In this document: positions 1-61,587 of the stretch, piece after piece
Numbering within the stretch: position 1 is the first letter of the stretch
Layout: each line of letters begins with the position of its first letter
From: a virus
DNA: 61,587 nt
Virus record (IMG/VR): IMGVR_UViG_3300032288_002407
Coordinates: 1 to 61,587 of that record
Direction: 5' to 3' (one strand)
Notes under the pieces: model-generated
What the model was told of the DNA's origin: nothing
The model's database searches: none
What the model saw: only the letters and a program-made list of their open reading frames with translations
Made by a program: the position numbers and the translations under genes

Positions 1-177
1 CGGCTCAGCGGAGGCCAACGCGATAAGCTCGCCAGTGTGATTGGGAAACTGAGAGACAGGTTTGATCTGGCCTGTGAACGCAGAAAACCGGCAGCCGAGG
101 CGCTACTCCAACGCAAGCCGAACAAAAAGGCCAAACAACATTTTCTGGATAATATCGCGGCTCTATGGGATGCCTAA
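1..177 (+). CDS. 3' end of a truncated plus-strand gene, unknown
   Basis: Frame 1 is open from the first base to a TAA at 175-177, giving the last 58 residues of a protein whose start lies outside the window. The residue mix (charged, helix-prone, ending in LWDA) looks protein-like, but I do not recognise the family. It converges on the minus-strand cysteine-rich gene that ends 36 bases further on. The open gene at the right edge of the window does not continue into this one in frame, so the two ends are not a simple join. Confidence 0.5.
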   Translation, partial: RLSGGQRDKLASVIGKLRDRFDLACERRKPAAEALLQRKPNKKAKQHFLDNIAALWDA

Positions 178-212
178 ACAGAAAAAGATAGGCAAGCAAA
201 GTTAATGGCTGC

Positions 213-782
213 TTAAACCTTCTGCCAGCAATGGTCAGGATATCGGATGCCAGTGTTATCTATCGCCTCAAGCGGCAGATGCACTTTTAGGCGCAAGATA
301 CATCCACAGCGGGTGCAGCCTTGAAGCTCGCTATCTCGGCTAGTGTCGGGCCATCCAACACGTTCGCCTACCCATTTTAATGCTGAATGGCACCCCCAAC
401 AGATGCCCACGGGTTTGTTGTCATGGCACTTGGCGCAAATCGCAGCACGCCTTTCTGCCTCCTCTTTCGGGACAAACTGCATACCGCCTTCCGCCCATTT
501 CTTCACGCTGTTGGCAAAGCGATAAACGTCATCAAGCGTCATGTGGCGTTCAGGCTCGCCAATCTCTCGACACTCAATATGCGGGTTCTGCTCGCACATC
601 TCATGGACCACAACGGCCTTCCAGTTGTCAGGAAACTCAATGCCGTTTGCTTCCCAAGACTTTGCCACTTTGGGGTAAATGGCGTTAAGCGATAGGTCTT
701 TGTGGACAATACCTGTTCGGCTGTCTGTATAGACAAAACCGGGAGGTGGAGGTGTAGTTGTTTTATTAACGATTTCCTTCAT
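213..782 (-). CDS. cysteine-rich putative zinc-binding protein
   Basis: A 189-residue protein whose ATG overlaps the stop of the giant gene upstream by four bases (ATGA), so it is the last gene of the minus-strand virion operon. The C-terminal third carries clustered Cys/His pairs (CAKC, CWGCH, CTRCGC, HCW), typical of a structural zinc ribbon. No catalytic signature is visible. Its position next to the giant protein suggests a virion or assembly role, but that is inference. Confidence 0.75.
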   Translation of the reverse strand: MKEIVNKTTTPPPPGFVYTDSRTGIVHKDLSLNAIYPKVAKSWEANGIEFPDNWKAVVVHEMCEQNPHIECREIGEPERHMTLDDVYRFANSVKKWAEGGMQFVPKEEAERRAAICAKCHDNKPVGICWGCHSALKWVGERVGWPDTSRDSELQGCTRCGCILRLKVHLPLEAIDNTGIRYPDHCWQKV

Positions 783-3700
783 CGGCGGTAAACTCTTTTT
801 AGAGCACGATCACGCACTTCGTCAGCTTTGTCCTGCAAAAACGCTCTGGCGCGTTCTGTGGGCATTTGTAGCGCACGTTGGCCGTAACGCAGCAGCATAT
901 CGCGGTATCCCCTTCCGGTTTCCAGCGAGTAAGCATCAGCTTCTTCTTGAGTCAGACGGCGACGATTGCGGCCTTTGCCAATCATGCGGTATTCAGCGTT
1001 TGCAGGGGTGAGCCAGATATTGCGAGCATTGAGAGCACCGAGAATCTTGTATTCGGGTTCAGTTGGACCCATCATAAACTCACGGGAACCCGGAATGACG
1101 TTGCGTTTGATTTGCTTCCCAAGGATGTCGTAGTATTCCTCGCCAATATAGCGGCGGTAAATGGGGATGTGAGAAGCGGTTTTCTCCCACAATCCTTCGT
1201 ATTTGCGAAGTTCTGGCTGCGTGTAGAAGTCAATATCCTTAAGGATACGAGGCACAAATCCGCCAACCCAACCAGATGCAACTCTGGAAAGGCGATCCAA
1301 TTCTTTTTCAGTCGGGTCTTTGGAGGCCAAACGATTACCAACCAATTCTTGAAGGCCGCTAAGAGCAGGGATTTCCAATGTGGATTTTACGCCAGAAACC
1401 ATTCCAGCCACACCTTTGCTCAAGGCACTTTTCTCATCCCATTTCTCAGGAGAGAAACGAATCTGATCGGACATCGAACCAATGGCGGAAAGTATCTGAT
1501 TTAACGGCCAGTTCTGGTAGTTGAACACATACCAGCGGCCATTGAACTTGAAGCCCATCGTGTATTCTTTCTGCCCTTTGGCGAGCATTTGTTTCTTCTG
1601 ATCTGGCGTCAAGTTAGACCAACCACCATTCCAGAAGTTGCCACGCTCTTCATCATCTGGTTCATCTTGGATAGCCTTAACAACTGCATATCCGACCATA
1701 AGCATCACAAAGCTAACAATCTGATTACGATAGATCGTTTCGCGGAAAGCATCTTTCCCCTTAATCTTGTCATCCTTAGCCTCAAGCTGCCGTAGAAGTC
1801 CAGCGAACGGGATGAAGCTCAAGCCTTGGTTGAACTTGTTGCTGGCGTAGCGAACGAATTTAGAACCCGTCAAACCTGCTGCATTGTAAGCAGCAAATTG
1901 ACGCAGATAAGCCAATGCAAGGAAGGTGACAGCTTTGAGGTCTTTATTGCTAATCCAATCCTTCTTCATTTTCTCCAGATACTCGTCAGCATTGGACTGA
2001 CGTTGGGCGAAGAAACCTGTGATGGCATCATAAACAACGCCACCAAAGCCCGTTGGCTGCATCGTCATGGCGGATTCGGAGGCCAAATAGTCAGCATTCT
2101 CCATCTTGCCGCCTAGCTTATTGATAGCGCGATACATCTCGGCTTCGGCATAAGAATCAACGAGAGCTTTTTCAGCCTGAGTTTTTGGAGCCTTATTGTC
2201 AAAGTAATCTCGAATCACCTGATCCTTGTATGCTTTCAAATTGAGCATTTTCTCAGCCTCGATGATCTTGTCTGTGCTCATGCCAGACATGCGTAGTGCA
2301 AGCGAAGCCGTTCCAGCCTTCGTGACCATGACGTTGAAAGCGTCAAGAGCGGTCAGGAGTCGGCTAACGAAACGGAGATACACACCGACATAGCGGCGAA
2401 CCATTCGTGGGTCTTTGGCGAGCTGTTCAGCAAGCAGTTTGTGGCGTTGGAATCGCTGAAGCTGATCGAAATTATTGATTTCATTCAAAATATCGGTTGA
2501 ACCCGTTCCAAGCAAACCAACATCGCCAGTCCAAAGGTAGTTCCAAGCTCTACGTCCAGATTGCTTGAATGCACCAAGGTAACGAGCAAACCCTTTAAGC
2601 ATCAAGATGGATTCTTCGATTGCGCCTTGAATGTCGCCCTTGAATAGCTTGGCAAGCATTCTGCGAGTTCCAATAGTAGCAATGCTATATCCACCGTTAA
2701 GGAATGCAGCACCAATCGAGAAAATGGTTTGAGGGCCAAAGAGAACGCTGGAAGTCCACCAGTTAGAAATGATTTCGCTAACAGGAACGTCCATTGCACC
2801 AGCAAGTTCAACAGCAAACTCCATCGCCAATTTATTGCGCTTGGCAGTGTTCATGTCCTCGTCCTGAAGTTGGTCGGCAAGTTTTTGAATCCGCTCTTTC
2901 TGTTCTTCGGTAAACGAGGTGCTGATACCGTAGCGTTCGCCCAGAATCTTCACAAGATCGTCGTTGTTGAAACCTCCAAGATTGACGATTTCCAGAATCT
3001 TATTGCGTGATTGCTGGAGTTTCTTCTCCACATCCTCGCTAATTTCATCGCGGTCGCGTGCCTTCTTGATTTCATCACGCAACATGCGGTCAAGAATAGC
3101 CTGCCTTCTATTCTCCCAAGCCTCAGCGTAAAGATCAGCAAGGCGTTCCTTTTGCTCATCCGTGAGATTTTGGAAGGATGGAAGATCGGAAATGGCTTCA
3201 AAGATGCGCTGGCGGTATTCGGCAACATCCTTGGGATTCGATGACAAGATTTTCCGCCATGGCATTGCGCGTTCAAGGGGAACAGAGTCGGCTGGACGAG
3301 CCTTGTTCATCTCGCGGAGCAAATTACCCAGAGCTTTTGGTCCTTCAAGCATTCTGAAGGCTTCCATGGCTTCGAGGTCGGCCTTTTCTCGCTCAGCGGC
3401 AGTGAATAGACGTTTTGCAACAGTTTCGCTAACATTGAGCGATTTGAGTCTGGCAACAAAATCTTCAAGAATTACGGGACTCTTTACTTGGTCACGGAAA
3501 GCCTGAATGATCGTGTCTTTATTTGGATTGGTGTCAATTCCAGCAAATCCACTTTGACGCTTCAATCGCTCTTTAGCAAAAATGATACGATGAGCCTGAG
3601 CATCAGCACGCTCACCAACAACAGCCTTGCGTTGCAAAATCTTGTCCTGACGCATGGCTTCACGGGCATCAATTTCAAGTTCTGCCGCTTTCCACAAAAT

Positions 3701-6700
3701 GCCTGCGGTTTTCTCATCAGCCCCAAGTTCGACAGCTTTGTTGACGAACGATTTTTCCGTCATTTGATTTGGCCCAACACCTTGCTTGACGCGCTCCTTG
3801 TAGAGTTCGCGCATGGCGTCCACATTGGGTTTCTTTTCCTTGATGATGAGTGGATCAGAGTAACGCTCTGACAAGTCTTTGAGGATTGCCTGAGCGGTTC
3901 TCTCCGCCTTAGAAACCTGCTCTTCGCTGGATTCCGTCTCACCTTCTTGGGGCGTTTCAAGGCTCTTGCCAGCTTCCGCACGTTTTTTGGCCGTGTTGAC
4001 CATCTTCTCGCGCTTCTTGCGGGTCTTTTTCTGTTCGGGAGTTTTGGCATCTTCCTCCTTACCAAGAAGTTTTGCCAAGATTTCCATTCGGCGCTTATCA
4101 TCTTTTTTGCGCATTTCATCGCGCTCAGCCTTAGTTAGCTTTGCTAGAGCGTTTCTCTCTTCAGAAGAAATGGATGCTTTTGCAGCGGATGCGTCACGCT
4201 TGTCAAGAATGTCCAAAATACCCCTGCGACGAAGAATGTCTTTATATTCCTCATACAGGCTCTTTTCAGGTTCCGTTAGAGTTGCCTCACCAGCCGCAAG
4301 ATCAATAGCATCTTGGTCATCTTCCACCGCACTTTCTTGAGCTTCAACTTCAGCCTGCGTTGTTTCCTCAGCAGCTTTCTCTTCTGCTTTAGTAATGATG
4401 TCTGTGATCTTCTCGGTTCCGCCCGTGATGGCGTCAAGTTTGTCTTTGGATTTCTGCTCTTTTTGAAGTTTAGCTTGATTGAAAAGGTTTCTCCCCCTGT
4501 AACGTGGATCAGTTAGTGACTCTTGACGATTTTGAAGGGCTTGACCAGCTCCAGTTCCAGCATTGTAATAAATAATACCACGCTTCTCAGCCAACTCTAA
4601 CTCACGCTTACGACGAGGGTTGCGTTCCTTCCTAATTTCATTTGCCAATCTGTTCTCAATCTCAATTCCAATCTGACTACGAGCAATCGTAATCATATCC
4701 GACGAGACATCCTTACTGACTTGCAGACCAACGGCTATCTGAAACTCAGGGTCTTGTAGAGCTTCAGCAACAACTAGAATGTCATTTGTTTTTGCCATCA
4801 AGTCGTCAATGAGCTTAATCGCTGTATCACGGTAAAGAACATACGACTTGACGTTATGTTCTGGAATCTCGGTATCCTTGAGAAGTTTGCCTTTGAACTT
4901 GGCCGTCTTATCAACACGGCCTTTTCCAGCTTCAGCTAAATCAACCTTGAACGATTTTGAAGCCTCTTCCGCATCTTCAATCGGAATCTTAGACGCCTTT
5001 GCAGCCCTCGGCATCACAACGACGAATCCAGCACGGCGACCTTCTGGGGTGGTGACGTTGATTTCGGATGTGTCGGAAAATTGAGCCAGATTGTTTTCAG
5101 CATTCTTGATTCGTTCCGAAAGCATTTCTCCGAAAACACCCTCCTTGGCAGATGCGTATCCATCACTAATCCATTGAAGAACGATCTCTTGCCATTCACG
5201 AAGCACGTTTGCTATCTTCCTGAATGCCGTTTCAGTTAATTGGCCAGTCTTTTTAAGCTGTATCAAAGATCTAACCAGTTCAGGTAAAACATAGGGATAT
5301 TGAGCCGCTAGATCCAATAGCTCATTTAAACTAAGGTTGGCTATTTCTGGATTATTGTTATAAAGCGATAGGGATGATGCCAGAATCCTCCTGAGAGATT
5401 CAGCTTCTAAGTCGTTTAGCGAATCAGCCTTTTGAATTAAAGAGAAGGCAAGATTACTTTGTTCACCAAGAACAAATTGATCGAATGAAATTTTTTTGCC
5501 AGATTTGATCCATTGATTCCTCAAGCCGATCAAATCCGACAAGTGAATCAACTCCTTAATGACTGAATCTTTTGTGTATTGAGATGCAGCCTGCGGAGCC
5601 ATCTTTTGCAACTCATCGAAACGCTCTTGTGATAAGGAGTATCCAATGATGATGCTGCCATCTGGCATAGCACGGACTTGTAGAGGCGCATTGTCATCAA
5701 TTCTGATTCCATTGTTTGTAGCGAAGTTGGATGCAGGCCGAAGCACCCGTTGGACGAATTTTTTAGAGACGCCATTAATCTCACCAAGAGAGGGAGATTT
5801 TTCGGTGGATTTGCGAATAAGTTCATTGAATGGATTGTCTTTTTCAAACGCTTGTATCTCTACTTCTTGCTCAGGAATAATTTGCTCACCCTCCTGCAAC
5901 ACCGCCCCGTTGTCCTCAAACAAGTCCTGAAGCACGTTGCTGAACTCGTCCTGCGTGACTCCGGGCATCAGTTCTTCGGTCTTTGCGAACAGTTCGCCAA
6001 TCGGCACCGCCACACTGGTATCCTTGGGCATCGCTTCGTAAGCACGACGAATGGCTTCACGCACGTCCATGTCTCTCTCGCTGTAAATCGTAGAGCGTGC
6101 AGCCTCGTTGCCTGCGCTGGTTGCAGCATCGGTGTCGGAGGCGAATTGAGGACGGGAGAAACGGATGTCCGGCGATGTCGGCTGGAACCGCTGTGAGGGC
6201 GGAATGACGTTGCCGGACTCGTCACGGGTTACTGGGTCTGTATTCTGTGGGACATAAGCAATAATCGCCTCTTGCTTATTCTGTTTTGATAGCATCGCCC
6301 GATGGCGTCCATCTACAATAACTCCATCAACTCCGATAATGATCGGTCCTTTGCTTGGAATAGCCCTTTTAGCATCAACGACGCTTTCTGATCCTTCTTC
6401 AAATCTTAGCGTGCTGACAGGCACTTTAGCCAAGACATACTTTTTGCCACCAAGAGCTTTAGCAATAGCTCGATAGTCAAGAGCCATGCTTGGGGAGTTT
6501 TGGTCTATCAGGCGTAGCACATCTTCAGATGAAAGACCTGTCTGATCAAACGCTGCCTCATCCACCATCTGCTGCATCCTAGCAGCCGCCTTTGGATTGC
6601 GCTCAATCCAAGAATCAACCACCGCTTGACGCTCATCTGGCGAAGCATCACGCAGTAGTTGATTGAGGTTGTCGTTGCCGCTGTCGCCAGCCTCAACCGC

Positions 6701-9700
6701 TGCGAGGTATTCGGCGTCCATTTCAGGGGTGATTCCAGCAGTCGGAGCGATTGCACTCAACTTCACTTTACCACCGTCTTTTAAGGTAAAACTACCAAGT
6801 GGCACCGCAGGACGCTTCATCGCGTTACGCATCAGTCGAGCAACGTCCTTGAGGTTCTTCAGCGTAGGTTCACCCTTTTGTCCGGTCAAACGCCTCCAGA
6901 CACGCTTGAGGAACTGAACGATGTCGTCCCAAACGCCTCCAGTTGGAATCTTTTCCATCTTCTCAAAGTCGCGCATCAGAAGCTCTTCAAGGGCTTCAAA
7001 CCGACTTTCAAGATTCGTTCTCCAGTCAGCGTATTCATCGTAAGTCTCAACGAGTTTTGCAATCTGCTCGTCAGAGTAGGCACGCATCAGGTATCCACGA
7101 AGCTCACGCTTCTCGGCCATTGTAAAGAGAGAGATAGCCTTATGCCCGTTCTCATGGGCAATGACACGACGAGCAGCAGCTTGCTCCGGCGTAAGGCCAA
7201 GCATTGTTGCCAAGTTTCGATCCAAGTTGGAAACCTGAATCTGCTTCGCAAAAATGAGCGTCTGGCCGTTCTCGTAAAGACCTTCGATGTTCTTCTCGGT
7301 TTGAAGGCGAGCGTAAGCCGATGGGAAAAGACGCGCATTCGCTTTGTCAGCCAAGAAAGCCTCCAAAGACTCATACACGTTCGTCAAATAAGCGTTCGGA
7401 ATCTCGCCAGAGTTAGTCAATGCCTCGCGTGCCGTTTCGACATCAACCTTGGTGACAGTGCCTTGAATAGCATCCTCCTTCTGCGGACCTACTACGGAGT
7501 TGAGGGAGCTTTTGGTGGCATTGTCTTGCTTCTCCTGACGCTTCTTTGCGGCCTCGTCAGCAGCAGCTTGCTTCTTTTTCGCAGCGGCAGCTTTTGGCCC
7601 TAAATTCTCCCTTGACGAGATTTCAGTTTCAGGTGAAACTTCGCCAACCATGGGAATCGACCCTCCCACGGGTTCAGCCTGAACACCTCGCGTAGCCCCC
7701 GGCTCCACGGCCACGGAGTCGGGGGTTGGCTTTTCGGCTGCGGTGGGTTGAGGCTGGAAATTAGCAGATTCAACAAAGTCTTTAGCTGCCTCTATTGCCT
7801 CATTGTAAGTAACGTTACGAGCTAATACAGAACGACCAGTTTTAGTTTTGCGCCCCGCAAATGCAGTCCATGATTTGTCTGCTTTCTTGGGCACCTTACC
7901 AGTGGCGAAATCAAGACGCGCCTCAACAGTGGCGTCAAGTTTTTCAATGTCACCAAGACGATTCCAATTATCCGGCGAAGATACTTTTGATGGTGCTTTG
8001 ATTTCAGTTATTGACTCGCCATCTACGCCATTCGGTTTTGACCGACGACTCACAGACGGTTTTGAAACGATTATTTCATTGCGGGTAAAAACAGGCGCAG
8101 CCATCCCTTCAACCTCCGCCGCCCTCTCAGCAGGCGTCAGTTTCGGCCTTTGATCTTCTGGCATCGCTGCCACGCCAGCTTCGGTGATGATGTTCTGCCC
8201 ATCCACTTGCTCAACAAGCCCTTGGTCAACAAGCGACTGAACCTGCTCAGGCGTTGCATTGTTGTCCCGAACAGCGATGAGCGCAGGAAGATTATCCACC
8301 AGAGGGGCTGCGGCAAACGGGTCTGCCGCAACCTCCGGTGAAGGCATTACTTCTTCTTTGACTTCGCCTTCCGCTGGACGGAGTAGGCTATCGCCAAGGA
8401 TTGCTTCTTCGGCTTCCCGGCTTTCAATTCGGTCTTGAGGTTCTTCATAAACGCTTTCTTCGCTGGGGACTTGAGCAGGGGCATATAGTTCTGGTTCTGG
8501 TGTTAGTGTGGGTTCTTCCACAGCGGGTGCTGTGGCTTGCCCCGTTTGTGGGGAAGGTGTTACTTTCCGTAGGACGGGAAGATCAATAAAAGCAGTCCCA
8601 TTTTCCCATCTCACATTTGACTCGTTTAGCCCGACTCCAAATCCTTCAAGCATCTTGCCAAGATACGTTTTCACTTTGGCAAAATCTTTTGGATTAGTAA
8701 TGCGAATGTTCTCAAACTTGCCAGTTGGGTCAACTGGTATGGGCAGATCGTTGCGAATACTTTCTCCCGAAATAGCCACCGAAGTCGTTGCTGGCCTTCC
8801 GTTCTCAATGACTGGCTCGTAGCCTTGGTTCAGTTGATTCAAGAAGAATCGCAATCCATCCGTGCTTACCGATACATCCTCAGTGTAGGTATGCCCCTCT
8901 GGAAGTCTGGACTGCAAAGATTGGAGCATTTTCTTAGTTGCTCCAGCCTTCTCGGTTCGTCTCTCCAATTTAGAGGTAAATGTATTGGTTGGGTTGCCGT
9001 TTTCGTCATACTGACGCATGTAGGCAATGAAATCATTATTCCCAAACGCACTTACGAATACATCTACGTTTCCTGTTTCTGGATTGATGTAATTGACTGT
9101 CTCAATCTCGCCATCACGACTGTAAGAAGCTGGGTCAATTTGTAATGGTTTAGTGAATTTGCCTCCAAAGTTATCCTCGTCTGGGAGCATATCTTTGTTC
9201 CGAGTATTAAAATCGGTTGGGGTAACAGCCGGAGTCGTAGGTGGTGCTTCTGCTGGAGGTAGCGTTGTAGCTTCGGCAGCAGGAGGAGCAGTAACCACAG
9301 GCGGTTTCGCTGAACGAGACTGAATCTCTCGGGTCAACGTCTGGATGTCGTTGTCAATCTGGGCATTGCCTTGATCGCCAAAGTCCAAAGTCCTGCGTGC
9401 GTTCTCCCGTGAGGTCAGTTCTGCTTGAAGCTCCTCGACCGTAGATTCTGGCTTGATGACCGGAGAGGGAGGCGGCGGGACATTCGCCTTGGGAGCAGCG
9501 TTTGCTGCCACTTTCCTCTGCTCCTCGGCAATTCTAGCAGCTTCAGCCGCTTGCTCAGGCTGAACTGTTGGCTGGGACGTTTTCGGAAGGATTTCTTTAA
9601 GCGTTGCATCGAAACCAGCTTGGGCTTTAGCTGATTCTGAACTTCCTGCCGCTTCAAGGGATTTTGCGGCATCTGTGTTAAGCTGAACTGCAACTTCATC

Positions 9701-11053
9701 TGGCGAAGGCATCGAAGGTTCTTCCGCCTTGGTAAAACGAACATTGAAATACTTTTCAACGTCACTCGATCTACCCTCATCAAGTGCTTTAAGGGCAGCA
9801 TTTGATTCTTCAACTTTATCAGCAAGGAATTTGCGTTGTGCTGGGGTTATATCTGGACTAGAAAGTTGTTTTTCAGCACTTTCCGCTTGCTTGGTCATTT
9901 TATCGCGGAACTCAGATTCTTCAAAACTTTGCCGAGTTAAACCTCGATAAGCCATTCCACCAGCTCCACCAACCAATCCCATCATGGCTGTTGTTGCTAA
10001 TGTGGGTTCCGCAACACGCTCAACTCCTTGCTTGAAACGCTCAAGAGTAAATGGAGGTATTTCCACAGCCTCAACAGGCTGACCTTGCATAATTCCTTCC
10101 TCCAATTTTTTATATGGAGACTCTTGGAGAACGTCAGTGACGGCTTCCGTTCCAACTTCCGTTCCTGCTCCAGCCGCTCCAGCTCCAACAGCTTTTAGAG
10201 CATTCATCCCCTTGACCTTAGATAATGCGCCACTTGCTAACTGTTGAACGCCTGTCTTGCCACCAAGAATGCGATAGATGTATTTGCCAGCACCAGCCAA
10301 AGCAAGATTGCCAAAAGCCTCTGGTAGAGCTTCTGCCATGCCCATTTCTTGAGCAAGTGGAAGAAGTTCTTGATATGCTTCATCTTGTTCTTGTTTATTG
10401 GGAAGGCGACCTTCTTTTTCTAAAAAGAAATTATCAATACGTTCACGCGCATCGTCTAAAAATTGCGATCCAGCCATTCTGTAAGCAGCATAACCACCCG
10501 CTGCACCGCCAGCCGCCATACCAGCACGTTGAGCTATAATTGGATTTCCGCTTAAATAAGCGGTTCCAAGTCCAGTTACCGCGCCTGCGCCAAGGGAGGC
10601 TGGTAGAGTAGTTAAAGAAAAACCCAAAGAAGGTTGAGCACTACGAATGGAACGACCAATAATTGATGCGTCGCCAGATGCTTCTGCTTCGGCTTGAGCT
10701 TGTTCAGCTTCTCGCTGGACATCACGCATCTCTTTTTGGCGTTGCAAAGATTCTGGCCCCTTTTCCCAAGGGTTCATTGTTCCTTCATACAACTGACCAA
10801 ATGAAGCTGGAATTGTGCGTCCAAGAGATGTAACAGCCTGACCCAAAGATGAGCCAATGTCGCTTAAATCAAAAAAAGGTAATTCTTTTTCTGGTGTAGC
10901 AGTTGGCTCAGCAGGCAATTCAGAAGTAGGCTGTTGCTGCTGAAGAATTTGCTGAATTGCTTCATCATAATCTTGCTGCGTTGGTTCATTCTCCGTGTTG
11001 AAGGTCACGGGGTATTCAAGACCGTCAACTGTAATGGGAACTTGCCAAGGCAT
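779..11053 (-). CDS. giant polyvalent-type virion protein
   Basis: A 3,424-residue protein, by far the largest gene here. In order: a Gln/Pro-rich N terminus; glycine-rich hydrophobic segments at about residues 143-197 and 240-305; long Pro/Ala/Glu-rich linkers; an HExxH metalloprotease-type motif (HENGH, about 1300-1304); a ParB-like patch with VDGRHR near 1580; long charged coiled-coil stretches; and a C-terminal region with one hydrophobic helix near 3110-3128. This architecture matches phage polyvalent proteins, which are thought to be packaged and ejected with the DNA. It follows the 344-residue gene by two bases. The protease, ParB-like and membrane parts are read from motifs only; exact domain names need profile searches. 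Confidence 0.75.
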
Positions 11054-11055
11054 GA

Positions 11056-12090
11056 CTAGCGTGGTGTTTGAATTGGTGTGCCAATTTGGATTTTTGGCAT
11101 TCTCGCAATAGTAGCATTTGCTGTTGGTGGAGCAACTTGCTTTTGAGGTTTCCCCATTAAACCACCCATTTCTTGTTGTAGAACAGAACCAAAATCATCT
11201 CCCATTGCAGCGGGAGAAGTAACCTCTTCAGCGGTTACTGCGGATTTAGGCATAAATTTGCTCAACAACCTTTTATCGTAAAGTTGACTAATTGCATTTT
11301 TTCTTCTTTGCAGCTCAACCGCTTCAGGAGAAGGTATTTCTCTAGGTTGAGAAGAATCATCTTCAGAAAACAATGGATTAGGAACCATATCCCTTGCCGA
11401 ATCATACAAAGCCTTTTCTTCGCTTTGAAGATAATTTAGATACTTCTCCATTGCTGCCAACTCAGGATCACTTTTCTTAACCGTGTGCTGGAAGATCAAG
11501 CCTTCTTCTTCTTCGGGGGAAAGAAGTTTGCGCTCACCAGTAAGCGGAATGCCCACTTTAGCCAACCTGCCACGTTGTTCATCAATTCCCATTTCCGTAT
11601 CAATAACCGTTTTGGCACCCAATGGGTCGTTGGCGTATTGCGGCGTATTGAGAAGTTCGAAATACTTATTTCGATATTGTCCGGGCAAATCTTTAGCCAA
11701 GCTGGGAGCCAATGTTTTAGAAGCCCTAGAAGGCTGCATAAACTGTGCGACTTTAGCAAATTGACCAAACTGAGGGCTGAAAGCTATTGCCGGATTTTTG
11801 CGGAAAATGTTTTCGATGTTTTCACCTTGCTCAAGTTCCTCAAAAGCACGACCCATTGCCTCTTGGCCTTGAAGCTCCATTTCTTGTTTTCTCTGTTGAT
11901 TAGCCAAAGCAGCTTCTTGAATTGCCATTTGCTGCTCTTGAGCCATGTCCCTTCTAAGCCTTGGATCAAGGGACCATCTAGGCTCATCAACTTCAATGCC
12001 AAAAATAGTTCCGGGATTGGATACTTTACGACGAGGAAGCCCCATGCCAAAAACGCGGGATGCAGGTGTGGATTTGTAGGGTTCAGCCAT
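11056..12090 (-). CDS. putative virion protein, unknown
   Basis: A 344-residue, Gln/Glu-rich and Pro-rich protein with helical segments (about residues 48-80) and a C-terminal low-complexity tail. There is no motif I recognise. It sits two bases upstream of the giant protein gene and directly downstream of the connector-like gene in the virion operon. A structural or ejection-associated role is likely from position alone. Confidence 0.7.
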   Translation of the reverse strand: MAEPYKSTPASRVFGMGLPRRKVSNPGTIFGIEVDEPRWSLDPRLRRDMAQEQQMAIQEAALANQQRKQEMELQGQEAMGRAFEELEQGENIENIFRKNPAIAFSPQFGQFAKVAQFMQPSRASKTLAPSLAKDLPGQYRNKYFELLNTPQYANDPLGAKTVIDTEMGIDEQRGRLAKVGIPLTGERKLLSPEEEEGLIFQHTVKKSDPELAAMEKYLNYLQSEEKALYDSARDMVPNPLFSEDDSSQPREIPSPEAVELQRRKNAISQLYDKRLLSKFMPKSAVTAEEVTSPAAMGDDFGSVLQQEMGGLMGKPQKQVAPPTANATIARMPKIQIGTPIQTPR

Positions 12091-12091
12091 A

Positions 12092-13048
12092 TCAAAGAGT
12101 TACGAGTCCGGGTTGATTCCAGCCAGTTCCAAAACATCCACCCATGATGCCCCAATTTATAAATGAGGTGCTAGGGATGCCGCCACCACGGGCATATTTG
12201 GCTTCTTGATTCAAAAGATTGATACAACGCGCCCAATTTTCCTCGGCCTTCTGGCTGTCAGAACCATCCTCAAACTTCCAAGCCCAGAAACCAGCACGAA
12301 GGGCAGGAATGTTGCCGGGGATCACCCAATCGCTTTCATTCCGCATACGGATGAATCTACGCTGGCAGATCAAGCGAATAGCGTTCTCAGCTTGTCCGGT
12401 TTGATAACGGCGGTAGGAAGGACGGGATTCACCGGGATAGTAGGAACCAATGAGGTTGTTTCCTGCGTCATACAAAGCCCATGCTTTTTGCATAACCGTG
12501 GAAGGATCAGGGGTAGCCTGAATACCAGTCACAACAGAGAATTGATTCGTTGTGTTCACGAAAGGAGCGGCACAAGTGACCGATTCACCGAGTAGTCCAT
12601 CAGCATCAAAAATGTCAGCGCCGTTTTGATCTTTGCCGAACAAACGGATTTGTTTGCCGTCATCAGCAACATTGGTCGCCACCTTCAAAACACCCACAGT
12701 CTGAATGTTGGCTTGAGTGGCAAATCCATCCCCCATGTCAATCAAGACACCAGCCCAATTCAACGAGTCCAAAACTTCGCCGGGGCCGTTAATCATGTAG
12801 GTGTGGAACTGCGTATAGGTCAACGCAGGAACACGGTTGTAAGTCATTGCCAGAACTGCCTCAAACTCGTATGGCAACGTGATAAAACCATCCGAGCTAG
12901 GGAAGTCCACTTCAAGAATTGACCCTTTCCACTTGCCAGACTTCGTAACACGCTCGCAAACCTCATTAAGAATTTGGAGAAAACTTTGTTCTCCAAACTG
13001 AGGTTCAAGTTGCTGCCGAACATCGGCTACTGTGAGTTGGGTGTTCAT
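12092..13048 (-). CDS. putative head-tail connector or tail protein
   Basis: A 318-residue protein with a helical N terminus (VRQQLEPQFGEQSFLQILNE), a beta-rich middle and a Trp/Arg-rich C terminus. This overall layout is like the adaptor or tail-tube proteins placed between portal and fibres in short-tailed phages. I see no single diagnostic motif, so the assignment rests on layout and gene order. One base separates it from the downstream 344-residue gene. Confidence 0.55.
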   Translation of the reverse strand: MNTQLTVADVRQQLEPQFGEQSFLQILNEVCERVTKSGKWKGSILEVDFPSSDGFITLPYEFEAVLAMTYNRVPALTYTQFHTYMINGPGEVLDSLNWAGVLIDMGDGFATQANIQTVGVLKVATNVADDGKQIRLFGKDQNGADIFDADGLLGESVTCAAPFVNTTNQFSVVTGIQATPDPSTVMQKAWALYDAGNNLIGSYYPGESRPSYRRYQTGQAENAIRLICQRRFIRMRNESDWVIPGNIPALRAGFWAWKFEDGSDSQKAEENWARCINLLNQEAKYARGGGIPSTSFINWGIMGGCFGTGWNQPGLVTL

Positions 13049-13063
13049 TGCAAGTTTGATGAA

Positions 13064-14608
13064 TTAACGTGCATTTGCTCTGCTACTAAGCTCAAGCCAT
13101 TCTTTCATTACGTCTTCAGGAATCTTCCGCTTGTTGCCAAGCTCTTGCGATTTTTTGTAGTTTTCTTTGATTAAAGGTTCTAACTCTTTCAATCGCTTAT
13201 TTTTTTCGGCTAATTGTTTTGGGGTGAACTCAACGTAAGTGTAACCCTGCCCCAATTCTGGATCAAAATATGGTATTTCACGACCCTTTTGTTGAATGTC
13301 TTGGTAGAGTTCGCCGCGTTCTTTTGTCAGCTTGGAGCGAATAGCATCAAGTGTTTTCATTTCATCAGAAGCGATTCCTTGCGCTCCGTATTCCGCCTCC
13401 AAGAAATTTAACCTTTCCATATCTTTTGGCGTCAATGGTTTTTGCTCAACAGCAGGAGACTCTTTACCCCTACTTTTAGCCATGCCTTCTGCGCCACGTT
13501 TTTTAGCTTCATCTAGTTTGTCTTGAAAAGTGTCAAACTGTGCTTTTTCGCCAATGGCATTTGGAAAAAGATTTCTTCCTTCATCTTTTCTTAAAGGGCT
13601 TGGCGGAATGACATTTGCTGCTGGACGATTGCCACCCAAAACAGATGAACCACCTGTCATGCCTTGTGATTTTTGAATAATATCTTTCTCTTTAAGATAT
13701 GGTGTCATTGGAACCATGCGACCCAATTCATCCCTAACCATAGATGGAGGTCTGGCTGCTCCCGGCGCGTAAGTAGTAACGCTTCCACGACCATAAGGAG
13801 AAGTGAAAGAAGTAGTGCTGCCACTAGTGGTATAATCAACTCCACGCCTAAGATTGCTCATCATCGTTTTTTCCGCAGCACGATCTTTAGCTGCGATTTC
13901 TGGATTGCGTGTGATATTGCCTTCTTCATCCATTACCATGCCAGTTGCTTCATTCTTCTTGTTGTAATCGGCACGCACTTTGTCGAATTGACCAGCAGCC
14001 TTGGCGTTAGCGATGTTTTGCTCACGGGTGCCAAGATAAGGATTTGGAGTGGTTGGTGATTTGCCCGTTGAAGCAGCATTCAAAGCGGCTCCAGCAGCTT
14101 GCATTCCAGCACCAAACATAGGGTTAAAACCCGTCATAGACTTACCAAGTCCTTGCATTGCACCACCAGTGGCTCCAACATTAGCACTAGCACCTTGCTT
14201 TTCAGCCGCCATACGCGCCCATTCTTGCTGCTGAGAACTCATAGCAGGTTGTTGAGGCTGCTGCGGTTGTGCTTGAGCTTGAGGCATTTCACCACGTCCA
14301 TAACCCAAACCAGAACGATTATACATTGAGTCACGCTGATAGGTGCCACTGTAAGGATTATACATCATCCCTTGACCACGGCGGATGTTAGCCTCGCGGT
14401 TAATCATCGACATGGGCAGGTCTTTGTAGCGTTGAGAAAGATAAAAAGCATCCAATCCCCCACCCATTCCGGGATCAACTCGACGGGCTGTTCTGCCTGT
14501 TCCGGGTCCAGTGCCTTCTTCGTATTCAACATTACGAGGACGTGCATCAATGCGTTTGCCGCCAAAGAAAGAATTAGGCTTAAATTGAAGGGTTTGTGTA
14601 TCTGCCAT
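13064..14608 (-). CDS. low-complexity virion protein, unknown
   Basis: A 514-residue protein with Gln/Pro-rich (AQAQPQQPQQPA) and Gly/Ala/Ser-rich segments in the N-terminal half and a lysine/glutamate-rich helical C terminus. Such composition is common in phage tail or internal virion proteins. It lies between the connector-like gene and the oxygenase/collagen pair in the virion operon. No enzyme motif was seen. Confidence 0.65.
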   Translation of the reverse strand: MADTQTLQFKPNSFFGGKRIDARPRNVEYEEGTGPGTGRTARRVDPGMGGGLDAFYLSQRYKDLPMSMINREANIRRGQGMMYNPYSGTYQRDSMYNRSGLGYGRGEMPQAQAQPQQPQQPAMSSQQQEWARMAAEKQGASANVGATGGAMQGLGKSMTGFNPMFGAGMQAAGAALNAASTGKSPTTPNPYLGTREQNIANAKAAGQFDKVRADYNKKNEATGMVMDEEGNITRNPEIAAKDRAAEKTMMSNLRRGVDYTTSGSTTSFTSPYGRGSVTTYAPGAARPPSMVRDELGRMVPMTPYLKEKDIIQKSQGMTGGSSVLGGNRPAANVIPPSPLRKDEGRNLFPNAIGEKAQFDTFQDKLDEAKKRGAEGMAKSRGKESPAVEQKPLTPKDMERLNFLEAEYGAQGIASDEMKTLDAIRSKLTKERGELYQDIQQKGREIPYFDPELGQGYTYVEFTPKQLAEKNKRLKELEPLIKENYKKSQELGNKRKIPEDVMKEWLELSSRANAR

Positions 14609-14655
14609 AATACCTTTAGATTATTCCCCTAAAGGGCGGATTGGCAACGAGGATT

Positions 14656-15222
14656 TTAGCGGAACTTCGGACCTATAAACCAAGTAACCAACGAATACCG
14701 AATCCCTAGTTTTACGGGCGTTACCCGATGCCGATTAAACGAAGGGAAAAAGATAACATCTCCTTGTTGCGAAAACTGCCCATCTTTAAGTGGATCATTG
14801 GCAAACTCTAGCTTGCCACCCGTGTATTCGTCAGGCTTCGACAACTGGATGACCATGCTCATTTTGCGGTCAAAAGGGGTCGCTTTTAACCAATTCAAGT
14901 CTTCGTGCCAACCGTAACCACCTGAGTTATCTGCATTGTATTCCGTGAATTGAACTTCATGGAAACCAGCTAGATCAAACCCAAATGCGTTGGCGTTTGC
15001 TTGTAAAGCCATTTTTTCCACCCTAGCAAAGAAGGGTGCCAAAGCAGTGTCGTAACGACTAAACCAACGAACGGTTGATCGCCGTATATGGTCGTCAACA
15101 ACGGATTTCCCACCGTGTCCAACTGTGGCTTGAACGGCCTTATGCTTTAAACCATGCTCGATAATCCACTTACATTCTTCCTCATTAAAGGCTTTTGAGA
15201 AAAGTTGCCACCATGCGGTCAT
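14656..15222 (-). CDS. 2-oxoglutarate/Fe(II) oxygenase (prolyl 4-hydroxylase-like)
   Basis: A 188-residue protein from the ATG at 15222, chosen because it overlaps the stop of the collagen-like gene as ATGA; a longer upstream extension would run into that gene. The double-stranded beta-helix iron ligands are visible as HxD (H106, D108) and a distal H165, followed by R175 for 2-oxoglutarate, with the usual GWHEDLNW and [10 protein letters not shown] contexts. The family hydroxylates amino-acid side chains, classically proline. Direct coupling to a gene encoding Gly-X-Y repeats suggests the fibre protein is its substrate; that link is inference. Confidence 0.85.
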
Positions 15223-15962
15223 ATAAAGGCTTGATTCCAGAATTGTTTTGCTGCGTTCATCTGTTCTTCCGTTTTGGAAGGCAGGTGCCAATCTGGATAA
15301 TCTGCTTGAATGCCAAACACAAGATCAAATTTGCCGCATTTACTTTGGAATCGCGTTGTTTCTTCGCAAATAGCTGCGGAGAATCGTTTTTCTAAACTTT
15401 GTCCAGCAGGAACAATGTCAATAAACCAAGGGCGAGTTCCTTCGGTTACAGCAAAAGCATAAATGCCTTCTGAGGTAGAAACCACAGAATCTTTAGGTCC
15501 GGGAGGTCCGTCTGGTCCGATTGGCCCCGGAGGTCCGGGAGGGCCGTCTGGTCCGATTGGTCCATTTGGACCCGTTGGTCCGATTGGCCCCGGAGGACCG
15601 GGAGGGCCGGGAGGCCCATCGGGACCGATTGGACCCGGAGGACCGGGAGGACCACCGCTGGGACCGGGAGGTCCGTCTGGTCCCGGAGGTCCGGTTGGAC
15701 CAGTTGGCCCATCTGGACCAGTTGGACCAGTTGGACCGGGATCACCGGGATTACCGGGATTACCGGGAGAACCCGGACTTCCGGGACTTCCGGGAGAGCC
15801 ATTAACACCCGGAGAACCCATAGCATCACTAGTGGATGCCACCTTGGGTGAATCCAGTTGTGAAATTGTCACCCCGCTGGAGGTTGGAAACGTAGTAATA
15901 GAATCATTTCCCCACACCCAAGGGCGGTTTGCGATCTGAGAATTGCCTGTGTATTCGCTCAT
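15219..15962 (-). CDS. collagen-like fibre protein
   Basis: A 247-residue protein. About residues 45-160 are a nearly uninterrupted run of Gly-X-Y triplets rich in Gly-Pro-Pro, Gly-Pro-Ile and Gly-Pro-Asp, with one irregular step (PSGGPPGP). A short N-terminal domain and an 80-residue C-terminal domain flank it. Phage collagen-like stretches form trimeric triple helices in tail or head fibres. The gene overlaps the preceding 264-residue gene and the following oxygenase by ATGA, so the three are translationally coupled. Confidence 0.9.
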
Positions 15963-16753
15963 TGAATGACGCGCTTTGGTGAAACTGGCGGGAATATCGT
16001 AGTCTTACGCCGATAATACTGACCATTCACCAAGTTCACATCGTCTTCAATAACAAACGGCGCCCAATCAAGGAAATTGGTAGCAGGGAAGATTTGCTTG
16101 TTAGGATTCCACCCACCCGTTTCGTCCACTGTTCCTTGTCCAAACACTTTTTGAGCACCCGGAATGTTGTTCTCAAAAATCACTTTGGGATGAAGGCATC
16201 GAGGAAAGTTAATTTCTTTTCCAAGAAAGTCGCCATTGATGTCAGTCGGAATAGGCTGAACATGAGTTATCTCATTTTGCGAATAAGGCACATCGCTCAA
16301 GTATTCCTCAATCTTTACCACCGAGGATACGTTTGGCGTTGGCTTATAGACATACTTAGCGAAGTAGCGGGGGGCAGTTTCAGTGGTTGTCCCATTGAAA
16401 ACAGCCTGCGGAAACACCGTGGTTTGGTAAATGTCCAACGAATAAAGCACTCCCGGCCAAGGATACTGACGAGTGGCAAACGATGTGCGGAAGGGTGTCT
16501 GACGTTGAGCTGGAGTCTTAGATTTGGCGTAGTAAAACCAAATGTCATCCCCTTCTTTGGATGAGTCGCAATAACGATAATCAGAAAAATCTTGCCGCCT
16601 TGGAAGGGTTGGAATGGCAGATTGCTTGTAAAGCTCACCAAGAGTCGGAGTCGCATCCAACTTCATTTGATTCGCATCTTGCCAAACCCGAACGGAAAAC
16701 TCGTCAGGATTAGGTGTCGGAATGACTTCTAACTTGATTTCAGGCGAGGCCAT
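15959..16753 (-). CDS. putative tail or fibre-associated protein
   Basis: A 264-residue protein rich in Pro, Thr, Tyr and Phe with a beta-strand-like pattern and no recognised motif. Its start overlaps the stop of the upstream gene by one base (TAATG) and its stop overlaps the collagen-like gene start (ATGA). Tight coupling to a fibre gene suggests a structural role such as a fibre adaptor; this rests on position only. Confidence 0.65.
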
Positions 16754-17481
16754 TAGGGGATGTTAGGCGGACTGGTGGCGATAATATCGCCCTCTTGATA
16801 TTCAGCAGGAAGGTAACGAGGCGTTGCACTGGCTCCACGGTCAAATAGCCAAAATGTCTTGTTAAGTAGCGTTTGGCGCAGGGGGAAGTGGTTGATTTCG
16901 TCGGAAACATTGGCAACAAAAGAATCGGCAGTCAAAGTCCAAATAGTTGCGCTAGTTTGAGTTCCGGGAGTATTTATTACGTTATCGTAATTTTTTAATC
17001 CATCTGGCAAAGCAGCAACAGGAGATGTAATGGATTGTCCTTGATACCAATTACCCGAAGGGTCAGCCTCCGAAACATCTGTTTGAATTGGAGTGCTTGC
17101 TGTAAAAATGTCTCGATATTCCGCTGACCAAACGCGCATTTGGTCATTTGACACAATCACCGATCCAGCCGTGATGTTGGTGGTGAAGTCAATCGCAGAC
17201 CCGCCTTCAGTCAAAGATAGCTGGCAAGTGGCTCCACTGGCCGCAATGACATAATAAGCCGTTCCCGTATTAAGGCCAGAACCACCAGTCAAACTGGTAA
17301 AAGTAACCTGCATCCCATTCACCAAGGTTGCGCCCGTAATGGTTACTACGTTTGTCGTAGCATTTCCCGTTACGGAAGCATAAGCTGTTTGGGAGCCAGA
17401 AAGAAAAACGTCAATGACGCCCTCCTGCTTGGCGAAGGTCAAATTGTTGGACCTAATAAGGTAAAGTGTAGTTCCGGCCAT
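16753..17481 (-). CDS. putative virion protein, beta-rich
   Basis: A 242-residue protein beginning MAGTTLYLIRSNN. The ATG at 17481 is preferred over an upstream extension to 17517 because it has the A-rich upstream context typical of this phage. The middle is Thr/Ser/Val-rich (TGNATTNVVTITGATLVNG), as in phage beta-sandwich or fibre proteins. It is the first gene of the left virion operon and faces the plus-strand small-RNA promoter at 17501. Confidence 0.7.
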   Translation of the reverse strand: MAGTTLYLIRSNNLTFAKQEGVIDVFLSGSQTAYASVTGNATTNVVTITGATLVNGMQVTFTSLTGGSGLNTGTAYYVIAASGATCQLSLTEGGSAIDFTTNITAGSVIVSNDQMRVWSAEYRDIFTASTPIQTDVSEADPSGNWYQGQSITSPVAALPDGLKNYDNVINTPGTQTSATIWTLTADSFVANVSDEINHFPLRQTLLNKTFWLFDRGASATPRYLPAEYQEGDIIATSPPNIP

Positions 17482-17500
17482 GATTTTGCATTTTAACCGC

Positions 17501-17529
17501 TTGACAGGGGAAGGCAAGCGGGATTAAAT
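17501..17529 (+). promoter_or_regulatory. sigma70-type promoter for the small RNA
   Basis: A perfect -35 hexamer TTGACA (17501-17506) is followed after exactly 17 bases by TTAAAT (17524-17529), a 4/6 match to TATAAT. Transcription would start near 17536, just upstream of two hairpins and an intrinsic terminator. It lies in the gap between the leftward virion operon and the rightward small-gene island. Confidence 0.6.
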
Positions 17530-17535
17530 GAACCC

Positions 17536-17625
17536 ACAAATAGGTTTGCTCGTAGAAGGAGCGATCCGACCCACGGCAAACCGCTCTGAGGTCCGGCTAC
17601 TTCTACTAGCCGGACTTCTTTGTTT
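17536..17625 (+). ncRNA. candidate phage small RNA with kissing loops
   Basis: About 90 nt bounded by the promoter at 17501 and the terminator hairpin at 17591-17615. Stem GGTTT/AAACC (17543-17547 with 17578-17582) encloses hairpin GCTC-GTAGAAG-GAGC (17548-17562). The terminator loop is CTTCTAC (17600-17606), a perfect 7-nt complement of the first loop GTAGAAG. A second pairing, GAGCG (17559-17563) with CGCTC (17582-17586), competes with the first hairpin. The sequence fits a folded small RNA or an attenuator leader for the genes from 18054. A 62-codon frame overlaps it but has no good start context. Confidence 0.55.
17591..17622 (+). terminator. intrinsic terminator
   Basis: A perfect 9-bp stem GTCCGGCTA/TAGCCGGAC (17591-17599 with 17607-17615) with a 7-nt loop is followed by a T-rich run (TTCTTTGTTTTTT). 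It ends the transcript from the promoter at 17501. Confidence 0.8.
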
Positions 17626-17715
17626 TTTGCCTATCGAAAAACTTAACACAGACTCGCCATCTTACATAGGCTTCACAAGAACCTTAACCCAACTTTCTGA
17701 ACAAGGATTGGCTTA

Positions 17716-17825
17716 AGCGCCCCGCAGCAGACCTTGGGGGTATCACAACAAAAACGCGTTGACCTGTCCACCGCAGGTTGACGGGCGAAGCGCAAGACAT
17801 GGTTTGGACGTAGCTAGTCGGCTAC
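17716..17825. other. intergenic region with several short hairpins
   Basis: Part of the 570-base gap 17482-18053. It contains CGCCC/GGGCG (17718-17722 with 17783-17787) enclosing hairpin ACCTG-7-CAGGT (17762-17778), and then GTAGC-6-GCTAC (17810-17825). GTTGAC occurs twice within 25 bases. The rest of the gap, to 18053, has direct copies of GGCTCCATA near 17936 and 17951. No good reading frame was found. It may be a second RNA or an operator region; direction is unknown. Confidence 0.3.
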
Positions 17826-18053
17826 TAGAGTTCCCAGTTGTGAGTCAATAGCGACCATCATATCACTATTTGATTGTCTGAAACGCGCATTGAGGCTCCC
17901 TGCAAGACTTTTAAAAAGCAAAGCCTACATGACTGGCTCCATATACCTAGGCTCCATACGAAATGATAAAATCATGGCATTCACTTCCTATTGCTAATCC
18001 AATAGGACGTGTTTTCCACAACCCACCATGCCCTTCACCACCGAAATGATAAT

Positions 18054-18374
18054 ATGACTAACGAACTACCAACCCTAAGCGACCACGTTCTTAACTGGAT
18101 ATTGAATGAAGAAGAAGTTACTCAAGGTTTCCGCGAGGCAATCGAAGCTGAATTACTTCGCCGCACGCTGGAGCGTGATACAGACGAAATGTTGACGCTT
18201 ACCTCCAAAATGCTACACGATGCTTCCACCAAGGGATACCACGGTTTTAACGCTAAACAGTTAAAGGTGATCGGCCTAAAATGGCCTCCGAAAAAAGGAT
18301 GGCTAAAATCGCTGGTCGGAACTCAAATGTTTGCCTCTCAATACCGCAAATTTGTAGAAGCAGGAAAGAAATGA
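18054..18374 (+). CDS. small protein, unknown
   Basis: A 106-residue protein starting MTNELPTLSD at an aatATG context, chosen over an in-frame extension to 18009 with a poor N terminus. Acidic helical N-terminal half, basic C-terminal half (KWPPKKGWLKS). It is the first gene of the plus-strand island downstream of the small RNA. I do not recognise the family. Confidence 0.65.
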   Translation: MTNELPTLSDHVLNWILNEEEVTQGFREAIEAELLRRTLERDTDEMLTLTSKMLHDASTKGYHGFNAKQLKVIGLKWPPKKGWLKSLVGTQMFASQYRKFVEAGKK

Positions 18375-18414
18375 TTGCTATTTCAACAAACCCTAACGAC
18401 CTTAGCTAACTGAT

Positions 18415-18585
18415 ATGACCAACGAAATCACCGAACTAAAACGCAAACTAGCCGAGCAAGACGAGATCATCCGAGAACTCAACGAGCGAGCTTCTAGCCA
18501 TCTCATCACCATGCTGAACACCGTTCAGAAGTTGAAGCTGGAAAACGATATGATGAACGCCAAACTGCGCCAGAAAGACCAATGA
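18415..18585 (+). CDS. small coiled-coil protein
   Basis: A 56-residue reading frame starting at the ATG in tgatATGACC and ending by ATGA overlap with the regulator gene at 18582. Nearly the whole sequence is a charged heptad-like helix (ITELKRKLAEQDEIIRELNE). The overlap with the next gene and the shared start context make it a likely real gene. Function is unknown. Confidence 0.6.
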   Translation: MTNEITELKRKLAEQDEIIRELNERASSHLITMLNTVQKLKLENDMMNAKLRQKDQ

Positions 18586-18842
18586 ATTTATACAGAAGAA
18601 CCCAACAGCTCCAAGGGGCAGAACGGGCAATGCAAAAGGCTGAGAAGGCCATGCGAGAAATCTGCAAGGCTATTGGCAAAGAACTGCGTCAAATGCGGGA
18701 AGATCGTCACATCAAGCAGGTTACGCTGGCAAAACAGTTGGGCATAAGTCCCTCCCATCTGTTTGAGATTGAAGATGGCTCTGTGATGCTGGATGAAAAA
18801 AGGTTGAAGCAGATTTATGGGCAGATCAAAGGTGATACATGA
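18582..18842 (+). CDS. XRE/Cro-type helix-turn-helix regulator
   Basis: An 86-residue protein. Residues about 38-83 form a helix-turn-helix of the Cro/CI class (LRQMREDRHIKQVTLAKQLG then ISPSHLFEIEDG). A helical N-terminal arm may aid dimerisation. It is coupled by ATGA overlaps to the genes on both sides. Likely a DNA-binding regulator; the hairpins and repeats upstream of 18054 are plausible but unproven operators. Confidence 0.8.
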   Translation: MNLYRRTQQLQGAERAMQKAEKAMREICKAIGKELRQMREDRHIKQVTLAKQLGISPSHLFEIEDGSVMLDEKRLKQIYGQIKGDT

Positions 18843-19069
18843 ACCTTTGCCCAAGATGCTATGCCAATGGACGATCTTTGTGGCCTACTTCATGTCTGTG
18901 CGTAGATGGAGGTGCTCTTAAGCCTTCCGAGTTTCACGCATGGAACGCCACCCGTAGAATACCCTATAACTTCCCCAAGCAGGAAATCACCTTGATAAAG
19001 CCAGTTGCAAAACGAACCAAGTTGGTGTTCGGTCAAAGAACCAAAAATGACAGAAGAAAACGATATTGA
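18839..19069 (+). CDS. small cysteine-containing basic protein
   Basis: A 76-residue protein with N-terminal CPRCYANG and CLC motifs that could form a zinc site, and a Lys/Arg-rich C terminus. It starts by ATGA overlap with the regulator gene. The start of the next gene lies inside its last 23 bases. Function is unknown. Confidence 0.55.
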   Translation: MNLCPRCYANGRSLWPTSCLCVDGGALKPSEFHAWNATRRIPYNFPKQEITLIKPVAKRTKLVFGQRTKNDRRKRY

Positions 19070-19277
19070 GTCTATTGAGGATGCCATCATCAACATCCAC
19101 GAAACTTGTCTGAATCCAGAAATTGCTGCTCCGCTGATCCGCAAAAATCTGGCGCAAAACCTTGTCAACGAATACAGATTTCGGTTCTTCAAAAAAGACG
19201 GCAAAGCAGTCTGCGAATGCCAAGTCAATACTTCGCCACGGCCCAAGTATCTTGGCAGGTTTAAAGGACTGAATTAG
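19047..19277 (+). CDS. small acidic protein, unknown
   Basis: A 76-residue protein starting MTEENDIESIEDA in an A-rich context. Acidic helical N terminus and a beta-like C terminus (YRFRFFKKDGKAVCECQVN). It is the last gene of the plus island and converges with the minus gene ending at 19261, overlapping it by 17 bases. Not recognised. Confidence 0.55.
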   Translation: MTEENDIESIEDAIINIHETCLNPEIAAPLIRKNLAQNLVNEYRFRFFKKDGKAVCECQVNTSPRPKYLGRFKGLN

Positions 19278-19476
19278 TGGTAAATAATTGGCTCCAATTT
19301 GCCAGCATGGGGCTAAGACGCTCACCTGAGTCTTGATGCAGGCGGCATTTGCAGTTGTCTTTTAGTGAGCACTCAATCCAGACAACTCCCGGTTCACAAT
19401 GCAGTTTGGGATGCTGCTTGTGGCGGCAAACGGCCTTGGCTTCAAAAGCGTTTTTGATTTTCTCGTAATCGGTCAT
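19261..19476 (-). CDS. small Cys/His-rich protein downstream of endolysin
   Basis: A 71-residue protein whose ATG overlaps the endolysin stop (ATGA). It has a Cys/His set (CRHKQHPKLHC, CSLKDNCKCRLH) that could bind zinc. It is the last gene of this leftward lysis-region operon. Function is unknown. Confidence 0.6.
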   Translation of the reverse strand: MTDYEKIKNAFEAKAVCRHKQHPKLHCEPGVVWIECSLKDNCKCRLHQDSGERLSPMLANWSQLFTTNSVL

Positions 19477-20036
19477 CGTGTGGCTTGGAAGTGCATACTA
19501 TCCCTTTGCCAGAAAGCACCAGCAGGCATCCAGCCTTCTTTGGCAAACTCTTCCATGACTTCAAGGGGCATTGTAGCCCGTGTAGGCCAAGGCGTGTGAT
19601 TGCCATTGCTTTCAGGGTCAAAATCAACCGCTGCTGCCCTTGCGTGCAAGCTAGGCAGTGAGCCTCCACGCATAAGGCGATTGTTGTAGCAACCAGCATA
19701 CTTTTCCAAAACTTTGCGATGCGGTCCCTTGCTAAGAGCTGTCAGAATGCGCTTGAGGCTTTCAGCTACCTTAGCATGGCAACGGATGATTCGGACAGGT
19801 TTGCCCTCATATTGAATGCCAAGAGAAGCCACATTGATTGTGGTCAGCTTGGATTCATCGCCAGCAGCCCCATAAAACTTAGTCAACGCAGCTTGATTTG
19901 TTTCGGGCCAAGGACTCGGATTAGGCATCAATTTACGCAAGTATTCTTGGCAGGCGGCAATGCTTTTTGGACCCCAAAACCCATCTGGAGTGGTGCCAAT
20001 CTTGGCCTGCATATCTTGGATTTCCTTGTGTGTCAT
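19473..20036 (-). CDS. endolysin, M15-type peptidase with N-terminal peptidoglycan-binding segment
   Basis: A 187-residue protein. Residues 1-36 resemble a short peptidoglycan-binding module (IGTTPDGFWGPKSIAACQ). The C-terminal half has the M15/VanY zinc-peptidase signature: SLHARAAAVDFD supplies H131 and D138, and DSMHFQ supplies H182. Such enzymes cleave cell-wall peptide stems at the end of infection. The gene is coupled by ATGA to a 33-codon membrane protein upstream, a usual place for a holin. Confidence 0.88.
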   Translation of the reverse strand: MTHKEIQDMQAKIGTTPDGFWGPKSIAACQEYLRKLMPNPSPWPETNQAALTKFYGAAGDESKLTTINVASLGIQYEGKPVRIIRCHAKVAESLKRILTALSKGPHRKVLEKYAGCYNNRLMRGGSLPSLHARAAAVDFDPESNGNHTPWPTRATMPLEVMEEFAKEGWMPAGAFWQRDSMHFQATR

Positions 20037-20134
20037 TTATTAGACGTGTAAATGATGATGACGCCCCAAACGAATAGGGCAATCGCGGTAAAGGTTAAGC
20101 CGAAAAGCTGGGCGAATGAGAACTCTTGAATCAT
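20033..20134 (-). CDS. tiny single-span membrane protein, holin candidate
   Basis: A 33-residue reading frame with one hydrophobic helix (FGLTFTAIALFVWGVIIIY) and a short polar tail. Its start overlaps the stop of the upstream HExxH gene and its stop overlaps the endolysin start, both as ATGA. That double coupling is strong evidence it is translated. Position and topology suggest a holin-like role; this is inference. Confidence 0.65.
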   Translation of the reverse strand: MIQEFSFAQLFGLTFTAIALFVWGVIIIYTSNK

Positions 20135-20388
20135 GGGAGGCTGTCTGGCTCGATCATACGAGTATTGTTTTTGTGAAGGAACTTTGCCAGATCGGTGCTG
20201 AGTTTATCCACAACATCTTCTGGCAAGGCCCACTCCCATTCATGCAGAAACTCATGGATGAGGATACGCAGGTGCGGTTGGCCTTTGAGCCTAGCATCAA
20301 TCTCAATCTCACCGTTGCCGTGGGCTAGGCCAAGGGCGCGGTATCGCCCTAGCTTTCGCCTAGTTACGGTGATTGAGGTCGCTTTCAC
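20131..20388 (-). CDS. small HExxH metalloprotease-like protein
   Basis: An 85-residue protein with LIHEFLHEWEW around residues 43-53, a zinc-binding HExxH motif in a helix. This is the minimal gluzincin-like arrangement seen in many phage small proteins. It starts at GTG (20388) through a GTGA overlap with the gene upstream. Whether it is an active protease is unknown, since a third ligand is not obvious. Confidence 0.65.
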   Translation of the reverse strand: MKATSITVTRRKLGRYRALGLAHGNGEIEIDARLKGQPHLRILIHEFLHEWEWALPEDVVDKLSTDLAKFLHKNNTRMIEPDSLP

Positions 20389-20771
20389 AGCTTGGTTCGG
20401 ACTTGCTTGACCATTAAAGTATTGGTCCCACGCACGTTCTTAGCGATCTGATAATCCGTGTAGCGAGGATGACGTTTGATGGCTTTTTTGATCTTGCTCT
20501 CAAGATCGTTGGCTTGAAGTTTTGCCAATGGTCCATCGGATTCTTGCCTTTGCCGGTAGCATTTGACTCGGATCGTCATGCGCCGTTTAGCATCCCAAAC
20601 AGGAAACTCTTGGGCTTCAAAGACGCCTGATGCAAGTCCGCCACGCAAAAGATCGTGGACACGCTCTGGGGCGCATTGCAGTTCGATGGCTATTTTCTCT
20701 TTGGTGTCCCATCCAGCAGGGACGCGATATTTCTCAATGTTGATCTTATCAATGGCTTTTTGCCAGTTCAT
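20385..20771 (-). CDS. small basic protein, possible winged helix
   Basis: A 128-residue Lys/Arg-rich protein. The N terminus (WDTKEKIAIELQCAPERVHD) and C terminus (HPRYTDYQIAKNVRGTNTLM) each look like helix-turn-helix units. DNA binding is plausible but not certain. It lies between the metallophosphoesterase and the HExxH gene. Confidence 0.55.
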   Translation of the reverse strand: MNWQKAIDKINIEKYRVPAGWDTKEKIAIELQCAPERVHDLLRGGLASGVFEAQEFPVWDAKRRMTIRVKCYRQRQESDGPLAKLQANDLESKIKKAIKRHPRYTDYQIAKNVRGTNTLMVKQVRTKL

Positions 20772-20791
20772 AGGTTTGTTTTGGCGGGTTA

Positions 20792-22759
20792 TCAGACGAA
20801 AATGGGGAACGTGACCGTTCTTCCATATCGTTTGTCAAAGATGAAGCCAGTCTGTGAAGGTGGCTCGTAGGGTGCTTTGATTGCTACGGAGTAAGCATTG
20901 TATCCAATCAAACTGCCGTTGCACACCCACTTGGGGTTTTGCTGCGACTGATGCCAATGCCCGAAGATGTCAAGATCTGCCGGAACGCCTTTGTTCCACG
21001 CAGCAATAGCCTTTTCGACTGGAATGGTCAGACCACCAACGCCACCTTGGTATTGCAACCCGTCTCCGTGGTGGATGCGAAGTGTTTTGCCGTAAAGGTC
21101 GAGAAGCAGATGGTAGCCGTCAGACACATGCCAAGAGGCTTTGTCCTTCAGATGCTTCGCCATCGTCTTGTAGAGCATCCACTCGTAGCTGTTTGCCGCA
21201 CCTGTGGCATGGCGAGGTTTTTTGGTGCTATTACCACTAACAAGTGGTATTCCATTTCTGCGCGTAATAAGTGTTCCATTCGGAACGGTTCCGCACCAAA
21301 TGGTTCCTTCATAATCAACCTCAAAAACTTGATTTTTAAAATCGTTAATATGACCCCTTTTACTTTTGGGAAGCGAAAGAATTGAATCGCCACGATTGTC
21401 TTTTCTTACTCTAGCGGCAATGCCATGTATTACAGCCAAAGATTGAAGTTGACTCAAAAAATGCTCTCTTCCATAAATTACGCACTCTTCGCCTCTGGTG
21501 TGCCCATCTCCATCTATTACAGATGAAAGAAAAATACCAAACTGCCTTGTGGACAAGTCCATAAACCACTCTGGAAATACATACTTATCTGGAAGTAGAT
21601 CAGTTATCCATTTGGATGACTCAGAAGAAAGAGTAAAGGATCGCTCAGTTAATTTACTTAAAAGTGGCCTCCCGCAAACATGTGCCGTATCTCGATCTCT
21701 TGCAAAATCGCCATAGCACAATCCTAGCCGGTTAAGAATGTCCTGAATTTTATCAATACCCTCTTGTTTGCTCTGGTGTATTCTTACAGAGATGCGTCCT
21801 CGTTGATGGCCATACGATCCATCCGTCATAATCCATCCTAAAAGTCGTAATACATCATCGCATATAACCACAGGCTCTTCATCTTGGCCTAATGCACACT
21901 TGGGCCAAGTAAGTGATCCAAACGATCCTTTATCAACAATGGTCTGAATATCCTCAAATTTATCATTTCCCGTGTGTGTTTTTACGACCATTCGATGATT
22001 TGGTGTCACCTTATAATCGGCGGTTGCCGTTTTAACATGAATCATCTTACCTGTATAAGCAGAAATGAAAATATCTGTTAGTTCTTGCCATTGGTTTTTA
22101 CCTGTTTCCATGTTGTAGGTAGCAACGACATCGCCAATTTTAATCTCGTTGTATTTCCTCCATCCATGGCGCGTAAGCAATTCTGTTTCGTCATCATGGC
22201 ATCTGCCATGATTTCCATACACACAGGGTATTGAAATTTCCCCAAAGTGCTTGGATAGCAGCTCGACTCCGCTGGCAATTTGGTCCTGAAGCCATAGAAC
22301 CGTTTGTGTTGGCGATAGAGCGTTGTTCTCCATCAGTTCCTCATGGATGTAGCCCGTCATCAAATCACCCCCTAAAACAAGCACTAAACGCTCAATTTTG
22401 GCCCCATGCCGCTGAATCTCAGCCATGCGGACGATAGACTGCCAAAAACGGTTAATGCGCTGCTCGGCAATGTCGAGGTTGAACTCGTTGAGGCCATTGA
22501 TTGTCTTGCCTTCCACCGTTTCCTCCACATGCCAGTCAGAAGCTACGGCAACAAATGTGGCCTCGGCATCGGTTTCCTTGGCAACTTTGATCTTAGAAGC
22601 CACTGGTTTTTCACCGGAAATACCAAGGGCAACATTGAGTTGCTGGTCTTTTTCGGCAATGACGGCTAGGAGCTTCTTGCGCTCTACTTCATGGTCCGCC
22701 ACCGTTTTCTTGTGACGAATCTCTTGTGTTTCGTGGACAGCGGCAGACCAGTTTTTCAT
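20792..22759 (-). CDS. calcineurin-like metallophosphoesterase containing an intein
   Basis: A 655-residue precursor. The host protein shows the metallophosphoesterase motifs in order: SDWH (74-77), GGDLM (130-134), GNHGR (182-186), HHGDG (563-567) and GHWH (600-603). An intein of 324 residues begins at Cys187 right after GNHGR and ends at Asn510, with Ser511 as the first downstream residue. After splicing the mature enzyme would be about 331 residues, beginning with a coiled-coil-like N terminus. Its substrate is unknown; phage relatives act on nucleic acids or nucleotides. Confidence 0.88.
   Translation of the reverse strand: MKNWSAAVHETQEIRHKKTVADHEVERKKLLAVIAEKDQQLNVALGISGEKPVASKIKVAKETDAEATFVAVASDWHVEETVEGKTINGLNEFNLDIAEQRINRFWQSIVRMAEIQRHGAKIERLVLVLGGDLMTGYIHEELMENNALSPTQTVLWLQDQIASGVELLSKHFGEISIPCVYGNHGRCHDDETELLTRHGWRKYNEIKIGDVVATYNMETGKNQWQELTDIFISAYTGKMIHVKTATADYKVTPNHRMVVKTHTGNDKFEDIQTIVDKGSFGSLTWPKCALGQDEEPVVICDDVLRLLGWIMTDGSYGHQRGRISVRIHQSKQEGIDKIQDILNRLGLCYGDFARDRDTAHVCGRPLLSKLTERSFTLSSESSKWITDLLPDKYVFPEWFMDLSTRQFGIFLSSVIDGDGHTRGEECVIYGREHFLSQLQSLAVIHGIAARVRKDNRGDSILSLPKSKRGHINDFKNQVFEVDYEGTIWCGTVPNGTLITRRNGIPLVSGNSTKKPRHATGAANSYEWMLYKTMAKHLKDKASWHVSDGYHLLLDLYGKTLRIHHGDGLQYQGGVGGLTIPVEKAIAAWNKGVPADLDIFGHWHQSQQNPKWVCNGSLIGYNAYSVAIKAPYEPPSQTGFIFDKRYGRTVTFPIFV
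21230..22201 (-). other. intein with LAGLIDADG homing endonuclease
   Basis: In-frame insertion within the metallophosphoesterase. Block A is CHDDETELLTRHGW with Cys1; block B is VTPNHRMVV (Thr and His at residues 252 and 255 of the precursor). Two LAGLIDADG-like helices are LLGWIMTDG and FLSSVIDGDG. The end is TVPNGTLITRRNG followed by LVSGN and then Ser. The penultimate residue is Gly instead of the usual His, a variant I have seen in phage inteins. It sits directly behind the metal-binding GNHGR motif, a typical conserved insertion point. Confidence 0.88.
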
Positions 22760-22763
22760 TTGA

Positions 22764-22988
22764 TTAAGGGTTTAGAGCTTCTTGAACACGTTTCATATAA
22801 AGGTCTGCTGAATACCAGCGTTCGTCAACTTGCGCCCTATAAATGCCCATCTTTGTCTGGATCACTGTCCCTGACTGGATTTCGAGCGTATCCGGCGAGT
22901 AAAGCTGCATGGAGCTTTCGACGGTAGGTGAGCGCTGAGCGCAGACGGTCAGCAGCGGAACGGTCAGCAGGATTACCAGCTTTTTCAT
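22764..22988 (-). CDS. small secreted or lipoprotein-like protein, possible outer spanin
   Basis: A 74-residue protein starting MKKLVILLTVPLLTVCAQ: a short basic N terminus, a hydrophobic core and a Cys at residue 16, like a lipoprotein signal, although the residue before Cys is Val rather than the usual Gly/Ala/Ser. Most of it overlaps the upstream 92-codon gene in another frame, as in Rz/Rz1 spanin pairs. An outer-spanin role is a hypothesis. Confidence 0.5.
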   Translation of the reverse strand: MKKLVILLTVPLLTVCAQRSPTVESSMQLYSPDTLEIQSGTVIQTKMGIYRAQVDERWYSADLYMKRVQEALNP

Positions 22989-23115
22989 ATTGGATAATCC
23001 TTTCTGTAAGTTGTTCACAGTCTTTTGTCAACTTCCATGCCAACCATAACGGGAATGCCTTGGCAGTAGCGGAAAAGCCCTCCAAAGCAGCCGTTATAGC
23101 GGCAAGTAGTGTCAT
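22837..23115 (-). CDS. membrane-associated helical protein, possible inner spanin
   Basis: A 92-residue protein with a moderately hydrophobic N terminus (AFPLWLAWKL) followed by charged helices (CEQLTERIIQYEKAG). It starts by ATGA overlap with the 58-codon membrane gene upstream, and the lipoprotein-like gene is nested in its last 150 bases. Size, order and nesting resemble an Rz-type inner spanin, but the N-terminal anchor is weak. Confidence 0.5.
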   Translation of the reverse strand: MTLLAAITAALEGFSATAKAFPLWLAWKLTKDCEQLTERIIQYEKAGNPADRSAADRLRSALTYRRKLHAALLAGYARNPVRDSDPDKDGHL

Positions 23116-23288
23116 TTTTCAGTGACATTGAGGCCAACATGCTTGAGGAAAGCAATGATCTTCTCAAGGATTGAGTCGTCTTTAGGAGTGGGGGTTAGCT
23201 TCACGATGATGCGAGCGGCACCCATAATGAGGCCAATAGCAGCACCGATTTCGACCCAATGATTCACAACGTAGTTCACAATGTTCAT
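23112..23288 (-). CDS. small membrane protein, holin-like
   Basis: A 58-residue reading frame with one hydrophobic stretch (VEIGAAIGLIMGAARIIVKL) followed by TPTPKDDSILEKI and an amphipathic helix. This layout is common among small phage membrane proteins encoded near lysins. It ends by ATGA overlap with the next gene. A holin role is possible, not shown. Confidence 0.6.
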   Translation of the reverse strand: MNIVNYVVNHWVEIGAAIGLIMGAARIIVKLTPTPKDDSILEKIIAFLKHVGLNVTEK

Positions 23289-23320
23289 AGTTTTAGTTGG
23301 TTAGGTGGCTCAATCTGGCA

Positions 23321-23557
23321 TCATTTCTTAATTGTGCTAGTGGCAACTCGGCTGAGAGTTCCTTTGATTTCGGAAATATCCTTGGTGTGCTCATCAATCT
23401 TGCCCTCATGGGCATCAAGACGCTGCTGATGAACATTGATAATGGCTTCTGTTCTGCCCTTGATTTCACCAACGCTCATCACCTGAATGCCAATCGTTGT
23501 TAAAGCGGTAACAACGCCAAGGGTTATGAGAAGTTTATTCTGTGCTTTTTCGCTCAT
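23321..23557 (-). CDS. single-span membrane protein with coiled coil
   Basis: A 78-residue protein: hydrophobic helix at about residues 8-26 (LLITLGVVTALTTIGIQVM), then a charged heptad-rich helix (HQQRLDAHEGKIDEHTKDI). Similar membrane plus coiled-coil proteins accompany lysis genes (XhlA-like or spanin-like). The family is not certain. Confidence 0.6.
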   Translation of the reverse strand: MSEKAQNKLLITLGVVTALTTIGIQVMSVGEIKGRTEAIINVHQQRLDAHEGKIDEHTKDISEIKGTLSRVATSTIKK

Positions 23558-23578
23558 GGTTAGTTTGAAATGAAAAGA

Positions 23579-23650
23579 TTAACCATTTTGGAGGGTGGAT
23601 TGTTTTTGGATGAGTTGGTCAATAAAGGAAAAGGCTTCTAGCAGTTTCAT
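23579..23650 (-). CDS. possible 23-residue peptide
   Basis: A short frame (MKLLEAFSFIDQLIQKQSTL and three more residues) fills the gap between the fibre gene at 23656 and the membrane gene at 23557. It is amphipathic. Only its position in a tightly packed operon supports it. Confidence 0.25.
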   Translation of the reverse strand: MKLLEAFSFIDQLIQKQSTLQNG

Positions 23651-23655
23651 AGTGG

Positions 23656-24951
23656 TTATGCGTTTGCTATGGTGGTTACAGTGCCAGAACTGCCTCGATA
23701 CTTGAGTGCTCCGGCCTCAACATAAAGAATGCCGCCTCCAGTAGGATTGGTGCTAGGAACAGGAGAGGCATTGCTAATAGCAAGCGCACCACTGCCATCG
23801 CCAAGTTTGGATGAACTAATACTGCCAGCAAGCATAGTATTAGTAATGCCGTTGGATGGCACTGTAAGTGATCCTGAACTAAGGTTCAAACCAGAACCTA
23901 CAGTGATTTCTTGTCCCAAAGCAAAAGTGCCTCCAGTGCCAAAAAGACGATTGGTATTTGAACCTGTAATTTGGTTAGCTGCGACAGTATTTTGAATTGC
24001 TAGAAAACCAAGTCCAAGAGTAAATCGAGCAGTAGTAGCATCCGCATCGTCAATCAGAGTGCGACCAAAGCTCGACAAATCCGTAACTGCTGCTGTTCCT
24101 GCTCCTGTAAAATAAGGAAGTTTATTTGAAGCACTGGTAAGTCCAGCCAAAGCGTTCAAATTTGCATTGGCAGTTTGATATACCCAATTTACACGAATGA
24201 ATAAAGTGCCGTTGCTAGGATGAGCATGAACCACTGCTGCCACTTGCACGATGCCGCCTGTGGTTGGCGCTACATTGGTTAAACTACCATTAGTGCTGCC
24301 TGCGTAAAGAATACTACCATTAACCCAAGTCTGTGAGTAGTTGCCGCCATTAGTCTGAATCCCGCGCAATTTGCCAAACGCAATGACAAAACCTTCAGTT
24401 CCATTTGCTAAAGATTCTGCCGTCAACCCCATGAAGTAAGTAGATGGTCCAACTCCATCCCAAGGTTTCACAAGCAACTTGCCACTGTTGCCAGTCGTTC
24501 CAGCGAACATTACTGGCACACCTTTGGCAATCGGACTTCCAGTTGAGTTCTTGACATGGAAAACAACATGCTCGCCCACATGAAGGGCAAAGCCATTAAG
24601 CTGAATATCAACGGTTTCCTCGTCCACATTCCACATGGCTTGACCCTGTGTAGTCAAACTGCCAGTTGGGGTGGTATCAAAAGCAATACTGTTGACGTTG
24701 GCTAGATCACCAAAATCCGACTCGGTAATTTGACTATTTTGAATGATCTTCCCACTCGTCCCATCAAAACGAACTAACTGATTATCAAGCGATGTGCTAG
24801 AACTGGTTACATCACCCACTCCGCTAGATGGCGGCGCAACATTGACCAAAACTTCACCAGCAATCGTGGTATTAACTACAATCGCTCCATCCACCGTTAC
24901 TTCAACCGTAGGCGCTGAATCTCCAGTAACAATGATGGTTGGCTCAATCAT
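23656..24951 (-). CDS. tail fibre protein
   Basis: A 431-residue, Gly/Thr/Ser/Asn-rich protein. The N-terminal part (about 1-50) has repeating V-T-V strands. The middle and C-terminal parts contain phrases common in phage fibres: LVRFDGTSGKIIQNSQI, NALAGLTSASNKLPYFTG and DADATTARFTLGLG. These are typical of trimeric beta-structured fibres that contact the host surface. Coupled by ATGA to the 122-codon gene upstream. Confidence 0.8.
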   Translation of the reverse strand: MIEPTIIVTGDSAPTVEVTVDGAIVVNTTIAGEVLVNVAPPSSGVGDVTSSSTSLDNQLVRFDGTSGKIIQNSQITESDFGDLANVNSIAFDTTPTGSLTTQGQAMWNVDEETVDIQLNGFALHVGEHVVFHVKNSTGSPIAKGVPVMFAGTTGNSGKLLVKPWDGVGPSTYFMGLTAESLANGTEGFVIAFGKLRGIQTNGGNYSQTWVNGSILYAGSTNGSLTNVAPTTGGIVQVAAVVHAHPSNGTLFIRVNWVYQTANANLNALAGLTSASNKLPYFTGAGTAAVTDLSSFGRTLIDDADATTARFTLGLGFLAIQNTVAANQITGSNTNRLFGTGGTFALGQEITVGSGLNLSSGSLTVPSNGITNTMLAGSISSSKLGDGSGALAISNASPVPSTNPTGGGILYVEAGALKYRGSSGTVTTIANA

Positions 24952-25316
24952 GTAATTGAAGTGTAATTAGGCAGAACTTCTGCGGTTCCCTCAAGCGGTG
25001 TGAAAACATAAGCAGGCAATGAATCATCCGATGTCTCAATCTGCCAAATATATTTCCCAACTGGAAGGGTGTATTTACCGGGATTAACCGTGAACGTCCA
25101 GTTTGCAGCACTTGTAATCGTGATGTCGCCGTTTGCGCTAGTAAGCTCCAAAGCAGGAACAGTGTTCTGAGCAGTCACTTTAAATCCCATCTTTACCGAA
25201 TCCAGATCGCCGGGAGCCAATGGATTTTGAATGGTGATGGACGAAAGACCATTCCAAGTGTCACCAGACACCCAGACGACCATTGCGTTGACTTCTGGTG
25301 AGGTTGCGGGGCGCAT
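24948..25316 (-). CDS. small fibre or baseplate-like beta protein
   Basis: A 122-residue beta-rich protein (GDITITSAANWTFTVNPGKY, VGKYIWQIETSDD) resembling the N-terminal Ig-like module of phage upper-baseplate proteins. It lies between two fibre genes, overlapping the downstream one as ATGA. Assignment is by composition and position. Confidence 0.6.
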   Translation of the reverse strand: MRPATSPEVNAMVVWVSGDTWNGLSSITIQNPLAPGDLDSVKMGFKVTAQNTVPALELTSANGDITITSAANWTFTVNPGKYTLPVGKYIWQIETSDDSLPAYVFTPLEGTAEVLPNYTSIT

Positions 25317-25322
25317 AATAAT

Positions 25323-27071
25323 TTACCAAACTGTTATTGCACCTCCAGATGGGAGAGTGACGTTTGCTCCAGCGGTGATTGTTGAGAGATTGAAAACTGA
25401 TACAGCACTAATTGAACCTGTGCCGCCACCAATGTTTCCTACAAGACCAACTGATCCATTGTTTGTGGTTACAGTTCCGTAATTAGTGGTAACAGTGCCA
25501 CCAACTGCATTGGTGGTTACAGTTCCGTCATTTGTAGTGACAGTTGAATTATTTGTAACAACAGTTCCAGAACTTGAATTGGTAGGCACAGTTCCATTGT
25601 TAGTGCTAATTGTGTCATTATTTGTGGCAACCGTTCCATCATTAGTGGTGACCGTTCCATCATTAATGGTAACAGTGTCAGAATTGGTTGTAACAACGCC
25701 AGTGCTTTCGTTGCTAGTTACTGTTCCATTATTAGTAATGACTGTTCCAGCATTGGAATCAACACTTCCAGTATTTGAATTTGTATCAACACTTCCAGTT
25801 GAAGCATTGGTTGTTACAGTTCCATCATTTGTAGTGACAGTTCCATTGTTGGTGGTAACAGTATTGCTATTAGTCGCAACCGTTCCTGCGCTACTATTAG
25901 TGGTTACAAAACCATTGTTGGTGGTTACCGTTCCAGCATTTGTATTAATCAATGATCCATTAATAGTAACTGTCCCATCATTAGTAGTAATGGTAGCACT
26001 ATTTGTAGTTACAATTCCGCTGCTTCCATTTGTAGAAATAAGTCCACTATTAGTATCAACAGTTCCATTATTGGTAGTAACAGTTCCAATGTTAGAATTG
26101 GTGGTAATTATTCCATCGTTGGTAGTAACAGTTAAATTATTGGTAGTAACTGTTCCTGTATTACTATTTGTAGTTACAGTTCCGTTATTTGTATCAACAG
26201 TTCCGTTGTTGGTGCTAACAGTTGTGCTGTTAATACTTACGGTAGCATTATTACTAGTTACAGTTCCATTGTTATTAGTTACAGTGCCATAGTTTGTTGT
26301 TACATTTCCAGAATTGTAATCAATGGTTCCATTGTTGTTAGTAACAGTTCCAGTTCCACTATTTGAAATAATAGTTCCGTTGTTATCAGTTACAGTTCCA
26401 TTGTTTGTAACGGTATTATATCCACTTGAGGGAACTTCATCAACCGTGTTACTTGCTACAATAGTGCAATCATTAGATGAAGTTGGAACAGCACCATTGG
26501 CAATCGTTCCGATAGAATTTTGAAACCAGTTTGCTGAATCGGCCCACAATCCAGAACTTTGATCTACATAATAGATATTAACAACGACTCCATTGTTAGT
26601 GGTGATCGTCCCATTGTTGTTAGTAACAGTTGCGTTATTGGTGGTGATCGTCCCGTTATTCGTGGTAACAAGATAGCCATTGGTAACAATTAAACCGTCA
26701 TTTGTTACCACAGTTCCACTAGTGCCAGAACTGCTATTTGTGTTAATAGTTCCGTTGTTTGTAGTAACGACTCCATTGTTAGTGGCGATTGTCCCATTGT
26801 TGTTAGTAACAGTTCCATTATTGGTGGTTATTGTTCCGCCAGCATCATTAGTAACATTAGAAGTTCCATTATTTGTAGTTACAGTCCCGTAATTTATTAC
26901 AGTGTTGTATCCACTTGAAGGAATCTCATCAACCGTATTGCCAGCATTGATTTCACAATCATCGCTTGATGTTGGAATAGCACCATAGGGAATAGTTCCA
27001 GCTTGGTCTTGAAACCAGTTGGCAGAATCATTCCAAAGCCCAGAACCTTGATCTATGTAGTAAAGAGTCAT
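25323..27071 (-). CDS. Asn-Gly-Thr repeat fibre protein
   Basis: A 582-residue protein built mainly of 7-8-residue repeats of the type TTNNGTVT. Two copies of a non-repeat module occur: residues 1-58 (YYIDQGSGLWNDSANWFQ) and about 168-225 (YYVDQSSGLWADSANWFQ), each followed by a repeat tract. The regular pattern predicts a beta-solenoid rod. It is likely a fibre or spike shaft. The duplicated module suggests growth by internal duplication. Confidence 0.75.
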   Translation of the reverse strand: MTLYYIDQGSGLWNDSANWFQDQAGTIPYGAIPTSSDDCEINAGNTVDEIPSSGYNTVINYGTVTTNNGTSNVTNDAGGTITTNNGTVTNNNGTIATNNGVVTTNNGTINTNSSSGTSGTVVTNDGLIVTNGYLVTTNNGTITTNNATVTNNNGTITTNNGVVVNIYYVDQSSGLWADSANWFQNSIGTIANGAVPTSSNDCTIVASNTVDEVPSSGYNTVTNNGTVTDNNGTIISNSGTGTVTNNNGTIDYNSGNVTTNYGTVTNNNGTVTSNNATVSINSTTVSTNNGTVDTNNGTVTTNSNTGTVTTNNLTVTTNDGIITTNSNIGTVTTNNGTVDTNSGLISTNGSSGIVTTNSATITTNDGTVTINGSLINTNAGTVTTNNGFVTTNSSAGTVATNSNTVTTNNGTVTTNDGTVTTNASTGSVDTNSNTGSVDSNAGTVITNNGTVTSNESTGVVTTNSDTVTINDGTVTTNDGTVATNNDTISTNNGTVPTNSSSGTVVTNNSTVTTNDGTVTTNAVGGTVTTNYGTVTTNNGSVGLVGNIGGGTGSISAVSVFNLSTITAGANVTLPSGGAITVW

Positions 27072-27532
27072 GCTGTAAATTCTTGGTTACGAACTACCCA
27101 CCATTTTGAACCATTGTAAATCATCTGAAGAAGTCGAGTGCTGCCAGATGCAACCGCGCCACTAAACGTAGTGCCAGTCGGTGTAACAATATCTGTTCCT
27201 AGTGTGATGGTTCTGATAGCTCCAGAAGCAATCAAACGAATTTGCCAAGTGCTGCCATTTGAACCGCCAGTAGGACCATTAAGCGTCAAATCGCCAGTCA
27301 TGGTAACTTGGCGATTGGGGCCATCAGCAAAATTAGGGGTTATTGTAGCAGCATAAGCAAGGTTGGTGGGTGCAGAATCGCCACCACCACCTCCGCCAGT
27401 TACATTCCCCAAAGCAATAACAAGCTGTTGAAGAAGAGGAACAGTATCGTATGCGATAAATCCATTCGGAATACCAAGATTGGTTAAAGCCGTTTGAATT
27501 TTGGCCGAAGAAGCAACTGGAGAAGCAGTCAT
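27068..27532 (-). CDS. fibre-associated protein with beta C-terminal domain
   Basis: A 154-residue protein: helical N terminus (IQTALTNLGIPNGFIAYDTV), a Gly-rich hinge (GGGGGGD), and a beta-rich C terminus (RQVTMTGDLTLNGPTGGSNG) as found in phage tail-associated domains. It overlaps the repeat-fibre gene as ATGA. Its N terminus is paralogous to the 47-codon gene at 27536-27679. Confidence 0.65.
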   Translation of the reverse strand: MTASPVASSAKIQTALTNLGIPNGFIAYDTVPLLQQLVIALGNVTGGGGGGDSAPTNLAYAATITPNFADGPNRQVTMTGDLTLNGPTGGSNGSTWQIRLIASGAIRTITLGTDIVTPTGTTFSGAVASGSTRLLQMIYNGSKWWVVRNQEFTA

Positions 27533-27535
27533 TGG

Positions 27536-27679
27536 TTAGATTAGGTTAGCTGCAAGAACCACAGCCTGTTGAAGAAGGGGAATGACATCATAAGCAATGA
27601 AGCCATTCGGAGTTCCCAGAGCGGCAAGAGCGTTCTGGATTTGTGTGTCAGAACCGGGAGGTGAAATAACAGGTGTCAT
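27536..27679 (-). CDS. 47-residue truncated paralogue of the neighbouring gene
   Basis: Encodes 47 residues including LAALGTPNGFIAYDVIPLLQ, closely matching LTNLGIPNGFIAYDTVPLLQ in the neighbour at 27068-27532, then stops. It starts by ATGA overlap with the acidic protein gene. The shared segment suggests a tandem duplication of an N-terminal module (perhaps a virion-attachment helix) without the beta domain. Confidence 0.6.
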   Translation of the reverse strand: MTPVISPPGSDTQIQNALAALGTPNGFIAYDVIPLLQQAVVLAANLI

Positions 27680-28080
27680 TTGGTCATCCTCATTTTGCCT
27701 TCACGAAACTTACGAATCGAGGCCATCAAGCCTTCGCCTTCGTCTTCTTCTTCACCGCCAGTTTCGCGGAAGGTTTCTTCGGCGGCTTCATCAGATGCCT
27801 CGTCAGCACCCTCAGTTTCTTCTTCTCCACTTTCTTCCTCAACGGTTTCCTCGGCCTGTTCAGGCTCTTCGGTTTCCATTTCGGGTTCGGGTTCGGAAGC
27901 AAATTCAAAGCCATCAGCAGACTTGAGCTGAAGCTGGTCACCCACCTTGTGAGCCTTGACCAAAATTTCAAATTCTTCTCCATCTTTTTTGTTTTCAGGG
28001 ACTTTGAAGCCAGCGGGAATTGGGATGAGAACTCCCTTTTCGGAAGGTTCTTCAGCGATGATGAGGGAAGGGAGTTTCAT
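27676..28080 (-). CDS. acidic small head protein
   Basis: A 134-residue protein: a beta-like N-terminal 55 residues (LIPIPAGFKVPENKKDGEEF), then a long Glu-rich disordered tract and a basic C terminus. It follows the major capsid gene and its terminator. Such proteins are often capsid-associated; function is inferred from position. Confidence 0.6.
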   Translation of the reverse strand: MKLPSLIIAEEPSEKGVLIPIPAGFKVPENKKDGEEFEILVKAHKVGDQLQLKSADGFEFASEPEPEMETEEPEQAEETVEEESGEEETEGADEASDEAAEETFRETGGEEEDEGEGLMASIRKFREGKMRMTK

Positions 28081-28102
28081 AGGGGAAAATGTATTAATGT
28101 GG

Positions 28103-28137
28103 AAAACCAGCCTCCGCCCGACTTGAGCGGAGGCTGG
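28103..28137 (-). terminator. terminator after the major capsid gene
   Basis: Read leftward, a perfect 11-bp stem CCAGCCTCCGC/GCGGAGGCTGG (28107-28117 with 28127-28137) with a 9-nt loop is followed by TTTT. It lies directly behind the major capsid stop codon and would set capsid mRNA apart from the genes downstream. Confidence 0.8.
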
Positions 28138-28149
28138 GTTGAGGGTTTA

Positions 28150-29325
28150 TTAGTATGCAGGGCAGACCGTGCCGGTCACAGCGGTGCAACGCTTCACCAT
28201 GAGGGCGTAAGCATAGCGGCGCTTGACGGTGGGTTTCCAGCCAGCAACCATCCAAGCCCACCAGCGACCATTGTTCTCAAGCGGGTTGAGAGTTTCGTTG
28301 GCGATGTTGCGCCAGACGATCTCACCGTTGTAGTTCGGAGCAAGGAACTTGGTGTCCTCACCGACCGTAGAACGGGAAGGCGGAGTCTGACGGATGACGG
28401 CTTCTGGATGCCACAAGTAGATCACTTCGTAGCCAGCGGTCAGGTAAGCCGGATTCACGATGCTTTGCGTGCCGATAGTGGCAGCAGCAGTCGTGTAGTA
28501 AGGAACCTGAACGTAAGCACCGTTCACGAAGTTGTAGCGAGGCATACGATAGTCAATGCAGTGCATGAAACCGCCATAAGGACGGTCAACACCCCAAGAC
28601 TGAAGGAGCTGAGCGCCTTCGTAGCCTTTGCCCATCTGAGCGAAGCGGAAGTCCTCACGGACGGAAGCCGAACCCTTGATGATCTGGCGGTGAGCTTCAG
28701 GCGACATGATCGCGGTGATAAGCGCAGCGCCATTGGACATAGCGTAAGGCTCTTCGCCGCCACCGTCCTGCATGATACGGTCCCAAAGAGGATCAAGCTG
28801 ATCCTGAGAGGCCATATATTCAGCGGGGGTGTTCGGGAACGTGCTGCCGCTACCTTCCGTTTGGGAGGTGTTGTTGATGATCTTGGTGCCAGCGTAATAC
28901 TGGAACCAGTATTTAGAACGATCTTCCCAAGTATCAACGATGGTGTCGCTGAAGTTGGCGCGGATGTTCTTGACCTGCTCTTCAAACAGATAACCAAATT
29001 GGGCATCCGTAAGACAGATGGTGGCCGAGTTGGTCATGTTCTGCTCGATCTGGTAAGCCTCCGTGCTGAGAGCAGGAGACACACTCGATGGGTCAGGTGT
29101 GCAGTTGTTGTTGCTTCCATCAGGCTGAGTAACCTGAACCCATCCAGCACCACCAGTAGGGTTGGAGCGAAGGGTGTTGACGGTTACGGGGTTAAAGCCG
29201 ATTCCAAGAGGAAAGGTTTCCTTTTGGATAAGGGCTGCGACACGGCCTTTGGCACGCATCAGGCGACGAACACGTCCTTCAAGACGTGAGGCATCATAAG
29301 CGAACTCTTGATTGAGGTTAGGCAT
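28150..29325 (-). CDS. major capsid protein
   Basis: A 391-residue protein downstream of portal and scaffold genes, with its own long leader and a strong terminator, as expected for the most abundant virion protein. The sequence has a helical N terminus (LEGRVRRLMRAKGRVAALIQ) and mixed alpha/beta content. Identification rests on order (portal, small gene, scaffold, this gene), size and isolated transcription features rather than a motif. Confidence 0.8.
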   Translation of the reverse strand: MPNLNQEFAYDASRLEGRVRRLMRAKGRVAALIQKETFPLGIGFNPVTVNTLRSNPTGGAGWVQVTQPDGSNNNCTPDPSSVSPALSTEAYQIEQNMTNSATICLTDAQFGYLFEEQVKNIRANFSDTIVDTWEDRSKYWFQYYAGTKIINNTSQTEGSGSTFPNTPAEYMASQDQLDPLWDRIMQDGGGEEPYAMSNGAALITAIMSPEAHRQIIKGSASVREDFRFAQMGKGYEGAQLLQSWGVDRPYGGFMHCIDYRMPRYNFVNGAYVQVPYYTTAAATIGTQSIVNPAYLTAGYEVIYLWHPEAVIRQTPPSRSTVGEDTKFLAPNYNGEIVWRNIANETLNPLENNGRWWAWMVAGWKPTVKRRYAYALMVKRCTAVTGTVCPAY

Positions 29326-29353
29326 AATATTTAGTGTGGTTTAGGTGTTTTTT

Positions 29354-29491
29354 AAGAGGAGTTGGTTTTGGTGACCACCACACGACACAGTTCGACGGCA
29401 AAGAAATTGCAGTCGCCGGACGTGCGGCGAATTTCTTTAACCGGCGAGCTACCGATTCACCCTTGCGGGTGCTTTATGCTCTACTCCTCTT
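29354..29491 (-). promoter_or_regulatory. structured leader upstream of the major capsid gene
   Basis: The 310-base gap 29326-29636 contains a multibranched fold: outer stem AAGAGGAGT/ACTCCTCTT (29354-29362 with 29483-29491, 9 bp); a long hairpin AAAGAAATT/AATTTCTTT (29400-29408 with 29430-29438) holding inner stem CGCCG/CGGCG (29414-29418 with 29425-29429); and hairpin CACCC-TTGC-GGGTG (29458-29471). All stems are perfect. It would be the 5' leader of the leftward capsid mRNA. I do not recognise a known riboswitch class. Confidence 0.55.
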
Positions 29492-29579
29492 TAGTGTTGA
29501 GCACACACTCCTGAGGACAGGTTTTTATGCTCTTTGCGTAATTACTATTCCAATAGCTACTTCTTGCAAGAAGAAATTA

Positions 29580-29617
29580 CAAAAACAATAAAGCCGCACA
29601 GGTTTCCCCATGCGGCT
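29580..29617 (-). terminator. terminator after the scaffold gene
   Basis: Read leftward, AGCCGCA/TGCGGCT (29592-29598 with 29611-29617) forms a 7-bp stem followed by TTTATTGTTTTTG. It separates the portal-scaffold transcript from the capsid leader. Confidence 0.7.
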
Positions 29618-29636
29618 CTGTGTCATTTAGCCTTAA

Positions 29637-30851
29637 TTACCGCCCATATTGACCTCGGATGGCTTGGAACAACGCATCGTCATCTTCATCTGCGGCTGGT
29701 TTTTTAGCCTCAGATTGGCGACCATTTGAGCTAGGCGTAGCGGCAGATAGGGCTTTATTGGCTTTACGGAGGTCTGAAAGCTCTTTCCTCATGCCATTAA
29801 GCTGCTCAATCAACACAGCGGCCAAATGAGGTGCTTGAGCCTGCAAAGCGCGATCTTCTGGCGTATCTGCGATCTTAGCCTCTTTGAGTGCGCTAAGAAG
29901 TTCGGCACGCTGCTCTTGGGGAAGCTGTTTGAGAAGCGGTCCCATTTGCGTCTCAATCATCTTGGTGGACGATTCAACGGCAGTTTGCCAAGCCTTTTGT
30001 TCCTCAAGTGTTTGCTTGGTAACAGTTTGCTTCTTTTCGTGTTCGTAAGCAGCACGGTTTTTGGCGGCATTTTCCTCCAAATCAGCTTCTTTCTTCCAGA
30101 TTTTGTGAAGCTCATTAGCCTTGTCCAAAATGGTTTTGGCAATGGCAGTAGGAACCTCGTCGTCAGCTTCCTTCAACACTTTCTCAATGGCAAGGTTGCG
30201 CTTCCATTCAGAGATTTCAGTGAAGGCTTTGGCTAGGCCATCCTTATCAATGTGGAACTCCGACACCATTTCGCTGATGTCTGTGTCAATTTCGCTGATG
30301 GGCTTCGCAATTTCATTTTGATATGTTTCCGACAGCTTGAAATCGGTCATGTCTCGGAATCGGCGCAAATCTTCAAGTTCCTTAGTCACCTCGTCGTCGA
30401 AAACGGGTTTCTTTTTGAACTCTTCATACTCAGCTTTGAGCTTTTCAAACTCAGGCTTCATCTTCTCGTATTCCTCTTTGACTTGCTTCAAGCCTTTCCA
30501 AGTGGCTTTTTCCTTCTCGGTGGCGACTCGGTTCTTGTAGGTCGGAATGTCGTCCTCGCCTTCTTCTTGGGTTTCAGACGCTTCTTCTTCAGCGGCTTCC
30601 TCCTCTACCTTCAGCTTTTCCTTGAGAGACTTAGGCTTGTTTTCCGCAGGGTTTTCCGCTTTTTCCTCTTGTTGTTTTTGAGGTTTTTCAGCGGTCTTTT
30701 CCTGTTTCATCACAGGATCGGTCTGCTGTTCAGTTTTGGCTTCGGGTGCTTGACGAATAGCGTCCCGAAGTGAGCTAAAGTCGTCCTCCATTTGAATTTG
30801 GGGAGCGGCTTCTGTTTGTGGTGCGGTAGGTGCGGCTTGTGCGGTGTCCAT
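29637..30851 (-). CDS. scaffold protein
   Basis: A 404-residue, strongly charged protein. Residues about 1-110 are Gln/Glu/Pro-rich and disordered; 110-270 and 330-370 are coiled-coil (EEYEKMKPEFEKLKAEYEEF). The C terminus is basic and ends QAIRGQYGR. Composition and its place between portal and major capsid genes are typical for a phage scaffolding protein, which templates procapsid assembly through its C terminus. No protease domain is seen. Confidence 0.8.
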   Translation of the reverse strand: MDTAQAAPTAPQTEAAPQIQMEDDFSSLRDAIRQAPEAKTEQQTDPVMKQEKTAEKPQKQQEEKAENPAENKPKSLKEKLKVEEEAAEEEASETQEEGEDDIPTYKNRVATEKEKATWKGLKQVKEEYEKMKPEFEKLKAEYEEFKKKPVFDDEVTKELEDLRRFRDMTDFKLSETYQNEIAKPISEIDTDISEMVSEFHIDKDGLAKAFTEISEWKRNLAIEKVLKEADDEVPTAIAKTILDKANELHKIWKKEADLEENAAKNRAAYEHEKKQTVTKQTLEEQKAWQTAVESSTKMIETQMGPLLKQLPQEQRAELLSALKEAKIADTPEDRALQAQAPHLAAVLIEQLNGMRKELSDLRKANKALSAATPSSNGRQSEAKKPAADEDDDALFQAIRGQYGR

Positions 30852-30857
30852 ATTGGG

Positions 30858-31211
30858 TTATTTCAAATGTTTGCGGAGCTTTTCAGGAAGGTTCTCCAGT
30901 CGAAGATCAGGCGGCAACGTGTGTTCAAATGGCGTTTCCGTCTTTTCGTCTTCTGGAGCTTCATTCAGCGGGAACGTCATGCTAATCAAAGCAGACAGAA
31001 CCTCGTTGATGCCCACCTTGCGATGGTAGTCATGGGCAATAATGGTATCGGGATGCACGCCAGCATAGATTTCTGGCATGGACTTTGGCACCCCAGCATC
31101 ACGAATGGCGTCAAGCGCACTTCTTAACACCGGATGCTGAAGGAGTTCGTTAAGTTGCGCTCGGTTACTATCAATTTTCCGAAACGCGATGGTTTTTGAA
31201 TTTTGGATCAT
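30858..31211 (-). CDS. small head-region protein, unknown
   Basis: A 117-residue helical protein coupled to the portal gene by ATGA and seven bases before the scaffold gene. I see no motif. An assembly role is likely from position. Confidence 0.6.
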   Translation of the reverse strand: MIQNSKTIAFRKIDSNRAQLNELLQHPVLRSALDAIRDAGVPKSMPEIYAGVHPDTIIAHDYHRKVGINEVLSALISMTFPLNEAPEDEKTETPFEHTLPPDLRLENLPEKLRKHLK

Positions 31212-33499
31212 GCAATTCTGTTATTGGCCTGTTTTTGGGCCATCATTCTCATTTTGAGAGCATTTTGGGCTGTCTGTTGAGCAAACTTAGCGTCATTCTG
31301 AGCAAGTTCCTGAGCACTCTTTTTGGCTGCGAAGTCAAGTTCAAGGGCTTTCTTCTGCGCGTCCAGCATGGCAATCCGAGCGGCTGCATCAACCGCTTGG
31401 CGGTCAGTGGACAACATAGCGGATTCTTGTGCTGGAACTTCTTCGCCAGCTTGTTGCGCTTGTTCTGCGGCTTTACGCTGCTGCGCTTCGAGATGCTTCG
31501 CACCGTTGATAACCACTTCGCCAAGCTGTTGCAGTTCTTCTTTGTAAATCTTGAACAGCGGATTGCGCTGCGAGATAAACTGCATGTGTTCTCCGGCGTG
31601 CTGCCAGATCATCTGCATTTGAGGGATGGCTTGCTCCATTTCGATCTGAAGCTGGCTCAAAGCGGTATTCACTTCGTCTAGCTTCTGGAGATGCGTTCCA
31701 ACGTGGATGACGTGATTTTGGTTCGGCTCGATAACAGCAGGTTGGCCCAGCCCCATGAGGGCGTTTTCCATGTTGGCAATCTGGAGGTCCATTGGAGGAC
31801 GTTGCCCCGGTTGCTTTGGAACCAGCATGTTTGCGTAAGCCACATCTGTATGAGAAGCAAGATAGGTGCGAAGAGCAATCTGTTGACCATCTGCATCCAA
31901 GCGGTCCATGACGGACATTACCGCTCCTGCGGCTGTGCGGCGTTCAAGCACAGAACCTTTGCCAAGACCTTGATTGATTTCGATGCCATCCACATCCACG
32001 GCGTAAATGGCTTCAATCGGCACCCCACGCTTGATACAGCGTTTGCGGAACTCCAAGACTTCCTTCCAGCCACCATGACCAGCAGGGTAATCTTTGTTGC
32101 ACGCACGGCGCACGATTTCCTTAAAGTCGTTCTTCCAGCTATCGAAGAAAAGGTCAATGCCACCTGTGGCGAGACGACCTTGAACAGCATTTGCGCTTTG
32201 GATTTCTTCGGCAGTCTTGGGAGTTTTGCCGTCCTGACTCATGCCAACACGGAACGAACTTGTCCGCATGTTGAAGATGTTAGTCAGAGAACCAATCGCA
32301 GGAATCAAACTGTCCTTAAACGGAACGTGAGGAACTTCTGGGAAGGAAGTGCCTTGCAGAACCACATTGTATGGACCGCGAGGCTGAATCATCTGGTCAA
32401 TAACTGCATCTTCGGAAGAAGCCTGAATTGCGGGTGTTGCCGCAAAGATGGCTTGATCCATGAACTTGCAGGTCATCAGGTTCAGCATCACCGAACCGTT
32501 GTGGCCGTTCCAACCATTGCCACGGAGGGCATAGAAATCACCGTTGCTGCCCACGCCATAGGTGTAGGCCGTGATTAGCTGACTCATGTGGTTATACACA
32601 CCTTCGCACTTGTAGAGCCAATCGCCTTGACCGTCATAACGACCAATGACGTGTGTGATGGTGCCATCTACTTCGGCAATCCATCCGTGGATAAGTTGAA
32701 CCGTAGTGGCAGAAAGACCGCTAAAGTAGTCTTGATCTTTGTAGGTTTCTTGGGTTTCCTGCGGATTAGAAGTATCAGGCGAACGCTGTTGAGCAGTCTT
32801 AATCGCTTTCAGAACTTCATCGGGATTCCAACCAGCTTTGATGGCAGCATCACGATTCTCAATTTTGCGATGCAGTTCTGATGGTAGCATCTCAACTTTG
32901 CAAACCACCAAATCAACATCGTTGATCGTAGCGCGAGTGCGGCGTGGCAGCTTCAAATACTGAAGATCATACACCTTCCAGCGCCAGTCATACTTGTCCT
33001 CACGGAAAGTGAAGGACACGCCAAACATGGTAAATTGATGAACGCAAAGCTGGACGTTAAAGTTGAAATCGCTCCAGTTCTTCACCATCCGACTGATTTC
33101 TTCGGAGATGATTTGGCTCCAAGTAAGTTTTTGCTGCTCATCGCCAAACTCAGTTGGGACCGTTCCAAACTGGTCAATCGCATGGAAAAGCTGAATATAA
33201 GGCTCTTCAACTTCCCGTTGACTTTGAGACAAGTAACCAAAGTTGACATTGGTTCGTCCTGCCATCCCATGAATGCGGTCACGGCCTTCTGAAAAAGGGG
33301 GATTGCCGTCCACTTCCGATTGAACCAATGCCCTTGCACGCATGGCTTGGAAGTCCGCAATGAACAAACCGTTCCAAACGCTTTGTAGTGCTGATGGGTC
33401 TTTTACCCGATTCCGCAAGATGATTTCGCCATCCTCGGCATCCACAATGGGGGGCAAAGTCGAAGGATTGTTAGGGACGTTTGAAAGCTGCAAGGACAT
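31208..33499 (-). CDS. portal protein
   Basis: A 763-residue protein. The first ~500 residues have the alternating helix/strand pattern of large portals (WSQIISEEISRMVKNWSDFN, GVSFTFREDKYDWRWKVYDL). The last ~150 are a long Gln/Ala-rich helical barrel segment (LDAQKKALELDFAAKKSAQE). It would form the dodecameric DNA channel and docking point for terminase. Size is in the range of short-tailed phage portals. First gene of the head operon; the terminase genes are far away on the map. Confidence 0.82.
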   Translation of the reverse strand: MSLQLSNVPNNPSTLPPIVDAEDGEIILRNRVKDPSALQSVWNGLFIADFQAMRARALVQSEVDGNPPFSEGRDRIHGMAGRTNVNFGYLSQSQREVEEPYIQLFHAIDQFGTVPTEFGDEQQKLTWSQIISEEISRMVKNWSDFNFNVQLCVHQFTMFGVSFTFREDKYDWRWKVYDLQYLKLPRRTRATINDVDLVVCKVEMLPSELHRKIENRDAAIKAGWNPDEVLKAIKTAQQRSPDTSNPQETQETYKDQDYFSGLSATTVQLIHGWIAEVDGTITHVIGRYDGQGDWLYKCEGVYNHMSQLITAYTYGVGSNGDFYALRGNGWNGHNGSVMLNLMTCKFMDQAIFAATPAIQASSEDAVIDQMIQPRGPYNVVLQGTSFPEVPHVPFKDSLIPAIGSLTNIFNMRTSSFRVGMSQDGKTPKTAEEIQSANAVQGRLATGGIDLFFDSWKNDFKEIVRRACNKDYPAGHGGWKEVLEFRKRCIKRGVPIEAIYAVDVDGIEINQGLGKGSVLERRTAAGAVMSVMDRLDADGQQIALRTYLASHTDVAYANMLVPKQPGQRPPMDLQIANMENALMGLGQPAVIEPNQNHVIHVGTHLQKLDEVNTALSQLQIEMEQAIPQMQMIWQHAGEHMQFISQRNPLFKIYKEELQQLGEVVINGAKHLEAQQRKAAEQAQQAGEEVPAQESAMLSTDRQAVDAAARIAMLDAQKKALELDFAAKKSAQELAQNDAKFAQQTAQNALKMRMMAQKQANNRIA

Positions 33500-33543
33500 T
33501 TAACAAAGTATGCTCAAAGTGAGGCATAACAAGCCGATTGTTT

Positions 33544-33568
33544 GCTTGACTACTCCAATGCGTCAAGC
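33544..33568. promoter_or_regulatory. inverted repeat between portal and a divergent DNA-binding gene
   Basis: GCTTGAC (33544-33550) and GTCAAGC (33562-33568) form perfect 7-bp arms with an 11-base spacer in the 84-base gap between the leftward portal gene and the rightward gene at 33584. Placement suits an operator, possibly for the protein encoded at 33584. Confidence 0.4.
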
Positions 33569-33583
33569 ACTCTTTTCACGAAA

Positions 33584-33922
33584 ATGACGGGAAAACCAGC
33601 AAGTAGGCAAAGAAAGTGGCAGCTCAAACAAAGTGAGGCTGGTCTTTGTTCTCTTTGCAGCGAGCCTTTATTGAAGTGGGGGCTATGCCAACAGCATGTG
33701 GAATTGGCTACCATTCGCAGGCGAAAAACCAAGAAAGTAAAGCGTCACTACTTACCCAAGGGGGCATGGACAAAAGTAGATTGGTCAATGCCACAAAAAC
33801 AAATTGCCTCCAACATGGGAGTGTCGGAGGCAACTGTTCGGTATCACCGAAAGAAGATTACTTTCTCTTGGCAGGACTCACACGCGCTCCCATCCCGACA
33901 CGGGATTTTTCGCGCATCTTAG
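33584..33922 (+). CDS. zinc-motif plus helix-turn-helix small protein
   Basis: A 112-residue protein from the ATG at 33584 (a longer frame to 33542 lacks a good start). The N-terminal half has CSLCSEPLLKWGLCQQH, a C2CH zinc-site pattern. The C-terminal half has a helix-turn-helix (QKQIASNMGVSEATVRYHRK). It is the only plus-strand gene amid leftward genes and overlaps the end of the next minus gene by 65 bases. A regulator is likely. Confidence 0.65.
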   Translation: MTGKPASRQRKWQLKQSEAGLCSLCSEPLLKWGLCQQHVELATIRRRKTKKVKRHYLPKGAWTKVDWSMPQKQIASNMGVSEATVRYHRKKITFSWQDSHALPSRHGIFRAS

Positions 33923-34202
33923 CCCTCATTTTAGCCGGACCCATTTCAGAGGCCGTTTTGGGAGTCTTGGAAGAAACACGCTTGGTAGGTCGGCAATACT
34001 CGTTATCTCCGCCAGCACCACAGGGTTTGCCTGTTCGCTGGTCCTTCCACTTCTCCTTTTCCCATCGCTTGAGATTGGAACCAGCTTCGCCTTTGCGGAC
34101 GTTGCCTTTAGCTTTACGGCACTTGGCAATAGCTTGAGAAGCGCGAGCCGATGGAAACACGGCATAGCTGGCTTTGACTTTGTTGTAGCAGGAGTCCTTC
34201 AT
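33858..34202 (-). CDS. DUF5872-like small basic protein
   Basis: A 114-residue Lys/Arg-rich protein starting MKDSCYNKVKASYAVFPSAR. The pattern of SAxASxAxxxCRK, WKDQRTGKPCG and CRPTKRVSSKTPKT matches my memory of the viral DUF5872 family, whose function is unknown. It lies next to a DUF6321-like gene, a pairing I associate with aquatic viruses. The family name should be checked by profile search. Confidence 0.7.
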   Translation of the reverse strand: MKDSCYNKVKASYAVFPSARASQAIAKCRKAKGNVRKGEAGSNLKRWEKEKWKDQRTGKPCGAGGDNEYCRPTKRVSSKTPKTASEMGPAKMRAKMREKSRVGMGARVSPAKRK

Positions 34203-34203
34203 G

Positions 34204-34437
34204 TTATTTCTTCTTCACGCTTTTGCTTCCGACACAACCCCATTTTTTCCGCGACAGGCTGTTGGGCGAGTTGCGATCTGAACGCCAGTCACCAGCGATC
34301 TTGTTGCTGCGAGCACAGTAAGCATCTGCACGCTTGCTGCCGATAGGTCCAATCTTACTACCCTTCTGTCCGTATTTGACAGTTTTAGTGCGTCCCGTCG
34401 AAGGATTCTTGACGGTCTTTGAGAACTTCTTTTCCAT
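34204..34437 (-). CDS. DUF6321-like small basic protein
   Basis: A 77-residue basic protein ending with GDWRSDRNSPNSLSRKKWGC, a pattern I associate with viral DUF6321. Starts at caatATG and is two bases upstream of the DUF5872-like gene. Function is unknown; both are candidates for virion or DNA-associated basic proteins. Confidence 0.65.
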   Translation of the reverse strand: MEKKFSKTVKNPSTGRTKTVKYGQKGSKIGPIGSKRADAYCARSNKIAGDWRSDRNSPNSLSRKKWGCVGSKSVKKK

Positions 34438-34454
34438 ATTGTGTTAGTGTTTGG

Positions 34455-34865
34455 TTAAGACAGCGAGAGACGCTGTTTGATTTGGTATTGCCTCTTCTCG
34501 GAATTATCACAAATCCCTTGAAGAAGATTCTGCGTGCCTTGTGTGGCTTTCGGTGCGGCTTTCTCAATCAGAGCGCACAAGTCTTTTTCCCCTTTGAGGA
34601 TGATGCGAAGGAAAGCATCTGCTTTGGTTTCATCAGGAGAAACGCTGGACATCTCGGCAGCAGTCTTATTGATCTTGCTGATGCTGATAGTCTCGGTTCC
34701 ATGTCCAATGGTGCGCTCAATGATGTCATCGTAAGCAGCTTCATAGTCAGGGTAAAGTTTGCCAAGGAACTTGTGGTCTTCAAAGAAGGTTGGTCCTTTG
34801 ATGACGTTGTGAGCACGATGGGCAAGAAACTGGAGGGCGCGAAGGAGGGTGGCGATAGAACTCAT
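34455..34865 (-). CDS. Dps/ferritin-like protein
   Basis: A 136-residue all-helical protein. The segment HRAHNVIKGPTFFEDHKFLG with KLYPDYEAAYDDIIERTIG follows the Dps pattern (His, then FxxxH, then a DxxxER helix) that builds the inter-subunit iron site. Length is a little short of typical Dps. If active it could bind DNA or iron and limit oxidative damage. Some ligand positions are not certain, so catalytic activity is unproven. Confidence 0.6.
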   Translation of the reverse strand: MSSIATLLRALQFLAHRAHNVIKGPTFFEDHKFLGKLYPDYEAAYDDIIERTIGHGTETISISKINKTAAEMSSVSPDETKADAFLRIILKGEKDLCALIEKAAPKATQGTQNLLQGICDNSEKRQYQIKQRLSLS

Positions 34866-34874
34866 GGCAAAAGA

Positions 34875-35054
34875 CTATTCTGATTTAGAATTTACGCAAA
34901 GCAAGTTTCTAGCTTGAGTAAAACCAGCCGAGTAGGACTTGGCTTTCTCAATGAGAATCTGGCGGGTATGCTGATAGTTCAGCCAAAGAACAAACCAAAC
35001 CCACGGGATGCTGATGGTGATTGCGCCAATAATATAGGCTTTAAGTTCAATCAT
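34875..35054 (-). CDS. small single-span membrane protein
   Basis: A 59-residue protein from ATG 35054 (aaatATG), preferred over a longer frame to 35105. One membrane helix (YIIGAITISIPWVWFVLWL) near the N terminus and a polar tail with one Cys. Function is unknown. Confidence 0.55.
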   Translation of the reverse strand: MIELKAYIIGAITISIPWVWFVLWLNYQHTRQILIEKAKSYSAGFTQARNLLCVNSKSE

Positions 35055-35064
35055 ATTTGTGAAA

Positions 35065-35343
35065 TTAAGATGGCGTTTCTTCTTCGGCAACATTGTTTTG
35101 AACAAATTTCATCAATTTACCCCATAGTTTTGCACTCCAAGGCTGTTTGCCTTTTTCCAACATGCAGATGTATGACGAGCTTACTCCAAGGATTTGAGCA
35201 AAATGAGAAATGCTTAGATTGAGGTCATGGCGAAGATTGGTGGCAAACTGAACTTTGACGCTCTCTAAGTTCTTTTGAACCTTTTCTAGGTTTTCAATGG
35301 AATCATTGATTTTGGCGAGTGATTCTTGATGTTCTTTATTCAT
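35065..35343 (-). CDS. XRE-type helix-turn-helix protein
   Basis: A 92-residue protein: coiled-coil N terminus, then a Cro/CI-type helix-turn-helix at about 38-75 (SISHFAQILGVSSSYICMLE). Its start overlaps the stop of the 239-codon gene upstream (TAATG). Likely a regulator; the palindromes at 36118-36179 are a candidate operator for it. Confidence 0.75.
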   Translation of the reverse strand: MNKEHQESLAKINDSIENLEKVQKNLESVKVQFATNLRHDLNLSISHFAQILGVSSSYICMLEKGKQPWSAKLWGKLMKFVQNNVAEEETPS

Positions 35344-36062
35344 TAGATAAGGATAGTTTGATGTAAGCCGTTCTTAGCTTTTCGGATAGAGGAAATAATT
35401 TTGGATTCGTCTTTATTTTTGTTGATGGCGGTTTGAATGGCACGTTGGTTGTCTTCTACGATCTTGCTGTTCCAGCGATGTTTGGCGCATCCTGTTGCCG
35501 TGATTTGCTTCATGGCATTTGCATACATCACCTCAAAATACTGGCTAAAATGTTCGGCTATCTCAGGGGTGAATGTTCCACAATCAAGCACATTTCGGGA
35601 TGTCTCAACCTCTTTTCGGTGGTCTGCAACGTGTTTGGGTAAAGGCATGTTTTCCCCCTGATAAACCTCAATCGCCTTCGGAGCATGAAGCAAAATGCCC
35701 ATTGCTCTCCAAGCATCGTAAAATGGACCTAGATTCTCCCTTGTTGCCCCCCATTCTTTGTAGATTAAATCAAACACCTTTTGCTGGCCTCTTGATGATG
35801 GACTGAGCCTTCCAATAGTGGTGGTCAAGTATTTGGGCAGAATCACCCTTGAAGCATCCAGCCAAACAATTCGATTCCCCAAAGCTGCCAAGTCAGAACG
35901 GTGATACTTGTGGTCGCCAGCTAACGCACCCAGCTCCGGCAAATTAACCTCCACAATGCCAATCGCATTCGCCAACTCCCAAAGAGCTAGATACAACAGT
36001 TTGTGCTGACCACTCATATCCCCCAAATTGGAAAGGATATTGGATTCATAAATCTTTGGCAT
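35343..36062 (-). CDS. unknown, possible replication or regulatory protein
   Basis: A 239-residue protein with an N-terminal helical region that could be a winged helix (GQHKLLYLALWELANAIGIV; LPELGALAGDHKYHRSDLAA) and a basic C-terminal helix. It sits directly downstream of the palindromic AT-rich region. I do not recognise the family; an initiator or regulator fits the context but is not shown. Confidence 0.5.
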   Translation of the reverse strand: MPKIYESNILSNLGDMSGQHKLLYLALWELANAIGIVEVNLPELGALAGDHKYHRSDLAALGNRIVWLDASRVILPKYLTTTIGRLSPSSRGQQKVFDLIYKEWGATRENLGPFYDAWRAMGILLHAPKAIEVYQGENMPLPKHVADHRKEVETSRNVLDCGTFTPEIAEHFSQYFEVMYANAMKQITATGCAKHRWNSKIVEDNQRAIQTAINKNKDESKIISSIRKAKNGLHQTILI

Positions 36063-36117
36063 GTGGTTGCTTAATATAAAAAGTTAACCATTGAATCAAG
36101 AAGTTAATAAATTATTC

Positions 36118-36179
36118 TATAGGGTATAGCATACCCTATAAGAGGATTGTTCTTTATATAGGGCTTAATATACCCTATA
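36118..36179. promoter_or_regulatory. palindromic AT-rich operator region
   Basis: TATAGGGTAT-AGC-ATACCCTATA (36118-36140) is a perfect palindrome with 10-bp arms. A second copy, TATAGGG-9-CCCTATA (36157-36179), follows 16 bases on. AAGTTAA and TTAACTT copies flank the region (36081, 36101 and near 36192). The gap 36063-36189 is strongly AT-rich. On the minus strand TTGATT, 17 bases, TATTAA lies between the palindromes and the gene starting at 36062, so these are likely operators of that operon. Confidence 0.6.
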
Positions 36180-36189
36180 GACTTTTTTA

Positions 36190-36429
36190 TTAACTTTCGT
36201 CAAAATCCTCCAATTCCCGCAAAAACTTACCTCGATACAGTGACTTTTCCTTGATACTCAAGGATTTCACACGAGGTATCTCTGGAAACATGACAAAAAA
36301 TGGGTCTGAAGCATGGGGCAAATCAAAAACATGGGCCAATTCATCATTACGGTTCTCCAATTCGGCATTCAGCGGTGTAAAGATATTCCAGCGACTCAAA
36401 ACGAGGCAGGTTCTCGCAAGGCTTCTCAA
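36190..36429 (-). CDS. small protein overlapping the upstream gene in another frame
   Basis: The open frame runs 79 codons from a TTG at 36429 and overlaps the end of the upstream gene by 83 bases. No ATG lies near the upstream stop, so the start is unclear. It could begin at a TTG, or be the C terminus of the upstream protein reached by a +1 frameshift. The sequence from NRNDELAHVFDLPHA on is protein-like. Function is unknown. Confidence 0.4.
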   Translation of the reverse strand: MRSLARTCLVLSRWNIFTPLNAELENRNDELAHVFDLPHASDPFFVMFPEIPRVKSLSIKEKSLYRGKFLRELEDFDES

Positions 36430-36940
36430 ATGCCGTGTCCACGCTCAGAACTCGGTTGTTCGGCACAGCAGCAAACCATCCCTCATTAACTTGCAGTAAG
36501 TGTAATTGTTTGTGTTGTTGGAAGCAATCCGACAAAGCATTCCCCGTGAAGTCAATCGTGCAAAGGTAACGCGCAGGCAAGCGGTCTGGATATGGCTTAA
36601 TCCCACGCACATTCAGCAATTCAGCATTCCCACGCTTCCAGATGCCAAACTCATGGACGCAGAACTCCGACGAGAACGTGTCCCAAGGTTGGATCAACTC
36701 AACATCTGGCATCTCGCACGGCTTCCAGCAAATCGCCTGTATCGGCAGGCAATACATCGCCCCCGCTATCTCAGGTTCATCAAAACGCACCTGAAACTGG
36801 AGGCTCGCTGCTTCCTGACACCTTACCCCCAAAATGTGAGCCTTTAGGTATTTGCCGAACCCGCTTTGGTGGTTCTGGGTGAACTCTTTGCGGACGAGGC
36901 AATGGACGATGGAGGGTAGGTCGGAGAGAATGTAAGCCAT
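36347..36940 (-). CDS. unknown protein
   Basis: A 197-residue protein from ATG 36940 (MAYILSDLPSIVHCLV), rich in Phe, Leu, Cys and Pro. No recognised motif. Its last 83 bases overlap the next frame (see 36190-36429), which may be a continuation. Part of the leftward accessory operon. Confidence 0.55.
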   Translation of the reverse strand: MAYILSDLPSIVHCLVRKEFTQNHQSGFGKYLKAHILGVRCQEAASLQFQVRFDEPEIAGAMYCLPIQAICWKPCEMPDVELIQPWDTFSSEFCVHEFGIWKRGNAELLNVRGIKPYPDRLPARYLCTIDFTGNALSDCFQQHKQLHLLQVNEGWFAAVPNNRVLSVDTAFEKPCENLPRFESLEYLYTAECRIGEP

Positions 36941-36970
36941 AAAATTGTGATACAGAAGAAGTGGCACTCA

Positions 36971-37216
36971 TCAGCCATGGGGTTGCAGAGATTCAGCCAA
37001 AGGTCGCAAATCCTCGACAGCAATCTTGATGGCTTCACCAAGACTTGCCGCAAGCTGATCCCACGTCTGGTTACCTCCTCGGTTCTCGATAGCATCGCAA
37101 GCCAACGACTGAGCCAAGATGAATAACCGACAGGCAGGATCATCCGTTACTTCATCAAGCGCACCAAGCACCTGCGTAAGACCTTCAGAGAGTATGTTTT
37201 GGTGTGGTAGGTTCAT
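36971..37216 (-). CDS. small acidic helical protein
   Basis: An 81-residue protein, mostly helical (LTQVLGALDEVTDDPACRLF, LGEAIKIAVEDLRPLAESL). Starts at ATG four bases after the upstream stop. Function is unknown. Confidence 0.6.
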   Translation of the reverse strand: MNLPHQNILSEGLTQVLGALDEVTDDPACRLFILAQSLACDAIENRGGNQTWDQLAASLGEAIKIAVEDLRPLAESLQPHG

Positions 37217-37220
37217 AAGA

Positions 37221-37757
37221 TTAGTCTAAGATTCGATAAGCCATGATGTCACCGAGTGAGCCATCGTGCGACCAGTCTAGGGTGTTTCGAGTGAGGGTGT
37301 GCCTCCTCCCATCCCGATACTCAACCTCGTACCTTGTTTGTTTTTCAACGATTGGAGTGCTGCCACCACCATACCACGGAATCCATGCGGGGACAACGGG
37401 TTGCTTGTCGAGAATCCATGGGGGTTCTTTACTTGTCAGTTCTTGAATGGCTTTTTCAGTTTGCTCTGGAGTAGAATATGATGGTTTGTTGATTGCTCGC
37501 CTCAACTCCTCGCGGCCTGCTTTCCATGCTTTGAAGGCGTCATCCGAGTTGCAGAAAGTTTGAAGATCGCTAGTCACCCACCATTTAGCAAACGCCTCCC
37601 GCTCCTCGTCCTTGGTAAGTTGGTAGTCAATGGCATCAAGGATATGCTTCAAAGCCAACTCTCTTGCCCCTTCTATGCTTTGACCGTTGCTAAGTGCCTC
37701 TCTGCGAACAGAAGCAAACATATCCGCCAGTTCCTTGAGTGTGTAGTTTTTGTTCAT
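37221..37757 (-). CDS. unknown accessory protein
   Basis: A 178-residue protein with an N-terminal helical domain containing EAFAKWWVTSDLQTFCNSDD and FKAWKAGREEL, a phrase common in small phage proteins, and a C-terminal segment with VEYRDGRRHTL. It overlaps the upstream 98-codon gene by ATGA. No enzymatic motif. Confidence 0.6.
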   Translation of the reverse strand: MNKNYTLKELADMFASVRREALSNGQSIEGARELALKHILDAIDYQLTKDEEREAFAKWWVTSDLQTFCNSDDAFKAWKAGREELRRAINKPSYSTPEQTEKAIQELTSKEPPWILDKQPVVPAWIPWYGGGSTPIVEKQTRYEVEYRDGRRHTLTRNTLDWSHDGSLGDIMAYRILD

Positions 37758-38050
37758 GGTTTCAAAATCAGTTCAATCTGCTTAATCACGTTCGCAAGAT
37801 ACTTGGTCTGCTCCCCCGTCAAATTATCCCCATGAAATCCCAAAAGGGTGCTCAACTGAAGATACACATTCCGCATAATCAACAAAGCCTCCCCCAGCTT
37901 CTTCTCAGCCTTCCCCTCCCGCTCCAGCTTCTCGCAAGCATCGTCTAGCCAAATGCCAATGTCTTCATTCTGAGGCTGATCGTCGTGCTCACCCCTCCGC
38001 CATTGGTTGTAGTAACGTAAATTATCAATGAGTTCAGTTGTCGTGTTCAT
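37754..38050 (-). CDS. small acidic helical protein
   Basis: A 98-residue protein from the ATG at 38050 (MNTTTELIDNLRYYNQWRRG); an upstream TTG at 38068 is less likely because it lies inside the preceding gene. The ATG follows that gene's TGA immediately (TGATATG), a junction used repeatedly in this phage. Phage genes of this type with NQWRRG are common; function is unknown. Confidence 0.6.
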   Translation of the reverse strand: MNTTTELIDNLRYYNQWRRGEHDDQPQNEDIGIWLDDACEKLEREGKAEKKLGEALLIMRNVYLQLSTLLGFHGDNLTGEQTKYLANVIKQIELILKP

Positions 38051-38051
38051 A

Positions 38052-38390
38052 TCAGATTTGATGTCCAAGGGTTAGTAATAGCGCATCAGCCATTTGAGAG
38101 GCGGTGGCTTCAAAAATTCGCCTTCTGTCTTCCACATTATTTGAAGACCAATTTGCACCCACGACATAAGCCAATCGTTCTGAATACTCAGCTTTGTCTT
38201 TTCCGTTTTCATCCCAATCTGGCAGTTTCGCCACAGCGCCGCAGATGGCATCACGGGAGGTGAGGTAGTCAGGCGTCCCGCTGCCAATTTCGACCATTGC
38301 GCACCCGCAAAGAATTTCCCCACAGTTGTCGCAGGTTTGACCATCAAACTCAGCGATGGCGATTTGTTTCTGTTCAGTTGTCATGTTCAT
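38052..38390 (-). CDS. small zinc-ribbon-containing protein
   Basis: A 112-residue protein from ATG 38390 (gatATG context) rather than the GTG at 38429. The motif CDNCGEILCGC near residue 20 can bind zinc. The rest is acidic and helical. Function is unknown. Confidence 0.5.
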   Translation of the reverse strand: MNMTTEQKQIAIAEFDGQTCDNCGEILCGCAMVEIGSGTPDYLTSRDAICGAVAKLPDWDENGKDKAEYSERLAYVVGANWSSNNVEDRRRIFEATASQMADALLLTLGHQI

Positions 38391-38436
38391 ATCGTAGGAC
38401 CAGCCCCTTCTCACATCCACCTCCATCACGCAAGTA

Positions 38437-38450
38437 TAAAGTAGAAGATA
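38437..38450. repeat. 14-bp direct repeat, copy 1
   Basis: TAAAGTAGAAGATA, repeated exactly at 39594-39607. The two copies bracket the zinc-ribbon and methyltransferase genes. The 10-base core GTAGAAGATA occurs a third time at 39731-39740. Confidence 0.6.
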
Positions 38451-38675
38451 TTATTCAGAGGGTGGCTCAGACGATCCAGCAGACCTACCCCTCGGCATAC
38501 ACCCACACGACTTCGTCTTCCCCCGCTTCAAGTTCTGATACATCGCCTCCATCCGACACCCACAATCACACTCGCATAACCACTTCGATAACCCATGCAG
38601 ATTCCGCGACACAAACGATAAAACAACCAACGACCCAAATCGCTGACCCGTTAATGACTGTGGCTTGCGTCCCAT
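38451..38675 (-). CDS. small zinc-ribbon protein of phage type
   Basis: A 74-residue protein: LTGQRFGSLVVLSFVSRN, then CECDCG and a SCGC motif. Two Cys pairs suggest a zinc ribbon. This N-terminal module is common in phage proteins, often alone or fused to HNH or AP2 domains. Here it stands alone, three bases downstream of the methyltransferase. Confidence 0.65.
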   Translation of the reverse strand: MGRKPQSLTGQRFGSLVVLSFVSRNLHGLSKWLCECDCGCRMEAMYQNLKRGKTKSCGCMPRGRSAGSSEPPSE

Positions 38676-38678
38676 AAG

Positions 38679-39590
38679 TTAAGAATTGGTTACATCCATG
38701 AATGCCCCTATGAACTCCGCCGCGACTTGGGGAACGATTGCATTGCCGTAACCGCGCAGTCGCACCATTCGGGCGGGAATCCCATGAGCCAGCGGGAAAA
38801 ATGCGGGTTCAGTTGGAATGCGGCGGGTTTTTCCGTCTCGGCAGTGGACGAGTTGGGAGTCGGCCCAAGGATAGTCTTGCACTGAATCGCTATCGGCATC
38901 CCTGCTCCATTGCCGTTCCCGTGCTTCTCCTTGTTTTTCGCCTGACGAACGTCCCACGTCTCCAGCGTCTCCCCGTCGTTCATGGCTCTGGCATCGGGTG
39001 TCGTCCACCCCGCCATCTGCGCTGTTGCTGGCAAATCCATCACCTCCCCTTTGTAAGCTCTGCCCTGCGGACCTTTCCAATCTCTTGCTTGAGTCGTCGG
39101 CCACCCAATACAATCTCTGCCTGATGTGCGGTGCGCCAACGCTGTGTGCGCCCAATACGGTCGCCCCGCAGGAGTAACCTTCTGCTTCCAAGTCTGCCGA
39201 TACTCCATCGAGCCAGCCGTGCCCAATCGCTGACGCAACCTGTTCCCCAAAGACATGCTCAGGGCGGCACTTGCGGATGAGTTCAAAAAACACCGGCCAG
39301 AGATGCCGCTCGTCTGCTGCTCCAAGCCCCTTTCCCGCAACACTAAAGGGCTGGCAAGGACAACTCCCTGTCCACACAGGTCTGTCACTTGACCATCCGG
39401 CAAGCTGCAAGGCAAGACTCCACCCTCCAATTCCAGCAAAGAAATGACATTGGGTGAAACCACGCAGGTCGTCGGGCGACACTTCCGCGATGCTTCGCTC
39501 ATCAACGTGTCCATCAGGGATTGCTCCCACTTTAATGAGTTCTCGGAGCCATGCTGCTGTTTTAGGTTCATATTCATTGTAGTAATTCAT
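38679..39590 (-). CDS. DNA (cytosine-5) methyltransferase
   Basis: A 303-residue protein with the C5-methyltransferase motifs in order: FAGIGGWSLAL (motif I), GSCPCQPFS (motif IV, catalytic Cys), GEQV in place of ENV (motif VI), RQRLYWVA (motif VIII), a low-complexity target-recognition region, and YGNAIVPQVA (motif X). It probably modifies phage DNA against host restriction. Almost the whole gene is also open in a second minus-strand frame (38708-39577). Direct repeats flank the locus. Confidence 0.85.
   Translation of the reverse strand: MNYYNEYEPKTAAWLRELIKVGAIPDGHVDERSIAEVSPDDLRGFTQCHFFAGIGGWSLALQLAGWSSDRPVWTGSCPCQPFSVAGKGLGAADERHLWPVFFELIRKCRPEHVFGEQVASAIGHGWLDGVSADLEAEGYSCGATVLGAHSVGAPHIRQRLYWVADDSSKRLERSAGQSLQRGGDGFASNSADGGVDDTRCQSHERRGDAGDVGRSSGEKQGEARERQWSRDADSDSVQDYPWADSQLVHCRDGKTRRIPTEPAFFPLAHGIPARMVRLRGYGNAIVPQVAAEFIGAFMDVTNS
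38708..39577 (-). CDS. overprinted frame within the methyltransferase gene
   Basis: A 289-codon frame lies entirely inside the methyltransferase gene, in another frame of the same strand. It contains phrases that recur in phage proteins as I remember them (SRWLMGFPPEWCDC near the C terminus, YRQTWKQKVTPAGRPYWA, GWPTTQARDWKGP). Either two proteins are read from one segment, or this is an open shadow kept open by composition. Translation is not shown. Confidence 0.4.
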   Translation of the reverse strand: MNMNLKQQHGSENSLKWEQSLMDTLMSEASRKCRPTTCVVSPNVISLLELEGGVLPCSLPDGQVTDLCGQGVVLASPLVLRERGLEQQTSGISGRCFLNSSASAALSMSLGNRLRQRLGTAGSMEYRQTWKQKVTPAGRPYWAHTALAHRTSGRDCIGWPTTQARDWKGPQGRAYKGEVMDLPATAQMAGWTTPDARAMNDGETLETWDVRQAKNKEKHGNGNGAGMPIAIQCKTILGPTPNSSTAETEKPAAFQLNPHFSRWLMGFPPEWCDCAVTAMQSFPKSRRSS

Positions 39591-39593
39591 AGT

Positions 39594-39607
39594 TAAAGTA
39601 GAAGATA
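39594..39607. repeat. 14-bp direct repeat, copy 2
   Basis: TAAAGTAGAAGATA, identical to 38437-38450, just upstream of the methyltransferase start codon. Read leftward it is TATCTTCTACTTTA ending four bases before the ATG. It could be a regulatory site or the edge of an acquired cassette. Confidence 0.6.
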
Positions 39608-39730
39608 CTTTTTAAAGGTAGAGCTAAAATCCAAACAACACCCCCCACCTCACGGAAATCAATCCCTCCCAAAACAAAGGGGGTGGTGGTCAATTCAAAA
39701 CCCTGACAGAACTCCATTCAATGTCAAATG

Positions 39731-39740
39731 GTAGAAGATA
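39731..39740. repeat. partial third copy of the direct repeat
   Basis: GTAGAAGATA, the core of the 14-mer at 38437 and 39594, in the intergenic gap upstream of the methyltransferase. Confidence 0.45.
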
Positions 39741-39774
39741 TATTTGGGGCGGATTTATGGAGAGGGGCTACGCA

Positions 39775-39945
39775 TACCAGCCGCCCGTGGTTTTGCCCCC
39801 CGCCGGGGACGGGCGTGGTGTGCTCTGCTGCTGCTGCTGGCTACCCGCTGGCGCACCCGCTCCCCCTGCTACGCTGCTGCCCTGCTCTCATCGCTTTGGC
39901 ACCGGCTCAAGCAATGCCCTAGCTTGTCGCTGTCCTTGTATTTAC
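39775..39945. other. GC-rich intergenic island with strong hairpin
   Basis: The 409-base gap 39591-39999 contains this segment, clearly richer in G and C than its surroundings. CGCCCGT/ACGGGCG (39782-39788 with 39809-39815) encloses CCCC-GCC-GGGG (39798-39808), a stable hairpin, followed by CTGCTGCTGCTGCTGG. Two short plus-strand frames cross it, with Cys- or Ala/Pro-rich products that do not look like stable proteins. It may be a foreign insertion or an RNA. Confidence 0.35.
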
Positions 39946-39999
39946 TTTGTAGCTAACTCCTAACAAGATCACTAAAGAGGACTTTGGGGCCTGATCGAG

Positions 40000-40557
40000 C
40001 TACAAATTGAATGAATCCCCATAGTTTCCGCTATCTTCCACAATTTCTGCCTCACACTCGATGACATTTGAGTCCTCTTGACCTCCGCCGAATGCGAAAG
40101 CTTGATTGATCTGAACTTGTGGCTGGCTCCATTTACCGGCCAAAGCTGCCATTTTGAAAATTCTCTCCACATCGGCTATGTTTTCGATGGCTAAATGGTC
40201 GATTTCGCCACTGGCTCGCTTTAGCCCTTTTTTCGCTATTTGAGAGGCCAGAAGCAAATTCGAGGCACTTAACCCCTCCGCACTCTCCGAAACTTTTTGG
40301 GCTACTTTTTGCGCCAAAGAAGCCGATTCTACCCCTTTCGTTTCAATCCGCGTTTCTTTTTCCTTTATAGCTCCATTAACAAGCTCTCGATTCGCGTTAA
40401 CTGCCGCTTTCCAGATTTCATTTCGGAATCGTTTTGTCCTTATCGTTTCCTCGCTGACTCCGAAACTCTCGCTTAATTGACTATCGGGAACTCCGCGAAT
40501 GTTTGCGGCTTGTAGAGCATCCCATTGCTCATCTGTTAGGACAGGTGTGTTTGCCAT
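40000..40557 (-). CDS. putative terminase small subunit or helix-turn-helix protein
   Basis: A 185-residue protein: N-terminal helix-turn-helix (GVPDSQLSESFGVSEETIRT), central helices, and an acidic C terminus. This layout resembles phage small terminases, which bind DNA through the N-terminal domain. The large terminase lies far away on the other strand, so the link is not supported by gene order. A regulator of the divergent region is the main alternative. Confidence 0.45.
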   Translation of the reverse strand: MANTPVLTDEQWDALQAANIRGVPDSQLSESFGVSEETIRTKRFRNEIWKAAVNANRELVNGAIKEKETRIETKGVESASLAQKVAQKVSESAEGLSASNLLLASQIAKKGLKRASGEIDHLAIENIADVERIFKMAALAGKWSQPQVQINQAFAFGGGQEDSNVIECEAEIVEDSGNYGDSFNL

Positions 40558-40596
40558 AAATCACACTCCCTTTTTCCTTCTACCTTTCAAGCACTT

Positions 40597-40612
40597 TGTT
40601 CCACATGGAACA
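40597..40612. promoter_or_regulatory. parS-like palindrome
   Basis: TGTTCCACATGGAACA differs at one central base from the chromosomal parS form TGTTCCACGTGGAACA recognised by ParB proteins. It has 6-bp arms TGTTCC/GGAACA and is followed directly by the palindrome TTCTAGAA (40613-40620). It lies in the divergent control region 40558-40708 between leftward and rightward operons. It may recruit host ParB or the phage ParB-like protein, or be an ordinary operator. Confidence 0.5.
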
Positions 40613-40650
40613 TTCTAGAAATTATAATCTGAAAAGATGGGGTGGGGGTA

Positions 40651-40679
40651 TTGACATCTCTCACAAAGGCGAATATAGG
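40651..40679 (+). promoter_or_regulatory. sigma70-type promoter of the rightward early operon
   Basis: TTGACA (40651-40656), exactly 17 bases, then TATAGG (40674-40679). Transcription would begin near 40686, just after an apparent ATG at 40685, so the first gene probably starts at 40709. It would drive the long plus-strand block. Confidence 0.65.
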
Positions 40680-40708
40680 AGAGCATGCTCAAAATGAGCT
40701 TATCCAAT

Positions 40709-40927
40709 ATGACAGCCACTAAATACACATCAGCACTAGAAACTACTGAACACGTCCACGCCAAAGTTCGAGCCCTTCGTGAGATTCCAAGAATCACCAT
40801 TTCGGAATCAATCGACACGGTTGAAGCTCACATCGGCAAACGCATGTTGTTTGCCGCGCTCCGCAAGTATGAGGGTGGCCCTTGGATCACTCGCCAAATG
40901 CGAGGAATGTTTGATCGTATCGCCTAA
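40709..40927 (+). CDS. first gene of the rightward operon, unknown
   Basis: A 72-residue protein beginning MTATKYTSALETTEHVHAKV in the aatATG context. The ATGs at 40685 and 40694 are less likely because the promoter places the transcript start close to or beyond them. Helical, basic, with a region (REIPRITISESIDTVEAHIG) that may be a small DNA-binding fold. Not recognised. Confidence 0.6.
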   Translation: MTATKYTSALETTEHVHAKVRALREIPRITISESIDTVEAHIGKRMLFAALRKYEGGPWITRQMRGMFDRIA

Positions 40928-40980
40928 TCTCCCACGGGGGCCGCATCCTACACGCACAAACTCAAACCACACCACACGAT

Positions 40981-41154
40981 ATGAAATCACCAACTCACGT
41001 TGAAATCGCCAACAACTACGCGCTCTGGATGGAATACGTTGACCCATCAGGCATTGATTCCGAAGAAGCATTCAGCTCGATGAGTGCAGAGGAAAAAATC
41101 AACATCATTAAAACCTGTTTCGGTGAAGAAAAAACCACCACTCTAACCCCATGA
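40981..41154 (+). CDS. small acidic protein, unknown
   Basis: A 57-residue frame from an ATG in the acacgatATG context, ending by ATGA overlap with the next gene. Acidic and helical (GIDSEEAFSSMSAEEKINII). Function is unknown. Confidence 0.55.
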   Translation: MKSPTHVEIANNYALWMEYVDPSGIDSEEAFSSMSAEEKINIIKTCFGEEKTTTLTP

Positions 41155-41273
41155 CCTCCCGCGAACGCGCCCAACTCCGCGCCAACCTCTACGCCCTCGC
41201 CCACGATCTTTTCGGCGGACTCCTGCTCGCCGGTTTGACCGTAGGCTTGGCGTTTCTTTTCTCCGTTAAATAA
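41151..41273 (+). CDS. tiny membrane protein
   Basis: A 40-residue frame with a basic N terminus (SRERAQLRANLYALAHD) and one hydrophobic helix (FGGLLLAGLTVGLAFLFSV). Starts by ATGA overlap with the preceding gene. Unknown early membrane protein. Confidence 0.5.
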   Translation: MTSRERAQLRANLYALAHDLFGGLLLAGLTVGLAFLFSVK

Positions 41274-41293
41274 CCCAAAACACAAAACACAAT

Positions 41294-41542
41294 ATGACAC
41301 CCATGCAAACAAACGAAACATTGCCACTTTATACCATCGCCCGAAAAATCCGGGCCGATTGGAAAAATGTTAACTACGCCGCGAGGCCATACCTCGAGGC
41401 GATGTCGAGTCTCTCATCTGTCAATGACAGTTATGGCTTTGACAACGCCAAGTCTATTATTCGCTACTTCTTATGCAATGCGTCATCGTGGCGCGGCCCT
41501 GTAGCGAAAGAAGTAAAATCACTCCTGAAATCAATGCTCTAA
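41294..41542 (+). CDS. small helical protein
   Basis: An 82-residue protein with the acacaatATG start. The pattern TIARKIRADWKNVNYAARPY followed by YLEAMSSL and a C-terminal YFL/W-rich helix occurs in small phage proteins I have seen without a known function. Confidence 0.65.
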   Translation: MTPMQTNETLPLYTIARKIRADWKNVNYAARPYLEAMSSLSSVNDSYGFDNAKSIIRYFLCNASSWRGPVAKEVKSLLKSML

Positions 41543-41553
41543 ACTTTACTTTT

Positions 41554-42228
41554 ATGTTCCATCTAATCAATCAATCAACGAATTCAAAAGTCGGTTTAGG
41601 CGTGGCCGTTTCAACCTCCACAGCTACCACATGCCCTGATGCCTGCCCTCTCAAAAGGGCAGGATGCTACGCTGATTCTGGCCCTCTTGCGCTCCACTGG
41701 CGCAAAGTCACGAAAGCTGAGCGTGGCCTCATATGGCGAGCGTTTATTAAGAGCGTTCAAGCCTTGCCCGTAGGATGGAAGTTTCGCCACAACCAAGCGG
41801 GCGATTTACTCGGTCAAAACAACCGCATTCACCGTGGCATGCTTCGCCAATTGGCGGGTGCTGTTGCGTCACGTTCTCTTCGAGCGTGGACGTATACCCA
41901 TAAACCGTTAACCAAATCAAACGTGGCAGCAATAAAGGAGGCGAACGAATCTGGATTCGTTGTCAATCTGTCTGCAGACAACCTAAAAGAAGCAGACAGA
42001 AAAGCGGCTACAGGACTTCCAGTGACGGTGATTTTGCCCCGTGACGCCGCTCCGGTAACCTACACGCCGCAAGGGCGCAAAGTTGTCACTTGCCCTGCTC
42101 AAACGCGGCAAGGCACAACCTGCTCTTCTTGCATGCTCTGTCAGCGTGGTGATCGATCAGTCATTGTCGGATTTAAAGTCCATGGCACCGGCGCCAAAAA
42201 AGCTGAAAAAGTAGCCCTTAACTCATAA
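41554..42228 (+). CDS. DUF7227-like cysteine-rich protein
   Basis: A 224-residue protein starting MFHLINQSTNSKVGLGVAVS. The N terminus has CPDACPLKRAGCYADSGPLA and the C terminus has CPAQTRQGTTCSSCMLC. The Cys arrangement (CPxxCPLKxxGCYA ... CxxCxxC) is common in phage and plasmid proteins of unknown function and may hold a metal or iron-sulfur centre. The start at 41554 avoids overlap with the upstream gene. The DUF number is from memory. Confidence 0.7.
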   Translation: MFHLINQSTNSKVGLGVAVSTSTATTCPDACPLKRAGCYADSGPLALHWRKVTKAERGLIWRAFIKSVQALPVGWKFRHNQAGDLLGQNNRIHRGMLRQLAGAVASRSLRAWTYTHKPLTKSNVAAIKEANESGFVVNLSADNLKEADRKAATGLPVTVILPRDAAPVTYTPQGRKVVTCPAQTRQGTTCSSCMLCQRGDRSVIVGFKVHGTGAKKAEKVALNS

Positions 42229-42231
42229 AAC

Positions 42232-42375
42232 ATGACCCAAGACTATAACTCTCTCCGCGCCCATTATCGCGCAACGTCTCAAAAGCTGGCACGCTCCCGC
42301 CAAATCAGGGAGGGCATAACTTGGCTCTCTCTCTGGCTCTCCGTTGGCCTTGCCGCCGCGCTTGCGCTGCTCTGA
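42232..42375 (+). CDS. tiny membrane protein
   Basis: A 47-residue frame with a basic N terminus (SLRAHYRATSQKLARSRQIR) and a C-terminal membrane helix (LSLWLSVGLAAALALL). A second small membrane protein in the early block, like the one at 41151. Function is unknown. Confidence 0.5.
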   Translation: MTQDYNSLRAHYRATSQKLARSRQIREGITWLSLWLSVGLAAALALL

Positions 42376-42452
42376 CGCTCATCCCGCGCCTCTTAACGGG
42401 GGCGCGGCATTGAGCGCCAAAAGCGCCAGCAAACAACGAACCAAAACACAAT

Positions 42453-42713
42453 ATGAACACCACTGACTCATACCTGTTTACCGAAGAAGAAATAGCCGTT
42501 CGCCGCAACCTTCCACTTGTTAACGGCTACGACACGCACCGCATCGTAACCCTCGACCGCGCTTCCACCTACGAACAGCCAACAAATTATGAAGTACGCA
42601 AAACTGCACATGGAGGATGGTGGGGTATAGCCACCTTCGCAGATGGCACGGTTCTGAAAAAGTTTCGCGGCAAGCCTGCTCGCATTATTTCCAAGTCTCA
42701 AGCTGCCGCCTGA
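42453..42713 (+). CDS. small protein, unknown
   Basis: An 86-residue protein beginning at acacaatATG after a short gap that contains a perfect 7-bp hairpin (CCGCGCC 42384-42390 with GGCGCGG 42401-42407). The C terminus is basic (VLKKFRGKPARIISKSQ) with a beta-like centre (GGWWGIATFADGTV). Not recognised. Confidence 0.55.
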   Translation: MNTTDSYLFTEEEIAVRRNLPLVNGYDTHRIVTLDRASTYEQPTNYEVRKTAHGGWWGIATFADGTVLKKFRGKPARIISKSQAAA

Positions 42714-42732
42714 AAAGAAAACTGCACACGCC

Positions 42733-42909
42733 ATGAACACCGAATTAGAAACCAAGCTAGAACGCCTTTTCGCCGCGATGGAGGCCAAACAAGCTGAAAT
42801 CCGGCGAGAAAAAGAGGATCAGAAACTTTCCCGCCGCCGCTACTGGTGGCAAGAGCCGCAAACTGAACAAAACAATAATAACAACGATGAAAATTACAAT
42901 TACCATTGA
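42733..42909 (+). CDS. small coiled-coil protein
   Basis: A 58-residue frame: helical, charged (TKLERLFAAMEAKQAEIRRE) with an Asn-rich tail (QNNNNN). Its last 23 bases overlap the next gene. Function is unknown. Confidence 0.5.
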   Translation: MNTELETKLERLFAAMEAKQAEIRREKEDQKLSRRRYWWQEPQTEQNNNNNDENYNYH

Positions 42910-43198
42910 ACTGAACGAAGATGAAAAAGGTTGGATTAGCTGCCCCGAAATGCGCTCGTCCTTCCCCACCAAAAACGCCACGAAAGACGTTGCCGCCCTC
43001 ATAGCAGAAGCTATTGACCTTGCTGAAGAAGCTCAAACATTACCTGCTGCCGTGCAATATCCAGCTATGCCTTGCTTGCGTCAGCATTCCTCTCATTGGG
43101 CGAAGGATCGAAAGGCAGGACTGCTAGCTATGGTCAACGATCCAACCGCTAGTCCCCAAGAGCGTTTTCTTGCTGCTGCTATTTTAAAACAACCATGA
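42887..43198 (+). CDS. HicB-like small protein
   Basis: A 103-residue protein beginning MKITITIELNEDEKGWISCP with NATKDVAALIAEAIDLAEEA. This strand-strand-helix pattern resembles HicB-type antitoxins (partial RNase-H fold). No HicA partner is adjacent, so an antitoxin role is unproven. ATGA overlap with the next gene. Confidence 0.5.
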   Translation: MKITITIELNEDEKGWISCPEMRSSFPTKNATKDVAALIAEAIDLAEEAQTLPAAVQYPAMPCLRQHSSHWAKDRKAGLLAMVNDPTASPQERFLAAAILKQP

Positions 43199-43362
43199 AA
43201 CCACGCCTTGCCCGTTTCCTCATCTCCTACCGAATAGCCGCAAAAACCTATTCGATCACGCTCCCCGGCCTCTCCGCCAGCCACGTTTGGCGATCATGGG
43301 ACCGCCCCGGTTCTACGCTTTTAAACGTGGTTGAATGCGATCACCACGGATTGCCAGTGTAA
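43195..43362 (+). CDS. small basic protein
   Basis: A 55-residue frame starting by ATGA overlap (MKPRLARFLISYRIAAKTYS). Contains WRSWDRPGS. Function is unknown. Confidence 0.5.
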   Translation: MKPRLARFLISYRIAAKTYSITLPGLSASHVWRSWDRPGSTLLNVVECDHHGLPV

Positions 43363-43447
43363 GAGCCGCGAATTAACAAGAGCCGCAAAAATAAATTCAA
43401 AAACCATTTGCCTACCTGAGAAAGCGCCGTAAATCGGCCTCAATAAT

Positions 43448-43966
43448 ATGATACAAGATATGACCATCGAACAGTTTTGCACCAAGCACCGCGCCTGCAA
43501 AGAAGGCAAAAAGTGGGCTTTAGCCTCCTGCGTTTCAATGAAGGAAGTGTGGGAAAAAGCCAAACCAGCTTGGCTGCTTTGGGTTGCCACGCGACCTTCG
43601 GTATTGACGGATAAAAAACTGCGTTTGTTCGCGGTGTTCTGTGCTCGTCAAGTTCAACATTTAATGACCGATCCTCGAAGCATTGAAGCAATTGATGTTG
43701 CCGAAAAATATGCTCAAGACAAAGCAAGTGATGACGAGCTTGCAGCAGCACGGTCAGCAGCATCATACGCATCAGCAGCATACGCAGCATACGAAGCAGC
43801 AGCATACGCAGCAGACGCAGCAAACGCAGCATCATGGGCAGCAAGAACAGTAGCAAGGGCAGTAAATACAGCAGCATACGCAGCAGCATGGGCAGCAAGC
43901 AACACGGCCATAAAAGAATCTCAAGCCGCATGGCTTCGGGAAAACACCACACCTAATTTTCTATGA
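43448..43966 (+). CDS. protein with alanine-rich AAYAA-type repeats
   Basis: A 172-residue protein. The first 95 residues look like a globular domain (TIEQFCTKHRACKEGKKWAL; LTDKKLRLFAVFCARQVQHL). The next ~60 are Ala-rich tandem repeats such as AAYAADAANAASWAA, which predict a long helix. Similar repeat proteins are frequent in phages with unknown function. ATGA overlap with the next gene. The repeat DNA is prone to length change. Confidence 0.65.
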   Translation: MIQDMTIEQFCTKHRACKEGKKWALASCVSMKEVWEKAKPAWLLWVATRPSVLTDKKLRLFAVFCARQVQHLMTDPRSIEAIDVAEKYAQDKASDDELAAARSAASYASAAYAAYEAAAYAADAANAASWAARTVARAVNTAAYAAAWAASNTAIKESQAAWLRENTTPNFL

Positions 43967-44181
43967 CAACACCAAACTCAATAGTCGAGCTTCTTCGCAA
44001 GCATCACAACGAAGCTGCATCACCGATGGCCTTTATTCGGGCCATCCGCGAGAAATGCGGAGTCCACACATCTAGCGTTTATCGCTGGGTAAACGGAGAG
44101 AAATTTCCGAACGGTCAGCACACGTTATCAATCCTTGACTACCTTAACGAGCAAGAGCCGCAAAATGAAACTACTCGCTGA
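43963..44181 (+). CDS. small helix-turn-helix protein
   Basis: A 72-residue protein with IREKCGVHTSSVYRWVNGEK, a helix-turn-helix similar to Cro/CI-type regulators, and a helical C terminus. Probably a DNA-binding regulator of early genes. Confidence 0.65.
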   Translation: MTTPNSIVELLRKHHNEAASPMAFIRAIREKCGVHTSSVYRWVNGEKFPNGQHTLSILDYLNEQEPQNETTR

Positions 44182-44251
44182 TATTTTAATCGTTGCGTGG
44201 ATCACCACCACGATCATTGCCGCCATTCACTTACTTTTCAAAGTCCTATGA
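44165..44251 (+). CDS. tiny membrane peptide
   Basis: A 28-residue hydrophobic frame (LADILIVAWITTTIIAAIHL) that overlaps its neighbours on both sides, the second as ATGA. It is the third tiny membrane protein in the early block. Confidence 0.4.
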   Translation: MKLLADILIVAWITTTIIAAIHLLFKVL

Positions 44252-44418
44252 GCCGCCACGGAAACTCGATGATCCCAAGTGATCGTCAATACGATGAATA
44301 CTACGCCATACGTTGCGATGATTGCAACGTGAAGCTGAACACCGAAGAACTCAAGCGAGGCGACCCATACCTATGCGAGATTTGTTTTGAACGCGAACAA
44401 GAAACCGAAGAAGAATGA
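44248..44418 (+). CDS. small zinc-ribbon protein
   Basis: A 56-residue protein with CDDCNVKLNTEELKRGD and CEIC: two CxxC pairs 22 residues apart, a compact zinc ribbon. Starts by ATGA overlap with the membrane peptide (44248) and ends by ATGA with the next gene. Acidic C terminus. Function is unknown. Confidence 0.55.
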   Translation: MSRHGNSMIPSDRQYDEYYAIRCDDCNVKLNTEELKRGDPYLCEICFEREQETEEE

Positions 44419-44792
44419 ACACACCAAGACCAACACCTGAGACGGATGTTGTTGTAGCCAATGACACAGGCGACAACGGATTCTTAGACGAAATTGTTAA
44501 AACTTGCCGCCGTTTGGAACGCGAGCGCGACGAGACGGTCAAGCAACTCGAAGCCATGCGTGACGAACTGCAAAAGGTCTGCCAGCAGCGGGACGCATGG
44601 GCCATGCGGTGTGACAAGCTAGATGTCACAGCCATGCGCGAGGCGATCAAAGAGGCGATTGATAGCTTGAATAAATGCTCGCGAGTAATTGGTGCGCCAA
44701 AGACTTACGAATGGGCCGATGAGGATGTTTGCGATGCAGCATACAATTCAGCTCAAACCACCCTCGCCAAACTCAAACCCTTCCTTCCATGA
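44415..44792 (+). CDS. phage coiled-coil protein
   Basis: A 125-residue protein. The N terminus NTPRPTPETD and the later LERERDETVKQLEAMRDEL follow a pattern common in small phage proteins (Thr/Pro start, then coiled coil). Coupled by ATGA to both neighbours. Function is unknown. Confidence 0.65.
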   Translation: MNTPRPTPETDVVVANDTGDNGFLDEIVKTCRRLERERDETVKQLEAMRDELQKVCQQRDAWAMRCDKLDVTAMREAIKEAIDSLNKCSRVIGAPKTYEWADEDVCDAAYNSAQTTLAKLKPFLP

Positions 44793-45268
44793 GTGAAGAA
44801 GAAACCCACGACACAGACGAATTGCTGAATACCATCCGCAAGCTCGAATCCGCGCTTGCGGAAACCGCAAAAGCGAGAGATCACAATCGAACATGCGTGA
44901 AACAACTCGAACGCGAGCGCGACGAGGCCCGCGAGCAACTTGAAGCCATGGAACGCGCAGGAGCCGAGCAAGCTCGACGCGCAGACGAGAACCGCGAATG
45001 GGATTTAAGAGCGGAGCGCGAGCGGGATGAAGCCCGAATCCATCTCCGCCACACGATTGACGAACTTGCCGACGAGCAACAGGCGCACGGACTCACAAAA
45101 GGCAAGCTGACCGAATGCCAGATGGAAATGGCAGCCATGCGTGAAGCCATCAAGGAAGTGTCTTTGCAACTGACCTTTGCCGAAAAAGTGTCCCGCACCA
45201 GCGTCCTCCACATTTATGTCTATGACGCCCTCGCCAAACTCCAACCCTTCATCCAGCCGAAACCATGA
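44789..45268 (+). CDS. phage coiled-coil protein, paralogous to the gene before it
   Basis: A 159-residue protein from ATG 44789, chosen for its ATGA overlap. Long charged coiled coil (CVKQLERERDEAREQLEAME), with AMREAIKE and a C-terminal YDALAKLQPFI resembling the ends of the preceding protein. The two genes probably arose by duplication. Function is unknown. Confidence 0.6.
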   Translation: MSEEETHDTDELLNTIRKLESALAETAKARDHNRTCVKQLERERDEAREQLEAMERAGAEQARRADENREWDLRAERERDEARIHLRHTIDELADEQQAHGLTKGKLTECQMEMAAMREAIKEVSLQLTFAEKVSRTSVLHIYVYDALAKLQPFIQPKP

Positions 45269-45336
45269 ACATGACCGACGAACAAATGAGAATCGCCATC
45301 GCCTTCATCAAAACCCTCAACCTTGAACCAAAATGA
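45265..45336 (+). CDS. possible 23-residue peptide
   Basis: A short frame (MNMTDEQMRIAIAFIKTLNL then EPK) overlaps both neighbours as ATGA. Only its packing in the operon supports it. Confidence 0.3.
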   Translation: MNMTDEQMRIAIAFIKTLNLEPK

Positions 45337-45500
45337 CTATTGAAATCAACCGCACAGCAGGCATACTAGCCGCTCTCGATTACCTAAACATGACCGTGCC
45401 GAAAACGCCTGTCATTGGTAGGATCAGACAATTTTCCAAAGCCCCTCTGCTTGGGACGCCGAAGACCTCGGTGGAATTGAGGAACACTAAACAAGACTAA
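45333..45500 (+). CDS. small protein, unknown
   Basis: A 55-residue frame (MTIEINRTAGILAALDYLNM) ending just before the RecT gene. Starts by ATGA overlap with the short peptide frame. Function is unknown. Confidence 0.4.
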   Translation: MTIEINRTAGILAALDYLNMTVPKTPVIGRIRQFSKAPLLGTPKTSVELRNTKQD

Positions 45501-45501
45501 T

Positions 45502-46257
45502 ATGAGCACAGAAAATACAGAACCAGCAGCAGCACCAACACGTCAGCTTGCAAAGCAGCAAGCGACTCTCAAAGACCTGATTAGCGGCGACAAGTTCCGC
45601 GAACAAGTTTCCCTTGCACTTCCAGCGCATCTTACACCTGAGCGATTCAGCCGCATTGCGTTGAATGCCCTTCAGCGCACACCGAAGCTGCAAGACTGCA
45701 CGCAGGCCAGCTTGTTTAAATGCTTGCTCGACATGGCAGCAATGGGCATCGAGCCTGATGGTCGTCGGGCGCACTTGATTCCATACGGCAACGAAGTCAC
45801 GCTGATCCTTGACTACAAAGGTCTGCTAGAACTCGTTCGTCGTTCGGGCGATGTGGTCAGCATTCGTTCCGAGCTTGTCTGCGAGAACGATGAGTTCTCA
45901 TGGGAGAACGGTAAGGTCACGCACAAGATTGACTGGCGCAAACCCCGTGGCGAAATGCAAGCGGTGTATGCCGAGGCCGTTCTCAAGTCCGGCGAAACGC
46001 AAACTGCAACCATGACCAAAGATGAAGTGGATGCCATTCGCAAACGCAGTCGCAGTGGTAGCAATGGACCTTGGGCAACGGACTATGGTGAAATGGCTAA
46101 GAAGACAACCCTCCGCCGTTTGTGCAAATTGCTTCCGCTCTCTCCTGAGATTGCCGAGCACGTTGACAAAGATCAAGACATTGTGCGCGAGATTGACGTG
46201 ACTCCAACAGTTAAAGCCTCCCTCAACCTTCCATCTGCACAGGAGGAAGCCGTATGA
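45502..46257 (+). CDS. recT: RecT-family single-strand annealing protein
   Basis: A 251-residue protein with the RecT core: LPAHLTPERFSRIALNAL, LLDMAAMGIEPDGRRAHLIP, VTLILDYKGLLELVRRSGD, and KKTTLRRLCKLLP. RecT proteins anneal complementary strands during phage recombination and repair. Length is typical. It starts the recombination operon with a nucleotidyltransferase-like gene, an exonuclease and an SSB. Confidence 0.9.
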   Translation: MSTENTEPAAAPTRQLAKQQATLKDLISGDKFREQVSLALPAHLTPERFSRIALNALQRTPKLQDCTQASLFKCLLDMAAMGIEPDGRRAHLIPYGNEVTLILDYKGLLELVRRSGDVVSIRSELVCENDEFSWENGKVTHKIDWRKPRGEMQAVYAEAVLKSGETQTATMTKDEVDAIRKRSRSGSNGPWATDYGEMAKKTTLRRLCKLLPLSPEIAEHVDKDQDIVREIDVTPTVKASLNLPSAQEEAV

Positions 46258-46802
46258 ATAATTTCGACCAACATCTGTTTAGTTTGTATGAGCCAGTCGG
46301 CAACGCATGGGTTGAGAAGAACTCATTCGTTTTCCATGAAGCGAAGCAATGTGGGATTGCATTAGCTGGGTCTATTGGGGCCGCAGTTGCATCCAAAAAG
46401 GCAAGAAAAATTCCGGGTGATATTGACTTTGTTTCCCCTGATCTTATGTCCGCCATGAGATTCCACACCCGACTTCAGGACAAGCTGTTCCGTTATCCCG
46501 TTTACTGGCAAACACAGATCAATCACCGGACTAATTTTTGCCCTGACAATGTGGATGTTCATATCCGACTGCATGCTCCATTTTGGTTGCCAATTTGCAT
46601 CTTTGTCCTCCAAGAGGGAAAGTTTAGACAATGGTTCACAAAAGAAGCGCAACCGATTCAGTTCTTTGGAGATGTTCGCCAAGCAGCCGAAGAAATGGAA
46701 GCAAGAGATGGTAAAATTAGGGAGGTTGGCGTCCCAAATGACAATGCGTTATTGGATGATCTGTTGGACGCATGCAAAAGCCCATATATGCCTAATCTAT
46801 GA
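46254..46802 (+). CDS. nucleotidyltransferase-fold protein
   Basis: A 182-residue protein. AGSIGAA (residues 38-44, with GS at 39-40) followed by GDIDF (55-59) and NVDVHI (99-104) matches the nucleotidyltransferase superfamily pattern: a Gly-Ser patch, a DxD pair and a third acidic residue. It is coupled by ATGA to RecT on one side and the exonuclease on the other. Possible roles include nucleotide transfer to DNA, RNA or protein. No HEPN partner is adjacent. Confidence 0.6.
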   Translation: MNNFDQHLFSLYEPVGNAWVEKNSFVFHEAKQCGIALAGSIGAAVASKKARKIPGDIDFVSPDLMSAMRFHTRLQDKLFRYPVYWQTQINHRTNFCPDNVDVHIRLHAPFWLPICIFVLQEGKFRQWFTKEAQPIQFFGDVRQAAEEMEARDGKIREVGVPNDNALLDDLLDACKSPYMPNL

Positions 46803-47593
46803 TTATTCTTGAAGAAAGCATTTACCGGCCTCATCCGGCGCTCAACTATTCGGCAGCCAAGTCGTTGCTAAAGTCACCAAAGCACTTCCAAGCATCGCTC
46901 AATCGCAAGTTTGAGCCATCGCGGGAGATGATTATTGGCAGCGCGGTCCACAGCATCGTTTTGGAGGGCAAGCAACCTTCCTACATCGTTCGTCCTGCTG
47001 ATCTCGACCTTCGCACCAAGGAGGGTAAAGCATGGCGGGATAAGCACGCTGGCATGGAAATCGTTACGCAGGAAGATCACGACATTGTGCTTAAAGCTGC
47101 CGCTGCTGTGCAAGCTAGTCTTGACGCGCAGTATCTTCTCAAACTTTGTCCGCACCGAGAGATTGGTATTGTCTCCAATTACACCGGAGTGGAAATCAAA
47201 GGGCGTCTTGATGCTCATGGCAAAGACGAAGCTGGAAAGCCGATCATTCTGGACTTCAAGACAACGAGCGATGCTGATCCTGAAACGTGGGGCAAGAAAG
47301 CCTTTGGCCTTCGCTACCCCATGCAGACAGCATGGTATGAATCTCTACTAGCTCTTGAACTTGGCCTTGAAGAACCACCTGCTTATTTCTGGCTTGTGGT
47401 TGAGACGCAAGACCCATTCGATGTTGTGATTTATCAGCCACCCGAAGAAGCTCTGGAGATTGGCCGCGCTCAAATGAAGCATTGCATCGAAAGCTATAAA
47501 ACGTGCCTTGCCACAGGTAAATGGCCGGGATACACAAAAGGAATCATTCAGCTTGAAGTTCCTGTATGGGAACGCAAACGCTGGATCAAGTAA
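46799..47593 (+). CDS. PD-(D/E)XK exonuclease
   Basis: A 264-residue protein with GSAVHSIVL (H51), GRLDAHG (D138) and IILDFKTT (D152, K154), then MQTAWY (Gln). This is the catalytic core of Cas4/RecB-like phage exonucleases that pair with RecT. Starts by ATGA overlap. It would resect ends to give single strands for RecT. Confidence 0.88.
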   Translation: MIILEESIYRPHPALNYSAAKSLLKSPKHFQASLNRKFEPSREMIIGSAVHSIVLEGKQPSYIVRPADLDLRTKEGKAWRDKHAGMEIVTQEDHDIVLKAAAAVQASLDAQYLLKLCPHREIGIVSNYTGVEIKGRLDAHGKDEAGKPIILDFKTTSDADPETWGKKAFGLRYPMQTAWYESLLALELGLEEPPAYFWLVVETQDPFDVVIYQPPEEALEIGRAQMKHCIESYKTCLATGKWPGYTKGIIQLEVPVWERKRWIK

Positions 47594-47618
47594 GACAAAC
47601 ACCAAAGACAAACAAAAT

Positions 47619-48677
47619 ATGAATGAAAATATCACATTAGTTATTCCCAACGGGGATATGTTGCCTCAATCCATGCTGTCTAATATCCGCGAAGGATTCC
47701 AGTCAGCATTTGAGCAAGCTGAAACATGGAGAGAAAAAGCTCTTGCTATCAAAGTCACTTCATTGGCAGACAAAGAAGCTATGAAACAAGCTCGCGAAAT
47801 GCGTCTAGTTTTGAAAAACATTCGTGTCGAAGCCGAGAAAAAACGCAAAGCTCTAAAAGAAGATGCTCTTGTAATGGGGCGAGCCATTGATGGTGTAAAC
47901 AACCTGCTTCTTGCGGCCATCCAGCCACTTGAGAGGCACCTTGAAGAACAAGAGAGGTTCGCTGAACGCTTGGCTGAACAAGAGCGCCAACGCCGCTTGA
48001 GTGAGCGCACCGAAGCACTTCAACCATATCTTGAAGCAAATCAGGTTATTCCAGCCTTGGATGCGATGACAGACGACCAGTTTGCCAAGTATCTTGAAGA
48101 TGCGAAATTGCTGCACGCCGCTAAGCTCGAAGCAGCCAAAAAAGCCGAGGCAGAACGCATCGCTCGCGAGCAAGCTGAAGCCGCTGAACGTGAACGTCTC
48201 CGCATTGAGAACGAACACCTCAGAGCGGAGGCTGCTGAACGAGAAGCCAAAGCAAAAGCAGAGCGCGAAGCCGCTGAAAAGGCTCAACGTGAAGCCGCTG
48301 AAAAAGCTCGCAAAGAACGTGAAGCTATTGAAGCCAAAGCAAAAGCAGAGCGCGAAGCCGCTGAACTTGAGCTTAATCGCATCAAGGCGGAACAAGAGGC
48401 CGCAGCCAAGAAGGAACGTGAAGCACGCGAAAAGTTGGAGCGCGAGTTGGCAGCAAAAAAAGCAGCCGAAGAAGCCAAGGCTAAAGCAGAGGCCGAGGCA
48501 ATTAAAAAGGCTGCACAAGCTCCTGATAAAGAAAAGCTGCTACTCATTGCTGAATCGGTTCGGTCCATCAAGATGCCATCTGTTTCGACAGATGAAGCAA
48601 AATTGATTCTTGCTGACATCTCAACCAAACGGGATAACTTCGCAAAGTGGATCGAAAATCAAATCGCCACAATTTAA
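47619..48677 (+). CDS. long coiled-coil recombination-operon protein
   Basis: A 352-residue protein from ATG 47619 (aaaatATG); the upstream extension lies inside the exonuclease gene. Residues 1-100 are a helical domain (AFEQAETWREKALAIKVTSL). Residues about 170-310 are an Ala/Glu/Lys-rich coiled coil with EREAAEKAQREAAEKARKER repeats. Proteins of this type accompany recT operons in phages. A scaffold or regulatory role is plausible, not shown. Confidence 0.65.
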   Translation: MNENITLVIPNGDMLPQSMLSNIREGFQSAFEQAETWREKALAIKVTSLADKEAMKQAREMRLVLKNIRVEAEKKRKALKEDALVMGRAIDGVNNLLLAAIQPLERHLEEQERFAERLAEQERQRRLSERTEALQPYLEANQVIPALDAMTDDQFAKYLEDAKLLHAAKLEAAKKAEAERIAREQAEAAERERLRIENEHLRAEAAEREAKAKAEREAAEKAQREAAEKARKEREAIEAKAKAEREAAELELNRIKAEQEAAAKKEREAREKLERELAAKKAAEEAKAKAEAEAIKKAAQAPDKEKLLLIAESVRSIKMPSVSTDEAKLILADISTKRDNFAKWIENQIATI

Positions 48678-48695
48678 CACCAAAGACAAAGACAC

Positions 48696-49088
48696 ATGCC
48701 TAACAACACCATCAACGTATCCTTCGACCTGCTTAAACTGCAAGGCGCGAAGAAAATCTTCGCCAAAGACGGGAAGCCCTACATCGCTATTTGCATTCCT
48801 GAAAGCCGCATCAAGGTTTTCAACCGCAAAGATGGCAGCGAAAGCCTATTCTTGGAACTCGACATCAAATCAAATCGTGATGGCGAGGACAAGTTCGGCA
48901 AAACCCACTTTGTTGCCGAAGCCACCACCAAGGAGGAACGCGCCGAGAAAGTGAAATTGCCCATAATCGGCAACGGAAAAGAATTCATCTTCAATTCAGG
49001 TGGAGGTGGTTCCAAGCCTGCTCCACGTCCAGCGAAGCAAGAGTCGTTTGTGGAGGACACGGGCGACGATACGGACATCCCATTTTGA
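48696..49088 (+). CDS. ssb: single-stranded DNA-binding protein
   Basis: A 130-residue protein with an OB-like beta N-terminal domain (PYIAICIPESRIKVFNRKDG), a Gly-rich linker (SGGGGSKPAPRP) and an acidic tip ending DDTDIPF, the typical SSB C-terminal motif for partner binding. Placed right after the recombination genes. The OB fold itself is inferred from pattern only. Confidence 0.75.
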   Translation: MPNNTINVSFDLLKLQGAKKIFAKDGKPYIAICIPESRIKVFNRKDGSESLFLELDIKSNRDGEDKFGKTHFVAEATTKEERAEKVKLPIIGNGKEFIFNSGGGGSKPAPRPAKQESFVEDTGDDTDIPF

Positions 49089-49137
49089 GCAACCTCAACA
49101 CCCCGTTGGCCGAGGGGTAAATCGGCCAATTTATAAT

Positions 49138-49311
49138 ATGACACTCTCAGAACTTATTCAGCAACTCAACGACCTCCACGCCAGTCTTGGTCGCGCCCCT
49201 AACATCGAGGTCAACTTTCGCATTGGCGATCCTCCAGACGATGAAGGCCAGTGTCAAATCTTCGACGTAGGATGGGAACCAAGGTTGCGTCTCGTCACCA
49301 TTTGCGGGTAA
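49138..49311 (+). CDS. small protein, unknown
   Basis: A 57-residue protein from ATG 49138 (ataatATG): helical start (LSELIQQLNDLHASLGRAPN) and beta-like end (EVNFRIGDPPDDEGQC). Similar short proteins with LxxLxxxxGxxP occur in phages. Function is unknown. Confidence 0.55.
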   Translation: MTLSELIQQLNDLHASLGRAPNIEVNFRIGDPPDDEGQCQIFDVGWEPRLRLVTICG

Positions 49312-49330
49312 TTTATGACATTAGGCCATC

Positions 49331-49662
49331 ATGGAATCCTCCGACTGTTCCCCAACGCAAGCCCTGATCTTTTATCTCGAAATACCAGTCAAGCTGCCAT
49401 CGTGGAACGAGATTCTAGGGATGAACCATTGGCGAAGAAAGAAGTTCAAAGACGATCTAGCGAAAGGGTTCTTGTTCGCGTTACGAGCGTCCGCAAACGA
49501 TTGCTCGATGAAGACAACCTCTGCGAAAAATACCATGTTGACCTATGCCGATACGCTGGAGTCATATCTGGCGACGAAGCAGGCAAAACGAAAATTGAGA
49601 CAGCGCAGCGCAAAGCTGAAAAAGACGAAGAAGAAAAAGTAATCATCGAGGTTTTCCAATAA
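49331..49662 (+). CDS. RusA-like Holliday junction resolvase spread over two frames
   Basis: The N-terminal part (frame starting 49331; FYLEIPVKLPSWNEILGMNH, WRRKKFKDDLAKGFL) looks like a RusA start. The catalytic part (frame ending 49662; RLLDEDNLCEKYHVDLCRYA, GVISGDE) supplies the DxDN and later Asp residues. They are in different frames, so a -1 shift (or +2) is needed between about 49440 and 49490, near gcgAAAGGGttc. The upstream extension of the second frame is not natural. It may be programmed frameshifting or a real indel. Confidence 0.55.
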
Positions 49663-49907
49663 TGCCCAACGCCAAACAGCCATCCCCAGCACTTAGGCTC
49701 CACGAACAAATGGCACGTTTGCTCAACGGGACAAAAGCTCATCACGACGAAGTTACCGAAATCCTCATTGCGTTTCTAGCGATTCAAGTTTCCAGCTACA
49801 ATCCTCTTGAGCGCATAGACGTTTGGGACGCAGTTATTGATACCCTTGACGACATGATCGAAGAAATCAGCGAAATGAAAGACGAAGAAATCACAATACA
49901 AAACTGA
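49662..49907 (+). CDS. small acidic protein, unknown
   Basis: An 81-residue protein whose ATG overlaps the stop of the RusA frame (TAATG). Helical with an acidic end (LDDMIEEISEMKDEEITIQN). No motif recognised. Confidence 0.55.
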   Translation: MPNAKQPSPALRLHEQMARLLNGTKAHHDEVTEILIAFLAIQVSSYNPLERIDVWDAVIDTLDDMIEEISEMKDEEITIQN

Positions 49908-49908
49908 T

Positions 49909-50109
49909 ATGACATCCGAATCCAATGTTTTCACTTTATCGCAATCGGCGCTTGAAGCAGTCTGCAAAGAACGCGACGAGGCTCAAGCAAAACTCAAAGA
50001 AGCCAAGGAGCTAATGAACGATGCCATGTGGCAGCTTATGATTTTCCTGAAACCCGCAGACACAAAAACTCAAGGCATCATCAAAAAACTTCAGGAAGCT
50101 CTTGTCTAA
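49909..50109 (+). CDS. small coiled-coil protein
   Basis: A 66-residue protein starting at TGATATG after the previous stop. Coiled coil (LEAVCKERDEAQAKLKEAKE). Resembles the charged coiled-coil genes at 44415 and 44789. Function is unknown. Confidence 0.55.
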   Translation: MTSESNVFTLSQSALEAVCKERDEAQAKLKEAKELMNDAMWQLMIFLKPADTKTQGIIKKLQEALV

Positions 50110-50193
50110 AATAATTCAAAAAACATTCAGAATCCCGATTGACTCTCGTTCGCATTTGTGCGAGCAAACCTATGTCGCAAGACAACCCACAAT

Positions 50194-51093
50194 ATGAAAA
50201 CAAATAATAACATCATCACCAACACTGAAACTATCCGTCCTCTCGTAAGGGGATTCTACGATCTGCAAAAGCTCCGCATCCACACGGGCAACCGTTTGTG
50301 TGCTCAATTCCGCGCCAAGCTAGGGCTGCAATCTTCCGAGAAGGAGGAAGAAGATGAGAAGGCCGAAGAAGTCCTCGACATCATTCGTGCTTCATACAAG
50401 AAGCTCACCGATGGCGTGAAGAAGGAACTCCCCAACATGAAGTCCTTCGTGGGGGATGAAGTGATCTCCGACTACACCGAGCTTTGCCTCGTCTCGCAAT
50501 ACATTGACCTTGAATCCCGCGAGAGCACGCATCTTCGCCGCATCGAGAACATCGTGCAGGAACACCCATTGTGGGATGCTTTCTTTGCAAACGTGCGTGG
50601 TTGCGGTCCTACAATGGCTGGCGTCATCCTGTGCGAGATTGACATTACTCGCGCTACCTATCCAAGCTCTCTCTGGCAATACTCAGGCTTTGGCGTTGAA
50701 GCAGACGGACGTGGAACCAGTCGCCGCAAGGAGCACATGCACCGCATCAGCTACACGGACAAGGAGGGCAAACCTGCCGAGCGTGATGGCATCCGCTACA
50801 ACCCTTGGCTCAAAACCAAGCTGTATGTCCTTGGCACTTGCTTCGTCAAGGCTGGTGGCCTTTACCGCTCATACTACGACAACTACAAGAACCGCTTGGA
50901 GAACAGCCCGAAATGGGTGGAAGCAAGCAAAGGACACCGCCACAACGCCGCGATGCGTTACATGATTAAGCGGTTCCTCGTTGATCTTTACAAGGCTTGG
51001 AGGCCGCTTGAAGGTCTGCCTGTTGCGCCAGAATACGGCGAAGGCAAACTCGGCATTATCCACGGCCAAGTTAAGCTGCCAATGGCGGCATAA
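50194..51093 (+). CDS. IS110-type recombinase C-terminal domain protein
   Basis: A 299-residue protein from ATG 50194 (acaatATG). Residues 14-44 (RPLVRGFYDLQKLRIHTGNR) resemble the coiled coil that follows the DEDD domain in IS110 enzymes. Residues 134-150 (VRGCGPTMAGVILCEID) are a helix-hairpin-helix like the IS110 GxGxxxA segment. Then come WQYSGFG, GTSRRKEH (S176, candidate catalytic serine), NPWLKTKL and GHRHNAAMRYMIKRFLVDLY, following the Transposase_20 pattern. The N-terminal DEDD nuclease domain is absent. It is followed after 17 bases by the repeat array. Confidence 0.65.
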   Translation: MKTNNNIITNTETIRPLVRGFYDLQKLRIHTGNRLCAQFRAKLGLQSSEKEEEDEKAEEVLDIIRASYKKLTDGVKKELPNMKSFVGDEVISDYTELCLVSQYIDLESRESTHLRRIENIVQEHPLWDAFFANVRGCGPTMAGVILCEIDITRATYPSSLWQYSGFGVEADGRGTSRRKEHMHRISYTDKEGKPAERDGIRYNPWLKTKLYVLGTCFVKAGGLYRSYYDNYKNRLENSPKWVEASKGHRHNAAMRYMIKRFLVDLYKAWRPLEGLPVAPEYGEGKLGIIHGQVKLPMAA

Positions 51094-51110
51094 ATTTTGT
51101 CATTTCTGAT

Positions 51111-51544
51111 AAGTCACCCAAAGTGTAAAAGCGAGTCACGTTCTTGAAGTCACCCATCGAGCGCAAGCGAGTCACACATATAAAGTCACCCTCTGGTAAA
51201 AAGCGAGAGTCTGTTTCATCAAGTCACCCAGCATAATAAAGCGAGTCAAGGGACCGAAGTCATCCATTGTCTTGAAGCGAGCCATTAGCGAGAAGTTACC
51301 CATAGAAAACAAGCGAGTCAGATTCATGAAGTCACCCATGAAAACAAAACGAGCCATCCGCGTTGAGCCAACCAAAGCGTCGAAGCGAGTCAATTCCCAA
51401 CAGCCATCCACTGCCCGATAGCGAGCCATTGATCTAAAGCCACCCAAGTAGTGAAAGCGAGTCAGTATGCTGAAGCCAACCAAAGCCCATTTGCGAGTCA
51501 AGTGACTAGAGACACCCAACATCTTGTAGCGAGTCAACTATGAG
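51111..51544. repeat. 12-unit 36-bp array with two alternating 10-mers and variable 8-mers
   Basis: Each unit is AAGTCACCCA, 8 variable bases, AAGCGAGTCA, 8 variable bases. Units start at 51111, 51147, 51183, 51221, 51257, 51293, 51329, 51365, 51401, 51437, 51473 and 51509. All are 36 bp except unit 3 (38 bp, two extra bases in the second 10-mer). The first 10-mer is nearly constant in units 1-7 and becomes xAGCCA-like in units 8-11. The spacers show no common sequence. It is not CRISPR-like in dimensions. It may be an RNA-guide array, an iteron-like binding array, or unrelated to the neighbour. Confidence 0.9.
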
Positions 51545-51562
51545 CGACTATTTGACATCAAC

Positions 51563-51704
51563 TTCTGCGTGAATATATGCAGAGTGCCGGTTAGCTGCGT
51601 GAGAAACAGTCCGGTTAAAATTGAGCTTAACTTCAAATGCTGCCCACCTTCCGGCGACCTCCTTGCTCAGGATTTCTCACCTCCGGTTGCGTGGGCAGCT
51701 CCTT
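51563..51704 (+). ncRNA. hairpin-rich untranslated region after the array
   Basis: Between the array and the ParB-like gene. CTGCGTGA...CAG...CCGGTTA occurs twice in tandem (51564-51593 and 51594-51617). CTGC/GCAG (51564-51567 with 51579-51582) closes one hairpin. GCCGG/CCGGT (51586-51590 with 51611-51615) encloses GCTG/CAGT. GCTGCCCAC/GTGGGCAGC (51639-51647 with 51691-51699) is a perfect 9-bp long-range stem followed by TCCTTTTT, possibly a terminator. No good reading frame covers it. Confidence 0.45.
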
Positions 51705-51713
51705 TTTACATCC

Positions 51714-52538
51714 ATGAAACCACATCAACTCTGTTCCGCATTCCCCGCCATGTCCGATGAGGACTTTTCGATTCTCTCTAAAGACATCGCTACGAATGGT
51801 CAACTTGAGCCTATCACGACCTTTGAGGGGGCTATCCTTGACGGCTGGCATCGTTATCAAGCGTGTGCTGAACTCAATATCACACCTAAGACCCAAGAGT
51901 TCAAAGGTGACGATCCTGCTGCCTTTGTGCTATCAAAGAACCTGCATCGCCGTCATCTGAATGCCAGCCAGCGTGCCGTTGCGGTTACGGCTTGCAGGGA
52001 GTGGATGCCGAGAGGTAGGCAAAATCAAATGGACACTAGTGTCCATTTAATCTCCAATGAAGATTTGGCAAAGGAGGCAAGCGTTGGGATTCAAACTATC
52101 AAGGACGCCAAAGTAGCAATCAAAGCAGGCCGCACGGATGAAGTGGTGGCTGGCAAGACTTCGGTGAAGAAGATTGCGGCTGAAGTTCGCGGTAAGCCCA
52201 CAGAAAAGCCTAAACCTGTTTTTGCGCCAGAACCTGAGCGTGAGAATGATAATGGGATTGACCTTACTTCCGAGTTTCAGGCTGTCTGCGACGAGAACCA
52301 AAAGCTCCAAGAACTCAATGAAAGCCTGATGAAGGACGACACAAAGAAGGAGATTGCCGTTTGGCGTGACAAGTTTGACGCTGCCTGTGGTCGTATCAAC
52401 CAACTCACAACGACCATCAACGAGATGAGGAAGCAGTTGGAGTATCAGACCAAGTTGTTCGCCAACATCCGCAAAGAACTGCGTGTCGAGAAGAACTCCG
52501 AAATCCTTTCAGCTATCAAGGAGGCCATGTCAAAATGA
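51714..52538 (+). CDS. ParB-like N-terminal domain protein
   Basis: A 274-residue protein from ATG 51714; the longer frame to 51621 runs through the structured region and has an implausible N terminus. Residues 13-85 follow the ParB/Srx pattern: NGQLEPITTFEGAILDGWHR (28-47) then FVLSKNLHRRHLNASQRAVA. A possible helix-turn-helix follows (LAKEASVGIQTIKDAKVAIK), and a C-terminal coiled coil. Such phage proteins bind nucleotide and DNA or act as nucleases. It lies next to the array and overlaps the helicase gene by ATGA. Confidence 0.75.
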   Translation: MKPHQLCSAFPAMSDEDFSILSKDIATNGQLEPITTFEGAILDGWHRYQACAELNITPKTQEFKGDDPAAFVLSKNLHRRHLNASQRAVAVTACREWMPRGRQNQMDTSVHLISNEDLAKEASVGIQTIKDAKVAIKAGRTDEVVAGKTSVKKIAAEVRGKPTEKPKPVFAPEPERENDNGIDLTSEFQAVCDENQKLQELNESLMKDDTKKEIAVWRDKFDAACGRINQLTTTINEMRKQLEYQTKLFANIRKELRVEKNSEILSAIKEAMSK

Positions 52539-54025
52539 GCATTCCAATCGAACTGCGCCCTTATCAAAATGAGAGCGTTGAGGGATTGCGAGCTAACATT
52601 CGTGACGGCATTAAGAACCAAGTTCTTTGCAGTCCAACAGGAAGTGGCAAAACAGTGATTGCTCTCTATTTGCTTGACGAGTGCCGCAACAAAAACAAAC
52701 GAGCCATCTTCGTTGTGGAGCGGCTTCCATTGGTGGAACAGACATCCGCCATGTTGGACAAGTTTGGCATCGACCACGGTGTTATTCAAGGCAATCACTG
52801 GAGAACGAGGCCGGGAGAAAAGATTCAAGTTGCCACTGCTCAGACGCTTGATCGTCGTGGCTGGCCTGATGCCGACCTTATCATCGTTGACGAATGCCAT
52901 GTAATGCACAAGGACACGCTCAAGAAGATCGTGAAGCGTGACTCAATCACCATCGGCTTGACGGCTACTCCGTTCACTCGCGGGATGGGTAGATTTTACG
53001 ACAAGGTGGTGAACGTGACGACCAGCAATAAACTTATGGACGAAGGTTTCTTGGTTCCAGCCAAGATTTTTGCCGCCAGCCAGCCTGATATGACTGGCGC
53101 AAAAGTTGTTGCTGGAGAGTGGACAGACGCAGAATGCTCATCTCGCGCCATGCCGATCATCGGTGATTGCGTAGCGGAGTATCTCAAGCATGGAAACGAT
53201 AAGAAGTTTATCGCCTTCGGTGTCGATGTTGAGCACTGCAAGGAAATGCAGAAGCAGTTTATGGCTGCTGGCGTGATTTGTGAGCTTCATACTTATCAAG
53301 ACGGAGACAAGATTCGTGAGGCGAACATGATCGAGTTTCGCAAGCCTAACTCCTACATTCGTGGATTGATTTCTGTGTCAGCTCTATCTCGCGGTCTAGA
53401 TGTTCCAGATGTCTCTTGTGTCATCATGTGCCGCCCATTGCGCAAGGCATTCTCTGAGTTCATTCAGGTAATTGGTCGAGGCTTACGCCCTTATCCAAAC
53501 AAAGATCATTGCATCATTCTTGACCATAGCGGCAACTACTCACGCTTTTTCGGTAAGATGCAGGACTTGTTTGAAGAAGGCGTCCACGAACTCGACACTG
53601 GCGAGAAGAATGACAAAGAGAAGAAAAAGAAGGAGGACAAGGAGAAGGAACCAGTTAAATGCCCCAAGTGTCACCATGTTCACACGCCGATGCCAGCATG
53701 TCCTGTGTGCGGGAATGTCTATCCCAAGAAGGAAACAGTCACACATGAGGCTGGAGAACTGCATGAGGTTGGTTCTATAAAGCGCATGTCCAGCGATGAA
53801 AAACGAACACTCTACGGGGAACTCAAGTGGATTGCCAGTAGCCGTAATTGGAGCAAAGGAGCATTAGCTCACAAGTTCCGTGAGATTGCTGGCGTGTGGC
53901 CCAACAATTACGAGGATGCTCCCATGCTCATAGCGACGCAAAAAACCATCAACAAAGTCCAGCAACTCCACATTGCTTGGATGAAATCAGAAAAATATAG
54001 ACAATGGAAAGCAGCCAGAAAATGA
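52535..54025 (+). CDS. superfamily 2 DNA helicase with zinc ribbon
   Basis: A 496-residue protein with helicase motifs SPTGSGKT (33-40), IVDECH (117-122), LTATPF (142-147), and a C-terminal helicase half ending in QVIGRGLRPYP. A zinc ribbon (CPKCHHVHTPMPACPVCG) follows at about 375-393. It probably unwinds DNA during phage replication. ATGA overlaps join it to the ParB-like and primase genes. Confidence 0.9.
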   Translation: MSIPIELRPYQNESVEGLRANIRDGIKNQVLCSPTGSGKTVIALYLLDECRNKNKRAIFVVERLPLVEQTSAMLDKFGIDHGVIQGNHWRTRPGEKIQVATAQTLDRRGWPDADLIIVDECHVMHKDTLKKIVKRDSITIGLTATPFTRGMGRFYDKVVNVTTSNKLMDEGFLVPAKIFAASQPDMTGAKVVAGEWTDAECSSRAMPIIGDCVAEYLKHGNDKKFIAFGVDVEHCKEMQKQFMAAGVICELHTYQDGDKIREANMIEFRKPNSYIRGLISVSALSRGLDVPDVSCVIMCRPLRKAFSEFIQVIGRGLRPYPNKDHCIILDHSGNYSRFFGKMQDLFEEGVHELDTGEKNDKEKKKKEDKEKEPVKCPKCHHVHTPMPACPVCGNVYPKKETVTHEAGELHEVGSIKRMSSDEKRTLYGELKWIASSRNWSKGALAHKFREIAGVWPNNYEDAPMLIATQKTINKVQQLHIAWMKSEKYRQWKAARK

Positions 54026-55005
54026 ACTTCAGAGACTTCCTTCTCTCTCTTGGAATCAATCCTCCGCAGACTTTTACACCCGGACAATGGCAACGGTGCT
54101 CAACTACGACACATCCACGCAAAAAGAACGCCAGCATCAAGCTCGTTGAGACAGGTGACATTGGATTTGCTCAAGACTTTGCTAATATGGCAGAACCCTG
54201 CATTTGGCGGCAGGAAGGAGCGACTAATGTAAAACCATTGGATCAGGCTGAGATACGCTCCAGAATTGCCGCAAAGAAGCGAGAACTCATTGAATGCACC
54301 AAAGCCGCAAGGGAGTTTTACGCGCACAAATGCACGCCACTGCTGCACGGGCATCCTTATCTCGACAAAAAAGGATTGGATATGTCTGGTTGTTATGGAC
54401 TCAAACAAGATGAACGAGGTAATCTAGTCGTTCCTATGAGTCTCAATGGCTCGCTGATTTCTTTGCAGCGGATTACGCCAGAAGGGACAAAGTTGTTTTG
54501 GTCAGGAGCAACGACCAACGGCACTTCTTATGTTATTAAGCGCAAAAAAGCTACGATCACGCTAGTCTGCGAAGGCTTGGCTACTGGACTTACACTCTGG
54601 AATGCTATTCCTAACGCACAAGTGATTGTTGCTTTCAATGCAGGTAATCTTGCAAGGGCAGTCGTTCACCATGACATCAGCGGCCTGTGCGTTGTCTGCG
54701 CTGACAACGACCATGAAACCCAGCAGCGCATTGGTAAGAATCCCGGTGTAGATGCAGCCACTCTTGCTGCGGATGCCATCGGCTGCGACATTGCCGTTCC
54801 TGAATGCGTGAATGGCACTGACTTCGACGACTGGAGGCAGGAACTACTAGCGAGCGAGCGACAGCAGAACTTGTTCCGAAAGTGGAAACTCACTGACAAC
54901 CAGATGCGCTCTAATGCTTTTGCCACGATCAAAGCCTGCATTTCTACACGACTAAAATTCATAAAAACCAAACATCCGGTTTATGACTCTCTTATTGCTG
55001 CCTAA
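54022..55005 (+). CDS. Toprim-domain DNA primase
   Basis: A 327-residue protein from ATG 54022, chosen for the ATGA overlap with the helicase stop. The Toprim domain shows LVCEGLATGLTL (E184) and VVCADNDHE (D228, D230). The N-terminal region has a few Cys/His but no clear zinc finger of the T7 type. It would prime lagging-strand synthesis with the adjacent helicase, although no helicase domain is fused. Confidence 0.82.
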   Translation: MNFRDFLLSLGINPPQTFTPGQWQRCSTTTHPRKKNASIKLVETGDIGFAQDFANMAEPCIWRQEGATNVKPLDQAEIRSRIAAKKRELIECTKAAREFYAHKCTPLLHGHPYLDKKGLDMSGCYGLKQDERGNLVVPMSLNGSLISLQRITPEGTKLFWSGATTNGTSYVIKRKKATITLVCEGLATGLTLWNAIPNAQVIVAFNAGNLARAVVHHDISGLCVVCADNDHETQQRIGKNPGVDAATLAADAIGCDIAVPECVNGTDFDDWRQELLASERQQNLFRKWKLTDNQMRSNAFATIKACISTRLKFIKTKHPVYDSLIAA

Positions 55006-55223
55006 TGCGCTCCGGCGATAGGGGGATGGTAAGGGGGATTTTCAGAAAAATCCAATACTCTCTCAATATAGTGGATCAGCAATCTATAACGAATCGGCAT
55101 AAGCCACTTACCGCATCCATGCACGATGTTGAGATAATTGTAGAAAAGCAACGTGCTACTGGATGGACAAACGCTATCAAGTTGAAGTATCACCCAGCCA
55201 AACGCACGTTTAGCAAAATGTAA
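55005..55223 (+). CDS. small basic protein, unknown
   Basis: A 72-residue protein whose ATG overlaps the primase stop (TAATG). Basic (NAIKLKYHPAKRTFSKM). An alternative start lies at 55026. Function is unknown. Confidence 0.5.
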   Translation: MRSGDRGMVRGIFRKIQYSLNIVDQQSITNRHKPLTASMHDVEIIVEKQRATGWTNAIKLKYHPAKRTFSKM

Positions 55224-55263
55224 CCTCTTGCAAAACTCACCTTGACGCATAACCTTCTGTCAA

Positions 55264-57147
55264 ATGGCAGTTGCCGCAAAACCAGTCAAAGATAATCGCG
55301 CCATCAAATATGGGCGTGTTTGGCCCAACAAACCTTGGGGTCCAAAGGGCAAGATTATCCCTTGTCCTGAGTGGTATATGGAGCTTTGCATTTTGCGTGG
55401 CTATGACCGAATGAAAGCCATTCCGGGCAACAAGTTGGTGAGTTGGCCGCAGCATTTTGTGAACTTCACCAAAATCGTGTTTGGTGATCCAAGGGGGATT
55501 TTCTATTTTGAGTGGAATCCAAATTCGATGCGGATTCTAGGCAACTTTTACAAACACAACATACTCGCAATAGCAGGACACAAATCGAGTTCTAAAACGG
55601 AAACACTAGCCCTTATAGGTGCAATGTGGTTTTTCCTATTCCCAAAAGATACTAAGGTCATAGTAACTTCCACTACGGTAGCAGCAGCCAAAGACAAGGT
55701 ATGGGGAAAGATCAAACTCATCTGGATTCATCTGGAGAAGTATTTCGGTTCCAACTTTATGCCGGGAAAGCTAGTGGATTCGCAGAACCGTATTCGGTTT
55801 GAGCATGATGGAGTCAAAAGTGAAACGAGAGGCATCGTCCTTCTGGCATCCGAAAGTTCCTCCGAGAAAGAGTCTGCTGACAAGCTGCAAGGCACGAAGG
55901 CCGAACGAATGATTGTGATGGGTGATGAGTTCGCCACACTCAAGCATTCGCTTCTCAACACGGTGCTGAACAACCTTACGGCTAACAAGCAGTGCAAGTT
56001 GGCAGGGGCATTCAACCCAAACTCGTTCTATGATCCGGGTGGCATCATCTCACGTCCCAAAGGAGGATGGGCGACCATCACTGAGGACGATGACGAATGG
56101 GAAACCGAGATTGAGCCTTTTGGCCTCAAGGGGTATTGCATTCGATTTGACGGTGAGAAATCGCCAAACGTGGTTCTTGGTGAGGAACGCTGGAAGGGCT
56201 TGCTAACGCTGGAAAAGCTCCAGCAAATCGGTCCCATAGGCACCAAAACCAAGGGCTACTACGAGCAGATTCGCGGTTTTTGGAGTCCTGCTGGTGATCT
56301 GGATTCCATCTACACCGAGACGGAAATTGTGAAGTATGGGGCTGATCGTCCTTGCGCCACATGGGTTGAGCCTCCTGTCATTGTTGCTGCGCTTGACCCC
56401 GGATTCGTGCATGGAGGTGACCGTGCTGCTTTGGCTATTGGAAAATCAGGCATCGCTGTCAATGTGGACACTCAGACGAAACAGAAAGTGTTTGAGCTTA
56501 CCCACCTGTATGTGCTGGATGAAGACATCACGAACAAGAGTATTTCCAAAGTTGAATGGGTGGTCCAACTTACCAAAGAAAAGCTGCGAGAGCATAAAGT
56601 GGATGTGCGGAACTTTGCCATTGACGCAACGGGTGGTGGTGAACCGTTTGGAGCGTTGATTGCACGCGAAATTGGCCTTGGCTTCATCAACATCAAGTTC
56701 TCTGGCAGAGGCTCGGATATGCCAGTTTCTCGAAACGATAATCGCAAAGGGTGTGACCGATTCTTCAACATGGCTTCTGAGCTTTGGTATGTAGGCCGAG
56801 AACTTGTCCGCACAGGGCAGCTCAAAGGGCTTAAACCAGACGTGGTGGCCGAATTGGTTTCACGAACGTATCAGGAAAAAGCTGGCGTGGTTCAAATCGA
56901 GTCGAAGAAAGACATGCGATTGCGAACCAAGAAATCTCCGGACTTGGCGGACGCAGCCCTTATGTGCCTACACGTTGCGCGTGTTCGACACAACCTTTCA
57001 TCAAACGAGAAAGCCGCAGTCGTGCTTCGACAGCGCCCCGGCAACAGCGAATTTAGCTTGAGCTTCTTGACTCAGAAACCTACTCAATCCACTTTACCTC
57101 AAAGCCGACTCATCACATTTGGTGGTGGGTGGGCGAATCAGATATGA
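55264..57147 (+). CDS. terminase large subunit
   Basis: A 627-residue protein. The ATPase has a Walker A-like GHKSSSKT (105-112), which lacks the usual Gly before Lys, and Walker B MIVMGDEF (216-223). The nuclease half has AALDPGFVHGGD, DATGGGE and DLADAAL, the acidic residues expected of the RNase-H-like domain. It would package DNA through the portal. It lies at the end of the replication block, far from head genes. It overlaps the glycosyltransferase gene by ATGA. Confidence 0.9.
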   Translation: MAVAAKPVKDNRAIKYGRVWPNKPWGPKGKIIPCPEWYMELCILRGYDRMKAIPGNKLVSWPQHFVNFTKIVFGDPRGIFYFEWNPNSMRILGNFYKHNILAIAGHKSSSKTETLALIGAMWFFLFPKDTKVIVTSTTVAAAKDKVWGKIKLIWIHLEKYFGSNFMPGKLVDSQNRIRFEHDGVKSETRGIVLLASESSSEKESADKLQGTKAERMIVMGDEFATLKHSLLNTVLNNLTANKQCKLAGAFNPNSFYDPGGIISRPKGGWATITEDDDEWETEIEPFGLKGYCIRFDGEKSPNVVLGEERWKGLLTLEKLQQIGPIGTKTKGYYEQIRGFWSPAGDLDSIYTETEIVKYGADRPCATWVEPPVIVAALDPGFVHGGDRAALAIGKSGIAVNVDTQTKQKVFELTHLYVLDEDITNKSISKVEWVVQLTKEKLREHKVDVRNFAIDATGGGEPFGALIAREIGLGFINIKFSGRGSDMPVSRNDNRKGCDRFFNMASELWYVGRELVRTGQLKGLKPDVVAELVSRTYQEKAGVVQIESKKDMRLRTKKSPDLADAALMCLHVARVRHNLSSNEKAAVVLRQRPGNSEFSLSFLTQKPTQSTLPQSRLITFGGGWANQI

Positions 57148-59531
57148 AAATCAGTCTTTTGCACGCCACTCGTCGTCCTGAAGTTGCCAAAAAATGCCAG
57201 CAGCTATGGCTTGGACGTGCGGACAACTCAGCCAACATTGAAATAATCACCTGCGTTGACCATGATGACGAAGCTGGCAAGGCTGCGTTTCCTGATGCGG
57301 TAATCTCCAATGAGAACACCGTTGTAGCGGCATGGAACAAAGCTGCTGAAGAAGCGACTGGTGATGTGCTGGTTGCTTTAGATGATGATTGGCAACCCGC
57401 TCATGCTTGGGATCAGATCATTGAGTCCTACATGAGCAATGGGGCAGACATCCTGCACGTTGGCGACAAGCATCGAAAAGATGAACTGATTTGCCATCCC
57501 ATCATGTCTAAGCGTTTCTATGAAGCAATGGGCTATCTGTGGCACCCGTCCTTCAAGTCGGTCTATTGCGACAACTGGTTCACTGAAGTTGCAAAACGAT
57601 GGGGCTATGTAGATGCCACAAAAGGAGGTAAGGTTGACCTTGGTTTTCTCCATGCTAATCCCTCGCAAGGTTATGGCGAAGAAGATGATGTGGCTCGCAA
57701 GTCGAACTCCAAGGAACGCTATGAGCATGGGGCTACGACTTTGGGACGCTTGCAAAGCCAGACCATTTTGGCTTTTACCTGCGCTGATCGTCCGCAGTAT
57801 CTCAAACCTACGCTGGATAGCTGGCTTAAAACCAACTTGTCGCTTTTGTCATCGGTTCACTTCTTTATTGAGCCTACGGACAAGAGGCATGAATGCGTGG
57901 CTGTCATTGACGAGTTTGCGGCTAAGTCGCCGGTTCCTGTCATCAAGCATTTCAACAAAGAAAAGCTAGGTGTTCTACGCAATCCTTGGCACTTGTTTGA
58001 CCACTGCTTCCGCATCGAGGGCGCAATCTTTACCATTCTTGGCGAGGACGACTTTCTTGTTTCGCCAGACATCCTCGACTTTCTTTGGGGAACAAGCCGT
58101 TGGAACCTGCATGGCGACGAGAAAACAATGGCGATCTGCGCTAAGTGGGTAGGCGATAAGGCCGACAAGAATCCCGCGACATGGCATCGAGTCACCGAGT
58201 TCACTGGCAACATCTGGGGAACATGGCCCCATGTGTGGAACAAATATCTCAAAGACACTTGGGACTTTGACTATTCAAGTGGGAAAGAGGACGAATCTCC
58301 CGCAGGCTGGGACTGGAATCTCCAGCTTCGGGTTATGCCAAAGAACGACCTGCATTGCATCGTTCCAACAGCCTCAAGGTCTAAGCACATTGGCATTGAA
58401 GGAATCCATTGCACCGAGGAAGTCTTTGAGGATACCGTGGCGTGGAACTTTGTGGAACATAAGTATGATGGCAATTACCTGTCCGTTGAGGATGCAGTAA
58501 AACCAATCAAAGTGAACATTGATTTGCCCTCCGTGGTGGTATCCAGCAGCGGCGATTTAGGTGACTGCGTTGTGTCTTTAGCACCCCTTGTTTATCGAGG
58601 CAATCCTACCATTTACCATCTTTGGGACGATGGTATGACCAAAGGCATTGTAGCCCGTGAGAAGTTCATCCGCCCCTTCCTTGAAAGCCAGCCTATCATC
58701 AAGGCTGTCCGCATCGGAAGGCCAAACGAATGTGATTGGCGTTCAGAGGATTTCCGCCACCGTAGTTTGCATGACGGATTCTCCAACTTGGCCGAAGTCC
58801 ATGCCCGACACGCCAAATTGGTTGGATTCTTAGCAGACGTTCCGAGGTTTGATCGTCCTTGGCTGACGCTTTTTGACGTAAAATCCCACGGCAGAATCGT
58901 GGTCAATCGCAGCCCTCGTTACCACAATGACAAGTTCCCTTGGGCCAAGATCGTCAAGCACTACGGCAAACGCCTTGTTTTTGTGGGTCTGGATGAAGAA
59001 TACGAGGCATTCAGCCACTTTGGGGAGATTGAGCGTGTCAGGGTCAAAGACATGCTGGAATTGGCCCATCTGATTGCTGGCAGCAGCTTGTTCATTGGTA
59101 ACCAGTCTGTGTCCATGACGATTGCGGAAGGGCTGAAACACCCTCGAATCCAAGAGGCTTGCCTATGGTTGCCAGACTGCATTTACCCCGGTGTGAACGG
59201 TCAATACATCGGCACAGGGGCAGTTAATCTGCCCTCCATTGACGGTTCTGGTGAAGCCTGTATCAAGGCAGAAATAGTCATGCCAGAAGGCTTGGAGACA
59301 CCTCCCGGTGGCTGGCAGTATCACGGTTTGCCCAAAAACTTGATGCACCCCAATGCAGCTATTTCGATGATTCGGCAGCAAAAACCCGAACTAAGCAATG
59401 CCGAGGCCAAGCAGTTACTCATGGAGTTCAACGCTGAACGGGTTCCTGAGTTCTTTGATAAAAGTCATCTTGACAGTTCCTACGCTAAGTTTAGGCTTGC
59501 TATGCTCAACGCTGGGCATCCCACTACATGA
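57144..59531 (+). CDS. three-domain glycosyltransferase
   Basis: A 795-residue protein from ATG 57144 (ATGA overlap with the terminase). Domain 1 (about 1-195) is GT-A-like with VALDDDWQPA. Domain 2 (about 205-440) begins TILAFTCADRPQYLKPTLDS and has LGEDDFLVS, a second GT-A. Domain 3 (about 460-740) begins VVSSSGDLGDCVVSLAPL and contains LIAGSSLFIGNQSVSMTIAE, like GT9-type GT-B enzymes. A helical tail follows. It may glycosylate phage DNA, virion proteins or host glycans; the target is unknown. Confidence 0.75.
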   Translation: MKISLLHATRRPEVAKKCQQLWLGRADNSANIEIITCVDHDDEAGKAAFPDAVISNENTVVAAWNKAAEEATGDVLVALDDDWQPAHAWDQIIESYMSNGADILHVGDKHRKDELICHPIMSKRFYEAMGYLWHPSFKSVYCDNWFTEVAKRWGYVDATKGGKVDLGFLHANPSQGYGEEDDVARKSNSKERYEHGATTLGRLQSQTILAFTCADRPQYLKPTLDSWLKTNLSLLSSVHFFIEPTDKRHECVAVIDEFAAKSPVPVIKHFNKEKLGVLRNPWHLFDHCFRIEGAIFTILGEDDFLVSPDILDFLWGTSRWNLHGDEKTMAICAKWVGDKADKNPATWHRVTEFTGNIWGTWPHVWNKYLKDTWDFDYSSGKEDESPAGWDWNLQLRVMPKNDLHCIVPTASRSKHIGIEGIHCTEEVFEDTVAWNFVEHKYDGNYLSVEDAVKPIKVNIDLPSVVVSSSGDLGDCVVSLAPLVYRGNPTIYHLWDDGMTKGIVAREKFIRPFLESQPIIKAVRIGRPNECDWRSEDFRHRSLHDGFSNLAEVHARHAKLVGFLADVPRFDRPWLTLFDVKSHGRIVVNRSPRYHNDKFPWAKIVKHYGKRLVFVGLDEEYEAFSHFGEIERVRVKDMLELAHLIAGSSLFIGNQSVSMTIAEGLKHPRIQEACLWLPDCIYPGVNGQYIGTGAVNLPSIDGSGEACIKAEIVMPEGLETPPGGWQYHGLPKNLMHPNAAISMIRQQKPELSNAEAKQLLMEFNAERVPEFFDKSHLDSSYAKFRLAMLNAGHPTT

Positions 59532-60559
59532 ACATTGTTTTACCTGTTACCATCCACGATTCTGAACGCTTCAAGCTCCGCAACGATCTACTCATCCAGT
59601 TTGGCGGACTCCTTGACCACACGGCCACCATTATTTACGCTCCAAACGTAAAAAAGGTCGCCCAAGAGGAATACGACCGTTTGCTAAACACCTTTGGCAA
59701 GGTGGACATTGCTCAAGTTACCACAGATTTGACTGACCCTAACTCCGTGGTGAACCAGAACATTTGCTTCTACCATGCGGTGATGAATCTGGCTCGGCTA
59801 AAGAATGAGCAGCCTTGGATTTACCTTGAGGCTGATGCTGCCCCGACTTGCAAAGATTGGGCGAATCGGCTGCAAAATGCTTACCGTGCTTCTGGCTCAA
59901 CTTACTTTGGCAACATCGTCCAGTTGCCTATGATTATCAATGGTCAGCTTGAGCTTGAGACGGGCGAAGAAATGATGATGGGAGTCGGTGTTTATCCGCC
60001 TAACATGACCGATCTGGACAATGGCATCCGCTCCTTGGTGATTGACCTTGGTAAGCAGGTTGGCAATCCAGCATTGCCGTTTGACGTGTATCTCCGTGGG
60101 GAACAGCGCATGGCAGGATGGGCAAATACAGACCTTATTGCCGACCAGTGGAATACCCACAAATACCGCGCTGTTGACGGTGGTTTTGAATGCGAGGCTG
60201 TCCCGATTGAGCGTCAAGTCCGCAATCGCGGAGGCTTCGTGTCCTCCAAAGCCCTCATCATCCACGGTTGCAAGGATAAGAGCCTTTATCAGCTTCTCAA
60301 AGGCGGCAACGCATCTGACACGAAAACCGCGCCAGAACGTGTCAAAACGCCTGAAAAGACCCAAGAAAAGGTTACTAGCGATTTGACCGAAGAAGAACTA
60401 GAGATTCAAGCCCAAGTTGAAGCTCGCTTGAATGCTGGCTCGCTTCGGCTGAACGTCTTTGCTGACGAACTTGGCAAACCCAAGGATGAAGTCACCGCCA
60501 TCCTTTCCAAGATCGGATTCACTGTCCAAAAGCCTAGCGGATGGGTCAAGAAAGCCTGA
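59528..60559 (+). CDS. glycosyltransferase-like protein with C-terminal helical domain
   Basis: A 343-residue protein overlapping the large glycosyltransferase by ATGA. Residues 1-250 look like a nucleotide-sugar-binding fold, with WIYLEADAAPTCKDW as the likely metal site. The last ~60 residues are a helical domain (EIQAQVEARLNAGSLRLNVF) possibly of winged-helix type. It probably works with the preceding enzyme. Confidence 0.6.
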   Translation: MNIVLPVTIHDSERFKLRNDLLIQFGGLLDHTATIIYAPNVKKVAQEEYDRLLNTFGKVDIAQVTTDLTDPNSVVNQNICFYHAVMNLARLKNEQPWIYLEADAAPTCKDWANRLQNAYRASGSTYFGNIVQLPMIINGQLELETGEEMMMGVGVYPPNMTDLDNGIRSLVIDLGKQVGNPALPFDVYLRGEQRMAGWANTDLIADQWNTHKYRAVDGGFECEAVPIERQVRNRGGFVSSKALIIHGCKDKSLYQLLKGGNASDTKTAPERVKTPEKTQEKVTSDLTEEELEIQAQVEARLNAGSLRLNVFADELGKPKDEVTAILSKIGFTVQKPSGWVKKA

Positions 60560-60561
60560 TT

Positions 60562-60933
60562 ATGAAACTTTACACTTTTGCTAGGACTAGAAATGAATGC
60601 GGAGGTCACGGCGTTTACCGTGACGAACAGCATATCGAACGCTTCGGCCCTCATTTCCCGCCCGTTTTCCTCTCCGTTGAGTCTGCGAAGGCTTGGCAGG
60701 AAAAGATCACAAACCCACTCACCAACGAGGATTTGCTGGCCCAATTCCATTGGGCTGAATGCCAGATTGTCGAGCTTGAGCTTGTGCGAGGCACGTTCAT
60801 TACCGAGGTGGAAAAAGCGGCCATTGCTTTTGTCAACGCCTTTACTGCTGAAAAAGAAGATGCCGCCGAAGTCGAAAAGACTGTCCACGCACTGATTGAA
60901 AAGATTAAATCGGCCAATCTTTCATTTCTATGA
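60562..60933 (+). CDS. small protein, unknown
   Basis: A 123-residue protein from ATG 60562 (ttATGAAACTT), just after the preceding TGA. N-terminal beta-like part, C-terminal charged helix. ATGA overlap with the next gene. Function is unknown. Confidence 0.6.
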   Translation: MKLYTFARTRNECGGHGVYRDEQHIERFGPHFPPVFLSVESAKAWQEKITNPLTNEDLLAQFHWAECQIVELELVRGTFITEVEKAAIAFVNAFTAEKEDAAEVEKTVHALIEKIKSANLSFL

Positions 60934-61265
60934 AAGCATTGAAATACCTTCAAAAAAAAGAATGGAGCATGGGGAACGGGCAATGCCCAGAATGTTTTGG
61001 TATGCCTAAAAAATGGTTAGGTCATCCATGTTGCATGGATACTGACCAAATTGGTCACAAACCTGATTGTGAAATAGGACTCGCAATTCGAGAGCTTGGC
61101 AGAGATACTTTGTTTCTACGCGAAGTTCATCCCAAAATAGAGCTGGAGTATTTCATTGACTCCGATGGTCAAGAAAAGACTCGGCCAAAGACTAAGGATG
61201 GATGTCCGATTTTGAAGGAAAAGAACGCCCAAGGTGAGGCACAGCCTCCCGCAACAACACTATGA
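60930..61265 (+). CDS. small Cys/His protein
   Basis: A 111-residue protein with CPECFGMPKKWLGHPCCMDT and HKPDCEI: the N-terminal half resembles a zinc-binding knuckle found in small phage proteins. The C-terminal half has no motif. Coupled by ATGA to both neighbours. Confidence 0.6.
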   Translation: MKALKYLQKKEWSMGNGQCPECFGMPKKWLGHPCCMDTDQIGHKPDCEIGLAIRELGRDTLFLREVHPKIELEYFIDSDGQEKTRPKTKDGCPILKEKNAQGEAQPPATTL

Positions 61266-61513
61266 ATACACCAAAAATTGAAACGGGAGGCTGTTGTCCT
61301 CCATCGTCTTGTTCGGCATTCTTGTGGGATGCCCAAGTGCGACAAGACGGCAAGTGGGTGTCGATCTATGGCCCGTTTGAGGACATTGAAGACGCCGAGG
61401 ACGTAGTAGATGAAGGGATCAAACGCGCCACGACATCAACCGCTTTCCGCATTATTCCTTTGCCGAACGACCCACATCAGGCGACGGCGAGCAATGGACG
61501 CCCGCAGACATGA
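61262..61513 (+). CDS. small protein, unknown
   Basis: An 83-residue protein with CCPPSSC near the N terminus and an acidic middle (EDIEDAEDVVDEGIK). Starts by ATGA overlap. Function is unknown. Confidence 0.55.
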   Translation: MNTPKIETGGCCPPSSCSAFLWDAQVRQDGKWVSIYGPFEDIEDAEDVVDEGIKRATTSTAFRIIPLPNDPHQATASNGRPQT

Positions 61514-61516
61514 CAG

Positions 61517-61587
61517 ATGAGCTACGAGCCGTTGCCTGCATGTGATGGTTCTCCGACGATTTACCCCAGACACACGAAACTATGGAC
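61517..61587 (+). CDS. 5' end of a gene cut by the window edge
   Basis: An ATG at 61517 opens a frame (MSYEPLPACDGSPTIYPRHT) that runs off the right edge after 23 codons. A competing ATG at 61510 gives only 11 codons. The first bases of the window do not continue this frame. Confidence 0.4.
   Translation, partial: MSYEPLPACDGSPTIYPRHTKLW

What the first reader, a model, noticed from the sequence alone, without database searches (positions are those of the whole stretch)
50194..51713. IS110-type recombinase domain next to a two-motif repeat array: candidate RNA-guided system
Seen: a 299-residue protein with an IS110/Transposase_20-like C-terminal half (VRGCGPTMAGVILCEID, GTSRRKEH, GHRHNAAMRYMIKRFL) and no N-terminal DEDD nuclease domain, followed after 17 bases by a 12-unit array of two alternating 10-mers with variable 8-mers, then a hairpin-rich untranslated region. 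Known: IS110-family recombinases use a structured bridge RNA, encoded in the noncoding part of the element, with two guide loops that pair with donor and target DNA. Inference: the array could be a multi-guide RNA in which the two 10-mers play the roles of the two loop scaffolds. The missing nuclease domain means either a binding-only domesticated enzyme or a partner nuclease; a RusA-like gene lies 500-900 bases upstream.
Basis: partly seen in the sequence, partly recalled or inferred. Interest (0 to 1): 0.93.

Follow-up and report, generated by a model that had tools for sequence, protein, structure and literature searches.

The report
Phage TIGR-TasA dual-spacer guide array
A bacterial virus carries a nuclease-free TIGR-Tas system, a recently described CRISPR-like set-up in which one small protein uses short two-part guide RNAs to find DNA; the family is known, but closely related arrays here show that whole guide units are gained, lost and reshuffled quickly.

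Summary
A 299-aa gene (50194-51093) is followed by 12 loop and 12 edge repeats alternating with 9-nt spacers (51111-51536), then a terminator-like hairpin. It is not a new IS110-type system. It is a TIGR-Tas system of the solo-Nop (TasA) kind described in 2025 (PMC12045711). The protein matches NCBIfam NF052498 TIGR_Tas_endo (E 1.8e-41, above cut-off). By sequence and by predicted fold its best solved relatives are TasR and TasH, with IS621 clearly behind. The testable array hallmarks are met: 36-nt unit, edge and loop repeats, 5'-truncated first edge, covarying edge pairs, terminator. The array accompanies the gene at 70 of 78 homologous loci; in an array-first search 55 of 77 loci carry tas within 2 kb, always on the same strand. 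New observations: edge-spacerA-loop-spacerB behaves as one heritable cassette; more than half the units can turn over while tas diverges by 1-2%; sister phages have lost tas but keep the last two guide units. No natural target was found: matches in own, carrier and sister phage DNA equal chance. The proposed RusA-like partner is not supported. Most likely role: RNA-guided, cleavage-free binding to rival mobile DNA. Known kind, new member, moderate interest.

The parts
50194..51093 (+). tasA: solo-Nop TIGR-associated protein, 299 aa, no N-terminal RuvC, HNH or DEDD domain
   Evidence: NCBIfam NF052498 TIGR_Tas_endo E 1.8e-41, 142.5 bits, cut-off 100; phmmer TasR 9mty E 4.4e-12 and TasH 21kl E 1.1e-7; AF2 model pLDDT 78, Foldseek TasH 9w04 E 6.5e-11, TasR 9mty E 1.3e-8, IS621 8wt6 E 0.016
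51099..51110 (+). 5'-truncated edge repeat (GTCA) and first spacer A (TTTCTGAT)
   Evidence: Read from sequence; truncated first edge is a stated TIGR hallmark; same layout in L007 and others
51111..51536 (+). TIGR array: 12 loop repeats (consensus AAGYCANCCA) and 12 edge repeats (AAGCGAGYCA) alternating with 8-9-nt spacers; 36-nt units edge-spacerA-loop-spacerB
   Evidence: control
51201..51220 (+). aberrant edge copy AAGCGAGAGTC with a 20-nt step (2-nt insertion), shared with L001
51437..51536 (+). last units of the array, with spacers shared by most or all close relatives; the last two units (GTATGCTGA/AAGCCCATT and AGTGACTAG/ACATCTTGT) also persist in tas-less sister phages L133, L134 and L143
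51543..51547 (+). possible 3'-truncated edge (AGCGA)
   Evidence: read from sequence; 6 nt rather than 9 after the last edge, so tentative
51639..51707 (+). rho-independent-terminator-like structure: stem GCTGCCCACC...GCGTGGGCAGC then TCCTTTTT
   Evidence: L002 and L133 show the same architecture with a different stem sequence, CCTCCCCACC...GAGTGGGGAGG
51714..52538 (+). ParB-like gene (ATG right after the terminator); a parB-like gene is occasionally operonic with tasA, but here it follows the array only in the window and G003
   Evidence: PHROG 2159 ParB-like E 6e-5, no Pfam domain; not recurrent beside the other tas loci

Best explanation
This is a phage-encoded TIGR-TasA system. The array, just downstream of tasA on the same strand, is probably co-transcribed with it and ends at the terminator (inferred). 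By analogy with FpTasA, TaTasR and SpTasH, the transcript is cut inside each edge repeat into 36-nt tigRNAs (half-edge, spacer A, loop, spacer B, half-edge). The two ends of each tigRNA are held by two base pairs; this pairing is supported here by covariation. A TasA dimer binds one tigRNA, and the two 9-nt spacers pair with opposite strands of a roughly 18-bp DNA site, which is opened and bent. With no nuclease domain the outcome should be binding: blocking transcription or replication of a rival mobile element (inferred; about 50% likely as the biological role). Guide units are exchanged as whole cassettes, so a phage lineage re-programmes the protein by swapping units.
For: Protein family: NF052498 above cut-off; TasR and TasH are the best relatives by sequence and by predicted fold; the N-terminal helix of P0001 aligns to TasR residues 121-137, i.e. 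the protein starts where the TasR RuvC domain ends. Array: alternating repeats, 36-nt unit, truncated first edge, terminator as defined in PMC12045711. Co-occurrence: 70 of 78 tas homologues have the array, all on the same strand; most of the 8 without have truncated flanks. Array-first: 55 of 77 loci have tas within 2 kb, 55 of 55 same strand. Controls: 0 of 102 chunks and 0 of 200 shuffles. RNA-level constraint: edge positions 2-7 and 3-6 pair across the tigRNA ends in 1187 of 1198 internal cells, using G-C/A-U/G-U and C-G/U-A. Functional unit: where identical spacers are shared between different arrays, the edge-loop neighbour is kept 119 times and broken 22, the loop-edge neighbour kept 48 and broken 241.
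Against: No tigRNA, binding or phenotype has been measured here. No natural target was found: hits of window-family guide pairs (spacer A + 0-2 nt + reverse complement of spacer B) in 0.69 Mb of own, carrier and sister phage DNA equal re-paired controls (4 vs 4.1 at <=2 mismatches, 57 vs 58.2 at <=3). The NCBIfam model is titled 'endonuclease', which this protein cannot be shown to be. In an unfiltered count, edge pairing favoured tigRNA ends 85:15; removing truncated terminal edges leaves 23:10 (p 0.035), so that particular test is only modest.
Confidence: 0.93

Rival explanations
1. A domesticated IS110-type recombinase with a multi-guide bridge RNA array, perhaps acting with the RusA-like neighbour as nuclease.
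For: The protein shares the Nop/IS110 RNA-binding fold: IS621 and ISCro4 are hits 12 and 13 by fold; 31 of 34 homologues weakly match Transposase_20.
Against: No DEDD domain; TasR and TasH are far closer (E 1e-8 to 6e-11 vs 0.016); the array has TIGR edge/loop architecture; the RusA-like gene does not track tas and has no family match.
Confidence: 0.02
2. TIGR-TasA that regulates or helps the phage's own genome (self-regulation, or an RNA-guided aid to integration, replication or partition, e.g. with the ParB-like gene).
For: Nuclease-free; sits in the recombination/replication module (RecT, exonuclease VIII, helicase, primase); a parB-like gene follows the array in the window and G003; other family members sit next to DNA polymerase and helicase genes; the source paper notes tasParB operons.
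Against: No guide pair matches own or carrier genomes above chance; guide units turn over fast; ParB is not conserved in the family.
Confidence: 0.15
3. The array is DNA only: iterons, a partition site or an origin bound by the ParB-like or another protein.
For: 18-bp periodicity, neighbouring ParB-like gene and replication genes.
Against: Tight, strand-specific coupling to tas, compensatory pairing of edge positions, variable spacers inherited in unit pairs, and ParB absent in most loci.
Confidence: 0.03
4. A short repetitive protein or low-complexity coding sequence.
For: Long open frames run through some arrays.
Against: Spacers break frames in the window (TAA codons in the array frame; the 20-nt step shifts frame); those frames are a by-product of the 18-nt periodicity and lie on either strand.
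Confidence: 0.01

Closest known systems
TIGR-TasA (Faure et al. 2025, PMC12045711; e.g. Flavonifractor plautii FpTIGR)
   Same: Solo-Nop protein without nuclease; adjacent dual-repeat array; 36-nt unit; ~9-nt spacers; truncated terminal edges and terminator; in tailed phages; ParB-like neighbour in some loci
   Different: Box D reads AG here where TasR arrays have UG; box C reads CCA/UCA; the family extends over close phage relatives whose arrays can be compared unit by unit
TIGR-TasR (9mty) and TIGR-TasH (Salicola phage CGphi29; 9w04, 21kl)
   Same: Nop fold (best fold and sequence matches), array layout, edge-repeat base pairs
   Different: The window protein lacks the N-terminal RuvC or HNH nuclease; 20-21% identity over the aligned fold
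IS110 recombinases with bridge RNA (IS621 8wt6, ISCro4 9t56)
   Same: Related RNA-binding Nop-like fold; guide RNA with two guides
   Different: Have a DEDD/RuvC-like recombinase domain and a single non-array bridge RNA; fold match much weaker (E 0.016-0.02)
CRISPR arrays
   Same: Spacers turn over faster than the effector gene; shared units enriched toward the 3' end
   Different: Split 9+9 guides, no adaptation genes found, whole two-spacer cassettes exchanged and shuffled internally rather than added strictly at one end

Membership tests
TIGR-Tas (TasA type) | Nop-domain Tas protein family | tested here: met
   NF052498 142.5 bits vs cut-off 100; TasR/TasH by phmmer and Foldseek
TIGR-Tas (TasA type) | No fused nuclease (TasA) | tested here: met
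   299 aa; begins at the TasR coiled-coil position; no nuclease domain hit in Pfam
TIGR-Tas (TasA type) | Two alternating 8-12-nt repeats with ~9-nt spacers, 36-nt unit, beside the tas gene | tested here: met
TIGR-Tas (TasA type) | 5'-truncated first edge, 3'-truncated last edge, terminator | tested here: met
   GTCA at 51099-51102 and terminator 51639-51707; the 3' truncated edge is tentative
TIGR-Tas (TasA type) | Edge-repeat base pairs supported by covariation | tested here: met
   1187/1198 internal cells paired with pair-type changes
TIGR-Tas (TasA type) | Array processed to 36-nt tigRNAs bound by Tas | not testable with these tools
   needs RNA sequencing
TIGR-Tas (TasA type) | Tandem-spacer targeting of both DNA strands | tested here: inconclusive
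   Pairing of spacers A and B as one heritable unit fits; no natural target found
IS110 recombinase / bridge RNA | N-terminal DEDD (RuvC-like) recombinase domain | tested here: not met
   absent
IS110 recombinase / bridge RNA | Transposase_20 (PF02371) C-terminal domain | tested here: inconclusive
   not reached by the window protein; weak in 31 of 34 homologues
IS110 recombinase / bridge RNA | Single structured bridge RNA in the element's noncoding end | tested here: not met
   regular multi-unit array instead
TIGR TasA-TasParB operon | ParB-like gene in operon with tasA, conserved | tested here: inconclusive
   ParB-like gene follows the array terminator in window/G003 only; not compared with TasParB sequences

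The most novel reading that the evidence does not exclude
TIGR arrays evolve by rapid exchange of whole tigRNA cassettes (half-edge to half-edge) through recombination within edge repeats, and tas-less sister phages keep intact two-unit mini-arrays that may be served in trans by the Tas protein of a co-infecting relative, i.e. a guide-sharing or immunity economy among related phages.
Probability: 0.25. Interest if true: 0.75.

Novelty: new member of a known kind. Interest (0 to 1): 0.48.

Why it matters
TIGR-Tas is a recent RNA-guided class whose natural targets, array growth and the role of nuclease-free TasA are stated open questions. This locus belongs to a set of very close relatives whose arrays can be read unit by unit. 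That gives direct evidence on how arrays change (whole two-spacer cassettes, fast, with order partly shuffled), sister phages with and without tas, and a well-defined negative on self-targeting. These make the array-expansion question testable. An isolated phage with a named host, Microcystis phage Mvi-JY20, also carries an unannotated tas gene and array and could serve as a bench model.

Tried and rejected
Self or sister targets: spacer A + 0-2 nt + rc(spacer B) against own, carrier and sister phages, with wrong-orientation and re-paired controls; all at chance. One unit (CGTTCTTGA/TCGAGCGCA) had four 2-mismatch hits, but these lie in non-homologous places and re-paired controls reach 4 or more in 0.7% of cases: rejected. 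Exact IMG/VR scans of two conserved units gave about five independent sites each, judged near chance by a rough estimate. Mvi-JY20 guides against about 0.27 Mb of cyanophage DNA: nothing. RusA-like gene as partner nuclease: rejected. Rfam: no convincing family. Strict CRISPR-like polarity: rejected as a rule; sharing is 27/25/25/40/40% per fifth from 5' to 3', and some pairs share both ends or have shuffled order. An inflated edge-pairing contrast (85:15) was corrected to 23:10 after removing truncated terminal edges. A first tas nucleotide comparison of the window was offset by 3 nt and redone.

Full report
WHAT IS THERE. The window is a 61.6-kb virus record. At 50194-51093 lies a 299-aa gene. 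Its stop codon is followed after 17 nt by a regular array from 51111 to 51536: 12 copies of AAGTCACCCA-type repeats alternate with 12 copies of AAGCGAGTCA-type repeats, separated by 8-nt variable stretches. Because the first base of each 10-mer varies, especially in the 3' half, the array is better read as 9-nt repeats and 9-nt spacers. Upstream of the first full repeat there is a 5'-truncated second-type repeat (GTCA, 51099-51102) and a spacer, so the array begins with a partial edge repeat. One repeat (51201) is aberrant and makes a 20-nt step. Downstream, a GC-rich stem followed by TCCTTTTT looks like a terminator.

WHAT IT IS. A sequence search against the PDB returned only TasR (9mty, E 4.4e-12) and TasH (21kl, E 1.1e-7). 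NCBIfam scores the protein above the cut-off of NF052498, TIGR_Tas_endo (142.5 vs 100 bits, E 1.8e-41). An AlphaFold2 model from 34 homologues (pLDDT 78, pTM 0.72) matches TasH and TasR structures first (E 6.5e-11 to 1.8e-6), then IS621 and ISCro4 (E about 0.02), then box C/D Nop proteins weakly. The protein starts where the TasR RuvC domain ends, so it is the nuclease-free TasA type. PMC12045711 defines TIGR arrays as alternating 8-12-nt edge and loop repeats with 9-nt spacers, beginning with a 5'-truncated edge and ending with a 3'-truncated edge and a terminator, processed to 36-nt tigRNAs. The window fits: edge AAGCGAGYCA, loop AAGYCANCCA.

CO-OCCURRENCE. Scans for homologues gave 77 further loci. 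A detector for alternating repeats found arrays at 70 of the 78 loci including the window, all on the tas strand and mostly 8-30 nt from the gene. Six of the eight without have almost no upstream sequence. The detector gave 0 in 102 tas-free 7-kb strand-chunks and 0 in 200 shuffles. Some of the other 22 have ample flanks and no recognisable tas nearby; at least one contig (3300009285_002168) carries arrays at two places.

RNA-LEVEL EVIDENCE. In the TasR structure two base pairs join half-edges at the two ends of a tigRNA. Here, edge positions 2-7 are G-C, A-U or G-U and positions 3-6 are C-G or U-A; pairing across the tigRNA ends holds in 1187 of 1198 internal cells. In the window one edge reads AACGAGCCA (A and C, no pair within the copy), but each half pairs with the neighbouring edge of its own tigRNA (A-U and G-C). 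Over all arrays this contrast is modest once truncated end repeats are removed (23 vs 10, p 0.035); an earlier 85:15 count was inflated by them.

HOW THE ARRAYS CHANGE. Between non-identical arrays, when spacers are shared, the edge-to-loop neighbour (spacer A with spacer B) is kept 119 times and broken 22 times, while the loop-to-edge neighbour is kept 48 times and broken 241 times. Counts are not independent because arrays share ancestry, but the asymmetry is large: the tigRNA unit is the heritable cassette. Turnover is fast. L030 and L032 differ by 1.3% in tas yet only 10 of 26/31 units align; L054 and L055 differ by 1.8% with 8 of 21/20 aligned; L069 and L083 have 17 of 18 units identical and one unit replaced outright. 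The window and L001 differ at 25 of 897 tas bases, by one whole unit, and by 9 of 218 spacer bases. Shared units are somewhat commoner toward the 3' end.

A VARIABLE CASSETTE. Sister phages with 88-95% identity in a neighbouring protein (window 55264-57147) lack tas. In L133, L134 and L143 one junction removes tas and most of the array but leaves the last two units with intact edges and unchanged spacers. These may be decay remnants or mini-arrays used in trans; I cannot tell which.

TARGETS. From the cleavage geometry in PMC12045711 I derived the target as spacer A + 0-2 nt + reverse complement of spacer B. Window-family guides give 4 hits (4.1 expected) at <=2 mismatches and 57 (58.2 expected) at <=3 in 0.69 Mb of own, carrier and sister phage DNA. 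The 731 pairs of the whole family give no excess in 0.97 Mb of carrier DNA. Two exact IMG/VR scans gave only a few scattered independent sites. So self-regulation is not supported, and targets are presumably in hosts or unrelated mobile elements, which I could not search.

ROLE. Shown by others: TasA binds 36-nt RNAs; TasR and TasH use both spacers on opposite strands. Shown here: family, anatomy, covariation, cassette inheritance, absence of self-targets. Inferred: co-transcription, processing, DNA binding, and interference with rival DNA without cutting. The RusA-like gene is found without tas and tas without it; the ParB-like gene follows the array only in the window and G003.

VERDICT. What is new is the comparative picture of array evolution.

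Noticed in passing
L097 (PP438412.1 18107-25526), about 3261-4370: Isolated Microcystis phage Mvi-JY20 carries an unannotated Tas homologue followed by a TIGR array (edge ATGCGAGCC, loop ACGAAACCC) and a terminator; host Microcystis viridis is named, so it could be a bench model.
   Followed up: partly
L133:5470-5640, L134:5490-5660, L143:3890-3990: Tas-less sister phages keep a two-unit mini-TIGR array with intact edges and unchanged spacers at an identical deletion junction.
   Followed up: partly
L238, L241, L269, L274, L276: TIGR-like arrays with kilobases of flank and no recognisable tas nearby; possible orphan arrays served in trans, or more diverged Tas proteins.
   Followed up: partly
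window 51537-51720 and L001, L002, L004, L143: The array 3' end is a module joint: three different downstream gene contexts (ParB-like plus helicase; HNH-like; another protein) follow the same terminal units.
   Followed up: partly
window 50194-51093: NCBI's family name 'TIGR-Tas system RNA-guided endonuclease' (NF052498) would label this nuclease-free TasA as an endonuclease, a likely over-annotation.
   Followed up: yes
window 15495-15795 and 25591-26837: Short tandem repeats (9/18/36-bp GGTCC-rich blocks and 21-bp repeats) inside minus-strand ORFs, probably tail-fibre-type repeat proteins.
   Followed up: no
L092 5800-7342: Moraniibacteriota MAG contig with a Tas homologue and a 37-nt-period array that uses other repeats.
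   Followed up: no
window 1..61587 versus G003: G003 starts inside the ParB-like gene and ends in the array region, so the two records look circularly permuted relative to each other.
   Followed up: no
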